Assembly (NCBI GenBank): GCA_030052745.1
Contig: JANBVO010000032.1
Span: forward strand, 1 to 64,000
Length of the DNA stretch: 64,000 nucleotides
DNA from: Pleurostoma richardsiae
Taxonomy: Eukaryota > Ascomycota > Sordariomycetes > Calosphaeriales > Pleurostomataceae
Direction: 5' to 3'
In this document: positions 1 to 64,000 of the stretch, piece after piece
How positions within the stretch are numbered: position 1 is the first letter of the stretch
Layout of the letters: each line of letters begins with the position of its first letter
Program-made: the position numbers and the translations under genes
Notes under the pieces: generated by a model
Told to the model about the DNA's origin: nothing
What the model saw: the letters and a program-made list of their open reading frames with translations, nothing else
The model's database searches: none

Positions 1-2560
1 CTTTTTCGCTTGGCCCGAGCGCCTCACCAAAATTTAAATCCTGTCTTGAAGATATCTTTTACAACTAGTGGATAGGTTCGTCGTAAACGATTAGTTCGCC
101 TTAATTCGGATTATGTTATCCGCGATTCGCCTTATATTTAACCTTCGGTTTATTTATACCTACGTTCTTTCTATTAGTTCGTTTAATAGTATTTCCGTAT
201 CCGTTACTAGTTTACGTACCGTTTGCTTGAATTTTTCTATTACGATCCGTTCGCCGTTATAAAATAATATTCGTTAGTTTTTCGACTACTATATTAATAG
301 TTATTCGTTTATTTACTACCGTTAGCTTTTACTGTATACTATTTATTTAATAATCGTATTCGTAACCGTATACGTATTCGTAAATATTTACTTCGTAAGT
401 TTTTTTTAGAACGTAAGTACCGTTTTCGTTTTAACTTCGTTTAGTTCTTTCGACTAGCTTTTAAACTCGGCTTTTAAAAAAAACAACCGTAATTACTATA
501 ATACCGTTACTAGTATTTCTATATATAAGTGTAGTTTCGTATATTTTAACGGTAACGTTTTAATACTTAACGTCGTATAAAAGTATAGTAATGAGTTCGC
601 GTATATTTTACCGTTAACGTATTACTTAATAAAAGTTATTAAAAATAAAAATACTGTTCGGTCGAACGTTTCGGTTTATTACTTTCTTTTCTTTTTATCG
701 TTTACGTCGTCTTTTTTATCGTTCTCGTCGTCTTTCTTATTATTTTCGTTATTTTCGTTATCGTTTTCGTTTTCTTTTCGGTCGTTAACGTATCCGTTAT
801 CTTAGTTATTACCTTCCGATGTATTTAATTCGTACGTTACGTTTTCTAGTAAATTTTACTATTCGTCGGTAAAGTTAATAATTTACTATTCGAATACCTC
901 GTTACGTCCGGTATTATATATCCGTAAGTAAAACCTTAAGTAACGTTATCCGATTAACCGGTATTTATTCATCGACGTTTCTTTTTTTTTCCGTTTAAAC
1001 GGTACGCCGTTTATAATCGTCGTCGATAATTTAGTTAGTTATTATAACGTTTTTATCGGTACGTTATTTAACCGTTAGTAGTACCGTTTTATTTCGTAGT
1101 CGAAACTTTACGTTAACCGTACTAGCTGTATACGTTTCCGAATTATTACTTCGTTTTCTATTTACGCTTTCCGACCGTTTACTATTAAAGCTTTTACTTA
1201 TTCGGTCGTTTTATATACGTCGAACTTATTTTACGATCTAAAATGTTATATTTAACTTAGTTTCTTTATTTACGTCGAATCGTAGTTTAAATTTTTTTCG
1301 ATATTTTCTTTCTAAAACCGTACTATATTATTAACTTTAAACGTTACCGTATATTTTTTAATTATCTTTTTTATTACGTTATTTTCGAATAAGTCGTTAA
1401 TTTCTTAGTTTTCGATTCCGTTTCTAACGATTTAATACCGTACGTACTTTTTCTATAACTATACTTACGACTAGAACTGTACTTTAGTTTAATATAATCC
1501 GTCGTTTACTATGTAATCGGCTGTCCTTTAATATTACGTAATGTTGTTTCCTACGATAATTATAAACCGATATTATATATAGTTAAATTCGTATAACATT
1601 CGTAGTCTTTCGATTAGTGCCGAATTATTTTTTAGTAACTTAACGGTAAATAGGTCGTTTAATTATATTATATTATAGTAATCTATAATATTTTTTAATA
1701 TCTAACCTTTAATTTTATACGTATAAAAATAACTTTTAATATTAGTCTTTTAAGTATTCGTACCGAGCCGGATAATATTATCGTATAAACGGTAGATCAG
1801 TATTTTATACTTTTCGTTAATAATAATAAACTGTTTCATCGTAATTACTACGAAATATTTACTATTATTTATTTATCTATCTACTACTATAAATGTTAAC
1901 TATATATATATATATATATTATTGAACGCGATTTTCATCTTTTATTACGTATTCTCGTTGTAAATCTCTATCGTAATTCCTAGCCGGTACTATCTCGGCT
2001 TTCGCTATACTTTCTCGGAATTTAACCTTTACGAATAGTATAATGTTCGTAAGTATAAATAAACTCCTTCTTTTACGTTTATAAGTATTAAATACCGTAT
2101 CCCGGTATAATATTCACGAGCGTACAATATAACTAGCTATTTACGTTTATAGTTATTCGACCGACGGTAATCCGACTATAAATTCGAGTTCGATAAGCTA
2201 GTTCTTGCGTCGACCGCTTCTTTATCGACTGTATTTATTACGGTTAATTAATAACTACCTATTAGTTTTTTATAATTACTACCATATTCGCTTCTACGTT
2301 ATTATATCGTTCATACTTTCCGTTAATCTAATCGGACTCGTATAATTGTTACTTATATAACCCTATCGCGTACCCCAAGCGGATTACCCTAACCTTAAAG
2401 TTAGCTAAACTTACCTTAAAAATTTCTAACCAATCTACGGCCGAGCTTAGACCGAAACTACATAGACAGAATGCACGGGCCACCAGAAACTTTTATATGG
2501 CAAATTCTACCCGATTATAACTATTACCTCGCAGATTAATACTTAAGAGAAGTAGCGCAG
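1..2560. repeat. RIP-eroded AT-rich repeat relic
   Basis: There are no open frames of useful length here. The base pattern is that of fungal repeat-induced point mutation: CpA and TpG are almost absent on both strands while TpA is abundant and CpG is kept. In 1021-1200 I count no CpA, one TpG and 17 CpG. On the minus strand 661-780 would read as a D/E/N/K-rich stretch, so the block was probably a coding mobile element read leftwards, but no domain can be recognised. A (TA)n run lies at 1901-1918. The pattern fades between about 2350 and 2600 into the truncated transporter gene. Confidence 0.8.
1901..1918. repeat. TA dinucleotide microsatellite
   Basis: A run of nine TA units inside the RIP-eroded block. 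It has no gene context. Confidence 0.85.
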
Positions 2561-2604
2561 ACCAGAGAGCTAAGCTCGAAGAAGCCGATGGAAACTAGAA
2601 AGAC

Positions 2605-3022
2605 CTATTTTATCGAGTATAATTTGTATATTCGGCCGTAAAGAAGCTGAGCAGAGCACCTAGTAAGCATGTATACGCTAACATACCAGCCGACGTCATT
2701 GAGTGAGTTGAACTGAACGGTAATACGAGGGATAGCGGTAGCAATGATTGTTCGGTCCTGAGATGTCGAGTTAGCGGATGAACGGGGGAAGTAGAAAGAG
2801 ACAGATGGTAAGAATTCAGACACTTACTAGGGCGACAAGGAAGAACGCGAGCCATACTGAAGCCATGATCAATACGACTGCCATGCCGTTGGGATATTCC
2901 GTCCCGTATGTTGGAGGAAGTTCCTGTGTAGTTGATGGCTCAGTATTGAGATTCTCGGTATCCTTGGCGGCGTTGACCGTGCTTAACGCAGTCCGAGGGG
3001 GCACATCATCTAAAGAAGCCAT
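2605..3022 (-). pseudogene. Truncated MFS drug-efflux (DHA2-type) transporter
   Basis: The reading frame starts at the ATG at 3020-3022 and runs through a charged cytosolic N-terminus into a first membrane segment (residues about 43-65). A clean intron (2758-2827, GTAAGT..CTCAG) then joins it to the classical DHA2 motif [13 protein letters not shown] and the second and third membrane segments. The frame stops at a TAG at 2605-2607, exactly where relatives have Trp (Y-S-I-K-W), so TGG to TAG is the likely lesion, a change RIP makes. About 30 more residues are readable below it before the sequence dissolves into the AT-rich block. Only three of about 14 membrane segments remain, so this is not a functional pump. 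Confidence 0.75.
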
Positions 3023-3646
3023 GACTAAGATATGCTGGTAAAGGAGAGACAGAAGCTCGAGTATTGTCCAGGAAATGAAGGTGAGATAGAAGGGGAGCAC
3101 GGAATGACATACGATGGAGGGAAAAGGACGTTTTTATAAAGGTCTATATGATTGTTTCTTCCCTGCAAATAGACTACGGAGGCTCGGCCGAGAAACTGTA
3201 GCCCCCGAAACCACCACAGAATCTCACCAAAGTAGTGAAACTCATGTAACAAGTACCTACGTATCAGGATGAATCTACGAGTTTCCAGCTCTTTTTGCTG
3301 CGCGAGGTAGTATCTTTGACTCCTAGATCTGGCATGGAGTACTTCGTGGAACATCGGAAAATGAGTACGCCAATTGATCCTATCGAAGGGCAGAATGAGC
3401 TAAAGGCATCGTCGGCAGTCAGTGTCGGCGAGCAGGGATACCATCTTCCGACTGCCCCACACAAGACCCATATTCGGAAATAACTATTCTCCGACGCTAT
3501 ACCTTAGCCGTCTATACGAGGATATGCCGTTCCTTATGTCAATCGTTCATCGACGGGGTCCTCTTCCTCTTTTTTTCCTCCGGCGAGATCTGTAAGGATG
3601 TAAGAGAAATCGAGAAATTTACTTCACATTCTATCGCCACCGTACA
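3023..3646. other. Intergenic, head-to-head with the first regulator
   Basis: About 620 bp between the start of the decayed efflux pump (minus) and the Zn2Cys6 regulator (plus). This divergent pairing is typical of a regulator next to its target pump. I see no gene or clear repeat in it. Confidence 0.5.
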
Positions 3647-5944
3647 ATGTCCACTCTCGAACCAGCCGTGGCCGACTCATCAAAGACGTCTCCCACGTCA
3701 TTTGCTGTCAACGAAAAGGTGCCGATCCTGGCCCCTCAAAGACATCCGTGTCTCCTGTGTCAAAGGCGGAAAGTCAAATGTGATAGGAATACACCTTGTT
3801 CCCACTGTATCAAGGCCCGTGTGGAATGTGTCGTTCCAAAGATAGACCTGCCTCCCAAGCGTAAGAGAAGATTCCCAGAAGCTGAGTTACTTGCACGCCT
3901 GCGAAGATTTGAAGCCTATTTCAAAGAGAACGGGCTTGATCCCGAAGCTATCGGCCGTAGTACCACAAGTCCTCAATCTGGGGGAAACTTAGCTGAGGCC
4001 ATCACGAACTACGCAACGCCACCACCACTCAACGTCAAAACGTCGCCGAGGAGCTTGAGAAAGTAGGTCAAGAGCTAAGAACCCCCGGCATCGCTTTGAC
4101 TGACAGCCGATACTAGTGGCAATCTTCTCAGCGATCAGGTAGGTCGGCGTCTTGTGCATATACATACCCACCATTTGTTCGTTCTTGACGTAGAAGCTAA
4201 CCATTTCTCTCCAGTTTCGTGAAACGGAAGAGATACTCCAGGGCTCTTCCAACGATGAATCATTCGAGACTCCCATGACAAAATCGTTCGAAGTTCGAGA
4301 GACCTTAACTGATGGTTATGATCTTGTCTTCGCAGAGCAGGGGAAAGAGGACTTGGCCGGCCTCCATCCGTCGCCAATACATATCTTCAGATTGTGGCAG
4401 ATCTTTCTCGACAACGTCAATCCGTTGGTCAAAATTTTTCATGCACCAACGGTACAACAACAGATCCTCGATGCCAGCGCAGATCTCAGCCATGTCCCAA
4501 ACAACACGGAAGCCTTGATGTTTGGGGTTTATTCCATGTCAATTGCGTCTATTGATAATGAAAAATGTAGTGCCTTCTTCGGGAAAGAAAGGGAACGCCT
4601 TCTGGCCCAGTATCATGCAGGAGCACGCAAAGCTCTAACAAATGCGGGTTTACTTGCCTCTTCTGATCTCGTTACCCTACAAGCATTTGCCTTGTACTTG
4701 GTATGGCTCCGTCATAGTATGATTATGTCTATGCTGACGTCTTCTGTGACTGCATCTAGCTCTCAAACTTCCAGGGTGCTTAGGGTTAACGCTCTCTCTT
4801 CTGTCTGACTGGTATAGCTATGCGCGTCGCGCAAAGGATGGGTCTCAACAGCGATGGCACCAGCCTTGGTCTTCCTCCTTTTGAGACCGAAATGCGTCGA
4901 CGGCTATGGTGGCAGCTCGTGATGATCGATAACCGAGTTGCCGAGGTCTCTGGTGCCCCGTCCCTTCACGCCACCTACTCTTGGAGCACCCATCCTCCAT
5001 CCAACGTGAACGATAACGACCTTTTCCCGGGCATGAGAGATATCACCGTGGACTCTGACAGGCTGACTGAGATGTTATTCGTCTCCCTGCAGTGTGAACT
5101 GTTCGAATTCACTAGAAAGTCCCAGCAGGTGTTGGGGTCATCAACGAGCACGAAAGACGAGGCAATCGATGCCTTTCAAAGCCGCCTAGAAAGCAGGTAT
5201 CTCAAGCACTGTGACCCATCGGCTCCGGTGCACCTCTTCTCGATTTTGACGGCGCGATTGGGGATATGGAAATTACGCATGGGCGTCTTCAGTCCACGAA
5301 TGCTACCAGATCCCCGACGTCAAATGCCTCGAGATGCGCAAGATGGTATATTTTCCGCGAGCTTGGGAGTGTTAGAATGTTATAACACAATGCTTGCTAC
5401 GGAGAGTGTTCAGAACTTTATCTGGTATGCCTTCACGAATCCTCCGTTTACAGCCTACCTCCATTTGCTATGCGCGTTGCGTACGAGAACGAACGGCGAG
5501 TTGGCCGACAGAGCGTGGCATCAGCTCGCCGAACACGCCGAAAATCGCGAGAAGCACGACTCATGGGACCACCCCCAGAAGTCTGGTCCGTTACGTCTGG
5601 CCATTGGCAATTTGACCATAAAGGCATGGGAAGCCCGAGAGATGGCGAGGTCGCATTTTCAGCCAGTCATGCCAGTACCACGCTTCATCTCCGGTTTGCG
5701 TGATCGACTGGCTCCCCAGAACTCAGGAATCCAGGGCACAGATCCATCAGGGCCTTATGACTCCTTTGTCCTCGGTGGGATTCCGAGTTTACACTCGGGA
5801 ACGGATATATTTTCGTTGCCGGACTTTCTACCTGACATAACCTCACTATCGGGTTGGCCGACTTACAACGATTTTACACTAGAAGACATGACGTCCCGCG
5901 TCGGAGAAGCCCAGTATCTTGAGTCTGGTGCTGGATCTAGGTGA
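3647..5944 (+). CDS. Zn2Cys6 fungal transcription factor (first)
   Basis: Nuclear regulator. The zinc cluster is at C35, C38, C45, C51, C54, C61 and is followed by a basic linker (PPKRKRRF) and a short coiled-coil-like segment. The middle and C-terminus carry the fungal-specific transcription factor domain (the ETEMRRRLWWQLV stretch is the usual signature). A model with exons 3647-4062, 4117-4138, 4215-4700, 4760-4775 and 4818-5944 keeps frame and gives 688 residues. The two very small exons are inferred from splice signals; a single intron at 4717-4817 is the alternative for the last join. It lies head-to-head with the decayed MFS pump, so it may be an orphaned cluster regulator. The zinc cluster is secure, the internal exon borders less so. 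Confidence 0.8.
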
Positions 5945-6513
5945 CAATAGCTTCTTTAAGTAGGTTACCTGTCAACGAAAAAGCAACAGTTAGAGGAGTC
6001 GATCAACATATATAGCCTTGCCACGAACGGCAGAAGCTGCAGCAGCTACTACACTATCTCGGTAGAAAATAGATAAAGCAATGGGCAATTAGCAATCAGC
6101 ATTATATATATCCCGCGCTGTAATATCGAAGGGGACACATTCTTGCGAAGTCCACCTTACTGTATAGTGTATACCTTTAGCGTGAGTCCGTTAACATCGA
6201 ATAGCTTTAAATCAAAGGTGTTCAACGAACCAACTCGTCAAAGGTGCTAAAAGGTTACAATATAAGTAGCATAGGTGACAAGGTATCAAGCGTAATATCT
6301 GTTTGGACGCTAAAGAAAAAAGCGAAAAAAGGCCGGGTTGCAGAACGTTTAATCTGCCTAACAACAAGTTTACGTTACGTTATTATATTCATTACACTTA
6401 CACTTACACTACCAAGTTTAAAGGAGGAGGACTATTGAGTAGTTAACAATATATAGGTCTGATCCTGCATCAGCCGCAGTAAACTAACGTAGGTTCAAAC
6501 CGCGTTATTAGAC
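5945..6513. other. AT-rich intergenic stretch
   Basis: About 570 bp without a gene. It is partly AT-rich, with three TTACAC-type units in tandem at about 6390-6408. It separates the first regulator from a decayed gene. Confidence 0.5.
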
Positions 6514-7666
6514 ATGCTTGCAGGCAGCACCTCACTCACCTGCACCGTCACAGCGCAGCTCAAGCTGCGCATCATCAGCCTCGTGGGACTCACCCTCATC
6601 GTGATCTGGGCGTTTTCTTCGATTGGTGGCCAGGCGTCATACAGACAGATGACCATCGGCCCTAGGGTCTCAACCGTCCCAGTTCCACCTACATGGTACC
6701 CATGCATGGAACAATATGACGGGTCTCAGCAGACAACGGTGTTCCCCATCATCAACGCTCTCTTCGTCACCCTAATACTCTCTCCTTTGTCGACGAGGCT
6801 GTCGACGGTGGATACGTGGGGCAATGTGAAGATACCCCTGATTGAGAACTACGGGAACGAATCCACCCCTGACAGCGAACGGTGGTTCGTCGTCGACAAA
6901 GCTCGGTCGGCACATATTCCTCCCTGGCGAGGATACCCATGGTCGGCATAAACGGATCCAGCGTCCTCCATGACATGAACATGGAAGTGGCATACTTGTA
7001 TTTCGACTGCTGTATAAAAATGAGTTTACACTGGATGACACCTACCGGTGCGATCATCGGGAAGGCCGTCATCGTCTAGCTCTTTAACTACCTCAACAAC
7101 ACGACGCCACGAGCCAACGCCACGACGCTAGACTTACCCGACCTGGACATGGCCAACTTGTCGCTGCGAAATATCACCTACGCATCGTACGTCGTAACAG
7201 ACCTCTCTTAGTGCACCTCAAGCCAGACTACGTCGACGTGACGTTGCACTGCACGACTGGGGAAACTGCTCCTCGTGCCCGTCGCCGTCGACGAGCTTAC
7301 CGCGAAAAAGACTTACAAGCCTGGATATGACAGATACCCGAGTACTAGGGCGATCTCGAGGGCATCATGCTGCAGCTGGGAATTCCGCTCGAGAAGGTGC
7401 CCGACACTATCCGGGGTCGGACTCGGACCAATGGCGTCACTGACTTTCGGTATCTCATGCTCCGGTACCATAAGATTAGAGAGCCCGTAAACGCCCTAGC
7501 CAGCCTCATGGGCAACCGCGTTGCCTTCAAGTCCGTGGACATGTCGCTCCATGAGGCGGAGCGTCAAAGCACTCAATATTTTGGATATCGTGTTCCTCCC
7601 ATTATCCTTCTCGGCTGGCCTCTTCAGCATGGCGGATTTGTACTTGCTGGGGAGTTCGCGTTCTAG
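6514..7666 (+). pseudogene. Decayed fungal membrane-protein gene
   Basis: The first frame (6514-6951) has a hydrophobic segment followed by IGGQASYRQMTIG. This resembles a lineage-specific family of large fungal membrane proteins that carry a conserved W-A-x-S-P-I-G-G-Q-A-S-x-R block; I recall the family but it has no named function. The similarity then continues in other frames (6882-7079, about 7275-7340, 7367-7666) separated by stops, and no splice pattern I tried restores one frame. Relatives start well upstream with several membrane segments that are missing here. I read it as a 5'-truncated, frameshifted relic. Confidence 0.55.
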
Positions 7667-8116
7667 GCGTACGTTGCGCTCTACCTTCCGCTGCTAGGGC
7701 TGGTATACTTCGTCTTGGAGCTTGGATACACGGACGGCTAAATGTACTGGCCGCTTAAGACAGTAATATGTAATGGAAGTAAACAGACGATGTCGGCGGG
7801 AAGGGGAGGATACCATCGAGAGGTATGGCATGATCTTGGATCGTTCGCGAACGGGCCGGAACAGGACCTTTGAACTACGTTAGTCTAACTATACAATTCG
7901 ATGATTTATTTCTACAAGAGTAAAACTTGAAAACCCGTTGGATAGGCTTAATTCTTTACGTAATACGGGAATGAATTAAGTAGTAGAAAAGTAGCAGGAA
8001 TTTTGTACGATTTCGCGTGCTGTAATAAACTTGTACTAATCATGCTTCTAATAGGTTAAGAATCTTAACGGAAAAGAAATAAACTGTACGGTAAAAGCTC
8101 TACAAGATGACTAGAA
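7667..8116. other. AT-rich intergenic stretch
   Basis: About 450 bp between the decayed membrane-protein gene and the 3' end of the amidohydrolase. It is AT-rich from about 7860 and no gene is seen. Confidence 0.5.
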
Positions 8117-9495
8117 TTATCTAGCTTGAATACCATCACGCCAAACGCCTCTAATGTTAAGAGTATCATCGATGTCATCCAACGGGTTCCCTTCAATTAG
8201 AACAAGATCAGCCTTGAGTCCTTGTATGATCTGTCCTCGATCCTTCCAACCAAAGAGTTTAGCAGTCAATGCTGTTCCAGCGTGCAGAGCTTCCTTAGGT
8301 GAGAAACCACATTCCTTAACAAGCAAGTACAGCTCGTGATGGAATGTCACACCCCATGCCGTGCCCAGTCCCGGTCCAGCCGAATCAGAGCCTCTGGGAA
8401 ACATCAGCACAGTTCTCTATCCTAACTGGCCTCTAGCCACCATTACTCACACAATAATCGGGACATCTTCGGCTTTCAACCTTCGAACTGTCGCGTACGC
8501 ATTTTCTACCGTGGCCCCGTCCCTTGCAAACCCCATGCATTGGCACAGGTTCGCATACCCCTTCGCTGTCAGCTTTCCCTTCACCCGTTCATCATTCGCA
8601 AACCGCTCCGCCACCGCTCGCCCCTCCTTCGTGAAGCTTCCCAACAGCGCGAGGGTGGGGTTGCACCACGCCCCGGCCTTCTTGTACTCGTCGACAATCT
8701 CCTGACTGACGGGTTCATCGATGAAAGTGTGTGCCAGGCCGTTGACTCCTAGCGACAGTACTTCTAGCGTGTCGGCGCGCCCAAAGCAGTGAGCCACAGC
8801 GACGTGCCCTGCTGCTTGGGTTGCTGTGATCAGAGCCTTTTGTATTGCTAGTGACGGCTTGGGGAAGGACCGGTCCATGGCTCCGCCGGACTCGTGCATC
8901 AGCTTAATGTAGTCGGCGGCGCCAGCGGGTGACAGGCTGTAAGCAACGTAGGCTTCGGCGTCAGCGGGTGAGGTGAGTCTCGGCCAAGTTGCAATATCGG
9001 CGGCTGTCTGTAGCATGGGGGATTAGCTCTTTAACTAAGGGATAAGTAATTTGCCGTCAGAAAATGCATCGGCCTCACATCTTCGCTCTTGTCATACGCC
9101 GTCACCACGGGCATCGGCCACCCGCCATCAATAGTCGCTGCCACGCCGGCCGCCTTGAAGTCGGCGTTCTCCGCCTTTTTCTTGGCTGCGAGATTCTTTA
9201 GTTTGTGCACATTGACAGTTTCGTTGTGCATGTCCATGACGGTAGTGACGCCAAACTTGAGAGACTGGGCCAGTGCGACCTCCTGGCCCTTGTCCGCGTG
9301 AATATGGGCATCGATGAAGCCGGGAACGACCGTGTGGCCGGGCTTGGAGATGACGAGAAAACTGGCGTCGGTGGGTGGCGGGCCGGCAGATACGGTGGAT
9401 ATAAGGCCATCCCTAACCACAATATAGCCGGACTCGATGATGTCGATACCAGTGAAGATACGGACGTCGGAGAGGATGAAACTTGTTGATTCCAT
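8117..9495 (-). CDS. Metal-dependent amidohydrolase (imidazolonepropionase-like)
   Basis: Predicted cytosolic hydrolase of the amidohydrolase superfamily, acting on a cyclic amide or similar C-N bond; the substrate is unknown. Three exons (9495-9079, 9007-8451, 8393-8117) close in frame to 416 residues, with introns GTGAGG..ACAG and GTGAGT..CCAG. The metal site is visible: H64 and H66 in DAHIHAD, later His in VAHCFG and LAHTF, and the late Asp in VGSDS, which is rebuilt across the second intron. The start at 9495 (MESTSF) is the first ATG; upstream in-frame codons are not ATG. There is no signal peptide. Its neighbours are unrelated in strand and type. Confidence 0.85.
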
Positions 9496-10202
9496 TGCGA
9501 TGACTGGTGATAGCACTGAAGTCCAGGTATTTTGAGCTCTTGTGAGATATGAGATACTTCTTGCGTTGGTTTACTCGACGATCTTAAGTTCTTAGAGAAA
9601 GTGTTCGAATAAGACTGTTAGGCTGTCAGGTTTTCTCGACCTCTACCTGAAGCGTAGGGATAATCAAGTGGCGTACTGTTCTCCTATGATTTATAACAAT
9701 CAATTTGCCTTGCTGACTTTGGAAAATCTACCATGAGTCACTCAGGTCTTGAGCTATTTTTACGTCCATATTATATACCTGGTGCACTTGATGAACTGGC
9801 CTACACAATTCTGCCAGTCCCTCGATCACGAAGGTCAAACGACGCCTAATTGAACCACTGGCGAGGTCTGTTTTCGGCTTAGTGGCCCGACAGTGTCCGA
9901 CAGGGTCCGACAATGTAGCCCAGTAATATTCCATACAATCCAATGATATCGTTCGACAGCGCCCGACAGCGCCCGACAGCGATTCTCCACCAGCTTCACA
10001 AAGTATCGAGCAGCCAATCATAGAATGTCCTAGCTGTCAGGAGCAAGCAGGGCTGAGTATGGGCCCATAATCCATAATAGTCTCCGTGTACTACGTCTCA
10101 AGAATCTCAGGCACTCCTCATTTACGTTATTTACCTCGGACCCATCTCTCAGCAATCACGGCACTAGGTTAGCGATCTCCGACACAACCCGCCATAGTCA
10201 CA
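9496..10202. promoter_or_regulatory. Divergent intergenic region with periodic CCGACA arrays
   Basis: About 700 bp between two divergent genes, the amidohydrolase (minus) and the second Zn2Cys6 regulator (plus). It holds two triplets of a 10-bp repeat (listed separately) and otherwise shows no gene. Confidence 0.5.
9887..9979. repeat. Two arrays of a 10-bp CCGACAG repeat
   Basis: CCGACA-type units begin at 9887, 9897 and 9907, and again at 9953, 9963 and 9973, so each triplet has an exact 10-bp period. Unit 9907 ends in A instead of G, and unit 9953 begins TCG. The arrays are 46 bp apart and lie about 400 bp upstream of the amidohydrolase start and 225-315 bp upstream of the regulator start. 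Confidence 0.8.
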
Positions 10203-12157
10203 ATGGCGGCTGAAGGCGGTCGACCGCATACATCTCATGCCTCCCAGGCTTGTGTAATGTGCAAGACTCGAAAGAAAAGGTGTAACAAATCACTGCCATC
10301 TTGCGGGTATTGCATCCGGTTAGTCGCCGAAACCGCTGAACCTGTCGATGCATGCAGCATAAAGCTGATCAGCGTTGTAGGAAAGAGCTGCACTGTGTTT
10401 ATACTCGAGTCCCACGCCTCTCGAACCATGCCGTCCTTACCGCGGAGAGGACCCGTGCTGAGCCGATTTGGGGTGCATGGCCGCCTACGAGCATCGCATC
10501 CTCTCGCATGATCTTATCCTCAAATGTGCCGTCCGACCAGACAACGGCTAAGGCCGTGCAGTTAAGTCACATATTTCAATCAGTCTTTCGCAATCGACTT
10601 CTTTCGTTCGCTTTCGTCCGACCGGATGCTAAGCAGGAGGCTAACCAACAGACATCAGTAATCAAGTGTATCTCGAGATCCATGGAATGATTCGTGCGAC
10701 GGGACAGTTTGTAGACGGCATCAGCCACCGCTATTTCCAGGGGTTTCACCGCCACCTACCCGTCATCTCCCGTATACGCTTCTATAACAACCTTAGCACG
10801 TCAGGAGGAGCCCCAGGCGCTGACGTTTCCGTCTTGCTACTGACTATGTGTCTGATCACGCACGCTCCTGCACTGGGATTTGAATCCGAGTATGGAACCT
10901 TTCAAATGGCCGAACAACATTCCCTCTATTTGACTGCGAGATCCCTCCTCACTCAGGTACAGGTATCCTGCTCGTCCTCTCTCCCTCTAATCCAAGCTGG
11001 TATTCTGCTAGCCCTTTATGAGTACACACATGGCCGGCCGGATGATGCATTTATGACCATCACAGGCTCGGCGCGAATGGCCTACGCCGCACGTATCCAC
11101 ACACGTGACCGTCACCAGACACGGATGACACATACAACCAGCCACAATGCAGATTCAGACATCGACCTCCTTCTACAGGCCGAAGAAGCGGCGAATACGT
11201 GGTGGGGTATCGTGATCTGCGAGCGGTATGTTTTCCCTAGCATGAATGGCAAACCTTAGACGCAGATCAGGCTAAGGTCGCGCTGGTGGCAGGACCTTCC
11301 TTATTGAAGCGACAGTCTTCGACCAACCGATGGTTACTGTCTTCCCTGGTGTAGATGCTAGACTGCCGATTGAACCTGAAGTCCTCGACCAGCTCGACAT
11401 TTCAGGCTCAAAGTATTTGCCTAACGTTCCCATATCATGTCTGACATCGGAAAAGATTGAAGGATTTGGTCGAACAGTCCAAGCGACCTACCTTCTAGAT
11501 CAAGTTCTCAAAAGCTTTGACACACCAGATATCGATTCTAGATTGCTCCAGCTTGATAGGCTGGATACCAATATCCAAGCCTTTCTGTCGTTAGTCATGG
11601 CACAGTGCCAGGGGCATTCGGGCATCTTTTGTGTATCAATAAATATTGCCATCAGGTAAGTCCATGGTCTCTTTTCCCTTTCTTCAGTTCCACTCGATTT
11701 TCCCTAGATAGCCACACCAGTCCGTGCTAATGATTTTCCAACCAGGACACTATTCATGGTACATTGGCATATTTTCGGCCAGCACCCACAGGCTGTGAGA
11801 GCCAATTTCAGATCACAGGAAGAGTGGTTTGAGAGATCACAAGACGCGCTTGATACCGTTACAAAGATTGTCGTTAACACTGCGGAGTCCCTTATCGGCG
11901 AGTCTCTGGCAAACACGGCAACACCCATGGTTGACCTGATGCCTCCAACGTACACATATATATCTTGCGCCGCGCTACGGCATATCCGTCGTAGCACGCA
12001 CAGAGAAGGTGTCGATTGGCTAGAGAGTGCCAAAAACATGCTCCAAACATCCTTGGATAAGTACTTCCAGCGCTGGAGTGTGAGTGATGACTGGGTTAAG
12101 GTCAGGAGTCACACAGAGCATGTAGCATGCTCTGCTGGTTGCGTTCTAGGCATCTAG
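10203..12157 (+). CDS. Zn2Cys6 fungal transcription factor (second)
   Basis: Nuclear regulator. The zinc cluster is split by an intron at 10319-10380 (GTTAGT..GTAG); splicing gives a perfect C-x2-C-x6-C-x6-C-x2-C-x6-C at residues 17 to 44. The fungal-specific domain follows, with FHRHLPVISRIRFYNNL, a WWGIVICER stretch and a C-terminal helix-rich tail. A further intron at 11656-11745 (GTAAGT..CCAG) is clear. The joins near 10560-10665 and 11230-11330 could not be settled in one frame, so either small introns were missed or the gene has been damaged there. It is divergent from the amidohydrolase, which it may control; that is inference from position. Confidence 0.7.
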
Positions 12158-12877
12158 GCAACGACAACAATCCGCACCAACTCGAAACGTTCCTTACTCA
12201 ATCGGGAAGCTCCAAGCTAGAGATAAGGGTTCTGTATACACATCCCGGCATCTCGACCCGTCGAGGCTACCGCGATTGTGCACGTTGCAGGTAGCAATTG
12301 AGGCTTCGCCGCGCGGCAGGTGTTATGAGATCTGTTCAATCTACTAATAAAGCTCGTGATACCTGGTTCTCTCCCCAGGCATTCCCTATCTTCTTCCCTT
12401 TTAGCACTGTTTGATATAGGTCTAGGGGAGTCTAGAGCGGTAATAGATTCGCTCTACATATTCGACGTTAGTGAGATCTACTGCTGTTAATACCGAAGCG
12501 CTAGTCAATCTACTTAAAAGGATGTTACCTAGACTAATAATGCTGCGCGGTTGGTGACTAGTGGGTATCTGTACACTGCATCTACTCTAAAGAAGTAGAC
12601 AAGGAGATGGTTATCTCTAATGCCTGACCCTTGAGCTGTTCGCCAAGTAACCTCGGTCGAACTACGATTGTCTAGTGTTCAGTTTTAGAGGTGACAAAAG
12701 ATCATATTGTGTAGGCTTAAACTCCGCGTTCTTCTCAATCTTGAATAGTGTATAAGGGCTAACCTCATGAGATGAAAATTAAGTAAATCTGTTACCCAGT
12801 TTGACTGGCTATAACAACTTAATGTCGACTCAAGTATAACTATAGTGTAGTAAATACTTCTCTCTTGAAGTGCAAGA
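12158..12877. other. Intergenic, AT-rich
   Basis: About 720 bp between the 3' ends of two convergent regulators (second and third). It is moderately AT-rich from 12400 on. No gene or repeat recognised. Confidence 0.5.
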
Positions 12878-14614
12878 TCAAGTCAGGATAAAGGATTCAC
12901 GACTCCTCATCATTTCCCTTGTGTTAACCCTCTTCATTGTCATCTCTTGGATCGCCACGACATCTCCAATGAATCGATGGGCCCCTCTCAAGTGCCTACC
13001 CAGGATACTCATCTTCTCAAACCTCTCAATGATCCATGCACGATCGAGCGGATTATCCGTTTCGAGTGCTGCAATAAAGAGTGGCCATGCGATCCTCGTC
13101 AACCCGTCTTCTCCCCGGTATCTAAATGTCTGGAACGCGAGGTTCATGATCTCCTTTAACAGGAAGCGTTGTACTTTCCCCTGCCCCAGCGGCGAGTCTG
13201 GCTCTGTAATACGCAGAAATTCGAGTTGGATCGCGTAGAAAATAGGCACGATGTTCCGGATATTCGCTACGAGTCGGTTGTTGCTATCCGTTTCAATGGA
13301 AAGTTCGCGCGCGACCTCGAGTATCTCAGCGAAAGCAGACCGAGTTTTTTGTATAGCTTTAGCCACGCTGGCTACGCGCTTGTGGAATTCGTGGGGCGTG
13401 ATGTCGTTGGTAGCAGCAAGTTGGGCGACCATGAAGCGGAGGGGACTGCAGCAAGTGATGAGGTTGAAGACACTACGGTTCTCGAGGTCATCAAGCAGTT
13501 CGGTCTGTGGGTAAGCCTCACCCCAAGCGAGCCGGTAAAGCGGATTGGAGTACCGATGCATGCGCATGAAAGCGTCAATTGGGGATACCGGGGAAGAGAT
13601 GGTTGTAGACAATTCAGGAGTCAGGATCGAGTCCGCTGGATCATCATCTTCACACCGCGCGGCTTCAGACAACACGATTATCAATGACCTGTTGAAGTGA
13701 CCGCCAGTGCCTGAAGATGCCGCTGCTGAATCAATATAGGCGATCCAGACTAACATCCTGACCGAATAGAGCGACAGCGGCAAGGGGCAATTCGCATCCC
13801 GTCCGGGTCTTCTTGTTAAGGCGCAGACTCGAGGCTCTTCTGAGTTCATAATTGGAATTCGGATGAGGGGCTTTAATCTGTGTTGAACAAGCGATGCTGC
13901 CCCCTTGAGATGATTTGAGGTTCCTTGACAGTCCCCAAACTGTTGCTCAAACAGCATCATCAACCATAGCGTCGTCAACAAGACATCTAAGTCTTGCGTC
14001 AGGTCTTCCTTCCCGACGACTTCAGCGAGAAGGCGTAAGGCGGCTGAGTAATGATACGTTGGTTTCCGGCTCGGCTCTACTGGCTGAAAAGGACGTCTCG
14101 TGTCCATCTCCCGGAAACCTAGAGCAAGTGCCATGTGCATGATCATGGGTTCTTCTCGTGCGAGGTCGAACATGATGGAGATGCAACCGTAGCTCGGGTG
14201 TTTGGTGTGATGAAACTCGGCAAACGCTGTGCGGAAAAAGCGAATGGCATCATGGTCTTCTGCAGCCATAGGAAGTGAACAGGCCGCTTCGCTGGGTCTC
14301 GAAATAGTGATAGCTAAAGGCGATGTCAAGTCGGGCTGGGATGTTGCCAGTGACATAACCCTGATCTTCTTCGGCCTCGGGTTATAATCGCAGAACAGTC
14401 CAAGTCGAACACAGCGTCCGCAAACTGGCCGTTGCTCGTCGCAGCGCTTCTTTGCTGCTCTACTGCGACAGGTCCAGCAACCTTTCCGAGACCTGGGGGC
14501 ACTGCGACCTCGGCAGACACCGGCCGGTGAAGGGAGTGAATATTCAACATCTGGGCCAGCGGACATCTTGGATGGATCGGACTCGCAACTGATTCTGTGC
14601 TTGGCGACGGACAT
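12878..14614 (-). CDS. Zn2Cys6-like transcription factor (third), unusual cluster spacing
   Basis: A single open frame of 578 residues from the ATG at 14612-14614; a longer frame upstream lacks ATG. The zinc cluster is at C46, C49, C58, C65, C68, C75. The second loop is eight residues (R-S-R-A-A-K-K-R) instead of the usual six, because of two extra alanines encoded by GCAGCA. The rest resembles the Fungal_trans_2 regulators (RLLAEVVG, LLTTLWLMMLFEQQFG). It is the outermost gene of a set with a GH3 glycosidase, an ACS permease and an M20 amidohydrolase. Its own promoter carries the same paired CGGCTAT sites, so autoregulation is plausible. The DNA-binding role is inferred. Confidence 0.85.
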   Translation of the reverse strand: MSVAKHRISCESDPSKMSAGPDVEYSLPSPAGVCRGRSAPRSRKGCWTCRSRAAKKRCDEQRPVCGRCVRLGLFCDYNPRPKKIRVMSLATSQPDLTSPLAITISRPSEAACSLPMAAEDHDAIRFFRTAFAEFHHTKHPSYGCISIMFDLAREEPMIMHMALALGFREMDTRRPFQPVEPSRKPTYHYSAALRLLAEVVGKEDLTQDLDVLLTTLWLMMLFEQQFGDCQGTSNHLKGAASLVQHRLKPLIRIPIMNSEEPRVCALTRRPGRDANCPLPLSLYSVRMLVWIAYIDSAAASSGTGGHFNRSLIIVLSEAARCEDDDPADSILTPELSTTISSPVSPIDAFMRMHRYSNPLYRLAWGEAYPQTELLDDLENRSVFNLITCCSPLRFMVAQLAATNDITPHEFHKRVASVAKAIQKTRSAFAEILEVARELSIETDSNNRLVANIRNIVPIFYAIQLEFLRITEPDSPLGQGKVQRFLLKEIMNLAFQTFRYRGEDGLTRIAWPLFIAALETDNPLDRAWIIERFEKMSILGRHLRGAHRFIGDVVAIQEMTMKRVNTREMMRSRESFILT

Positions 14615-14954
14615 GAATCCGGGTGATTGTATCACGTTAGTCCTCTATGTGTCACCGCATGTGTTTGCCGATGTCGGCTATCGGCTATCAGCAAGGTGAA
14701 ATTATATCAGCCCGAGACTAGCCAAAAGGTTAATGGACCAGACGGTGCGGGATAGCGCATCATTCGTGACCATGCTACGCGCTAAAGTTGAGATAAGACC
14801 TAGGGTACTAGCGGCATGAATTTAACTGCATGGAGACACGTAAGACCGTACGAGGTAGGATATACGACATCGGGGAAAACGCAAGTTCTCTAGTGCAAAG
14901 GAAATACAATTGCAACCTGTGGCAAGTTGACCATACAACCTCTTAAGAAGAGGT
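14615..14954. other. Promoter of the third regulator
   Basis: About 340 bp between the GH3 stop codon and the regulator start, both on the minus strand. It contains the CGGCTAT direct repeat at 14675-14688 and no gene. Confidence 0.5.
14675..14688. promoter_or_regulatory. Paired CGGCTAT half-sites, upstream of the third regulator
   Basis: Two back-to-back CGGCTAT units (14675-14681 and 14682-14688) put two CGG triplets four bases apart, a layout used by Zn2Cys6 dimers on direct repeats. The site is 61 bp upstream of the ATG of the third regulator. Confidence 0.5.
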
Positions 14955-16902
14955 TTACTTATATCGTAAACCGAAGCCAAATGGAAAAAGTGGCTTCTCA
15001 GAGTCAAATGCCATGTCCTCGCGGCTCCTCGTAACAGCATCCATTGACCTCGGCAGATCAAATGGAAGCTTTCCCTGTGGTAGATTGTCGCCAACACCAA
15101 AGCACACGTCTAGGAAGGCCTCGTCGTCACCACCAAAGTTGACCATCAACGCAGTGTCATGTCGGGATGCGTCCTCTCCATTCCAAGCCTCCCCTCGGAC
15201 ACCCAGTCGCTCCTGAGCCTCTACTAGAGGGGTCAGGACAGCAGGCCGGTCAAGATAAACATCTATCACCGTGACAGGTACTTTTTCGATGATCTGAACT
15301 ATTCTTGACACCTCTTCAGTGGGAAATTCCAGGTGCCCCCCATGAAACTTGGATTCAAAGCCTCCCGGTCGGCAGTCGTATGGCGCTTTGAGCCGTAACA
15401 ATGCAACGTCCGCCTCCGAAGGTGAGGACACCAGCGTCATCCCTCTTTTTGTTGCAGCATCATTGGATAAGAGGCCTTCAACGTAGAACTTGGTCACTAG
15501 CGCAACTGCTTGTTGCATGGGGACAGTGTTGTTTCCATTCGCCAGGATCGTGAAAGCCCGGCGCTGTGTGGCCCGCCCGAGCTCTATGAATTGCTGGTTC
15601 CCCACGATGGTGGCAGCCTCGTCGGCGTCAACGAAGCGCCGGTCGTCAAATAGACCCAGCATAAACTTTTCAGTTAGAATGCGTCTGACAGACTCATTGA
15701 TGCGACCTTCGGAAATAAGTCCCTCCTGAACTGCCTGAATTACCAGCTCGGGCCTCGACTCGCCGCCAAATTGGTCACAGCCAGCTTCAAGGATCTTCAC
15801 GACGCGTTCGAGTTCGCTGAGGTGTTCACAGCCCCACGCACGAGCTGGCATGTCTTGTCCCAGAAGAACTGTATCGGTAATCAGGCCCCAGTCTGTGCAG
15901 ATGACGCCTGGAAAGCCGAGTTGTTTGCGGAGTATCCCGGTTATGATATTTTTATTGAATGCCATCCCAACTTCTTCAAAGTTCGACCCCACTGGCATTC
16001 CATAAGCCGGCTAAGAGATCTGTTAGCATGGCTCGATCACATTGGTCTCTCTTTCGGTGACAGGGATTGCAGAGTCTTACCATGATTTGTCTCGTTCCGG
16101 CCTTCAGAGCCTCCCGGAATGGCTCTAGATGATAGTCGAAATTGTCTCCGGGATATACCTGTTCTCTTCCGTAGGTAAAGTGTGGATCCTCGCCGTCTTT
16201 CCGAGGCCCAGCGCCAGGAAAATGCTTCGTCATCGTCGACACGCTGAATCTCCCGTTCTGTCCCCTTAACCCGGGCTGTAGCAGCCTGCCCTGCATACCC
16301 TCAATGTATGCGGCCACAAGCCGCGCAGCCAGCTTTGCGTCCTCGCTGAATGTCGACTGGACCCTCGCCCAGCGATACTCCGTCGCCAAATCCGCCTGTG
16401 GATGCAGCGCGACGCGGAGGCCGACAGCGATGTATTCTCTTCTCACACAGTCACCAAACACCCTCGCCAAGTCGGGGTCACGCAGCGCCCCAAATCCCCA
16501 CGTTTCGGGCCATTGACTTAGGGCGCCAGCTTTAAACCCCGTTCCCACGTTGGAATTGAAGTGATGGCGAGGATCTGATGACAGCGTGACGGGTATTCCC
16601 AGCCGTGTATGTGCCAGTACATGCTGCTGTATGGTGTTGTGCCACATCGCGACGAGTTTGGGATCAGTGATCGGACCAATTAGATTGAAATGTGACATGT
16701 GCTTGGCTTCGAGCATTTCAACGGTGTCGAGTATGGCCATTTCAGGAACTGGACCAGCTAACGAGCCGTCGGGCCCGGGACGGATCATGTTGTGGAAGAG
16801 AAGCCCAGACTTTTCCTCCAGCGTCATCCGTGAGAGGAGGTCGGAGACGCGCTCCTCTGTAGGCAATGACGAAACTTGGTAGGGGTATCGTCCTCCGGAC
16901 AT
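14955..16902 (-). CDS. Glycoside hydrolase family 3 enzyme, probably intracellular
   Basis: Cleaves beta-linked sugars (beta-glucosidase, xylosidase or exo-glucanase type; specificity not visible). Exons 16902-16081 and 16010-14955 close in frame to 625 residues; the intron is GTAAGA..CTTAG. The N-terminal barrel shows SDPRHH (109-114) and KHFPGAGP (usually GGG), and the nucleophile Asp is in C-T-D-W-G (D314, rebuilt downstream of MPAYGMPVG). A C-terminal sandwich follows, and the chain ends in LFPFGFGLRYK without a fibronectin-III domain. There is no signal peptide, so it likely acts on an imported glycoside. It lies beside an ACS permease and an M20 amidohydrolase, and its promoter carries paired CGGCT sites at 17061-17076. 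Confidence 0.88.
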
Positions 16903-17381
16903 GTTGATGATAGGATTGGAATCTTTAGGTTCTGGTGAATCTTACAGTAGGTGTAGTTCGCTAAGCGGTGCCTGTCTTTGTTCAGAGAATCAGGAAGATG
17001 AAGCTCTGGGTGCACGTGTGGTTTCAATCCTTGTTCAAATCCCACGTAGCTAATAGCTAGCGGCTCTGTCGGCTATCTCCCTCCCCTACTTTAGCAGTAC
17101 CCACATCCTCGTATGACTTGCCAGTAGCGTTCGCATCAATCTCGGGCACTAGTCGCGTATCATCGTGATGAATGAATTATTTAGTGCGCAGCTCAGTACT
17201 CGCCCAGGTACATCTATCCCTTGCGGGGTGGTACTCGAACCGTACCTGTTGCTAGCACAATGTGACCAGTTTGCTACAAACGCGGATACAACTGATGTTA
17301 AACTGCTTTCCAAGTCTCTTCTGGGGGCCCATGCTTGGAGACTGCTCTCAGTCGCCGCCCTCGAAAGGGAGCGAGAATTGT
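16903..17381. other. Intergenic, GH3 promoter
   Basis: About 480 bp between the GH3 start and the 3' end of the permease, both on the minus strand. It includes CACGTG at about 17014 and the paired CGGCT sites at 17061-17076. No gene seen. Confidence 0.5.
17061..17076. promoter_or_regulatory. Paired CGGCT half-sites, upstream of GH3
   Basis: CGGCTCT at 17061 and CGGCTAT at 17070 in direct orientation, six bases between the CGG triplets, 159 bp upstream of the GH3 start. It is an imperfect version of the sites at 14675 and 19441. Confidence 0.4.
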
Positions 17382-19222
17382 TTACATGACATAGCGGAAC
17401 TGAGGCAGTTCTAGGTCTGTCTTGTCTGACAAGCTCAGGGCAACATCCACCTCATCCGAATTCGCGTCTACAATGCCGAGCTCCCGATCTCGCCGGCTGT
17501 TCTGCCAGGTCAGGTAAACGCGAAGTATTGCGGTCGCGATGACGGAGACACAGAGACAAACGAGACAAGCCTTGAAACCACTCGGATATGTCGGCGACTC
17601 ATTCTCCATGAAGAATTGGGGAGAAGCAATGTTCGCAGCGCAGTAACCTACGAAGAGCTATTTTCATCTGACGTCAGCTGCTGGAACAAGAATGTGATGA
17701 GGATTGCGCGAGAGTATGCTTACAGCAGCGTTGACGGTCGCCTTCTTGGTGAATCCAGCAAAATTAGCTGTTGACATGGCGAAGATCATTGGGAAGTTGC
17801 CAGAGAATGCGATGCAGAGGCAATAGCCAAAGAAGCGGGCCCAGAGGCGCGAAGCGTCGATCTGGTTAACCATGACCGCGCCGATGACCCCCACGGTGTA
17901 GTTGAGCATCATAAAATATGTGCGCGAGTTCTTGATGTAGGTACTGCCGACTGTTGCGATGATGACGAAGAGAGCCTGGAATGCGGTCGAGATCATTTGG
18001 ATCAGGTACGTATGCACTGTTGAGAAGCCGAAGCCTTTGATGATGATCGATTGAAACTGTGAGCGACGACCGGGATTAGCTGGGTACTAATTATTTTTTA
18101 CAGAATCCACGGGAAGAAACGTACACTAGCCAGTCCGTTTGCCAAAGAAGAGGACACCATGATCAAGAATAGAAGCCACATCTTCGGGTCTAGAAAGCCT
18201 TCTAAGAGTTGGTACATCTTGAAGTTGTCATCTTTGATGCTTGTCATGTTAATCGCAACACGGATGATAGCCTTTTGCCTCTGCTCGGGATTGAGGAACC
18301 GTGCGGTGCTCGGATGGTCGGGTAGTAGATACGTGAGACTCAGACCCCAAACTGCGGTGACGCCTCCGAAGAGGATGAAGAGGACCTGTTAAAGACATCT
18401 CACGTTAGATCTTGTTCACCTAAGGGGCAGAAAGGCGGCACACAACTGCCTCACCTGCCAGGGTTTAATGCTGCCATCGATAAAGCTGATGGCATAGGCG
18501 AGAAGCGAAGAAAAAAAGCCAGCGATCACATTGCCCATGAACCACACCCCGTGTCTCAAGGGTTGCTCTGACTTCTTATACCACATCGAGACCAGTAGGG
18601 CCAGGCTCGGCGCAATCGCAGACTCAGCTGCACCCAGAAAGAAGCGAGCCGCAAGCAAGCCCCCAGAGTTAAAGGCACCAGCGGTGCACAGCAGTACCAC
18701 GCCCCAAATGGTGCTTTGAGTTTAACAGTCAGTTATTGCTCTTCCCCGTCCCCAGCCAGCCGGCTCTAGAAAGGACAAGAGAAAGTACCCACCAAGCACC
18801 AGCAATGATTTTACCAATGGGAAGTCTGACAATAAGGTACGACGCGGGATACGAGAATGCCAAGTAGCCAAAATAGTAGATACTACTGGCCCACGAGTAA
18901 TCATCGCCAGTTAGATCAAGGTCTGTCCGCAGACCCATGATACTAGAGAAGCTGAGGGCCGACTTGTCGAGTGTCTGGAATAGATATGAGAATAGCATGA
19001 CAGGTACAAGGCTTTGACGCAATCAGTCATGATATTCAAACAGACGACCAGGTAGTAGATGATGACCACGTACTATAGATCAATTCTGAACAGGAGAGCT
19101 CGGTCCTCAGTTAAGGAGAGGGCTGGAACAGTTGTGACATCTCCGAAGTCCTTTTCGGCAGAGTCTAGAACGTCCTGATTAGCTGTCCTTTGAGCGACTC
19201 CGTAATCCTTTTCTTCGCTCAT
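17382..19222 (-). CDS. MFS permease, anion:cation symporter (Dal5/allantoate-like)
   Basis: Plasma-membrane importer of a small organic anion. Six exons (19222-19074, 19011-18793, 18713-18455, 18385-18125, 18056-17724, 17657-17382) close in frame to 498 residues with about 12 membrane segments. Family marks include LDKSALSFSS after the first segment, ARFFLGAAESAIAP, FIIIKGFGFST-like text (seen as IIIKGFGFST) and an acidic cytosolic tail. The start is the ATG at 19220-19222; its leader holds a C8A9 homopolymer junction. It is divergent from the M20 amidohydrolase, with which it shares the CGGCTAT-rich region at 19441-19465. Next to GH3 and M20 enzymes it probably brings in the conjugate they cut. 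Confidence 0.9.
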
Positions 19223-19765
19223 TGTGTCGTGTTGCAAGTTGATTTTTTTTTGGGGGGGGAATCTGTTAGATTCCCAGAATGATGAAGACAGCCGGCTGCT
19301 AAATGGTTTCACCTTTTCTGACTGTCCGTAGTGGGTGACCTTGATATACCCATTGCCTGACCCTTGTGGTTGTGAGAGAGTAACCTCCTGCTGATGTCGC
19401 CTGAGGTGTTCGAACCCGGAAAGCGGACCACGTAGATAGTCGGCTAGCGGCTATCTGAATAGCCGCTTATCTTAAGCGTATCATCTCCCACATGGTTATG
19501 TTGCCCATATTTGGTGTTTCCTCATCAGGTAGGTATTTGGCCTTGAGTCATTAATTCCGATGACGGAGGCCCACTTAATACTAACGAGATCGTAGTGGAT
19601 GCCTCGGTGTTGAGGCAGGAGTTGCACGCCTGGATGAAGGAGCCACATTCATTTGCTCTCTGCGCGCTGCTTCGCGGTTTCTACAAGATCCAGCGCCTGT
19701 CAGAGTCAGAATGGAATTCTCCCGGTTTCTCTCTACCCTGCATACTAGTCAGAACCAACAATACT
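19223..19765. promoter_or_regulatory. Shared promoter of permease and M20 amidohydrolase
   Basis: A 540-bp divergent region. It holds a T9G8 run (19243-19259) in the permease leader and the strongest CGGCTAT site group of the window (19441-19465). No gene inside. Confidence 0.6.
19441..19465. promoter_or_regulatory. CGGCTA direct and inverted repeat, divergent promoter
   Basis: CGGCTAG (19441-19447) is followed directly by CGGCTAT (19448-19454), four bases, then ATAGCCG (19459-19465). The last two are a perfect 7-bp inverted repeat, CGGCTAT-N4-ATAGCCG. The group is 219 bp upstream of the permease start and about 300 bp upstream of the M20 start, so it could serve both. Confidence 0.55.
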
Positions 19766-21201
19766 ATGACGGCAATACCACTCTTGGAGACGAGCAGCGA
19801 TAACCCGGCCTATACAGTGGAGGGCAAGCCCGACAATGGTTTGGAAAAGAAAGCCAGGGAGATCGTTGCATCAACAGTTGAGCGCCTGGAGCAGGATCTT
19901 TTCGCCTTGAACCGCGCAATACATTTACACCCTGAGACCTGTTACGAAGAGATCTTTGCCCACGCAACACTGACCGATTTCCTTGAGACCCAGGGCTTCC
20001 ACACTCAGCGACACGCCTACGGTCTCGATACTTCATTTTCGGCAGAGTGTGGATTAGGGGGTCGGCTCGTCATTTTCTGCGCGGAGTACGATGCTCTCCC
20101 GGGTATTGGCCACGGCTGCGGCCACAATCTCATTGCCACTGCATCGGTTGCAGCTTTCGTGAGCGCCGCGACAGCCTTGATGGCTGCCGGGGTTGCCGGA
20201 CGCGTTCGAATCCTTGGAACACCCGCAGAAGAAGGAGGTGGTGGGAAAGTGAAGTTAATCCAAGCCGGTGCTTTCTCCGAGGACGTGTCGGCTGCTATTA
20301 TGTGCCACGCGCTACCACTTCATCAGATTAAGGCTGGATGGAGCGGAACAGCAGGATTCCGAACAATGGCATCTCGCCGGTTTCACGTCGAGTTCCACGG
20401 TAGGAATGCCCATGCCGGATCGCAACCGTGGGGCGGCATTAATGCGTTGGACGCAGCCGTCGGGGCTTATTCAGCAGTCTCTATGCTTCGACAACATATC
20501 CGGCCTTTTGAAAGAATCCAAGGCATCATCGAAGATGGAGGCCAGGTTCCAAACGTCATCCCTGACTACTCGAGGATGGCCTGGGGTTTGAGGAGTTCGT
20601 CGGTCAGGGAGGTTGACGCTCTATATGAACGGGTAAAAAGCTGCATGGACGGCGCTGCTACTGCAAGTGGATGCACCGTTCAGTTCACCCCGTAAGCTTT
20701 CTCTTCATTCTACTATCGGCAAATATTTAACTGACTTGAAGCCAAGGATGGCACCGTACATGGAGCTTCGAGTGAACCATACGCTGTGCAAAGAGTATAT
20801 CAGTGAGATGGAGCTTATGGGAGAGAAAATCCTACTCCAAGATGACGAGCCGTCATGCGCAGGAACCGATATGGGTGAGTAACCCTGCTACACAATCATT
20901 CCAGCGCGTACTAGTAACTGACAATGTCATGGAAGGTAACGTTTCCCACATTGTTCCTGGTTTCCATGGAATCTTTGGTATTCCCACACCCCTTGGCGTA
21001 CCCGTCCACCACCGGAGCTTCGCCGATGCTGCTGCAACTACCCAGGCTCATGACGCTACTCTCAGGTCTGCTAAAGCGATGGCTATGCTAGCATTCAAAG
21101 TCTTGACGAACTTGGAAACTGCGGCTAATATAAACTTCGATTTCGTCCAGGGACAGAACCCTGAGCTCGAAGTTGCTGTTTTCGACTCTTTTATAGACTA
21201 G
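19766..21201 (+). CDS. M20-family amidohydrolase (ACY1L2/PM20D2-like)
   Basis: Zinc-dependent hydrolase that removes an acyl or amino-acid group through an amide bond. Exons 19766-20691, 20747-20874 and 20936-21201 close in frame to 439 residues. The metal and catalytic motifs are all present: HPETCYEE, DALPGIGHGCGHN, the catalytic Glu in GTPAEEGGGG, MCHALP, and the dimer-lid segment GRNAHAGSQPWGGINALDA. A longer open frame starts at 19595, but MTAIPLLE is the first ATG that fits relatives. There is no signal peptide. It is divergent from the permease. Some family members cut amino-acid conjugates such as those of plant hormones; that this one does so is inference. Confidence 0.88.
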
Positions 21202-21915
21202 GGCCATGCCGTGTAATACTTACTAGCCCGAAAATTGTGCCCTGTGTTATAAATCTTCAGCTGAGCTTAGGTACTTCTAAAGAGCCTAACGTAAAACGTG
21301 AAATACTATGCCTAGTAGATGCTTAGTGAAGTTACATGTTAACGCAGCTTTGAAGTTGTGAGGCACGGTCGTTTTCAATCTAAGCACATTATTAGAGTCT
21401 AGGAGGAGACCTCTTTATTAATTAGGTACCAGTTGTTTACACGCCTAAAGACTAACGCTCTATCAAACTAAGCATCCCTGAAAACTTTTCGCTATAGCCT
21501 GTACCGCTTAGCTAAACGTCCCTTGCCGTATTTTATATAATTGATAGGCGTTTTAGTAGTTAATTGTGTCATAATTCTTGAAAGGTGTCTAAGACCGAAA
21601 TCTCCACGAACAATTCAGCAGCAGGACCTCGGAGTAAATCGTTGTGCGAAGCCTTTCCCTGCATCTGAGACTAGGTCGTTGGCTAACATGTATTTCATTT
21701 AAATCCTGTAGTCTCGACTGGAGCTGTGGAAAGGGTTAGGGCTGCTAACCCTTGGCTTTGAACTGCATAGCCACAAGCAACATATCTAGCCAGGCCCCCC
21801 TGTAAGAACACGTCATCAGTCTCTGATCATTTACTTCCGTCGTACAGGGAATCCAGTCATATCGCGAAACCGACATGGTTACCTTCTGCATTGCGTGGCC
21901 TTCTGTGTTTAGAAC
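21202..21915. other. AT-rich intergenic stretch
   Basis: About 710 bp between the M20 gene and the HET gene, AT-rich, with no gene and no clear repeat. Confidence 0.5.
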
Positions 21916-24114
21916 ATGTCCTACATATATCACCCTCTGCATGGTGATGAGATACGACTGTTGACTATTCAACCAGTTAGCGATGAAGCAGATGTGACAT
22001 TGCCCGTTCACTGCATGCTTGAACATGTTCGTCTTCCTTCTTCTCCTCGACCTCATGAGGGATTTAAGGGAGAAAGCCATGTCTGGCCGGAAATGTTTAC
22101 TCCGCCTGCCACAAGTGCAATATTCAGAGAGGCTTCAAGTGGTATCTATGGGGCGCAGACCACGAGATCTAGCCCAGCAGGCTCGAGAATAGAAGCACAA
22201 AGGCACAACGTCCCTGAAGAGGACTTGCCATGGAGGCACGCGTGGGGCGACTATCTGGCCCTTTCCTATGTATGGGGGAGTCCAGAGCCTGCTCACACTA
22301 TCATCATGAATGGCGAACCCTTCTCGGTACAGCCTAACCTTTTCGACGCGATGGTCCACTTACGGAGCACCCAGAGAGTCTGTCAAGGATTCAAGGTCTG
22401 GATTGACGCCATATGTATCAATCAAGCCGACATCGCCGAGCGCAGCGAGCAAGTGGCTCGAGTGCAAAACGTCTATGCATCGGCATGGCAGGTTGTGATC
22501 TGGCTAGGAGCGAGTTCAGATAACAGTGACCTAGCAGTTACAGCATTGCGTTGGATTGCTGGGCAGATGACGAAGGCGGATCCGTTAGACGGCTTCTATC
22601 ACGAACGGATGACCGTGGACGCGCGTCCTCTATTCATTATTTGGCCTACATATCGTAGTCCACTGCGAAAGCAGGTTTACCTAGCCATCTTCTACCTCCT
22701 CACGCGTCCATACTGGCGACGAATGTGGATTTTGCAGGAAGTTGCGATGGCTCGGGAAGATGCGCCTGTCCTGTGCGGGAACGCTTGCTTGTCGTGGAAG
22801 GAAGTTTATGAGGCCGCCACCTTTATCGACAGAGACGAAGCGAGATTTGGACACGATATCATTCAGAGAGGGCGACCAAGAATCCTGCGGACCTGGACCT
22901 TTGAATTCGCACGTGATAGGGCCATCGGAGAGAGAGAATGGTCGTCAGAGCGGATGTGGAGGTTAGTTATGGAGCTGATGAGTATCCAGCGTGATCAACA
23001 ATGTATGAAATCCGTGACAGATTCAGTCAATGTGCTGCGACCTTTACTCCTTGGCCGAGAAGCTTCAGTCACTGAAGAGAAAGATAGAGTGTACGGCATC
23101 TTAGGGATCAGGGCCCTTGCGAAAGTGGTCAGCATCACGCCAGATTACAACCTGTCACTCTCGGATATATATATCAAATTCACGGCGGAGATGATACACA
23201 AAGGCGACTTGAATGTTCTCAGGCTTGTATCGAGATATGCGGGCCGAGTCATTGGTAGATGGAGGGTCGATGGCTCTCCGCTTAGGAGGCGACGCGGCGA
23301 CTATTCTATAGGCGAAGTTTGCACTCATAAACTTCCCAGTTGGGTGGTCTGCTGGACCTGCAAACAGGCTCCTGTCGCTCAGCTTCGAGGCTTATATCGC
23401 GCTGCAGGAAATGCGCCGCTCTCACCCCCAGAATTCGCAGACATGACTTTAGTTGTTAAAGGCGTCATCTTTGACACAATCACATCTCTTGGTGCCTTTC
23501 ATCCTGGCGATGGAGATCAGCGTTATCCTCTTAGTGGACTTGAACCCTCCCAGAGCACATATGGCGACTTGGAAGCTACTAGAACGGCCCTCTGGCGGAC
23601 GTTGGTTGGTGATACTACCAAGGAAGGCGGCACTAGGGCGCCAGACACATATTCTTGGCTGCTCTACTACACACTTTGGACGCAAGGAGTGGCAGGCGTC
23701 TTCACAAATGGCTTCGGCCTAGAAGATTTTATGGAAAGGAATGCTTCATTGAGTTTATGCGGCTACACGCTCGAGCAACTTGTTCTTGGCTCTCAGCCAT
23801 CTCCATGGAGGTGGAACATGTCGACACGCCAGGTTTATAACCTTTCAGATGAGCAACGTGAAGCTTTGTCATGGGCTATGAATGCAACGGCCTGGAGGCG
23901 ACTGACTGGCACCGAGAACGGAAGGCTAGGGCTGACACCCGCAGCAGCCATGGTCGGAGATAGGATTGCAGTGCTTGCAGGCTGCAATATGCCGATGGTT
24001 TTGAGAAGATACCAGGACGGATGGACAGTTGTCGGCGAATGCTACATACACGGGGTCATGAATGGGGAGATCCTTAGTAGCGTTGGCGATTTGATGGATA
24101 TGAAAATCTATTAG
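21916..24114 (+). CDS. HET-domain protein (heterokaryon-incompatibility type)
   Basis: A single 732-residue frame. The HET domain starts at residues 113-125 with YLALSYVWGSPEP and continues through VWIDAICINQADIAERSEQV and VVIWLGASS, the three hallmark blocks of the family. HET domains are linked to recognition of non-self hyphae and regulated cell death. The remaining half is a variable region ending in a long tail (GDRIAVLAGCNMPMVLR, GECYIHGVMNGE), typical of the large stand-alone HET proteins. No NACHT or repeat domain is seen. HET genes are many and polymorphic in these fungi, so a role in incompatibility for this one is not shown. Confidence 0.92.
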   Translation: MSYIYHPLHGDEIRLLTIQPVSDEADVTLPVHCMLEHVRLPSSPRPHEGFKGESHVWPEMFTPPATSAIFREASSGIYGAQTTRSSPAGSRIEAQRHNVPEEDLPWRHAWGDYLALSYVWGSPEPAHTIIMNGEPFSVQPNLFDAMVHLRSTQRVCQGFKVWIDAICINQADIAERSEQVARVQNVYASAWQVVIWLGASSDNSDLAVTALRWIAGQMTKADPLDGFYHERMTVDARPLFIIWPTYRSPLRKQVYLAIFYLLTRPYWRRMWILQEVAMAREDAPVLCGNACLSWKEVYEAATFIDRDEARFGHDIIQRGRPRILRTWTFEFARDRAIGEREWSSERMWRLVMELMSIQRDQQCMKSVTDSVNVLRPLLLGREASVTEEKDRVYGILGIRALAKVVSITPDYNLSLSDIYIKFTAEMIHKGDLNVLRLVSRYAGRVIGRWRVDGSPLRRRRGDYSIGEVCTHKLPSWVVCWTCKQAPVAQLRGLYRAAGNAPLSPPEFADMTLVVKGVIFDTITSLGAFHPGDGDQRYPLSGLEPSQSTYGDLEATRTALWRTLVGDTTKEGGTRAPDTYSWLLYYTLWTQGVAGVFTNGFGLEDFMERNASLSLCGYTLEQLVLGSQPSPWRWNMSTRQVYNLSDEQREALSWAMNATAWRRLTGTENGRLGLTPAAAMVGDRIAVLAGCNMPMVLRRYQDGWTVVGECYIHGVMNGEILSSVGDLMDMKIY

Positions 24115-24255
24115 CACCAGAACGTGCCGCTATAACTTTCCTGGGGAGAGATAAGAAGCGACTACCAACCTACGCGTCACTGTCGTGTTCTGATCGAATT
24201 CTCAATTCTTTGTATTTACATCTGTTCGTACAGGACCGCTAGCACATCCATTCCC

Positions 24256-24777
24256 TCAGAGAAGGTGTTTGTATACGCCGATGGCTTCATCGAACTCATC
24301 ATCTATCTGGCCTGCCAGCGCCTGAGCTGCAGCTACAAGTTCCGCCGGCACTTTGCTAGCTACAACAGCACTGAACTTATCCGTAGCGTCCTTCTCCAGC
24401 TCCAGATTTAGCAAGGTGACCGGGCTCAGTAACAAGTGGTCGAACTTTGGTTTGGCAGCGATAATTGTGGTGAGAGTCAAGTTCACATCCTGGATCAGAG
24501 CTTGTGTTGCGACCGCCACGTTGACAGTCTCGATGAGTGACAGGTTTGCAGAAGACTTTGCGATGTCGGTTGCCTTGTTGATGTCTTTAAGGAGGGTTGC
24601 TGACTCTGTAACAATTGGTAAAGCTCCTAGGAGTCCACCATCCCAGGTGATGACAGTATTGTTCAAGGCTGCCGTGTCCACGGCTATGACACTGAGGGCA
24701 GACACAATCGCAGCACCGTCAGCTAGGGCAACTGGGATAATGAATATGACAGCCGAAAAGAGAGTTGTGGCGAGCAT
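24256..24777 (-). CDS. Secreted HsbA-like (hydrophobic surface-binding) protein
   Basis: 173 residues, one exon. There is a clear signal peptide (residues 1-19, hydrophobic core then ALADG). The mature part is helical and rich in Ala, Leu and Val with repeated Asn-x-Thr/Ser sites, as in the HsbA / cell-wall galactomannoprotein family. These small proteins coat hydrophobic surfaces and can recruit lytic enzymes. No GPI signal is visible at the C-terminus. The ATG is at 24775-24777. An array of three CCGGGG/GCGGGG boxes lies about 430-470 bp upstream. Confidence 0.8.
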   Translation of the reverse strand: MLATTLFSAVIFIIPVALADGAAIVSALSVIAVDTAALNNTVITWDGGLLGALPIVTESATLLKDINKATDIAKSSANLSLIETVNVAVATQALIQDVNLTLTTIIAAKPKFDHLLLSPVTLLNLELEKDATDKFSAVVASKVPAELVAAAQALAGQIDDEFDEAIGVYKHLL

Positions 24778-25583
24778 CGTGGAAAGATCCTTTTAAGATA
24801 AATCTAAAACCTTGTCAGATTTAAGTGTGATATTAGACGGGTTCGACTACAAAAACATAAGAGCCTAGTAAATTGCAATCGGAATCATTTCAGCCCAACA
24901 AGGACGATAATTTCAAGCTTATCTTTATACCCTGACTCCTTTCCCATGAATGAAGTCTTTCACAAGACTCGGTTAGTTGCTCAGGCTCTGACATCTGACT
25001 ATCTTACCCCGCAGGCAACACCCCGAAAGTGGCTGATTTTCATCAATAGTTGAGATATATGCCTCCAACTGCTCCGGAAGGATGCGAAGGTCAGCCGCTA
25101 AGCAAGGGAATATTACCGGTATATGGCGTTAGTGCAGGAGCAACTTGTCAATATAGGCAGCACGTTGTCGATCGCTGCAAACTTTGACTAATTCATATGC
25201 AAGTCCGGGGTGCCGGGATACGAGTGCGGGGATGAGAGTCCGGGGAAGAATCCCTGCTTACCGCGGCTCCGAGGTGATTCATTGACATGCAGACCGGCAC
25301 TGGAAGGAAGACATGTGAAACGCGCGGGCCAACAGAGCTCAAGGCAGCGGGAAAGGACGGAAGGGAAACGTGACGGTGTCACTCCAGTCATAGAGAGTTA
25401 AGATACTGCTTGAAGAACAATGGAACAATTCTCAGCCCTTACAATGTACACGGATCTCATTACAAGCAAGTCTTGTCATTTCAAAAACATCCTCTCAGAC
25501 AGAGGTGAAGGACGGAAAAACCTTTTGAATATCCACCTGCGTGTCTGCCGGAGGGAGGCCATTCTGGTCACCTTGAATCATGT
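24778..25583. promoter_or_regulatory. HsbA-like gene upstream region with GC boxes
   Basis: About 800 bp. Three boxes fit the carbon-repressor consensus SYGGRG: CCGGGG at 25205, GCGGGG at 25226 and CCGGGG at 25240, with AGTCCGGGG present twice (25202 and 25237). No gene seen. Confidence 0.4.
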
Positions 25584-27287
25584 CTATATGGCTGCATCAG
25601 CCAGGATATCCTCCGCAGCTTTTGCCGAAAGCATGATTGTCGGCAACACCGGAAACGCTCCTGACACAATAGGAAAAGCCGAAGCATCGACAACTACGGA
25701 ATTTCGAGTCCAGAACCGCCATGGGGTCGTCATCGGCCCCAATAGCGCAAGTAGAGCTAGCGTGGTGTGAATATGCCTGCGTTTTAAGTAGCGTCTTCTC
25801 CAATGAAATGGTGCAGTTCCCGGCTCCGGTGCCAGGGCATGGATGCTTCTCGTCGAAGGGCAACACCTCGGGTCCTGCAGCTTGCCAAGTTCTACACAAG
25901 AGATCAGCGCCCTCTGCGCCCTCTGCCAGTTCCTGGAGATCTTCATCACCTTCTTTTTCAAAAAAGCGAAAGTTGATCTCGGGAACATCCTGAGGATCCG
26001 AACTAGTGAGACGGACGGATCCAGCGCGAGAATCGGCTCCCGATACGTACCATAGCGCACTCGTACTGGCTGTCACCGTAATATTCTGGGAAGCCAGGCC
26101 AGAATCCTTCAAAAGAAAGCTTCCACACCATGTAAATATGTTCCGATTTCTCGAGGAGGAGGCGTCTTGAACATTGTAGTGATCAGGCCGCCACCAACTG
26201 GAGATTGTCCAATCGCCAGGAGGCTCCCCTCATAGTTATCGTCGAGATTCTCCCCGACGCCGGGAAGGTCTTTAATGATCGATATGTTGAGCCTTCTCAG
26301 CTCTTCCGCAGAACCAATTCCGGTGAGCTTCAGTATTTGTGGACTATTGAATGCTCCTCCGGAGATAATGACCTCCCTGTTTGCTTTTAACTGGATGACT
26401 GGTCCCTTGTCGCCTGGATTGTATCTAGGATCGGCGCGATACATGGATTGACCTGCATGACTTCGACACCGACAGCTATCGGCACACTGGAATCTTTGGA
26501 AAAGAGGATTTTGGTCACTAGAGAGTTGAGCTGAATCTTGAGAGGGTACTGTTTGGGGTCATTAAGAGTCGCTCTGATGTAGTTGTTGGGACTCGATCGA
26601 TGACCCGCAGAGTCAGCATGTTGAGGTGTCACCCGTTGTCAGAGCCAGCCAGCCTGACGATAACAGTTCAGAGTCTACCAGACAATCACCGAATACGGGA
26701 GGGAACTTACCATCAAAGCCATGCCCAGCGGTGTCGGTCGGTAAATATTCGTTTCTTTCAACCTTTATCAGGTATTTCCGCATCTTGGATGCCTCCCAGC
26801 TCGTATCTCCTGTCTTGTCGACGACAATGTTCCAGTCGTCATCCTGTGGCAGCGAGCATACGCCGCCATTGTGCATCGCACAACCTCCCAAGGTCGCTGC
26901 TTTAGGGTATTGGATTCCGAGGGTTGTAGCAACAGACGGAGGGTTAGTCCTCACGTAAAATTTACCATCAGGAAGCCGGTAGGTGTAGTGTTCGAAGCTG
27001 CGTTCCCGCAAGGGGTCGTCTGAATGCTTAACCCAGAAGTCCCAGCGATAATCTTCGTCGTTGGCGGCGGTGTTGAAATTTTCCATCTCTGTGTAGACGG
27101 GATTGTCTCCCTGGTCGTCATCTGCTTCCAGCAAAAGGGTAGAATAGCCTGCTTTCGCCAAGTCACAAGCCAGGGGGCCGCCGCAGGGACCACTACCAAC
27201 CACAATATAGTCATACTCTGCTGAAGGCACAGCAGTTCCTCGCTGCGCTGCCACAATAGTGACGAGAGCGATGACTCTGCGATGTAT
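25584..27287 (-). pseudogene. Broken GMC oxidoreductase
   Basis: The family is FAD-dependent glucose-methanol-choline oxidoreductases. Recognisable parts in order are YDYIVVGSGPCG (FAD site), LGGCAMHNGG, HRSSPNNYIRATL, ISGGAFNSPQILKLTGIG, PEINFRFFEKEGDEDLQEL, and the C-terminal VVDASAFPIVSGAFPVLPTIMLS. They lie in different frames. A one-base shift at about 26445-26455 separates GVEVMQ from MYRADPRYNPG, a second shift lies at about 26030-26050, and near 25690-25703 about eight residues are missing with a frame change. A stretch after HGFDG is also deleted. The likely start codon is ATA (27285-27287) instead of ATG. Introns cannot explain all of these, so the gene is dead. Confidence 0.85.
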
Positions 27288-27963
27288 CTTGCTTTTGTCT
27301 TCCGAAAATCGTTAAACGAAGAGATCAACGTGTCTGCAATCAGCCTATTTGGGCACGACGAGCCAGGGGAACAAGCGTTATAAAGATAATCCCTTCGCGT
27401 GTCACATGCATATAGATCTTGTGAAATTGGAACAACTCGCCCAGAGATACGGGATTGAAAATTTTATATTAAGGCTAATATCTGGTTTCCTGTTTGGATA
27501 CTTCCTGAGAATTGCCTCTGCATCTCAGTCCAGTCTGGAGGTTAAATGTCCCGCTATTGACCGGTAATTCCGCAGAATGCAACTATCAAGCATGAGCTAC
27601 CATAGCTGTGATTTAGTTATCTCGGTATATTTACGTCCCTCGGACACAGGACACGGATGCCTTTAGCCGGTTCAGGTAACATGAAGCGTGCCAGTCGAAA
27701 GCTGCATAGCGTTACATGCGCAGACGTCCTTCCCAGTGAAGCCCGGAGAAGACTTTTCAGAGGATCTCCCCCCTTTGCACCCTGAAAGCACCGTGACAAA
27801 TATCGATTGGTAGTGCATTACAGCAGATAACACCTGCCAGCAGCTAAACATATACTGTAAACCTTCTATCGTTGGCACTTCTCTTGCAGAGTTGTCTAAG
27901 CTACCTTAGCTTGCCAAGGTGTAATAGTTTCTGAGTCATGCGAGAGGAATCAAGAAACCCATA
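27288..27963. other. Intergenic
   Basis: About 670 bp between the broken GMC gene and the beta-propeller gene. No gene or repeat recognised. Confidence 0.5.
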
Positions 27964-28857
27964 TTAAATCTTAATCGTAGCAGCAAAGACTCCCTGACTC
28001 CCTCCGACGTAGATCACGTCGCTGTCCTTGCTAGTCCTTCCGAATGTGCATGACGTCGAACCTGTTACAGTTGCAACAGTAGTCGGTTTCCCTGAACTTG
28101 TATCAACCTCAACGACGGAGTTTCTGCTGTTGGTCGTTACATAGACCTTGCTGTTTGGCCCCAAACAAAGATCGTCCCCCATCAGATTTGTCCAGAGGGT
28201 TGTCACAGCCCCGGTTGCTTTACCGGTCTCGTCGACCGGCACCTTGTGGAAACTGTTCTTGAATATGTTGGTGTACCATACGATCCCGTCTTTGTATTTT
28301 ATACCGTCGATGCCGAAAGGAATTCCCCCGGCGGGCGCCATTGTCGAGTCTGTAAGTGCGACCGAATAATCGCCAGTTGACATACTGAAACGGTAGACGT
28401 TGCCTTTTCCGGCATCAGCGACCAACACTGTGTTATTGTTTAAGACGGCAAGACCATTCAGGTTGGTGGCTTCTTGAATCTGTTTGACGAGCGATGCCTT
28501 CGGATACGTCCCAGTAAAGTCGATTTTGTAAATCCCCTTCCCCCCAATCACGGCGAACACGTCCGGAGTAACCTCCCCGATCCCGCTCAGCCCATTCGCT
28601 CCAGTAACAGTCACTGCAGTCGATGAGGTTTTCGCAGCCGGATCCACGGAGTACAAGTTGGGACTGTTCATGTTCGTTGCCAGGATTATACCATTCGATC
28701 GGGTTGCCACGTTTTCAACCGATGCGAGCTTCACAACTTGTGTCGCCGTAGACTGACGTGGTTGGATTGCCCTAGCAACCACTAGATCTGATGAACTCGC
28801 GAGAAGCGAAACAAGCGTGTACAAGATCTGCAACATCTTCGAATACGAGAATGACAT
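27964..28857 (-). CDS. Secreted SMP-30/gluconolactonase-like beta-propeller
   Basis: 297 residues, one exon, with a signal peptide (residues 1 to about 29, ending V-A-R-A) followed by a dibasic-type QPRQS sequence. The body is made of repeated propeller blades: SNGIILATNMNSPNLYSVDP, LNGLAVLNNNTVLVADAGKGNVYRF, GIKYKDGIVWYTN, and LCLGPNSKVYVTTN. It resembles the fungal six-bladed SMP-30-like proteins, some of which sit in secondary-metabolite clusters, but no enzymatic residue can be assigned. A second in-frame Met (residue 8) is an alternative start. Its neighbours give no functional hint. Confidence 0.78.
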   Translation of the reverse strand: MSFSYSKMLQILYTLVSLLASSSDLVVARAIQPRQSTATQVVKLASVENVATRSNGIILATNMNSPNLYSVDPAAKTSSTAVTVTGANGLSGIGEVTPDVFAVIGGKGIYKIDFTGTYPKASLVKQIQEATNLNGLAVLNNNTVLVADAGKGNVYRFSMSTGDYSVALTDSTMAPAGGIPFGIDGIKYKDGIVWYTNIFKNSFHKVPVDETGKATGAVTTLWTNLMGDDLCLGPNSKVYVTTNSRNSVVEVDTSSGKPTTVATVTGSTSCTFGRTSKDSDVIYVGGSQGVFAATIKI

Positions 28858-29703
28858 TCGGAGCCCGCTTGCGTGGGTTGGGACTACCTACTAGCTTCTG
28901 AATACAATGGGTTCTGTCCTGAGAGCCAGATGTGCAATGTTTGTGGTGGGAAGGCATATATTTCAATGGGGCGCTCCTTCGAGTTGAAAATGAAGACAGG
29001 CTGTGTATCTAGGTAGGCTAAATGACCGCGACTTTCTTCCGGGTCTCATTTCGCGGTACTGTAAATTTGATCACAGCCAAGACCTCCTCGAGCCTGACCC
29101 GAATACCATTGGCTATCGGCACTTAGTCCAATCTGTTGAAGGTACTCTAATTAGGTGGTCTCGGGCCTATTGTCTGTCGTCCACCGAGCTACGGTATGGA
29201 CGATATCACTTGACGAGACAGAGCACGGAGAATGGGCGTCAGGCCATCCCCCAGTCAAGGGATCATCACATAGCTCGACGCCTTGGTCAAGGATTTTGTC
29301 TAGATGTTCAGCGTCTGTATCATGTCCTGTCCGAGCACATTCAAGATGTGATATAATTAGAATATATATGGCGGAATAACCCTTACCTTCCAAACCTCTA
29401 TTGAAAGTAGAGATTCTGAGATGGAGAAGAACACCCAAATTCCTGCTTCGAGAGGCACTAGCAGTGACAGTGAGCCTCGAATCAAGCATTCACTTTCTCA
29501 TGAAACCCACTCAAAGTTAGCCGTAGAGTCTACATGCTTCTTACCACTGTTCAACTTTTCGGATGAAGTAGGATAGACATGTATCGCAGCGAATTATGAC
29601 AGAAGCTTGATATTCATTCAAAGTTCACTCTAGTAGGACATAATAGGTATGTGCGATGATTTTAGTTCCGGTATCGGTGACCCCATGACTGACCGTAGCC
29701 GAT
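28858..29703. other. Intergenic
   Basis: About 845 bp upstream of the propeller gene and downstream of the peptidase gene. Short open frames here look like chance. No gene recognised. Confidence 0.5.
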
Positions 29704-31488
29704 TCAAGTCGTTTCCGGCAACCATTTCCATTCAATCTCTCTAGCCAGCTTCACTTGTGCGAGGTGGATTCGCTGCTCCTCGTCATCGTTGAAGTCTCGG
29801 AGTGCGAGAGACTCGGCATTTTCGTCCTCGGGTTTCACAAAGTACGGCCCATCCACCTCGCATTGCGTGTACTCGTCCGGGAGCGTCCCATTGTACAGGA
29901 ATGCCCTTACATGCCTAGCTATGCACATAGAAGGCACGGCAATCGAGCAGTGGCCATACCCCTTGACCTCCACAATCTGCGAGCCTTCAAAGGCAGAGTT
30001 CGCCGAGCGTGCAGATACCAGCGGGCAGACGGGGTCGTACGTGGTGGAGAGAATGAGTAATGGGTGGGCTGTCCTGACGCCCTTTTTTGGCTCGTAATTG
30101 TGCGTCCGCGGGATTAGCCACTGCTGCTTGCCGTAGTAACCGCCATTCTCAGTCGGACTGAACAAGCTCTCGTTCATATAGGGAATAAGCTGTTCCAGGA
30201 TAGCCTCCCTGTCCTGTGGCCAGTGAGAAGCGCCTGAAGCGCCGTCGTTATAGGTGACGAAGCGGTTCGAGTCGCCCTCCAAATCCCAGGGCTCGCTACG
30301 CCCGTAGGCCAGGAACGCCTCTGTAGCATTCCCTTCGAGCATCTTGGCGAGACGGTCGGCGAGGGAATACCAGTTCGCAGGCTTGTAGAGGGCGGGAAAG
30401 ACCGCGTTGTACCAAATCTTCTCGTAATCCAGAGTGCCGTAGACGGTATTGTTGACGTAGACGCTGAGAGGCTGATCCTTGAGTTTGTCGGCGAAAGAAG
30501 CCATCATCTCGCGTAGCTCATCCTTGGACGATGCAAGTGAGGACAACGTACAGTTCTTGCCGGCTTTTATACATTCGTCGAAGAACCCGTCGAGAACGTT
30601 CTCGGTGTCTATAAGCGACTCCTTGTCGAACAGCTCCTCGTACCAGTCGAACTGATTGGCAACGCCGTCGATGATGACGCGAGCAGACCGCTCGGGGAAG
30701 AGCGCGGCGTAGGTCTGGCCCAGGATGCTACCGTAGCTGAAACCCCAGTATACCATATCTCCCTGGCCAACAGCATCTAGGATGCTGTTCATGTCTGCGG
30801 CTGTCTGAGGGGTGTTGACGTAGGCCCCGTACTCCCCCGCGGTGTCTACGCACGCCCGAACGAAGTTTTGCGTCCAGCTGTAGACCTCAGCGCTATCCTC
30901 AGCGACTCTAGTGTCTCGCACGGGTGCCAGCGTGCGCCTGCTCTCTTTGTCGGGGTAGCAAGAGGCCATGGGCCGCGAACCATTCACTCCGCGAGGGTCA
31001 AATGACAGCAGGTGGAAGCCCTCGCCGACGATGGTGCGCAGCTGCTCGCCGCGGCGGTATAGGAACTCGACACCGCTGCCTCCGGGACCGCCGGGGTTGA
31101 GGAGCAGGTTGTGAGTGGCATTTTTGGCGCGCATGCGGATCAAGGGGAGGCTGAAGGTCCTGTTTCCCGAATTTTCGGCGTCAAAATGATCCATGGGTAC
31201 GGCAACAGTGCTACACTCCAGCGGGCGGTCGTTGATGGTTCCGCACGGCTCCCATTCAATATGCTCGCCAGCATAGGCGAGAACTCCTGCAGGACTCTGA
31301 TGATGATGGGGGCGCCGAGGGCAGGAGTGCGCGCGTGGGTGATGCCAGACGGCGAGCTGGACAAGGGCCAGGCAGCCAAGGCTGGCGACGGCTGCTAGCT
31401 TCCACGGCCTCGGCCTCCTCGGCCTGTGCCAAGGCGTGTTGGCCCCGCCGATGTAGGCGGCGACTGCGACTGAGCCTTTGGCCTCCAT
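29704..31488 (-). CDS. S33-family peptidase (tripeptidyl aminopeptidase-like)
   Basis: 594 residues, one exon. A basic N-terminus is followed by a membrane segment (residues 31-48), so it is a signal-anchor or secreted protein. The alpha/beta-hydrolase fold shows the oxyanion loop NPGGPGGSG (131-139), FDPRG, and the nucleophile in GFSYGS (S251). The TAP-like C-terminal part has the acid in TTYDPVCP and the base in GYGHCS. This is the layout of bacterial and fungal exo-peptidases that remove N-terminal peptides. Several N-x-S/T sites fit a secreted enzyme. The ATG is at 31486-31488. The exact substrate is unknown. Confidence 0.88.
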   Translation of the reverse strand: MEAKGSVAVAAYIGGANTPWHRPRRPRPWKLAAVASLGCLALVQLAVWHHPRAHSCPRRPHHHQSPAGVLAYAGEHIEWEPCGTINDRPLECSTVAVPMDHFDAENSGNRTFSLPLIRMRAKNATHNLLLNPGGPGGSGVEFLYRRGEQLRTIVGEGFHLLSFDPRGVNGSRPMASCYPDKESRRTLAPVRDTRVAEDSAEVYSWTQNFVRACVDTAGEYGAYVNTPQTAADMNSILDAVGQGDMVYWGFSYGSILGQTYAALFPERSARVIIDGVANQFDWYEELFDKESLIDTENVLDGFFDECIKAGKNCTLSSLASSKDELREMMASFADKLKDQPLSVYVNNTVYGTLDYEKIWYNAVFPALYKPANWYSLADRLAKMLEGNATEAFLAYGRSEPWDLEGDSNRFVTYNDGASGASHWPQDREAILEQLIPYMNESLFSPTENGGYYGKQQWLIPRTHNYEPKKGVRTAHPLLILSTTYDPVCPLVSARSANSAFEGSQIVEVKGYGHCSIAVPSMCIARHVRAFLYNGTLPDEYTQCEVDGPYFVKPEDENAESLALRDFNDDEEQRIHLAQVKLAREIEWKWLPETT

Positions 31489-32220
31489 GGCTACAGGTCA
31501 AAAAGTATCGAAGTCTTTGGGCGCTACGCTGGGGGCTGTCACCCTAGATGATGGCTGATGGCGCTTCGGAAGGTGGAGTCGATTCAAGAAACGCCGTGAC
31601 ACCACCTCACATCCCTGGCAACCGCACGTGGCTCAGCCCCTGCGCCACAGACTTGCCAGCAAGGCAGCCTGAACCAATCAGGACAACTGTATGTGGGTCG
31701 CTATCCCTGCATTGACCGCCTGTTTGAAAGTGACAGGAGGACTCCCGTGACAAGAGTGCCTTTGCAGTAAAAATCAGAAGAGCTGTCCGGGTCTAGCCGC
31801 TTCACTCATGCTCATTGTATTGTATGAAGTCAGAAGCCCAGGCTGAATTTGGAAAGCCTTCTTTGGCCAGGTCTCTCTGATTGGACATCTTGCGGAGGTG
31901 CAAGGTGGGAAAGGCTCTCTAGCATCGTGAAAGCCCCCAGCACTCCAACTATAATAACCACGGCTATATGGCTGCGCCCCTACAGAACCGATGCCTAGCA
32001 TTTTACTCGAGAACAGTGTAGGGGAATCACTGGCAGAAAAGATTATTAAAGAGGGTCAAAGAAGAAGATAGCCGAGCACAGTAGGGCACCGAGAGATGCG
32101 TTTAAGGATTACTATGTTTAGAGGCCCAGGCGTGCTATTTCTACCCCAATCTGAGGGACTTGTCCGGCGCTGTGTCTTCGCGAGCAGGAGACTGTTCGAT
32201 CAAGTGGTTCTCACAATCAC
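31489..32220. other. Intergenic
   Basis: About 730 bp between the peptidase start and the dioxygenase 3' end. A CACGTG lies at about 31625. No gene recognised. Confidence 0.5.
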
Positions 32221-33553
32221 CTAGGATATGCGTGGAACTTCACCTTGCGGTGTAACTCGGACAAGGTGACGCTTAACCCCATTGCCCAACAGATAGTCCA
32301 GCGTAACTGAGTGTTGTACTAGACGGTTGTCGTACACAACCACCGTCCCATTCTCCCACTTAACCCTGGTCTGGAAGTCGATCCCCTTGTGCAGATGGTC
32401 AAATAGGAAGCTGAGAATGGCGTCACTCTCTGGCTTCCGCAGCCCCACAATGTGTGTGGTGTACTCAGGATTGACCCAGATCGCCTTCTTTCCTGTCACT
32501 GGATGCTGCCGGATCACGGGATGGACGGTGTCGATGCCAGGGCGGCGAGCGAGATTCGTCTTGCCTGACAACAAGTTCTGCCTCTTGCCCGAATGGACCG
32601 CCTCGAGGGTCTCGAGATAAGCTTGCATTGACGGAGAAAGTCGCTCATATGCAGTGACCGCATTGAGGTACAACGTATCACCACCAGACTCGGGGCCCGC
32701 TAGGGAGGATAAGAAAGTCGTGCAAGGAGGGTTTCTGCGCGCGAGCCTCAGTGACACGCTGAACAGGAGGGGGAAATGCAGACCTAGGGATATAAGTTCA
32801 ATCTACCATCCCGACTTACACTTCGTAGGACATGTCAGTATGCCAGGCCACGGTGTTAAGCTGTCCTTCCTTCTGGTTATCAAAATACGAGCCCTTGTCG
32901 CTATCCCGGAAAACCACTGTCAGTTCAGGGTTGTCCTTCGGGTGGACACCCCACTGGTGAACGTGCAGGCGACCGAAGTAGCTGCCGTATTCTTTCAGCC
33001 ACTCTCGGCCCTGGTCTACGAAGTCTTGGTCCCGGAAGACCAAGACACCGCGCTCCGCTGCCCATAGTGCGAGTTCGTCCTTCTGTTTGGAGTTAAGCTG
33101 GCTGAGCTGGATGCCCCAGACTTCGGTGCCAATGCACGGCGTCATCTCCCGGTGCTTTGGGATCACTGATAGTAGCGCCTTCTTCTCCGGATCTGCTCGC
33201 GAAGCTGCATCTACATGGTCATAGGGGGCGAGGCCAGCCTCCGAGGTCAAAGTATTGTATGGGAGGAAGTCAAAGTACTTGTACTGCTCCGGGTCAGTAA
33301 GTGGTTCAACATGTGGTAGGATCTAGAAGAGATAAACATTTTCCGGTGTGTACTCGTATGCGGTCTTTACCGGGACTTCGGTTGGTCCTTTGGCGCTCAA
33401 AGGCACCTCTTTCAGACCATCCGGGAACTTGAAGTCTGCAGGAGGGATAAAAGCCGGGTTCTCCACCAAACTGGTATGGTATTGAGGCGTGGGCTCGAGC
33501 GTTGCGTCATGGAGCCCGCTGGCTGTACGCTGGACAGTCACCGTCGTAGACAT
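32221..33553 (-). CDS. TauD/TfdA-type 2-oxoglutarate-dependent dioxygenase
   Basis: Fe(II)/2-oxoglutarate oxygenase. Exons 33553-33371, 33322-32820 and 32734-32221 close in frame to 399 residues. The iron ligands are H222 and D224 in W-H-T-D-M-S-Y and a distal His in NRLVQHSV; the 2-oxoglutarate-binding Arg is in KRHLVRVTP. The first intron is only 48 bp (GTAAAG..TTCTAG) and in frame, its only stop being its own last TAG. Fungal relatives act on taurine and other sulfonates, xanthine or phenoxy compounds. It is divergent from an ACS permease and near a Zn2Cys6 regulator, which suggests uptake and oxidation of one nutrient; the substrate is not decided. Confidence 0.88.
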
Positions 33554-34409
33554 CTTGGAAGGATAAAGAGTTCGAGATGATCTTAGTTGACAGAGTTGTA
33601 TGCTCTATTCCAGATCGACTTTGTCCTGGCTGAGATGAAATTTCCAGTCACTTATAAGCCCGTCTTTGATCCTTCATTCCGACTTGATATCCCCTCGGGC
33701 TGAAATCCCCCCTTCGGAAGTGTCCTTGCTGTATCCTCAGACCATAAACTCATCTTCAGTCGGCGATACGATCTCAGAAGATAAGTACATGATAACGCTA
33801 TCTCTAATTCATCGTTCAGTAGACATCTTGCCATCATAGACGCGATTCGCACTGCCTATCGCAGGGTGAGCTCTCGGTGTTGTGTCTCGGCACGTTATCA
33901 TTCTCAAGTGGAGACGACATTCAGGGGCGATGACTCGCGTATCCACTGCTCTATCTGCCACACGGTGTAACGCATCGCCAATTCGGGACTGGTCCGTTGT
34001 GCGGTTCTGATAGCGGGCACCGCTATGCTCCCTCGGTGCAGAGGGCCCATCAATCCGGGACGCTAGCGTGTTGTCTCAAGGCTAAACTGTACGGAAGAGC
34101 AAAGATTAGAAATGGGCGGGATTCATTGGGTTGCAGCCCCCGACTGGACGGCCGAGCATCCCCAGCCATTATCACGAAGGCCTGGTCTTGGGACTACAAG
34201 CTTATCTTGGCACCAACTCGACTTCACACGGGCTGGAGATAATGCACTTGATATGATATGATAAGACCGAAGACAAGTCCTAGCGACCGGGCATATATCA
34301 TGGCTGTCTGAGGGTCGTGAGATCTCGAAATCTGTATCAGCGTTGCCCCGTCTCTTCATCCCTTCTTCAGCAAACATCCCAAGTAGAGCAACTCTCGCGC
34401 CTCTCGATA
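33554..34409. promoter_or_regulatory. Divergent promoter of dioxygenase and permease
   Basis: About 855 bp between the two starts. It includes scattered GATA cores (for example CTTATC at 34201) that could allow nitrogen control, but nothing decisive. No gene inside. Confidence 0.45.
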
Positions 34410-36112
34410 ATGGGCAAAAGCAGCGAAGTCGTTCGTTCGACGTCAACTCCGTCCGTCAACGACGGTGAGATGCTCCATGTCGCTGAGGAGAAACACCGCG
34501 ACACAGACATCGCCCTGGACTTCGTTGAGCGCCATGAGGGCTTCACGTACACGTCTGAACAGGAAAGAGCTGTCGTTCGCAAGATAGATGTCTGGTTGAT
34601 GCCTTTGGTACGCTTGCATTCTTTCTCGGTATGCCTCACGCGGCTCTTAACAGGACTTCAGATGTTTGCCTCGTACTGTCTCCAGTACATGGACAAGAGT
34701 GTCATGGCCCAGGCTGCCATCTATGACTTGGTCTCGGATCTCAAGCTTGTCGGTCAAGACTACTCTTGGTGCTCGTAAGTGACCAAGGCTAGGTTCTTTG
34801 TCAGTTAGCCCATAGCTTATTCTGCTATAACACAGGTCTCTATTCTACTTTGGATATCTCTGCGCACAGCCGGTTGCCGCATACTTCTTGACTTATTTCC
34901 CAGTGGGCAAATTCGTCACCGCAACGTCTCTCTTGTGGGCAATTGTCCTGTTTGCGACGGCTGGATGCACCAACTTTGCTACCTTGGCAGTTGCTCGGTT
35001 CTTCTTGGGCGTAGCCGAGGCGGGTGTGTCACCGGCATACGTCTTGATAACCGGGACGTGGTACACTAAAGATGAGATCCCGTTCAGAATGGGGATTTGG
35101 TTTTGCGGCAATGGACTTGCCATCATCATACAGTCCGTCATCGCTTATGGCATCGGTCACATTTCGGATACATCCATCCCCGTGTGGAAGTGGTTCTTCA
35201 TCATCTTTGGGGTGATTGGGCTCGCCTGGGCCGTTGTGCTGTACTTCTTCATGCCGGACACGATCCTTACCGCCAGGTTTCTCAGCGAAGATGAAAAAGT
35301 CATTGCTGTCGAGAGGATTCGCCGCAACCGAACTGGAGTTGCCAATCCCAAGTTCAAGCGCAACCAGTGCATCGAGGCACTGACGGACATTAAAGTATGG
35401 TGGGCTTTCTTCTATACCATCGTCTGGATGATTCCTATGACCGCTGTAGCATCATTTGGGTCGCTGGTCATAAAAGGGTTTGGGTTCGGAACTTTCGAGA
35501 GTTCGCTGTTGAACATGCCGTTGGGGGCCACGGAAATCATCGGCCTCTTGGGCGCGGGCTACGTTGCTCAGCGTTTCCCAAACACCAGGCTTCTCATGCA
35601 AGTGGTGTGCAATACGCCTGCCCTCATCGGGGCAGCCTTGATCAACTCATTGCCCCAGAGCAATCACGTTGGAAGACTCGTGTCGTTCCACATTACCAAC
35701 TTCGCTAACGGCACTCTCACCATGCTCTGGGCTGTGACGAACTCCAACATCGCTGGGCATACAAAGAGAACAACCAGTAACGCCATTCTGTTTGTTGGAT
35801 ACTCAGGTAAGTTCCTTGCGTTCAGTCCCTTTGAGCTGAATGCTAACATCAGCAACAGCTGGGTTCATCATCGGGCCCCAGTTCTTCCTCGGCCGCGAAG
35901 CTCCTTATTACCCGACTGGGTTCAGGACAATGCTCGTCTGTTTTGCTCTTGCTACGGTACTCCCTGCGTTCTACTGGCTTTACCTGACTTGGGAGAATCG
36001 CCGCAAGGCTGCGAAGCTGGCTGCCAGCGGCGACGAAGTCGTCCAAGTCCGTAATGAAGAGTTTCTCGACCTGACCGACAAGGAGCAGCTGCGTTTCGTC
36101 TATATTAAGTAA
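34410..36112 (+). CDS. MFS permease, anion:cation symporter (second)
   Basis: Plasma-membrane importer of the Dal5/allantoate permease group. Exons 34410-34607, 34662-34774, 34836-35806 and 35859-36112 close in frame to 511 residues with about 12 membrane segments. Marks include LQYMDKSVMAQAA, SLFYFGYLCAQPVAAYF, ARFFLGVAEAGVSPAY, LVIKGFGFGTFESSLLNMP and NIAGHTKRTTSNA. The start MGKSSEVV is the first ATG before a hydrophilic 60-residue N-terminus. It shares a divergent promoter with the TauD-type dioxygenase and runs towards a convergent regulator, so it probably imports the dioxygenase substrate. Confidence 0.9.
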
Positions 36113-36406
36113 CACAGGCTAGTAAAGCACACGGCTATAGACTGGATGGGATATAACTGCTGCTTGCACAGTAAATCTGTGCCTTAGCGCCTTGATCCGC
36201 GAAGGTGGAATAGAGACCTGGTTTTTGTATCGTATTTTACTTTAATTGAGCCTTCTTTCAGACCGTGAACGTCGACTGCTGACTCCTTCAATAAATCCGA
36301 GATCCAATGTTTACCCTACTAATTAATATGAAGGGATAGAGGAATACGATGTCAGTTAGAAGGACGAAGGGGCAGTCCCATTGTGCGTTGACTGCTGCTA
36401 CTCGCT

Positions 36407-38110
36407 TTAAAAGAGACAAAAGTCTCGACTTCTCTCTAAGGTTACAATAACAGAAGTGGCATTGTCGTTCCATGTCTCCCGCTCTAGTCGATTCTCGTCA
36501 ATAACCCGCCATATATCCTCAAGGAGCGCCATCTGCGAGTCGCGGATTCTGGCAGGGTAGACTTGCTTCAGCATATTATTCCGCTCTCTCACCCAAGCGC
36601 GATGGTCGGTGGTGACCGCCTCTCTTGATGAGATGTAAAACGGAAAGGGGAGAGACGAGTCCGGTCCACAGCCCGGTGGCATGCTCTTTATAAGGCGCAC
36701 CAGATCCTCCACCGTCTGCTGGACCCTCCATGAACCAGGCGAGTCTCGATAGATGAGCCGCTGAAGTATCAGATGGGCACTCCAGTAGAAGCACTGACTA
36801 AGATTGTCGAGATGGCGAGTCTTCGTTGGCCTCATGCTGCGCAGGGTAACCTTTGAGCGTGCATAAATACGCATGTCGGTATCAAGGGTAGAGGCGCGTC
36901 TGAGAACATCATAGCGTCCTTCGGCGCCTGGATTCTCGCGAAGGTCGGCGGCCAGATTAGCGAGGCGGGCCAGAAAGCCAAGGACAGGCTGAGGGCAACC
37001 GGTCATCTCTCGAAAGGATGGAATGGTGCGGTCGTATTTGTCCTCGGGGAGAAAAAGCCAGAACGAGACGGGGAGATGTGGTCTCCGGTGTCGCAAGATG
37101 GCTACGGTCACATCCAACATGGCGAAGCGCTGCACCAACAGTCGGGCAACAAACCCTTCGACAGGTTGCTCGATGTAGCCCAGATCCTGGAGGAAGTGCA
37201 TGGCACACGCGAGATGGACATCTACGCCAGAACCGCCGATGAAGACGAGGTTGGCAATCTGCAACAGCACCGCAGCCAGCGTCGCCTGCTTGGGACTAAG
37301 CCCACTCCCGGAATCGTCAAAGGCACTCGTATTATCGCACGATACCAGCGCTTGCCGCAGCGATGCCAAAGCTTTGTCGTGTCTCTGTAGGACAACGTTG
37401 GGGGCGGCGTGACCGTGGCAGTACATATACTCGGTCGCTAAGGAGATGATGGTGTCAAGCAGCACTGGCGATGCAAGAGCGAGTTTGGAGATCCTCCTAT
37501 AGGGGTTGTCGGCGGAGTCGTATGCTGGGAGCACTCCAGAAAGGTGATTGAACCAGTACGCAAAGGCAATCCGCTCCCCTGGGGAGCCGAAAACCTCGGG
37601 TGACAGTTCGAGATGCTCCAGTATGTCGTCATCGACGAGCTCCCACGTCCCTTGTAGCTCATCGGACGCGCCATCTCCATCACATTCCTCCTCAGTATGC
37701 GCTAGAGGCGAGTGTTGATGCTCCCGCAGCTGCGCCTCCAGCCGCGCCTCCTGCTCTTGGAGCTGGCGAGCGAGCAAAGCCGCATTGCTGATGAAAGAAC
37801 CACTCGTCGGCACCTGGTAAAGACGAACGTCTGAGGGCTCCGCATCTTCCTGCTCTGCACGTCTCTGGGTTCCGGCATTGACCGCGGGAGCGCCTCGAGC
37901 GCGACTCTTGCGGGCGGCGGGTCTGGCGTCGGCAGTGGCCTGCTTACTTCGTCTGGTATCGACCCAGCGAACCTGCGAGCTGGAGTATTCGCAATGCAGA
38001 TCCCGCGTACTACACCCTCGGCATCTAGGGCGCTCCTCACTGCACTTCCGCCGTCTTTTCTTGCAGTTGGCGCATCCATTGCGTGAGCGCACCTCTCCCG
38101 CCTCAGGCAT
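36407..38110 (-). CDS. Zn2Cys6 fungal transcription factor (fourth)
   Basis: 567 residues, one exon. The zinc cluster at C13, C16, C23, C30, C33, C40 has canonical spacing, preceded by a short N-terminus. It is followed by a basic linker (RRSKQATADARPAARKSRARG), a coiled-coil-like Gln/Glu stretch (LLARQLQEQEARLEAQLREHQ) and a Fungal_trans_2-like C-terminus (FAYWFNHLSGVLPAYD). The start is the ATG at 38108-38110; the open frame extends upstream without ATG. It is convergent with the permease and lies next to the dioxygenase pair, so it is a reasonable pathway regulator, though it also shares a promoter region with the aminotransferase gene. Confidence 0.9.
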   Translation of the reverse strand: MPEAGEVRSRNGCANCKKRRRKCSEERPRCRGCSTRDLHCEYSSSQVRWVDTRRSKQATADARPAARKSRARGAPAVNAGTQRRAEQEDAEPSDVRLYQVPTSGSFISNAALLARQLQEQEARLEAQLREHQHSPLAHTEEECDGDGASDELQGTWELVDDDILEHLELSPEVFGSPGERIAFAYWFNHLSGVLPAYDSADNPYRRISKLALASPVLLDTIISLATEYMYCHGHAAPNVVLQRHDKALASLRQALVSCDNTSAFDDSGSGLSPKQATLAAVLLQIANLVFIGGSGVDVHLACAMHFLQDLGYIEQPVEGFVARLLVQRFAMLDVTVAILRHRRPHLPVSFWLFLPEDKYDRTIPSFREMTGCPQPVLGFLARLANLAADLRENPGAEGRYDVLRRASTLDTDMRIYARSKVTLRSMRPTKTRHLDNLSQCFYWSAHLILQRLIYRDSPGSWRVQQTVEDLVRLIKSMPPGCGPDSSLPFPFYISSREAVTTDHRAWVRERNNMLKQVYPARIRDSQMALLEDIWRVIDENRLERETWNDNATSVIVTLERSRDFCLF

Positions 38111-38594
38111 GGTGAATCGCTGCGCAGGAGTAATACGGCGCTTGTAATGCTCAATAAGGGAAAGGGGAAACGAACCATGAGTGTTTCGCAAAGGGGGAGG
38201 ACCACGAATTCATAGCCCAATTGTGGAGTTAATCGCGCTATTGACAATCCGCTATCTTTTTAGCACAACTAGGATCTCTCGGCGGCGCAGATAAGGACTC
38301 CGATTCTTCTTCGGACGGGCCCGGCGTTTCGACTTGCCTATCTGGGTTTCGGCCATCCGCCGTTCTATCTCTCCCGAAGCCACGTTCCCTGTCTTCCCCG
38401 TGGAGACTCCCTGCGCGGACTGTCAGTACATAGTAGCTTCAGCATGGACAAAATCATGTGCTGCAAACACGTCCACAGCTTGTACTTGCGGCTTCCCTTA
38501 GAGGCGCTTGATGACTTAAGTGCTTGTCGTGCAAGGTCCCTCCCATAAACTGAGCTGAGTTGCTGAAAGCGTCCTCGCCGCGGAATTGCGAACA
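38111..38594. promoter_or_regulatory. Divergent promoter of regulator and aminotransferase
   Basis: About 480 bp between two divergent starts, containing a GC-rich patch (TTCGGACGGGCCCGGCG at about 38311). No gene inside. Confidence 0.4.
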
Positions 38595-40041
38595 ATGTCA
38601 GCATCACGGACGACCACTGCAGTGGTTGGCAATTGCCAGTCTCAGTCTGCATTTGAATCAAGATCCTCTCTGACCACGGCCGATTATCTCGAGTGTGAGG
38701 AGCAGTACGCAGCGGCCAGCCTGCCGTCTCTGCCTGTTGTCCTCCGCCGCGGACTAGGTGCTCGCCTGTGGGACATTGAAGGGAAGGTGTACATCGACTT
38801 CCTCAGCGCATTTTCCGTGGTTAATCAGGGGCATTGCCATCCCCGAATAACAAAGGTCATGGTTGAGCAATGCCAGCAGCTCACCCTGACTTCTCGAGCA
38901 TATCACAATGAGTACTATCCGCTGATATGCAAGAGGATCTGCGACTTGCTAGGCTTTGACATGGCGTTCCCGATGAATTCGGGCTCTGAGTCAGTAGATC
39001 TCGCTATCAAGGTTGCTCGCAAATGGGGATACAATGTCAAGGGAATCCAGCCAGACGAGGCTCTGGTAATTACTATCACTGGAAATTATCATGGCAAGAG
39101 TCTGGGACCGCTGTCTGCTTCGGACAATGGAAAGATCAGAAACGGTAGGATTATTCTCCTGGAGTGAATGCCTCAGAACAGGGCTTAACGTGATTTTCTA
39201 GGGTATGGTCCCTTTCTCCCCGGTGTGGGGCCAGTCATCGATGGCAAAGAAGTCAGGTTTAGCAACATCCAAGACCTTGAAGACGTGTTCGTCTCTCATG
39301 GTCCCAAGATTGCCGCCCTGATGATTGAGCCTGTCCAGGGATACGCTGGGTGCCTGCCGACACACGAAGGGTACCTTCAGGCAGCCCGCAACCTCTGCAA
39401 TAAACACAAAGTTCTACTTGTTGCGGACGAAATCCAGAGTGGCTTTGGCCGGACCGGCTACCTCATGGCGTATCAGAAAGAAGGCGTGAAGCCCGACATG
39501 GTAGTACTTGGAAAGGCTCTCACCGGAGGCGTGTATACAATGGGAATGGTTGTGGGCACCCGGGAGGTGATGAGCCAGATGCAGCAGGGAGAGTAAGTCA
39601 ATTCTATCTGCAATAATCCTGATGGCTATGGATAACTGACGAAGCACTCGTAGACACTCCTCCACGTTTTCAGGCAATCCACTGGCTTGTGCGGTCGCAC
39701 TGGAAGCTATCAACGTCGTGCTCGACGAGAAGCTACCCCAAAGGTCCCTGGAGTTGGGTGATAAACTGATACACCGCTTGGCCTCCATCGAGTGTCCACA
39801 TACGACCGTCAAGGTCACGGGTAGAGGTCTCTTCTGTTCATTCAGCATCGACGAGTCCCACCGTTCTGGGCTAGTCACAGCAGCGAGGTTGACGAGTCTA
39901 TTGAGGAAGCGTGGAGTCCTCGCGTTTTCGGTATCTAACAGGGTTAGGATAGCACCTCCATTGATGATTCCAGAGGAGGACCTGTGGGCCGGTGTGAGCA
40001 TCTTGGAATCGTCTTTACACGATCTTATCACGGCTTCGTGA
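38595..40041 (+). CDS. Class III aminotransferase, ornithine aminotransferase-like
   Basis: PLP enzyme that moves the delta-amino group of ornithine (or a close omega-amino acid) to 2-oxoglutarate, cytosolic as no targeting signal is seen. Exons 38595-39144, 39202-39592 and 39654-40041 close in frame to 442 residues, the normal family length. Motifs are FLSAFSVVNQGHCHPRI, PMNSGSESVDLAIKVARKWGY, ADEIQSGFGRTG, the PLP lysine in VVLGKALTGGVY, and STFSGNPLACAVAL. The ATG at 38595-38597 is used; an upstream in-frame TTG is not a start. Whether this is the housekeeping enzyme or a paralogue for a local pathway cannot be told. Confidence 0.88.
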
Positions 40042-40683
40042 AAGAGAATGGCATCCTAGAAATATCGATCTTCTTGTATCCTCTTAGTAATTCTCTCCAA
40101 AGAAACAGTTCTGGCTACCCTCCAGATTCCCTGTGCGCTTAGGAGGCTATTATCGCAATCCTTGTGTCTGACTGTAATGGGGTTTGGTTAGCTGTGGTGG
40201 CTCGACGCAACCGATGCAGAGGCCAATCCGGCAGGATCCCACTTGGGACACGCTACTGCAGCGGCGACATTATTAGTGTAATAGTGTCGGCGGTTCGGTT
40301 TATCAGCCTGCAGCGCGACGAAAGGAAACCCATAGAAAGAGGCCCGCCGGGCCAGGCAGCTTACCGAATATAGAAGGGTGTTACGCCCAGCATCGCGCCG
40401 AACAATGTGAGACTTGCCCAGTATGTCAGATACAGTATGCACTCAAGATATCACGTATCAAACAGTCATCCAGCAGCCAATCTTGACGATAACGATATCT
40501 GCGGGGTCCTACGGTATTGGCTTACGCAGATGAATCGAGTGTACTATCTCAACATTCTTAACGGTCGTGCTCGTCTACAGCATCTTTCCCACTCCTCAGA
40601 CTCGCCCTTTCAATTCCATAATCAAAGCTTCGTGAATTCTAAACAACAAATTTCGTGTTCTCCTCTCAGAATCCTTCGCAACG
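40042..40683. other. Intergenic
   Basis: About 640 bp upstream of the aldolase gene. No gene recognised. Confidence 0.5.
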
Positions 40684-41733
40684 ATGGCCACCATGACTGA
40701 AACGGCCGTTGTCAAAGGTGAACTGAAGGTAGAAAGCCCGAAGAAGCCAGCAGGTTATGATCCCGATGACCCGACCACAAACTTGAATGTTATGCCCACC
40801 TTTGCGGACAAGTTTGAGGAGAGACAGTGGGCAAAGCAGCAGATGGTCGCTATCTTCCGAGTGTTTGCCAAACACGGCTACGCAGATGGGTTCAACGGAC
40901 ACATCAGTCTACGAGGTATGCCACTAGTACCATAATACCAGCAGCTAATTATGAAAGACGAAGACTGACGAGATTGTACAAGACCCGGTCGAGTCGCTCA
41001 CATTTTGGATCAATCCCTACGCGAAGCACTTCTCGAGAATCTGTGTGTCGGACTTAATTCGTGTCGACCACGACGGCAAATACGTCGAGGGGCCAAAGGG
41101 CAAGATCAATGCCGCGGGGTTCATCATCCACTCCAATATCCATAAAGCAAGACCCGATATCAACGTATGAGCCCCCAGCTCCTATACCGCAGGGGAAGCC
41201 AAGACTGTCATTTCTGATCAAAATTCAGGTTATTTGCCACGCTCATTCCCCATATGGGCGTGCATGGTCGGCCTTTGGTCGTCCAATTGAGATGCTTGCC
41301 CAGGACTGCTGTTACTTCTACAACGATCTCTCCGTGTACGGCGGCTTCGGTGGTGTGGTTCTGGCAAGCGCTGAGGGATTGGAGCTTGCTAGGCAGCTGG
41401 GACCCAAGAACAAGAACCTCATCCTGCAGAATCATGGGTGCGTATCCATTACTTATTCTGCGAGCGTCGTGACTGACGGCGTTTTACAGACTTATCTCCT
41501 GTGGCTCCAACCCTGCAGAGGCCGCGGCTTACTTTATGATTCTTGAGCGAGCGTGCCAGACCCAGATTCTTGCCGAAAGCGCTGCCGCCAACGGCATTGA
41601 GAAGAGGCTTGTCGGCGATGAAGAAGCAGCGTATACTAAGAGCTGGCTGGGAACTACTGAGGTCATGTACATGTGGTTCCAGCCTGAGTATGAGGCAGTC
41701 CTGTATGAGACTAAAGGGGAGTTTCTCAATTAG
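40684..41733 (+). CDS. Class II aldolase/adducin-domain protein
   Basis: Zinc-dependent aldolase-type fold (fuculose-1-phosphate aldolase / adducin N-terminal family). Exons 40684-40915, 40983-41164, 41229-41437 and 41490-41733 close in frame to 288 residues. Visible motifs are RVFAKHGYADGFNGHISLR, LTFWINPYAKHFSRI, the metal-site His pair in VICHAHSPYGRAWS, ILQNHG and ISCGSNPAEAAAYF. Many fungal members have this form with no proven substrate. It lies beside relics of a carboxylase and a LamB/YcsF protein and upstream of a 2-hydroxyacid dehydrogenase, so an old catabolic cluster is possible. Confidence 0.88.
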
Positions 41734-41989
41734 AAACTGTGAGCCACACATCCATTATCACCCACGTTACACTAATTCGCCGAGATACGCTTTTTGTGTC
41801 CCCCCCGGTCTCCCTCTTCTCTCCCTCGTAGGACTTGTACATCGAGCATTCGAGCATATTGCACTACATGCAGCGCAGTGAATCGATCCGACAGCTCTTG
41901 GATAGACTCTTTAGGTATATTATGTCTTAATCCAAGATGTATTACTTATTTATGGAGAAAAGAAAGCTCAGATACACATTTTTTCTGAT

Positions 41990-44080
41990 GATCTTTAACT
42001 GAGACTAGAATAGATAGACAAATGATGCATAGGGCGATAATACTGCGCGAGTATAACGTCGATATATTCGAAGCTAATAGCTGAAGGAGGAAGAGGCGAT
42101 TGCCAGCCTGAACATTCTCGCCTGGCTCCGTGAGGATCACATCGACCAGACACTGCGGCTGTTTTTCTGGTGCCTGTATCTTGATCTCCATCTTCATCGT
42201 CTCTCGTATCATCAGCAAGGAGCCGCTCTTGATTACATCTCGAAGCGACACGGCAATTTTCCACGCGCTCGCCGTCATGCTTGCTATCACTTCGACTGCA
42301 TTGGCGTCTGCAATGGCGGTCAGCAGGCGAATATTAGTAGGCTCCTGAGGCCCGAGATATTGCTCACCTAGACCGTTTTGAGGAGCTGTCTTCGGCTTTT
42401 CTACGTCTCCCGCAACCTTTTCCGACAACTAAGTTTTGAACAGTCTATTTTCTCGTTCAAATTCAACTGCTGAAGCTGGCTTTTGCCGGTGGGCTGTGGC
42501 GCGGAACAGAGCTGCAGCCGCGTCGATAACATGATAGATGGGCAAGCCCCATGCAGCATCCGACGCCGTTGACTAGATGCGGTTGTTTCGAAGAGGCCGT
42601 CTTTGACATATTTCCTACGAGCAAGCCCGTTACAGCGCCGGATGAAGTCGACATTGTTCGGAAGATACGCTGCATAGAGGGGTTGGAGCACCATGTAGCG
42701 GTCCATGGCTTCTTGGCACTCGGGTAGATCAAACAGGACCGGAAGATGAATGATGCGGCTGGGGATGACATCGGATGGGGGCACTGAAACCTCCACCTCA
42801 AGAAATGCTTCAACCGCCCGGCGCTGTTTAATGATATTTGGATCGAAGGAGATTAGAATCGAGTTATTCTCCACTACGCAATGCATCTCGATACCTTCAA
42901 GGACCTATCCCTTATCGAATTTGTCAAACCTTTGGATATATGCTCACAGGCCGACATAATTAGTAGCTGCTCTGAGCGAAGACGCCGAGTATAGCTTTGT
43001 CGCTGGCTTGTCTTATGCAGAGAAACTCGCGACCTTGTTTCTTCTCGTGTATAGGATGCCGTCACCCAGCTCAGCTGGCAGAATGCTCCAATCAAACAAG
43101 GTGTCAATATTTTGATGTGATACGTTAACAAAGTCTCTAGCTACATGGATATATGAACCTCAGTTCGCCAATTAAGGCCTAGGGCCTGATCGCACGTAAC
43201 CGACTGGAATCCCACGGAATCCTTCTGGCCGAAGCTGTCCTGAGATGCCACAGGTCGGCGCTCGCTACAACATGAGTCACGATGAAACATCACTAGGAGT
43301 CAGTAAACAGTGATACATAAGCTACACTAATACCGAAGGGCGGCTTACCGGTTTGGTTAGGAGTGTCGACGGGAAGGATCACGCCTGCTACGCCCTTGAA
43401 GCCGACTGCCTCGACAGTGAATTCATACGACCATATTACTCGGGTGGCTGCAGCCCTCACCTCCGCCCTTCCTCGATCATTCCGGTGTGGGCCCGTCTAG
43501 CCGTATGCCGCTCCTACTTGAGCTCGGGGCAATAGTCCACTGTGAGGTAAACAAATCCTGTTGTCCTTTGCTTGTGAGAAATTCCCCCGAGAACTATGGA
43601 CCAACCAAGGTGTAAAACACGGGTTGGTCGCTGAGTTCCGGTGTTATTGCCGGAGGAAGGCTTACTGGTGAGAAGTCTGACAGACTAGTTATGATTAATT
43701 TGAGGAGCAGGTAATCTTCGACCGGATATATCGTAAGTGTGGAAGTCCTCCACGAATGGCCAAGTAGGCGCGAGAACCGCTGGGGTACTCTCAGTCTACA
43801 TCTCAGCATTCACCAGAATAAGATGCCGCGTCCAAGGGGCTGCAGAATTGTCCTTAATAGTCACAGAAAAAGGAGTACCGCAGAGATCGAGTACGGTGGC
43901 ATGGCCAAAAGTTACGGGTGAGCACCGTGTTCTAGAGTGATAGAAGGCGACTCATCGCTAGCAATAACACCTGCCGTCCCTGCGAGCCCTGAAAGTCGAC
44001 TCCTCGGTAACATCAGACTGATGCACGACGTCGATCCTACAGGAATGTCTTGCCTACAGAAACTTGTATCTCACAGCATG
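41990..44080 (-). pseudogene. Relic of biotin-dependent carboxylase (KipA-KipI-biotinyl part)
   Basis: Read leftwards, the pieces follow the order of the urea-carboxylase C-terminal half. A KipA-like part (about 44000-43330) contains RLDGPTPE and KGGGEG..HPSN. A KipI-like part (about 42890-42590) has RIIHLPVLFD and YLPNNVDFIRR. A biotinyl domain (about 42350-42080) has ETMKMEI, with the biotin Lys codon at 42192-42194. The frame is broken repeatedly: a TGA at 43477-43479 stands where relatives have Trp, and the other parts are in different frames. No biotin carboxylase domain is found upstream. It is a dead gene, possibly once linked to the LamB/YcsF relic next to it. Confidence 0.75.
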
Positions 44081-44175
44081 TACGTACGCCATGCCTCTTG
44101 AATGTTATATTCAAACCATCAAGATATGTAAATCGCTGATCAATAGCACTGTATGTGGTACCAAGCGTTCAAGTA

Positions 44176-45108
44176 TCACTTTGTTGCTGCTTTTATAGCT
44201 CGCCGCACTGCTTGTAATGTCTCCACGGGGTCTACCAACTTTCCGTTAATAGAAACCACAAGAGGAGCATTCGATATCCTAGACTTACGGGGAAGATCAC
44301 TGTGGATGCAACAACTAAAGGCTCTTCCCTCGAAACTCATCTTAATAGCTCCGACGGTAGTCTTCGTTATGACCTCGTTTCGTGTGATAATGCGCTCCAC
44401 CTTTGACTGAACATCATCGAGGTTTATTCCACCAGATGTCCTACATTTTTCGTTAGCTCCGTCCTCAACAATTCCCTGTCCTCCCCGCCTAGGCGACTTA
44501 CAAAATCGACATCAGCTTGCCGTTTTCATTGTAGACTATGTCGGGGAAGAACTCCGGGATGTAGGGGATAGACATGGCAGTTGCCATATTCTCCATGCGT
44601 GTATTCGCGATGATCAAAATCGGCACGCCAAAGACCTGGACAGCACGCATGACCGCCCGTCAGTGGGGTTCGCTCGCCTCACACATGCGCCACAGGTATC
44701 CTGTGTCTTCACGTGGTTCAGCTGCATCCCTTCGGAGCTCAGCATGCCAGCTAGGGCCCCTATCTGGTACGCAAGCTGCGCGAACAAGTCGTGCGGGGAG
44801 ATATCGATGTGCCGCCGACCGAAGCCTTCGCGGTCCGGCAGGGACGGATGGGCGCCGACGGGCAAGCCATTCTGCTTCGCAAGTCGGATAGTCCGCTGTA
44901 TCACGACGGGGTCGCCGCCGTGGAAGCCACATGCCACGTTTGCGAGGCCAATGAGTGGCATGAGCTCATCGTCGGGCCCCTAGGATACCGAGTGTCACAC
45001 TGATCGGACTCTATGCGCAAAGCTCGGAAGGACAATGTATACGTACCATCTTCCATGGACCGAATGCCTCACCCAGTTGATGGTGACGCGCTGATGAGTT
45101 GTGCCGCT
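44176..45108 (-). pseudogene. Relic of LamB/YcsF (PxpA-like) protein
   Basis: PxpA-type proteins are the first subunit of bacterial 5-oxoprolinase and work with KipI/KipA (PxpB/PxpC). Here GEAFGPWKM is joined by an intron (GTACGT..CCTAG) to GPDDELMPLIGLANVACGFHGGDP, then VGAHPSLPDREGFGRR and YQIGALAGMLSSEGMQLNHVK. At about 44698-44706 the frame shifts, and a TGA stands at 44660-44662. The text then resumes as RAVQVFGVPIL, IPYIPEFFPDIVYNENGKL and, after an intron, a C-terminal part with CIHSDLP. The lesions make it non-functional. It precedes the carboxylase relic on the same strand, the partnership known for PxpABC. Confidence 0.78.
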
Positions 45109-45624
45109 GGTCGCCATCTCGTTCGCGGTTCATGAGGGAATGATAACCAGGAGAATCTGCGGCTGGATCAAAGGAAACAACTTCAATCTAGAGCTATGCC
45201 CAACCCCTGGGAGGTTACTATTTAGTGCAATATGGGTGCAATATGCGAGCAGACACGCCTTATCGCCCCAGGTACAAACGGCTCCGGGTGTGAATCGCAC
45301 TTCCCAAAGTGGAAGTACTTGACCCCGAAGTCCGAGCATCATTCGCTAAAGCTCCAACGGGAGCCTGCTAAGGCACCCCCATTCTTGATCCAGTACTGTC
45401 TCCACTTGTGGCCGATGCGGAAGCCTGATTTCCCCGTGCCCGATAGTTATCAGCTAACGGTCCGATTCCGGCGGCAGGAATCGCGGGAACAACGTCGGGG
45501 CTCTCTGGCTGTAGCGGCAATTTGACAGCTTCCAAGGACAGCGGACGGCACTGGGAACTGGGAACTGCCTGCATGTTGGCTTTTTGAGCTGAAGACAAGT
45601 CACTTTCGGAGACCTGCGAAGAAC
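45109..45624. other. Intergenic
   Basis: About 515 bp between the LamB/YcsF relic and the 2-hydroxyacid dehydrogenase start. No gene recognised. Confidence 0.5.
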
Positions 45625-46834
45625 ATGGCTTCTAATTCTTCACTGAAGGGCGATATCCTTCTTATCTTCGCGGCTACCAGCGCGCCCGCCGGCTGGATCG
45701 AGGAGACAAGAGTGCGCTTTCCCGGCCTGGAAATCCGCTGGGAGTGCAGCATAGCAGACGATGGATCTCTCCGGAAAGCTGAAGACTTGCCTACCGAGGT
45801 CTGGGACGGTGTCACGATGCTCAGTACCTACGCTCCGCCGCCTGCGCGACTCATACCCAATGTGCGGTTCGTGCAGCTGACTTCAGCCGGCTCCGACATG
45901 TGGAGGAAGCATGAGAAGTATCTCGACAAGAATGTCGTGTTTTGCGTCGCCAGCGGCGCCCAGCCGTGAGTTTCACCCGACGAAGATGTCAACCGCGCTG
46001 CTGCGACTGACACGGGCCCTCGACTTCAAGTCCCCAGATAGCCGAATGGGTCATTGGGACCTGGCTAGCTAGCTCGCATCATCTTCTGCGATATGCCAAT
46101 TTCATGAACAAGTCGCATTGGGATCTGCACTATCTCCACGATGTGGAGGATTCCGCAGGCCTTCGAATGTGAGTCAGCAGCTCATTCTCAAACTGCTGAG
46201 CTCCTACTGCCTTCACTAGAACTGACAACGGCCGGATCTGTGAAGGGGTATCCTGGGCTACGGTGCCATTGGGCGCCAGGTCGCGCGTATCGCCAGGGCA
46301 ATTGGGATGGAAGTCTACGCGTTCACCCAAAGCGAGCGCCCGACCGCAGAATCAAGGAGAGATGACACATATTCCATCCCTGGGATGGGCGACAGCGAGG
46401 GCTGCATCCCGTCTAAGTGGTTTCACGGCACGAGTCGCGCAGCAGTAAACGACTTCCTGAAACAGGACCTAGACGTGCTAGTCATTAGCTTACCCCTGAC
46501 CGACTCGACGCACCACCTAATCGACCGGGAACAGTTCGAGATCCTAGGAAAGAAAAAGGCTTTCTTGTCTAACATCGCAAGAGGTCCTGTGGTCAACACA
46601 GAGGCTCTGATTGAGGCGCTAGAGAAGGGTGAACTCCGCGGCGCCGCCCTAGACGTCACGGACCCCGAGCCCCTTCCCCGGGAGCATCCTCTTTGGAAGG
46701 CACCGAATGTACTCATTACGCCGCACGTATCCTGGCTGTCGACCAAATACTGGGGCCGAGTGATGGAGATACTTAGCTTGAACCTCGAAGCCATAGCCAC
46801 TGAGGGAAAGCTTGTTAACCCGGTCCGGAGGTAG
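45625..46834 (+). CDS. D-isomer-specific 2-hydroxyacid dehydrogenase
   Basis: NAD(P)-dependent enzyme that interconverts a D-2-hydroxyacid and its 2-keto acid (hydroxypyruvate/glyoxylate reductase group). Exons 45625-45965, 46031-46168 and 46246-46834 close in frame to 355 residues. The Rossmann motif is GILGYGAIGRQVARIARAIG, rebuilt across the second intron. The catalytic Arg is in LSNIARGPVV, the Glu in VTDPEPLP and the His in LITPHVSWLS. The ATG is at 45625-45627 and no targeting signal is seen. It is intact, unlike the two relics next to it, and may act alone. Confidence 0.9.
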
Positions 46835-47107
46835 CGTGTTGGGCGCGTTCTGCAGACCGAGGCCTGTCATTTGGGACCATCCAAGAATACAACATCAAAG
46901 CTCGCCTTCCATCTGGCATACCATCGTGTTGTAGCTTATACTCGGGTAACCACGCGCTAGCCACAATCCCTTGACGTAAGCTCGAGCTACTGATATCAAG
47001 ACAATGGTACGATGCACTCATCTTGATCTTAATAGATATCGCTATCATAGGGCAAGAGTCCAAGTAATCGTGCCCAAAATAACTGGCAAGCAAATACCCT
47101 GACAGTA

Positions 47108-50100
47108 TCACACTAGGGATTGAGACATAGCCTGGACCTTGCCATAAGAGCCTCTCTCAGGGAGTTCTAGCTCCCGAAGGAACGCAGCGGCAGCCACAGC
47201 CTTGAAGCTTTCTAGTTTACCATGTCCATTCCTTTGCCGCCGGCTGTCTTTATTGCTATCATTAGGCTGGCAGCCTATGATCATGCACGCCAGACACAGC
47301 TCCAGGGCATCAGTCTCGGCACCGGAGCCCTCTCGAGGATAGCCTGCAACAGAAACAGCAGCACCCTCTACGACTTCCGTACGGTCACCTACGTAACAGG
47401 GACGCATTTGTCTCGTGATCCAGCTTGCAATCCGCTCAAACTCGTCACGGAGCTTGAGGGACCGGTCGAGTTGGCGGCGAGTCTGGATGCCCGTCTTGCT
47501 CATAACACTGCCGATGAAGACCTCTAGCTCAGATATATGGTCGGTCGGGTGCTCGGAGAAGTCTTTCATCACGGTGAAAATGGCCTCTTCGTATCTGGTG
47601 GCTGTCAGCGTCACCTCTCCTCACCGTGATCGGGACGGTGCTCGACAACTGGTAGGTACAGATGTGTGTACGGTTATTGAAAGCAGGAGCACAACTCACA
47701 CAAAGCGTATACGCATGGCTTCCTCAACGCGAAACCGCCAGTCAAGATTCGCGATGGCGGTGCAGCGGGTCTGGATGGAAGCGATAAAGTCATCCCAGAA
47801 AGGGGTTCCTCCCGCAACGGGTTTCCTCTGGACGTCCTGGTCCCAGACCTTGCCCTCGTCGATGGCCCTATACAGCTTCCCCAAGATCTTCTCCGACTTG
47901 TAATATTGAAAAGGGGGTGCCACGTCATCGTTGTCGTCCATGTCGTCACTCTTGAGAATCTTTTGCTCCTGGAGCTGGACCTCCGACTTATCATGGATGA
48001 CAGTATGTGGTCCAGGGGCGAGACTGCGAAGGAAAACCGTTACACAGCAAGGAATGGTACGGAGGAGGTAGCGCCTTACAAATCAGGTCGGGACCTATCC
48101 GCCCTAGGAAGGGTGTTTAAGTCTACAGGGATTCCTGTCTTCGAGAAGTCCACTGCTGTGGAGTGCAACTCTGCCAACTTGACACAGTCCGGGTCGCGCG
48201 TTCCCATTTCTCTTTGGTCAGCGAGGATCATATGTCTCGTCGCTATGACTCCGAGTTGGTCGGTCTTCATAAAGTCAACAAAGAATTCTGCCATATCACC
48301 CTTTTCTACCTTTCTCCCAATATCCTTAGGTGGTACTCGGGGATAGTCAGCTGGCGGGAACGTCACATACGGACGTGCATCAGGGTCCCAGATGATGTTG
48401 TACAGATCTCCGTCAAGATCTCCTCCGCTGAGTTTGCTTGGAAGATCTCGCTGACCATTTCGGCTAAACACAATGCAGTTATAATGAGATCGAAGGGGGT
48501 GGGTGTTAGGCGGGATAGTGTTCACGACTTCCTGCACATCGCCAGGATGCAGCGCTGGTGAGCGGGTCACTAGCATCCGCTGCATGTCAGGCGGGGCGGG
48601 CGCATGTTTCCCAGACTGCTCGTCGAATGTGACGTAGACCTGCCCTTCCTCTAGATAGCCTGTTTCGTCCATAACTCCAAAGAGAGTCATCCCCTCCCGC
48701 ACCGGGATACGGGCCTTGTGCTTCAGCAGGCGCAACTCTCGCAGGACGGCGGCTTGAACTACCGATCGCAGGAACTTATCTTTCCTGTAATCAAGCCCCA
48801 AGAAGTCGCATTCTCGGAAGAGCCTGTGAAGCTTGATGGCGCTACCTATGTGCTGAGTCTCTAGAAAGCCAGCAACGTTGTAGGCACTTCGCGTGATATC
48901 CTTGAGGCGGGATAGTTCCAAGTTTTGCAAGCTGAGAAACCAATTCTCGGATACCCCCATGTCCTCTAGTATCTTAATCATCTGCCGGTTGAGAACAAGC
49001 GGTATAGGCTTCGATGCCATGTCGCAGATGCCAAGCGCGTGCATGTCCTCGGTGATAAACTTCTCCATGGACTTCCGAATGCAGATCTGTAATCCCTCCA
49101 AGCGAGAGTCCACAGCTAACATTCCCTTGGCACCTCCGCAACGAATCTGAAAGCAGGACAGCGAGGGGTTATTTGGGGGGATGTAATCCCTGCACCGCTT
49201 CATTGCGCCGGGCGACATGCTGCCGATGCCGTCACTGAAGACTCGCGACCCGCATGTTACGTCTGGAATCATGGTTACCAATATCTCGTTCTCGTCTAGA
49301 GGCACAGCATATGGTGTCTCCGAAAACGCCTGGCCGATCCTGGCTGCACATTTTGCTGGCGAGCGGATGTGGGAGAACTGCCCAAGTTCGGATATGATGG
49401 TGACATAGGTTTCCATCGTACCCCTTGCGTTACAGAAAGGGGAGTAGAACTACAAGAATTTGTCAGAACCCCTTGGCACGTTAAATGTAGAAACAATAGT
49501 CGAAATCGCCGGAGAGGCCGAGTTGTGCAATAGGAAAATGGCTGTGACGGCTGGAAGGGTAAACAAAACTCTCTTACCCAGACTGAACGTGACCGGAGTG
49601 AGGAATGGGAAAAGCCGAGGAAAGAATAAGTCCTACCAGCGACTTGGACCCCTTCCTTCAGGATCTTCTTGAAGCGCGCGTACACATCGTCATAGGTGAC
49701 TCTGGGATTGTATTGAAGATCCTGTCCAGCTTCATCGCAGAACTGCACGCGGATAAAATAGTCATGGCACTCTGGGAACTTTCGCAAGACACGGTTCTGG
49801 GCCTCCAGCTCTGGACCATGGAGCGTGATCCTTGACGGACTGACGACAATGCGATTGATGCGGGCCAGATGCGTTGGCGCGGGAAAGAGACCATCTTGAA
49901 GGGCGAAGTCTCCATCAATAGCATCCTCTATCTTCCTAAGTCGCCTAATGAGAGAGTCAACTGAAAATTCAGATGCGTCACCGTTGGGACGGGGCCAGTC
50001 GATTGTATTGAAGAGTCTCTTCATTGCGTCGACCGAGATGGGCCGCTTGCCTGCTGCCCGATCGGCAAGATACAGGTTTTGGAGCGCTATTGTCAAGTCG

Positions 50101-51143
50101 ATAACGACTGCTGGATGCAAATAACCGTTGCAAGCCAACGCTTGCAGCTGGAACAAGATGCTGAAAGGGAGTAAGTTCTCTTGCGTGCAACGAGCCAGTC
50201 GTTTTTGCAGAGCTTCTATCGAAATAATGGACCGTTGTAATGGCATCGACTGTGTAATGAGTGGATAGTACTCTACTGGTATCGTCTTCTTCTTGGCAAG
50301 ATTTTTCATCCTTGAGTCCAACTCTGGCGACTTCACTCTGAACTGGTAGACGAGACAATGTCCCACGACGGTGGCGTGCGACTCGTCCAGAGAACACAAT
50401 CGGCGCCGGCTAATCTCTGCCCTCCCAGGGAACCTATGGCCTGGGCTGAGACACAGGGTCTGGATTTGTATCATTAGGTCGTCCTCTTCAGGGTCATCCA
50501 AGAAAAAGTATGGAACAGTTGAGAGGGTGAGTGTCAAAGAACCGTCTTTGGACCATATGAGCTGGACGATGGAATTCATACGAATGCGAATCATGGACCT
50601 TTCCTGCTTGACTATGACCGAGCGTCGAGCGAACTTGATGCTCCCGCGGGAGTGCCATGAGACTCTCGGTGTATACGTAAGACGCTGGTTGTTGTCGAAG
50701 GCACAAGAGCCGCAGCTAAAAGAATCCATATCGAACATGATGGTTGGGTTATCCACTTCGGGATCATCGTGCCGGATTTGACGCTCCTCGGCCGCATGCA
50801 TCAGGCTGCGAATCGTCAGCGGATTCGGCTGGCCCTCCGCACCGTGGCGGTTGCTTGGCTTGCAATAGACGTCTTGGTTCGTTATGCGGAGGCGTGCTGT
50901 ATTACGTGGATTCCGCAGTGCTCTCCGACCACGGTTTTCAGGCGGCTCTAACGTCTCACCATGCCGACTGAGGAAACTTTGGCCGTCGTTGAGTCGTAGA
51001 AATGTTATCTGTGCAACCCGGCGCTTCTTAGCTTTCTCGCAAAGGTAGTCCTTGATGCCAAGAGGCTTGAGGAGAGGTTCAAGGTGGATCCTCAAGCCCT
51101 CCTCGCTGAGATCAGTAGGTAGGTTTCGCAGGAAGACTTCCAT
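47108..51143 (-). CDS. RNA-dependent RNA polymerase (RNA silencing)
   Basis: Cellular RdRP that makes double-stranded RNA for Dicer in quelling or meiotic silencing. Exons 51143-49578, 49449-48080, 48023-47700 and 47594-47108 close in frame to 1248 residues. The N-terminus is RRM-like (MEVFLRNLPTDL, ending in a K/R-rich block and VAQITFLR). The two-barrel catalytic core carries SGGDLDGDLY at 48400-48430, with D-L-D-G-D at about residues 866-870, intact. Upstream are GQAFSETPYAV and FSDGIGSMSP, both typical of the family. The C-terminal part is helical. By its RRM it looks like the Rdp1/RRP-3 group rather than QDE-1, but this needs a tree. Confidence 0.92.
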
Positions 51144-52259
51144 GACGAAGGGCTGGACGTGAGAGAGAGTGAGAAGGAGAATGAGATATGGGGTGACGTT
51201 GAAGGTTTAGATGGAAGAGAGAACATCAAATGGCCCTGTCACTGGCGATGATGGCGCGGCATTTGTACGCTTGTCCTCGGTCAGAACCCTCTGGGTGTGG
51301 GACAAGAACCGACGGCTTGATTCGTCCCAGGCGGAGGCCTACTGCCGCGTCGGAAGGCGTCCACCGGAATGGACGCCTCTTTTCCAACATTCCGTGGGCC
51401 TCATGCGGGGACAAATCGGCAAGGCTTGTCGCAGCGGAGATTGGTTGGGGCTTTGGCCGAGAGGCGAGAAGGGTGGCGACGAGCGAGTTTGACTGGCTTT
51501 AGAATTAGGAGATTTGGGAGAGTTGATACGACAGGTAGGGACGAGCGACATGGCAGGCCGGGCGACAATGGAAGGATCACGCGGGGTCTAGGCTGGAGTG
51601 ACACAGGACTTCCTGTGAACGCCCGAACTGTGGTGCTACCGGCTGCTGGCGACTAAATGCGAACAGGGAAAACAGAAGTCTGGGTAGCTACATGAATACA
51701 AGACGCGGACACAGGGAGCAACTCCCGCGTAGGTGGGCATGAAGGAGGTGAAACTTCCCATAAGTACTTGAGTGAGACGGTCTTGAATGGCTCGTTCCTA
51801 TCAAACCTATTCTGTATATATGTAGTCACTTCGTGATCTGGAACTATTTGGGTCACAATAAACCCGGGTAAACGAATTGCGGTCCCAATCGCAAGCTGCC
51901 TTGCCTAAAGCTTCGGGCACTCGACATCCATAATCCAGGGGTCCCCTCGCTCCATACAGATATTCTATGTAGACCAAGAAGCAACGCCAAAAAGAGCACC
52001 TAACGAAAAATAGGGTCAATCGCGGGTTTGCTCAGCTCGACCTGTGGTTCTCAGGAATTGCATACAGCGGCCTGGGACAGCCGTAGCGGTCGCAACTCGA
52101 GAATTTCCACCAGTCACTGTGCACATGATATGCCGCGTTCCTCACCAGGAAAACGAGCAACTCGGGAGCCGGAGGCCAATGCTCCCAGAGGCCACCCTCA
52201 TAGGTGACATCGTGGTTGGAGAACCCCCAGCTTACACCGGTGAAAAGTCCCAGCCGTTT
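51144..52259. other. Intergenic, RdRP upstream region
   Basis: About 1.1 kb, GC-rich up to 51650 and with short chance frames only. It is the likely promoter and leader of the RdRP gene. No gene recognised. Confidence 0.5.
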
Positions 52260-52781
52260 CTACGGTTTGGCCCGTATTAGCTGCCGGGTAACCAGTGCAC
52301 CAGCGGCACGGATGTTGATGATGTGACTCACTATGATTTTTGCAGACTCCGCATTGAGCACGTCTTCCACGGCGGCCATCTTCTCTGCTCCGAATCTCCT
52401 AAGGCCCAGCAGCGTAGGGATCTCATCTGAAAGGTGCTGTCGCAGGATCGCCCCGAAGGTGTCGATGATCTTCACGACCTTGACGCCGTCATACTCCTCT
52501 GTCCGGGCCACGCAGCCCTCGACGTAGGCGTGCAGGGCCTCCATCCCGCCATGGAAGGCGCGGTGCTGGTCGATGTTGGCATCCATGACTCCCTTCTCGC
52601 CTGTCATGTCCTCCAAGACGGGGAAGAAGCCTCCCTCCTCCATATCATGATGGTTATGGAGCTCTTTGGACCAGTTGAGAATGAAGTGCAGGAATGCGTC
52701 TATGTCTTCTGCCTTGATATGCAGGGCTTGCAGATAGATGGCGTTAAGACCACGGAGAATCATATTGTGGGAGCAGGCCAT
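52260..52781 (-). CDS. Hemerythrin-like HHE-domain protein
   Basis: 173 residues from the ATG at 52779-52781. It carries a non-haem di-iron type four-helix bundle: His in MACSHNMILRGLN, NHHDMEEGGFFP, NIDQHRAFHGGMEALHAY and LRQHLSDEIPTLLG give the usual His/Glu ligand set. Fungal members are uncharacterised and thought to sense or bind oxygen or iron. Relatives normally start some 20-40 residues earlier; sequence in the same frame just upstream (D-V-F-D-R-V-A-A-D) supports an upstream exon ending near a TCTAG at about 52814. The first exon was not found, so the 5' end is uncertain. Confidence 0.8.
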   Translation of the reverse strand: MACSHNMILRGLNAIYLQALHIKAEDIDAFLHFILNWSKELHNHHDMEEGGFFPVLEDMTGEKGVMDANIDQHRAFHGGMEALHAYVEGCVARTEEYDGVKVVKIIDTFGAILRQHLSDEIPTLLGLRRFGAEKMAAVEDVLNAESAKIIVSHIINIRAAGALVTRQLIRAKP

Positions 52782-54103
52782 GTCGGCCGCGACACGATCG
52801 AAGACATCCGGCTAGACTGGAACTTAATAATGGCATCCTTTGAGCAGGCGGTCACCTGTCAATGTAATCACTGACATCGTAGTCTTTCGACTTTTGCCTG
52901 GCCTGATAGATCGGGGTTGTGATGAGGGCGAAAGGGTGATCAGCGAAGACAGCCATTCTGCTCTCGGTAAGCTAAGGTGGCAACGGAGTGGGATGCTTTG
53001 CCGGGAGGGTTTCGTCGTCTGCTTTGCTTGATGCGCTCATTGCACGTACTTGTATTAACTGCGACAGAGCATGGCCACTCTCACAGCTCCTCCGTCATCC
53101 TGCCCGCTTTGTCAGAGATCATGCACGGTGAGAAAGCCACCTCTGATGAACAATGGCGTTAAGAGTTCCTAATCCGGTACTTGGCCACTTTCATTCCGCC
53201 GTTCGCCGCCGGCTGTTGCTGGACGCGGCCACGCCGAGAAGGGGGTGATCGCTCTTGGCGTCAGCAACGCAGGAGATGGTCGCCCAATCCCATCGAGATG
53301 CCCGACGACGGGGCAGTATATCAAACCGAGGCTACAATTCTGGGCTGCCTGGCTCCTCGCGCTAATCACCCTAGCGACAGCCTCAACGCTCGTTACCAAC
53401 CGGCCGGACCAGCGTCCCGCCGTGTGGAGATCTCGGCGAGGTGGCCCGCGGGAGGGCTCCAGCATGGCCATTGCACTCGAGGGTAGTCGCGTCTTGTCAT
53501 GCATTGCAGCGAGAGATTAGATGTGGTTAAAGGCCTTGCGTGGCCTAGCGAGTCAACCTGTCCCCTGCATCTCGATCCCGGATGAAACACCGTCGGTGAT
53601 GCTGGTCGTCGTCGTAGAGTTTACACCACACAGCCAAACCAGTCCCGAAGTAGACGCTTGATCGATTCGACGAATGTCGAGACTGTCTCTTAGACTATGG
53701 CCCGGGCCAGGTCTTGTGGAGGGCACCTCTATCCGGCAGGGGCCTACGCCGTCGTCGCCCCGGCTCGGTGCCCAGGCCGAGGCCGCGGAATGGAAAACTC
53801 AGCTCGGCTCCGGAACCCGGAATCAAGGGCGGAACACGGCTCTAAAGTCCGGCGGGGCCTCTCTGTCCACGCACGTGGAGCTTGACTTGCCCCCATCTTT
53901 GATTGCATCATGGAGCTGCTCCTTGCTTGGGGCGCATTATAAATCTTCCATTCACCTTTGCTTCCCCATCTTGTAAGGCCGCACACGCGCCTTCATCAGG
54001 CACTAATAGGATCACAGAGCCGGCACACGTTTCTCCCAGCGGACACTTCTGAGCAACAACCGTCCAAACACCACCGTGACGCTTAGTACAAGCCCCACCG
54101 GCA
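52782..54103. other. Long intergenic stretch
   Basis: About 1.3 kb between divergent genes. It holds several short GC-rich frames without recognisable similarity or clear codon bias. The missing first exon of the hemerythrin-like gene may lie at its left edge. Confidence 0.45.
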
Positions 54104-54850
54104 ATGGGTCGCTTCTTCATCACCGGGTCCTCCGACGGCCTCGGCTCGCTGACGGCCAAGCGCCTCGTGGCGCAGGGCCACAAGGTCGTGCTGCACGCCC
54201 GAAGTGAGCAGCGCGCCGCTGACGCCGCAGCCGCGTGCCCCGGCGCCGAAGCGGTGCTCGTGGCGGACCTGTCTAGCATCAACGAGACTAAGAAGCTGGC
54301 AGCGGAGGCAGACAAGCTGGGGCCGTACGACGGCGTCATGCACAACGCAGGGCTGTACCTGGGCTACGAGAAGGTGCCGGGAAGGTCCGGCCTGCCGAGC
54401 CTGTTCACCGTCAACACGGTGGCGCCGTACGTCCTGACGTGTCTGATGAGCAAGCCGCGGCGGCTGGTCTTCGTGTCGTCAGGCCTGCATCGCGCCGGCC
54501 AACCGCGACTAGACGACTTGCCCGGCTCAGGCTACAACGACTCGAAGCTACAAGACATCATGCTGGCCAGGGCATTCGCGCGTCGGTGGCCTGGCGTAGA
54601 GAGCAATGCGGTGGACCCCGGCTGGGTGCCGACCAAGATGGGCGGCAGTGGCGCGACGGGAAAGCTGGACGACGCGGTGGACACGTTCGTCATGGCGACG
54701 CTGGGGGAGGGGGCCGCAAGCGGGAAGACGGGCACGTACTTCGCCAGGTCGAGAGTGGACAAGCACGCGAGCGTAGCAGACGACATAGGCCTGCAGGAGA
54801 GGCTGCTCGAGGAGCTAGGGAAGATCAGCGGGGTCTCTGTTCCAGAGTAA
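54104..54850 (+). CDS. Short-chain dehydrogenase/reductase
   Basis: 248 residues, one exon. The classical SDR layout is TGSSDGLG (cofactor loop, residues 7-14), VLVADLSS (after beta-4), HNAG, VFVSSG (catalytic Ser region), YNDSK (catalytic Tyr and Lys) and VDPGWVPTKMGG. The short length and the N-terminal FITGSSDGLGSLTAKRL suggest a retinol-dehydrogenase-like oxidoreductase on a carbonyl or alcohol substrate that cannot be named. No signal peptide or membrane segment. The coding sequence is markedly GC-rich, so long overlapping frames on both strands are shadows. Confidence 0.9.
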   Translation: MGRFFITGSSDGLGSLTAKRLVAQGHKVVLHARSEQRAADAAAACPGAEAVLVADLSSINETKKLAAEADKLGPYDGVMHNAGLYLGYEKVPGRSGLPSLFTVNTVAPYVLTCLMSKPRRLVFVSSGLHRAGQPRLDDLPGSGYNDSKLQDIMLARAFARRWPGVESNAVDPGWVPTKMGGSGATGKLDDAVDTFVMATLGEGAASGKTGTYFARSRVDKHASVADDIGLQERLLEELGKISGVSVPE

Positions 54851-55197
54851 GGCAGCTCTGCCCTACAAGATGCGCCTCACCCCATCCTGTATACACCGAG
54901 TCCTGGCACTTCAGTTCATGGGTCTCGCCAAGGCGGCCCGTGGCCGTCTTGATAGTCTGCATATCTCTAATTCCGCTATCTGGAAGCTGCGCCTCCGTGT
55001 CTTCTATACGATCCCGGTGACAATGGCCGATATGTCGAAGAAGCGCCTCGACTACATAGACGTCTGTCTCTCTTCACTTGGGACCAGATATGAAGCCCGT
55101 TGCTCCAAAGCCGTGTGACATGCAATCCGAGTGACAAGGGCCATGTCCGTAGACGTGCACTTAGGCTTTGTATTATCCCAAACACCTTCTATCTTTA
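54851..55197. other. Convergent 3' region
   Basis: About 350 bp between two convergent genes. No gene recognised. Confidence 0.5.
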
Positions 55198-56410
55198 TCA
55201 CTTCGGCAGCGGCCTGTAGACTCGGCAACGTCGGTGGAGTGCATGGCATGCGCGTAGCAGATACCATGCGACTGCGGCGAGCATGGCGACGGCGACAAGA
55301 GCGGCGCAGAGGACGGCGAGCAGATGGCTACCGATCCAGCCAAAGACGTGGTTGTCCCAGTTATCCCAGGTGCCGCCGCGCTCTTGGGTGAAGAAGACCC
55401 AGCGGTCGGCGCCGGGGCGCATGTCCATCATGATGCGGTGTAGCGGCTTGTCATGCTCCATATTGATATCGGTGGCGTCGGTGGCTGCGGCTTTGGGGGA
55501 ATTCGCTGTGCTGCTGCTCCTCTGCGGAGACGGCAGCCGAGCGTGGTAGTCCTCCCAGATGACGGTCTCGAACCACTGGCCGGTGGCGTAGCTGATGGTC
55601 ACGTACGGGAGGGGATAGTTCCAAGCGTACGGGATTATCGAGTCGGTGAGGAGCCGGTAGAAAGCGTGGCCGGGCTGAGCGCCGAGGATGTTGTTACTGA
55701 GGGCGCCGTGGCCGCCATCTGTGACCCAGACGGGGTAGAACAGGAGGGGTTCGAGGCTCTCGCGGCAGCCCTAGAAGAGAGAGGACGTCAGCGCGGCTTT
55801 TACTTTTCGGACTTGCGACAGGGATTGTCGCAGGACGGAACCGAGCGGGAGACTGACGTTGTCAAGGTCGATGTAGATGCCGCCGTAGTGGCGCATGAGG
55901 AAGTAGCGCAGGGCATCGACGCGCTGGACCGGGAACTTGAAGGCATCGTAGGCGCCGAGGAACCACGGGTAGTTGCTCTCGATGAAGGTTCGCGAGATCT
56001 TCTCGGTCCAAAGCTGTTGGCGAACATGGATGCCATCAGCCTCCTATGTTCCTCCCACCTCGCCCGATGGTAGAGGGAAGACAGATGGTGGACTTGGGAT
56101 TTGGAAGACGAACCTTGTATTCCCATCCCGGGTTGAGATCGATGCAGGTCTGCCTCAATCCGTCCCAGTCAGAGGGCATCGCCTCGTTGCCCGGATCCTT
56201 CCAGTTGTGGAAGATCTGGTGGATGATCTTGGGCACCAGCTGCGGCCGTGGGTCCGGCGTCGTCGAGTTGTGGGCGAGTGCGGCCTCATCTTGGGTGAGC
56301 CGCACGCCGGCGTGCGGGCCGAATATGCGGACGAAGCGGAGGATGCGCGTCCCCAGGTAACTGACGGCAAGAAGAAGCAGCAGCAGCAGCGCGATCCTCG
56401 AGGACCGCAT
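55198..56410 (-). CDS. GT32 glycosyltransferase (SUR1/MIPC synthase-like)
   Basis: Type II Golgi membrane enzyme that adds a hexose, in relatives mannose to inositol-phosphoceramide. Exons 56410-56114, 56013-55858 and 55770-55198 close in frame to 341 residues. It has an N-terminal membrane anchor (residues about 6-20, L-rich), PKIIHQIFHNWKDPG, and the DXD sugar-binding motif in GGIYIDLDN split from GCRESLEPLLFYPVWVTDGG by an intron with GTCAGT..TCTAG. It also has GALSNNILGAQPGHAF and a second hydrophobic segment near the C-terminus, as in SUR1/CSH1. The start is the ATG at 56408-56410. Confidence 0.9.
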
Positions 56411-57804
56411 GTCGGCCTGCCGAGGGCGGCGCCGGGACTTGTTTGCGCGGGTCGGACCTGATGCCCCGGCTGGCGTGGCGCTAACTGTCGGATCAGTTGC
56501 GGGGTTGGCTGGCTGACATCAGCATCCCTCAGCGATGATGAATTGCTGCCGCGGTCTGTCTGTCTCTCTTGCGGCAAAAGGGGACGCCGGAACGGTAATG
56601 CAAGTGGCGGAGGTGCCTGGAGATATCTCGAGTGCGAGCTACGGGCAATAGACAGATTGAATGCAGAGAAGGGGGATGCGAATGCGAGCATCTGAAGGAC
56701 GCGGTCTGCCCCAGCCTGCCCAGCTCCTTGTCAGGGGAAAATCAAGATCAGCGCCTGTGCCACAGCGCCGCCACGGCCCTTCCACAAAGCTGTCGCGGAT
56801 GACACACGTGGTGATGTCGGTGCAGGAGCGTAAGGCAGCAAGGCAGCAGGGTAGCAGGCACGCAGGGTAGCAAAGGTAGCTCCATGTGGCCGACCAGCCT
56901 TTCTTTTCATGAACTTTGATTCTCCTTGACCTCTTCGGGCGTGCCGGCCGATGCGGGCTGACACGAAGGAGAAACAAGAGATGGCGAGAAACTTCAAACT
57001 GCCCGCCAATATCGAACTTTGGTTGACAGAAGCTCCCAGACCCGCGGGGCCACCTGGGCAGCAGCGTGCGGCTTTCTGCCGGGGCAACTCTGGCAATTCA
57101 CCCTCGCTTGGAGCCGTAGTCATTGACGGTCCAGGAGAGCCGCATGGCCGACGGCCAACGTTGCGTTGCGCCGCACCCGCAGCGTCTGTCTCTAGCTAGA
57201 AGTCGTGAATAGGCACGACCAAGCAGTCCTATACTTCGTACGCTCGCACAATAGCGGCAAGCCCCATTCACAGTTGGCCTAAGGTACTTCAACTGCAGTG
57301 ACGTTTGCCGCAGCCACCTGGCGGACAAGCTTCGTCCATGACCTTTCCGGGAGCCGGCGGGGTGTCGAACATAGGCATGTGCCGGTGGTTACAGCCCTTT
57401 GCCAACACCTCTGCACTCGCGGTCCGCGACGGAGCAATGTTTGCATGTGCACATGTGCATCCCAATTCCTCTAGTCCATGTCGGAGTGCCGACGCAACTC
57501 CAGGCGGAAGCCAGCGACCACGCGCGGAAAATTGCCGGAGTGGAGGCTTCTAGGGGCGTGGAGCTGTGTTCAGTAGTGGAGTTCGTCCTGGAGTACTCGG
57601 AGAGAAGACCGAAACGCGGGCGGCGCTGGGAACTGCTCCGTACTCCACAGCGCCGTTCTCCCCTACCGACCTCGAGATGCGGAGAGCCATGAGTGTGACC
57701 AAAGAGACGGATACTTATGACTTTTGCACCAAGCACTTTCGAGGCCAGGCCACTCATCCCCCACAGACCAGCACCAACCTTCAACATATCTGGCAAGAGG
57801 CAGC
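56411..57804. other. Long GC-rich divergent intergenic region
   Basis: About 1.4 kb between two divergent genes (GT32 minus, DapA-type plus). It contains a 12-bp perfect palindrome CATGTGCACATG at 57444-57455 and short chance frames. No gene recognised. Confidence 0.45.
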
Positions 57805-58866
57805 ATGGGTGTCAGGATCTCAGAAGCCAAGGCGAGACCCCTGCCTCCAGGGGTCTACACGCCTGTAGTAACAGTCTACCAAGATACGCCGTCCCAGGCC
57901 GTCGACTTAGATGCCATGTACAAACACTGTCAATACTTAGTGGGCAGTGGAATGCATGGGCTCGTCTATTTGGGCACGAACGGCGAGCTGCCGCTGCTCG
58001 ATCACCAAGAACGGCAGGCTATCGTCCGAAATGCGAAGAAGGCAGTGGCAGACATGGGCTTGCCTGACTACCCCATCGTAGCTGGCATCTCTGCTCAGAG
58101 CACAACCGAAACGATACAGTTTGCCAAGGAGGCTGCCGATGCAGGGGCGGGATGGGGGCTTCTCTTACCTCCGAGTTACTGGGCAAAGGCTCTCTCATCC
58201 GAAGCGCTCGTCGGGTACTTCCGAGACGTCGCGGACTCCAGTCCCATACCAGTTGTCATCTACAACGTAAGTGTTCATACCTTTGGGCCCGAAATCATTT
58301 ACTCACGCACCACGCAGTTCCCCGGAGTAACTTCCGGGGTTGATCTCGATTCAGACCAGCTCGCCGCCCTGGCCTCGCACCCCAACATCGTAGCCACCAA
58401 GCTGACGTGTGGCAATGTGGGCAAGCTAACACGACTCACATCCAAATTCCTACCACCTTACTTCGGCGTCTACGGCGGCAGCAGCGACTACCTGCTGCCG
58501 ACTCTGCACGCTGGCGGCAATGGCTGCGTCACGGGGTTGGGAAATGTGTTCCCCAAGTCCACGGCGCGGCTATATGATCTATGGAAAGAGGGGAAGTTAG
58601 ACGAAGCAAGAGACCTGCAGGATCTGGTTGCGAATGCGGAGTGGGCGTGTAAGAAAGGCCTATCATACACGAAGTACGGTGTCTGGTGGTTCGTGGGGAG
58701 AAAGCTGGGCCTTGAGGACGAGAAGCAGTTCCGGATGAGGAAGCCCTACCCCGAGCTCAAGGACGAACTGAAGAAGTGGAGTGTCGAGACCATGAAGGTG
58801 CTGCAAGAAATGGAAGACAGCTTGCCTGGCCGGAACGGCAAGGCTTCGGTGAACGGGGTGCATTAG
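57805..58866 (+). CDS. DapA-family aldolase (dihydrodipicolinate synthase-like)
   Basis: Class I aldolase of the NAL/DapA family; fungal members cut or join pyruvate with an aldehyde (for example 2-keto-3-deoxy sugar acids or 4-hydroxy-2-oxoglutarate). Exons 57805-58266 and 58318-58866 give 336 residues. The Schiff-base Lys is in NIVATKLTCGN, and the Tyr in VVIYN-FPGVTSG is restored by splicing. Substrate loops are YLGTNGELPLLDHQER and YGGSSDYLLP. The intron (58267-58317, GTAAGT..GCAG) is 51 bp with no stop, so the unspliced frame also stays open with 17 extra residues. The start MGVRISEA is the first ATG. It lies near a reductase and an epimerase. Confidence 0.9.
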   Translation: MGVRISEAKARPLPPGVYTPVVTVYQDTPSQAVDLDAMYKHCQYLVGSGMHGLVYLGTNGELPLLDHQERQAIVRNAKKAVADMGLPDYPIVAGISAQSTTETIQFAKEAADAGAGWGLLLPPSYWAKALSSEALVGYFRDVADSSPIPVVIYNVSVHTFGPEIIYSRTTQFPGVTSGVDLDSDQLAALASHPNIVATKLTCGNVGKLTRLTSKFLPPYFGVYGGSSDYLLPTLHAGGNGCVTGLGNVFPKSTARLYDLWKEGKLDEARDLQDLVANAEWACKKGLSYTKYGVWWFVGRKLGLEDEKQFRMRKPYPELKDELKKWSVETMKVLQEMEDSLPGRNGKASVNGVH

Positions 58867-59294
58867 AGATTTAGATCTTATAGCGAGAATATCAGACCCC
58901 CCGACTTCGTTCTTTATCTCAAGGCCACTCGCTTTATCTTCTGGAGTGAGCGGACCAACGCACACCGACAAAGTTGGCCTTAACTCCGTAGAGGCAATCA
59001 CATCTCACCATCTCCTGCCAACGAGCCAATAAGTATCAAAACCAGCAAGAGCCCACCGACCAGGCACAATGTGTTCCATCTCGCTACAACTAGTGACGTC
59101 AACATCCAATAAGCAACGGGAATCTAGAGACAACTTGGTTTAGTTCTCAGTTGTGCGTCGCACAAGCGCGCCAGCGAATACGAAACGACTCACGCTACGT
59201 TGAGGGATACAAAGACGCGATATGTGAGGATGTGGCCGATTGTGGATGAGGATGTACCAAAGCGCGAGTTGAATACTACATCAAGCAGCTTTCC
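58867..59294. other. Convergent 3' region
   Basis: About 430 bp between the 3' ends of the aldolase and the aldo/keto reductase. No gene recognised. Confidence 0.5.
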
Positions 59295-60506
59295 TCACAT
59301 ACCCTCTACATTCCGCGGACGGTAGCCGCCTTCTAGGTACCGACACTCCTCTTCTGTCAGTTTTACTTGTAGTGCCTCTACGGCCTCCTTAATCCTCTTC
59401 TCGCTATTCAAACCCACAATTGGCCAGCATCCCTTTAGCAACACCCAGGCTGTTGCAACTAGCGGCATGCTGACTTGCTTGTCTTTTGCAACCTTCTCCA
59501 CCGCTTCCACAATCTTCAAGTTCGCATCCGCGAACCACAACTGAGTCTTAACGTCCGACTGACTCCTGATACTCTTCTCTACGCCTGCAGTGGCACCGGC
59601 GGCAGCATTATGAGGCTTGGCGAGCATTCCCCGTGCTAGTGGACTCCAGGGAATGATGCCCACGCCGGTTGCCTTGCAGAACGGGATCATCTCGCGCTCT
59701 TCCTCACGATAGAGAAGGTTGTAGAAGGGCTGCATACTGACGAACTCGGTCCAGCCGTGCAGCTTGGCGGTGTACTGCAGCCGAGCGAACTCCCATGCGT
59801 ACATGCTAGACGCACCGAGGTAACGTACCTTCCCGCTCTGGACGACATCGTGGAGGGCACGCATTATCTCCTCTGGGGGTGTCTCGCGGTCCAGCCGGTG
59901 GATTTGGAGCACGTCTAACGAGTTGTCAAACCCAGTGTTCGGGCAAGCAGGCGAGCATTGAAGTGTTCAGCATACCGATATAGTCTGTTCCCAGCCTATC
60001 CAAGCACTCGTCGACAGCTTCAAAAATGTGTTTGCGGCTTAGACCCATCTGGTTGACCAGGGACCCGTCATTGACAGCTGCTGGTCTTGAATCGTCGTCC
60101 ATGACTGGGTTGAATATCTTGGTCATAATGACGACCTTGCTCCGCGGAATCTTGAACTGCTTGAGCGCCTTGCCAACGATGATCTCGGATCTGCCGTTGG
60201 AGTATGTATCTGCCGTATCCTGAGCCGATTTCTTAGTGGAAGCAGCCTCCAAAGCTATTTTGTTGCGGCGCGCTGAGCACGTACCCATGTGTTGATGCCA
60301 TAGTCGTACGCTGTTTTGATCAGCTTCAGACTCTCTTCCTCGTCCAATACCCATGGCGAGCCTTCCCATTTGCTAGTTCCGAATGTCATACATCCGAGAA
60401 TGATCTTCGAGACCTTTAGGCCGCTATTCCCTAACCTGTGTATTTGGCATATTTGTTAGTACCTGAATGTCAAGAAATCGTAATTGTCGTACCTAGTATA
60501 CTCCAT
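59295..60506 (-). CDS. Aldo/keto reductase
   Basis: NADPH-dependent carbonyl reductase of the AKR superfamily (YajO/norsolorinic-reductase-like shape). Exons 60506-60493, 60435-60285, 60219-59976 and 59914-59295 close in frame to 342 residues. The catalytic Asp and Tyr are in WDTADTYSNG, the Lys in VIMTKIF and the His in VLQIHRLD. The first coding exon is 14 nt (M-E-Y-T plus part of R) and joins RLGNSGLKVSKIILGCMTFG, the usual N-terminus. The domain is complete to the C-terminus. It is divergent from the NAD-dependent epimerase across 550 bp, so joint control is likely. Confidence 0.92.
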
Positions 60507-61058
60507 TATGCCGGCTAACGTAATGTGAAAAGCCTAAGTCCGATTCCCACGAGGGATTGATACAGAATTGGCCGGTCGAATTAGAGCAAGTTCATCAACA
60601 CTTTTTGAGGTCTCCTTGGAGGTCACTGCTCCTCTTACACAACAGGCAATAAAGCTGTATGGTAGGCCGAATGTCGACAACTAGCTCCAAGCACGGTACC
60701 GTAGTACGTACCGACCCTCGTCGTTCAATGTGCCGAGTGAGTCGAGGTGGAGAACGCCCGCATCGCACTTCTGTCCGATGGCTCTAGGGGACGAGCACTC
60801 TTGCAGTAGGGCCACGCCGACGAACGCCGAGGTACTACCGTAGCCTGGGTGTGGGCACTCCCTGTGCACGCCATCCTCGTGGGGCTCTCGAAGCGCTCAG
60901 AACCGCGAGGGCCGTCATGTTCGCTATTGGCCGAGTCTACAGATAGCTCATTACTTGTCCAATCGGACCTCACTCAAGACGAAAACAGGATCAGAACGCG
61001 AACTTCAGGGAACGTACGAGTAGCCCTGGTCCTGAAGGCAGGCCCTAAACGATCCGAG
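60507..61058. promoter_or_regulatory. Divergent promoter of reductase and epimerase
   Basis: About 550 bp between the two starts. The frame continuing upstream of the epimerase start (from 60849) has no homology and is taken as untranslated. No gene inside. Confidence 0.5.
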
Positions 61059-62095
61059 ATGTCAAAGCAAGAACATATCCTTATCACTGGAGCTGCAGGC
61101 TTCATCGGCACCGGCTTGGCTATTGCCTTGCTGGAATTGTCATCGGCTGTGTCTCTGACCTTGACTGACGTACTCGAACCCCCCATTCCTTCGACGGTGT
61201 CGGACCACGCCAGCCGCATCACCACTGTCAAGAGCGACCTGACGTCTCCTCAAGCTGTCGAGTCTCTTCTGTCAACGAAGTTCACAACAATCTACCTTCT
61301 CCATGGCCTTATGTCGGGCGGCGCGGAAGCGAATCTAGACCTCGGGTGGAGAATAAATTGGGATAGCCATCGGTAAGTGAGACCTATCATGACATACAAG
61401 CGATGTCGCAGCTCTAACGACTCATAACACTGGATAGTGGGATACTAGACCACGTGAGAAGACACAGCCCAGGCACAGTCATCGTGTTCCCCAGCTCGCT
61501 CGCGGTATACGGCCCTTCGGCTCCAGGGGAGATCACAAGTGAAAGGACATGCCCACTCCCCCAGTCGAGTTACGGCGTGCAGAAGCTTATGGTGGAGACA
61601 TATCTGAGCGACTTCTCGCGGCGTGGTCTGCTGGACGGGCGTGTAGTCCGTCTGCCGACGGTCATCGTCCGTCCAGGCGCGCCGTCGGCGGCAGCCAGTT
61701 CATTTGCTAGTGGCATCGTCCGGGAACCTCTTAGGGGAGAGAGTGCTACGCTCCCTGTGGCACGAGACCTGGAGATGTGGGTATGCAGCCCGAGGACGGT
61801 AGTGGACAACCTTGTTTATGTAAGGGAGGTACCGAAGGAAGAGTTCGGGCTCAGCAGGGTGGTGAACCTCCCGGGGATAACCGTGAGCGTCCAGCAGATA
61901 CTGGATGCTCTCGAGGCAGTTGGTGGGAGCAAAACCCTCAGTCTCGTCAAAGATAAAAGGGACCCCAAGGTCGAGGCGATTGTGGGGAGCTGGCCCTCGA
62001 GATTCGACATCTCCAGAGCTGAGAAGCTTGGCCTCAAAGGAGACGGGCCGTTGGTAGATACGGTAAAGGCCTTTGCAGATAGCTTATTGCAGTGA
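61059..62095 (+). CDS. NAD-dependent epimerase/dehydratase (extended SDR)
   Basis: Sugar or sugar-acid oxidoreductase with an extended SDR fold. Exons 61059-61372 and 61438-62095 close in frame to 323 residues. The cofactor motif is ITGAAGFIGTGLA. The catalytic Ser is in VFPSSLAVYG and the Tyr/Lys in SSYGVQKLMVE, followed by RLPTVIVRPG, the signature of the DenD-like (D-erythronate dehydrogenase) branch. The start MSKQEHIL is the ATG that begins the Rossmann fold. With the DapA-type aldolase, the aldo/keto reductase and the adjacent regulator it could form a sugar-acid catabolic set; this is inferred from position. Confidence 0.88.
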
Positions 62096-62180
62096 CATCG
62101 GTATCCGTGGCGAGCTTAATTCGCAGCTAGTGGTAGATTTGGGCATTGGTTCCCCTAAAGGCCTTTCTTACTAGCCATCA

Positions 62181-64000
62181 TTATTGCAAAAAGCTCGTCG
62201 GGCTCAAGTCGGTCGTATCGAACACCGCCGGTCCATGACTTAGGTACATGAGAGGCGATGCCCCCAAGCTTATGTTATTATCCATCAAGAAGTTTGCGTG
62301 GAAATTGAAAGAGCTGTCTCCAGAAAAGCCCGGATCTCCAAAACCTGCTACGTTCTGCGTCTGGGTCCCGAACGGCGCTGCCGTTTCGCCTGCCTGTGTG
62401 ACTGATGCGAGGTCCGGTTGCCGTAGCGTCTCGACCATCTTCTCGAGTCCGTCCGCCATGAGGTTGACCAAGTGCCATCGCCCCACCGACGTCGACCTGT
62501 ACAGCTCTATCAGCCTTGAGGTGAGTCCGATAACTACGGCACGCTCAACGAGCTCATCGTTGGGCATCATGGCGAGCTTTGCAAGGAACATGCAGGCGAA
62601 CGCCGTCATAGAATGCATATAAGAGGGCATGCCTATGAGGGCCGGCTGCATCTCCGGGTCTGTAATTAGTAGGTTGACGATGGCGGTCGCCGCTGAGACC
62701 GCGGAAGCGGCCGAGTCTAAGAAATGGGCTGGGATTGACCTGTCCAGCAACCCGCGGAAAACTTGAGAGTGCAGATGGAGGGTTGCAAAATGATAGTGCA
62801 GCAAAACGCCCTTTCGTGGAAAGCCGCCGATGCGCTCGTGGTGTTCCGGGAGCGTGGATGACCACTGGGCGAGCCATCTGTCGAGCTGGCGCGCAAAGCT
62901 CGCAATCTGCATCACATAGACCTGTGGCACGGGCTCCCCAGCGTCGGGGCCGAATAGCTCGCGTATGTTATGGATGATATTCAACAATGCGACCTGACTG
63001 GCTAGCCGCTTGTCCTCATCGATCGTGGCAGGTGAGTCTATGAACGCCTCCCAGCCTCGAAGTGCGGGATCGTCTCGGATGATAGGTTGACGGCCGTACA
63101 AGGTCGAGAGGTGCTGATCGCAGATGTACAGCACGTACCAAAGGCGAACATAGTCGACGGCATCTTCACTGCCCTCGGTTATGGCGCGGCGATGGTGACT
63201 TGAGAGGTTCAGCTCGGCTGCTCGCCTGATCGCGTATCCGGACAGCATCCAGCTGATCTCGGACAGCCAATATGACGCGATACACATAGCTCTGAGATAG
63301 TCCCGATCGATTCGGCGGCTGAAGATCGAGGCGGCCATCAGACGCCGGAATTCTCTCATACAGGTCCCATATAACGACCCACTGCCGTGGGCATCGTGCA
63401 GCGCAGCGACCGTGAATATGCAAGCTGTGAGTATCCGGCTGCTACGGCGCAGCGCGTCGAGAGTCTTGTGACGCCCTCCGATGCCGTACATGAAGTGGTC
63501 CAGGTGGTCCATATAGAGCCTGAAGAGACGCTCAGCATCGTCATACGCCAGCAGTCCGCGGGTTATGAAGTCGTCGATCGCATTGTCGGGCTGTCTTGGG
63601 CCGTTCTCCGACTCGCCAGCATCAGGCGAGCGAAGAGCCCGAAGCTTTGTCAGACGGTACACCGACTGGATTGGGACCTGTGTCAGGCTGTTGTCATCCT
63701 CAGGCGAGATCTTGGGAGAGTTGTCGCACGAAGGCCCGGCCTCGTCAAACGGCCGCGCATCCCCGGGCTCCTCCGAGGCCGGCGTCCGGAGACCAGGTCT
63801 CGAACACTGAAGCCGTGCTGGTGGTGGTAAATTCAGCGCCTTCATGACCTTCTGCAAGTTAGTATGCATCATCTCCATATCTTGGATCATGGCCTCGGAA
63901 AGCCTGTTGGGGGACTTGTCAGTCATCATCAATACAGGATGCTCGACGGGGGTCTCCGGCAATCTAGGAGCCACTGACTCTGTTCTCTCACTGATCAAGG
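62181..64000 (-). CDS. Fungal-specific transcription factor, 5' end outside window
   Basis: The open frame runs from the right edge to the stop at 62181; it has no ATG near the edge that can be taken as the start, so the gene is partial. The visible 605 residues hold a Ser/Pro-rich linker and then the fungal-specific transcription factor domain (RLFRLYMDHLDHFMYGIGG, SYWLSEISWMLSGYAIRRAAELNL, RLWYVLYICDQHLSTLYGRQP). A Zn2Cys6 cluster is expected upstream but is not in this window. It is convergent with the epimerase, 85 bp apart, and is a candidate regulator of the aldolase/reductase/epimerase set. Confidence 0.85.
   Translation of the reverse strand, partial: LISERTESVAPRLPETPVEHPVLMMTDKSPNRLSEAMIQDMEMMHTNLQKVMKALNLPPPARLQCSRPGLRTPASEEPGDARPFDEAGPSCDNSPKISPEDDNSLTQVPIQSVYRLTKLRALRSPDAGESENGPRQPDNAIDDFITRGLLAYDDAERLFRLYMDHLDHFMYGIGGRHKTLDALRRSSRILTACIFTVAALHDAHGSGSLYGTCMREFRRLMAASIFSRRIDRDYLRAMCIASYWLSEISWMLSGYAIRRAAELNLSSHHRRAITEGSEDAVDYVRLWYVLYICDQHLSTLYGRQPIIRDDPALRGWEAFIDSPATIDEDKRLASQVALLNIIHNIRELFGPDAGEPVPQVYVMQIASFARQLDRWLAQWSSTLPEHHERIGGFPRKGVLLHYHFATLHLHSQVFRGLLDRSIPAHFLDSAASAVSAATAIVNLLITDPEMQPALIGMPSYMHSMTAFACMFLAKLAMMPNDELVERAVVIGLTSRLIELYRSTSVGRWHLVNLMADGLEKMVETLRQPDLASVTQAGETAAPFGTQTQNVAGFGDPGFSGDSSFNFHANFLMDNNISLGASPLMYLSHGPAVFDTTDLSPTSFLQ

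Follow-up and report, generated by a model that had tools for sequence, protein, structure and literature searches.

Paired CGGCTAT sites and a putative regulon of four neighbouring catabolic genes in Pleurostoma richardsiae

Clustered catabolic genes under their own local switch are a common arrangement in fungi. Within a 64,000-nucleotide stretch of Pleurostoma richardsiae DNA (hereafter the window), four neighbouring genes encode a Zn2Cys6 regulator, a GH3 glycosidase, an MFS permease and an M20 amidohydrolase, and the question is whether they are run together by the regulator encoded among them. A rare doubled site in every promoter of the locus suggests that one local switch turns on the four genes together, and the locus is probably a catabolic module with its own regulon, proposed to be run by the local Zn2Cys6 protein through paired CGGCTAT sites (Table 1).

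Table 1. Genes and paired CGGCTAT-type sites of the four-gene locus (window coordinates).
Feature	Position	Strand	Description
Zn2Cys6 regulator	12878..14614	(-)	578 aa, one exon; gene model; Zn_clus + Fungal_trans_2
GH3 glycosidase	14955..16902	(-)	625 aa; exons 16902-16081, 16010-14955; gene model
MFS permease	17382..19222	(-)	498 aa, six exons; TC 2.A.1.14-like; gene model
M20 amidohydrolase	19766..21201	(+)	439 aa; exons 19766-20691, 20747-20874, 20936-21201; gene model
Paired site 1	14675..14688	(+)	CGGCTAT-CGGCTAT tandem; copies at 14675, 14682; 61 bp upstream of regulator ATG (14614)
Paired site 2	17061..17076	(+)	CGGCTCT-GT-CGGCTAT; half-sites 17061, 17070; 159 bp upstream of GH3 ATG (16902)
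Paired site 3	19441..19465	(.)	CGGCTAG 19441 (+), CGGCTAT 19448 (+), inverted CGGCTAT 19459-19465 (-); 219 bp upstream of permease ATG (19222), ~300 bp upstream of M20 ATG (19766)

The gene models together with Pfam and NCBIfam matches uphold the four gene identities given in the original prediction. The regulator passes the cut-off of 21 bits for both PF00172 (32.5 bits) and PF11951 Fungal_trans_2 (54.7 bits). The glycosidase carries the N-terminal GH3 domain (PF00933, 137 bits, E 1.1e-39), and the C-terminal domain PF01915 reaches 23.8 bits, under the cut-off of 31. Its closest solved relative is the GH3 beta-glucosidase 9ul7, which matches over the full length (519 bits) and aligns at SSDPRH, KHFPG and TDWG, which we take to be catalytic-site motifs, whereas the GH3 enzyme SN243 (7qe1) matches in parts only; the N-terminal domain and the aligned motifs place the protein in family GH3. 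It has no apparent signal peptide, as expected from its prediction as an intracellular beta-glycosidase. The M20 enzyme scores 199.5 bits with TIGR01891, above the cut-off of 153.75, which places it in the M20 family. Its closest solved relatives are an Xaa-Arg dipeptidase (7yh4; presumably PM20D2) and HmrA (3ram), to which the entire M20 domain aligns, including GHGCGHN and TPAEEGGGGK, presumably metal-site motifs. The permease matches PF07690 with 111.8 bits, and its best NCBIfam match is TIGR00893 ('2A0114') with 186.9 bits, below the curated cut-off of 395. The allantoate/ureidosuccinate permease Dal5p of Saccharomyces cerevisiae serves in the use of di- and tripeptides as well (PMC1342634) and is classified as TC 2.A.1.14.4 (PMC5025739). 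The cluster permease is likewise an MFS protein and may be of TC 2.A.1.14 type, a likeness at the family level alone, through TIGR00893 below its cut-off. Since Dal5p mediates di/tripeptide use, a permease of this type fits an M20 partner and is a plausible importer for its substrate.

The permease and M20 genes are divergent with one intergenic region between them, and three intergenic regions serve all four genes. All the predicted paired half-sites are found in these promoters at the claimed positions, and the claimed distances to the regulator and GH3 start codons match the new gene models. The predicted perfect palindrome CGGCTAT-N4-ATAGCCG is likewise present in the permease/M20 promoter, at 19448-19465. 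The gaps within the direct pairs are 0, 2 and 0 bp at sites 1, 2 and 3, with the inverted copy in addition at site 3. Outside the copies at their ends, the intervals 9424-14675 and 19465-24681 of the window contain no CGGCTAT, and the sites thus stop short of the neighbouring regulator-type and HET-domain genes identified by Pfam. The claim that doubled sites occur only here holds roughly; the exceptions are an overlapping pair, CGGCTCGGCTCT, at 14067-14078 within the regulator coding sequence and two opposed single copies 107 bp apart at 31961 and 32068. The latter lie about 475 and 580 bp upstream of an alpha/beta-hydrolase start placed by eye and were rejected as regulon members, as were the copies at 24681, which falls in a 178-aa open frame (24256-24792), and at 36132, flanked by a permease frame and another regulator whose ends converge there; none of these copies has a tight pair.

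The shared paired site and its confinement to the four-gene stretch bear out the regulon reading in part, and co-regulation of the four genes is well supported at the level of sequence. The Zn2Cys6 protein would bind paired CGGCTAT half-sites, arranged for the most part as direct repeats with CGG-N4-CGG or CGG-N6-CGG spacing, in front of its own gene, in front of the GH3 gene and in the common permease/M20 promoter, and would thereby be autoregulated. In the presence of substrate it would act as an activator rather than a repressor, so that all four genes would be co-expressed. In the order of steps that we infer, the permease would import a small, probably anionic compound that contains an amide bond, such as an N-acyl amino acid or something dipeptide-like, after which the M20 enzyme would split the amide bond and the GH3 enzyme the beta-glycosidic bond, both in the cytosol.

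A caution about the local protein as the binder is its zinc cluster, which, read straight from the DNA, is CX2CX8CX6CX2CX6C. Eight rather than six residues separate the second and third zinc cysteines, a departure from the canonical first loop CX2CX6C that lengthens the DNA-contacting loop by two residues, and the alignment with GAL4, LAC9 and the best paralog of the regulator shows a two-residue gap in the zinc cluster. The Zn2Cys6 proteins of Aspergillus nidulans, as described in PMC6078315, are mostly of the form CX2CX6CX5-6CX2CX6C. The extra loop residues could alter or abolish DNA binding by the regulator. This atypical cluster leaves room for an alternative in which the sites co-regulate the genes and the binding protein is encoded elsewhere, for example an XlnR/Xyr1-type, nitrogen or carbon regulator, with the local Zn2Cys6 gene as one of its targets. 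The XlnR/Xyr1 core is GGCTAA or GGC(A/T)3, and the GGCTAT within CGGCTAT fits the second form. However, GGCTAA is absent from the three intergenic regions on both strands, by which membership in an XlnR/Xyr1 regulon was rejected, and five of the seven occurrences of GGC(A/T)3 in these regions are the CGGCTAT sites themselves. Moreover, clustering of the pairs at a single locus is easier to reconcile with a local than with a global regulator, and a related regulator lies again between M20 and permease genes in a paralogous unit on another contig, C115. A binder encoded elsewhere is therefore unlikely.

The best paralog of the regulator (C115:364719-365384) matches with 63 bits over residues 41-241, followed by the next at 33 bits, among 33 matches listed with 57/57 candidates scored; in a single near end-to-end comparison the two proteins align at 25% over 531 columns (105 bits, E 2e-28). 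Among the matches listed, one at C62:208639 also extends weakly past the zinc cluster (22 bits, residues 51-243). The C115 regulator has an M20 paralog (C115:362986-363750) on one side and a permease paralog (C115:367375-368175) on the other, and this trio supports, independently of the sites, the existence of a regulatory unit. Five of the eight M20 paralogs have one of the 73 listed permease-family loci no more than 6 kb away. Other findings weigh against the proposed regulon: the M20 tree did not recover the C63 and C115 enzymes as a sister pair, the C115 unit contains no CGGCTAT pair, and the sole word paired in both of its intergenic regions is CCCCGCG, which is GC-rich and paired with mismatches. 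CGGCTN{2,4}CGGCT was found at none of the five M20-permease pairs elsewhere in the genome.

No GH3 match accompanies the C115 unit, so that the glycosidase gene may have joined an older regulator-M20-permease core. A further step along this line would be that the locus is not one pathway, the regulator, M20 and permease forming a dipeptide-type uptake unit and the GH3 gene being unrelated and probably laterally acquired. The GH3 protein is 49-55% identical to actinobacterial proteins and at most 33% identical to its other matches within its own genome, and both this and the C115 arrangement point in that direction. In the neighbourhoods of its bacterial relatives (20 ORFs at four of seven loci) no M20, no permease and no common partner genes were found; five of these 20 ORFs have no Pfam match and may be wrong frames. 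Against an unrelated GH3 gene stands its location between the regulator and the permease with a paired site of its own, which makes this alternative improbable too.

The remaining question is how readily such sites arise by chance. Exact CGGCTAT occurs 13 times in the window against 6.7 expected, a number reached in one of 100 shuffles, and five of the 13 copies are at the four-gene locus; relaxed CGGCT(A/C)(T/G) is not enriched in the window (37 against 34.8 expected). When a 7-mer is counted as paired if a second copy starts 7-18 bp away on either strand with at most one mismatch, CGGCTAT alone among 7-mers is paired in each of the three intergenic regions, and none of 2,327 dinucleotide shuffles had any word so paired. 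In triples drawn from other parts of the genome, coding and non-coding sequence together, the criterion is satisfied by 350 of 105,244 (79 with a CGG-type word) and, for non-overlapping triples from a larger pool, by 179 of 118,354 (44 CGG-type). At the observed quality, a total of at most one mismatch, only 3 of the 118,354 remain over all 7-mers, and none for CGG-type words.

Over the 39.4-Mb genome, CGGCTN{2,4}CGGCTAT has 15 matches, three of them within 4.8 kb at the locus (backwards-pattern control, 24), and the reversed half-site order CGGCTATN{0,2}CGGCT has 16, one at the locus (control, 26). Since 3/15 fall here in one order and 1/16 in the other, the form of the pattern was partly picked post hoc. 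Pairs of exact copies separated by N0-8 occur three times, once at the locus (control, 6). The perfect palindrome occurs once in the genome; looser inverted pairs (N0-12) are found at 18 places against a control of 47 per strand, and the inverted form alone is therefore unremarkable. Of the other 12 matches to CGGCTN{2,4}CGGCTAT, seven are in open frames of at least 167 aa and five in shorter frames. Elsewhere (L055), four CGGCTAT copies lie in or just before the apparent coding region, judged by eye, of another transporter. Relative to the backwards-pattern controls, CGGCTAT pairs show no genome-wide excess, and it is therefore their clustering at the locus that stands out. A common site is present in all the cluster promoters including that of the regulator itself, and is rare elsewhere, with 15 and 16 direct pairs in the genome. 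Equally common paired sites in unrelated promoters had been named as grounds for abandoning the regulon, and an approximate comparison, made with mixed-sequence triples and genome-wide patterns, gave no such grounds. That the unit is real through its regulator, M20 and permease genes and the pairs are chance or neutral leftovers of a short tandem duplication is very improbable: the unenriched relaxed half-site, the genome-wide controls and the many triples that a 64-kb window offers to the looser criterion speak for it, but the match quality, the concentration of pairs within 4.8 kb and spacings plus an inverted copy unlike a single duplicated element speak against it.

The proposed regulon of the local Zn2Cys6 protein offers a testable regulator-site pair. 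The recurrent unit, in which an M20 enzyme neighbours a TC 2.A.1.14-like permease and, twice, a related regulator as well, could aid substrate assignment for two large, poorly characterised fungal families. Should the atypical zinc cluster bind DNA, it would help to indicate how much variation the DNA-contacting loop tolerates. A bolder version, which we regard as doubtful, is that the extended-loop regulator reads the seven-base half-site CGGCTAT in a tight direct repeat and controls an otherwise undescribed fungal pathway for taking up and stripping a compound with both an amide and a beta-glycosidic bond, using a glycosidase from plant-associated actinobacteria.

Among known systems, the FDB1 cluster of Fusarium verticillioides, which acts on a plant compound, is similar in being a small cluster with an MFS transporter, amide-hydrolysing enzymes and a Zn2Cys6 regulator, as outlined in PMC4726666. 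In contrast, its enzymes are an amidase (PF01425), a metallo-beta-lactamase and a dienelactone hydrolase, and its regulator carries PF04082 instead of the PF11951 found here; the terms glucosidase, glycosyl hydrolase and M20 are absent from the main text of that paper (PMC4726666). On this difference in content, the Fusarium benzoxazolinone clusters were rejected as the identity of the four-gene locus. Judged from search results, the literature describes neither a cluster of GH3, M20, permease and Zn2Cys6 genes nor 9UL7, and among the papers listed as containing CGGCTAT none was relevant by title. AflR is an example of the cluster-specific, self-regulating fungal Zn2Cys6 regulon. Unlike AflR-type regulons, the locus here uses CGGCTAT mainly in direct repeat, with a CX2CX8C zinc cluster and a predicted binding of the regulator; as in those regulons, the regulator gene lies within the cluster, and CGG-containing paired sites stand in the promoters of the cluster and of the regulator itself.

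The four genes at 12878-21201 of the window probably constitute a real, functional and cluster-specific regulon, as predicted from their sequences. A tight CGGCTAT-type pair is present in all three intergenic regions serving the four genes, exactly where the original prediction had placed the paired half-sites. The contig is 447,649 bp long, and the window covers its initial 64 kb; the genome is 39.4 Mb in size, and its introns and the kinds of gene present suggest a filamentous ascomycete. Inspection of the GH3 and M20 sequences revealed no signal peptide in either enzyme.

Features of the cluster and of the paralogous unit on contig C115 (window coordinates unless a contig is named)
Feature	Coordinates	Strand	Details
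Zn2Cys6 regulator	12878-14614	-	single exon; gene model, family by Pfam and NCBIfam
Zinc cluster of regulator	14390-14479	-	CX2CX8CX6CX2CX6C
GH3 glycosidase	16902-14955	-	one intron; gene model, family by Pfam, NCBIfam and PDB sequence matches
MFS permease	19222-17382	-	six exons; gene model, family by Pfam and NCBIfam
M20 amidohydrolase	19766-21201	+	three exons; gene model, family by Pfam, NCBIfam and PDB sequence matches
Site 1 (before regulator)			CGGCTAT-CGGCTAT; CGG-N4-CGG
Site 2 (before GH3)			CGGCTCT-GT-CGGCTAT; CGG-N6-CGG
Site 3 (between permease and M20)			CGGCTAG-CGGCTAT, then inverted CGGCTAT; CGG-N4-CGG plus inverted triplet
Paralogous unit (L057)	C115:359500-369400		M20 (-), related Zn2Cys6 regulator (+, 520 aa), permease (+)

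Pairing, rather than single half-sites, is the feature that stands out. Taken singly, the relaxed half-site shows no enrichment in the window (37 observed versus 34.8 expected), exact CGGCTAT is enriched twofold (13 versus 6.7), and among all 7-mers CGGCTAT alone is paired in all three intergenic regions. None of 2,327 dinucleotide shuffles yielded any 7-mer paired in all three regions. Since real DNA differs from shuffled DNA, triples of matching lengths were drawn from other sequence of the genome. The first pool (138,292 bases) comprised the remaining window and 28 of 44 own-genome loci, each stripped of the immediate surroundings of the pattern hit by which it had been retrieved; excluded were L001, L004, L013 and L014, which cover the cluster itself, and L033-L044, which had been retrieved through protein matches. 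Some paired word appeared in 350 of 105,244 triples, a CGG-type word in 79. In a second test, with L055-L059 included (186,597 bases) and no overlap allowed between the three draws of a triple, a paired word appeared in 179 of 118,354 triples, 44 of them CGG-type; a total mismatch of at most one, as in the cluster, was reached in three, none CGG-type. Neither pool is confined to promoters, which limits the comparison.

Genome-wide, CGGCTN{2,4}CGGCTAT has 15 matches, three of them at the cluster and 2.4-4.8 kb apart (backwards-pattern control, 24); the pair with the exact half-site first has 16, one at the cluster (control, 26), and exact copies spaced by 0-8 bases form three pairs, one at the cluster (control, 6), all counts being lower bounds for repeats. 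Because these counts fall below the controls, pairs of this kind are not abundant across the genome as a whole, and the signal is their clustering at this locus. Pooling both half-site orders gives 30 distinct pairs, and by our own arithmetic two of the 29 other than site 1 would land within 5 kb of it by chance with a probability of about 3 in 100,000. The perfect palindrome of the inverted pair, also part of the original prediction, is unique in the genome, but the genome has 18 places with a differently spaced palindrome (control, 47 per strand), and so this part of the case is weaker. Three loosely spaced half-sites at window 31793-32074, CGGCTAG (-), CGGCTAT (+) and CGGCTAT (-), lie about 300-600 bp upstream of an alpha/beta-hydrolase gene with a TAP-like domain.

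The neighbourhoods of paralogs, as read from the genome sequence, provide a line independent of the sites. M20 paralogs tend to be accompanied by permease paralogs: of eight M20 paralogs (merged from 16 matching segments, one of them short and incomplete), five have one of at least 73 permease-family loci within 6 kb, a lower bound since the candidates scored were 86 out of 240. The binomial P is about 7e-7; as the 73 loci are not the full set, the real probability of such proximity by chance exceeds this, by an estimated factor of perhaps fifty, and is still small. L055, L056, L058 and L059 each hold a further M20 paralog about 1-5 kb from a same-family permease paralog. A further Zn2Cys6 regulator with Fungal_trans_2 at window 36407-38209 (-) converges on the gene of an MFS permease at 34831-36054 (+), whose product is 36% identical to the cluster permease.

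The strongest paralog of the regulator (63 bits; the next of 33 matches, 33 bits) sits on C115 between M20 and permease genes and is 25% identical over 531 columns, with the C115 exons joined by eye. One other match, C62:208639, extends past the zinc cluster (22 bits). The regulator, M20 and permease grouping therefore occurs twice in the genome, with GH3 in one of the two, GH3 having no match on C115. No CGGCTAT pair is present in the C115 unit, where the sole word paired in both intergenic regions is GC-rich and contains mismatches; this would be expected, without being proof, if regulator and sites changed together. The M20 enzymes of the cluster and of C115 are not resolved as sisters in a tree of eight, and a tree of nine permeases has weak support in parts, so that an old origin of both units, or their separate assembly, is possible. 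GH3 shares 49-55% identity with proteins of Plantibacter (four of seven loci) and other Actinomycetota in a bacterial scan that finds close relatives only, and at most 33% with other matches in its own genome; lateral transfer of its gene is possible.

The top-scoring NCBIfam model for the permease describes the TC 2.A.1.14 type, with a score under the curated cut-off, and the M20 enzyme belongs to amidohydrolase subfamily TIGR01891, with Xaa-Arg dipeptidase and HmrA as closest PDB matches. Together, the two families suggest a dipeptide-like or N-acyl amino acid substrate, which the permease would take up and the M20 enzyme would hydrolyse, while GH3 would take off a beta-linked sugar. The yeast TC 2.A.1.14 member Dal5p (number: PMC5025739) is described as carrying allantoate and ureidosuccinate and also as supporting di/tripeptide use (PMC1342634); its likeness to the cluster permease is that of type only, at a score under the cut-off.

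The probable regulon belongs to a well-known kind, and its regulator is unusual. The zinc-cluster loop C-X2-C-X8-C, which contacts DNA in GAL4-type proteins, is two residues longer in the cluster regulator than in GAL4, LAC9 and the C115 paralog, and X6 is reported at the corresponding loop in most A. nidulans Zn2Cys6 proteins (PMC6078315). This two-residue insertion may alter the specificity of the regulator or impair its binding.
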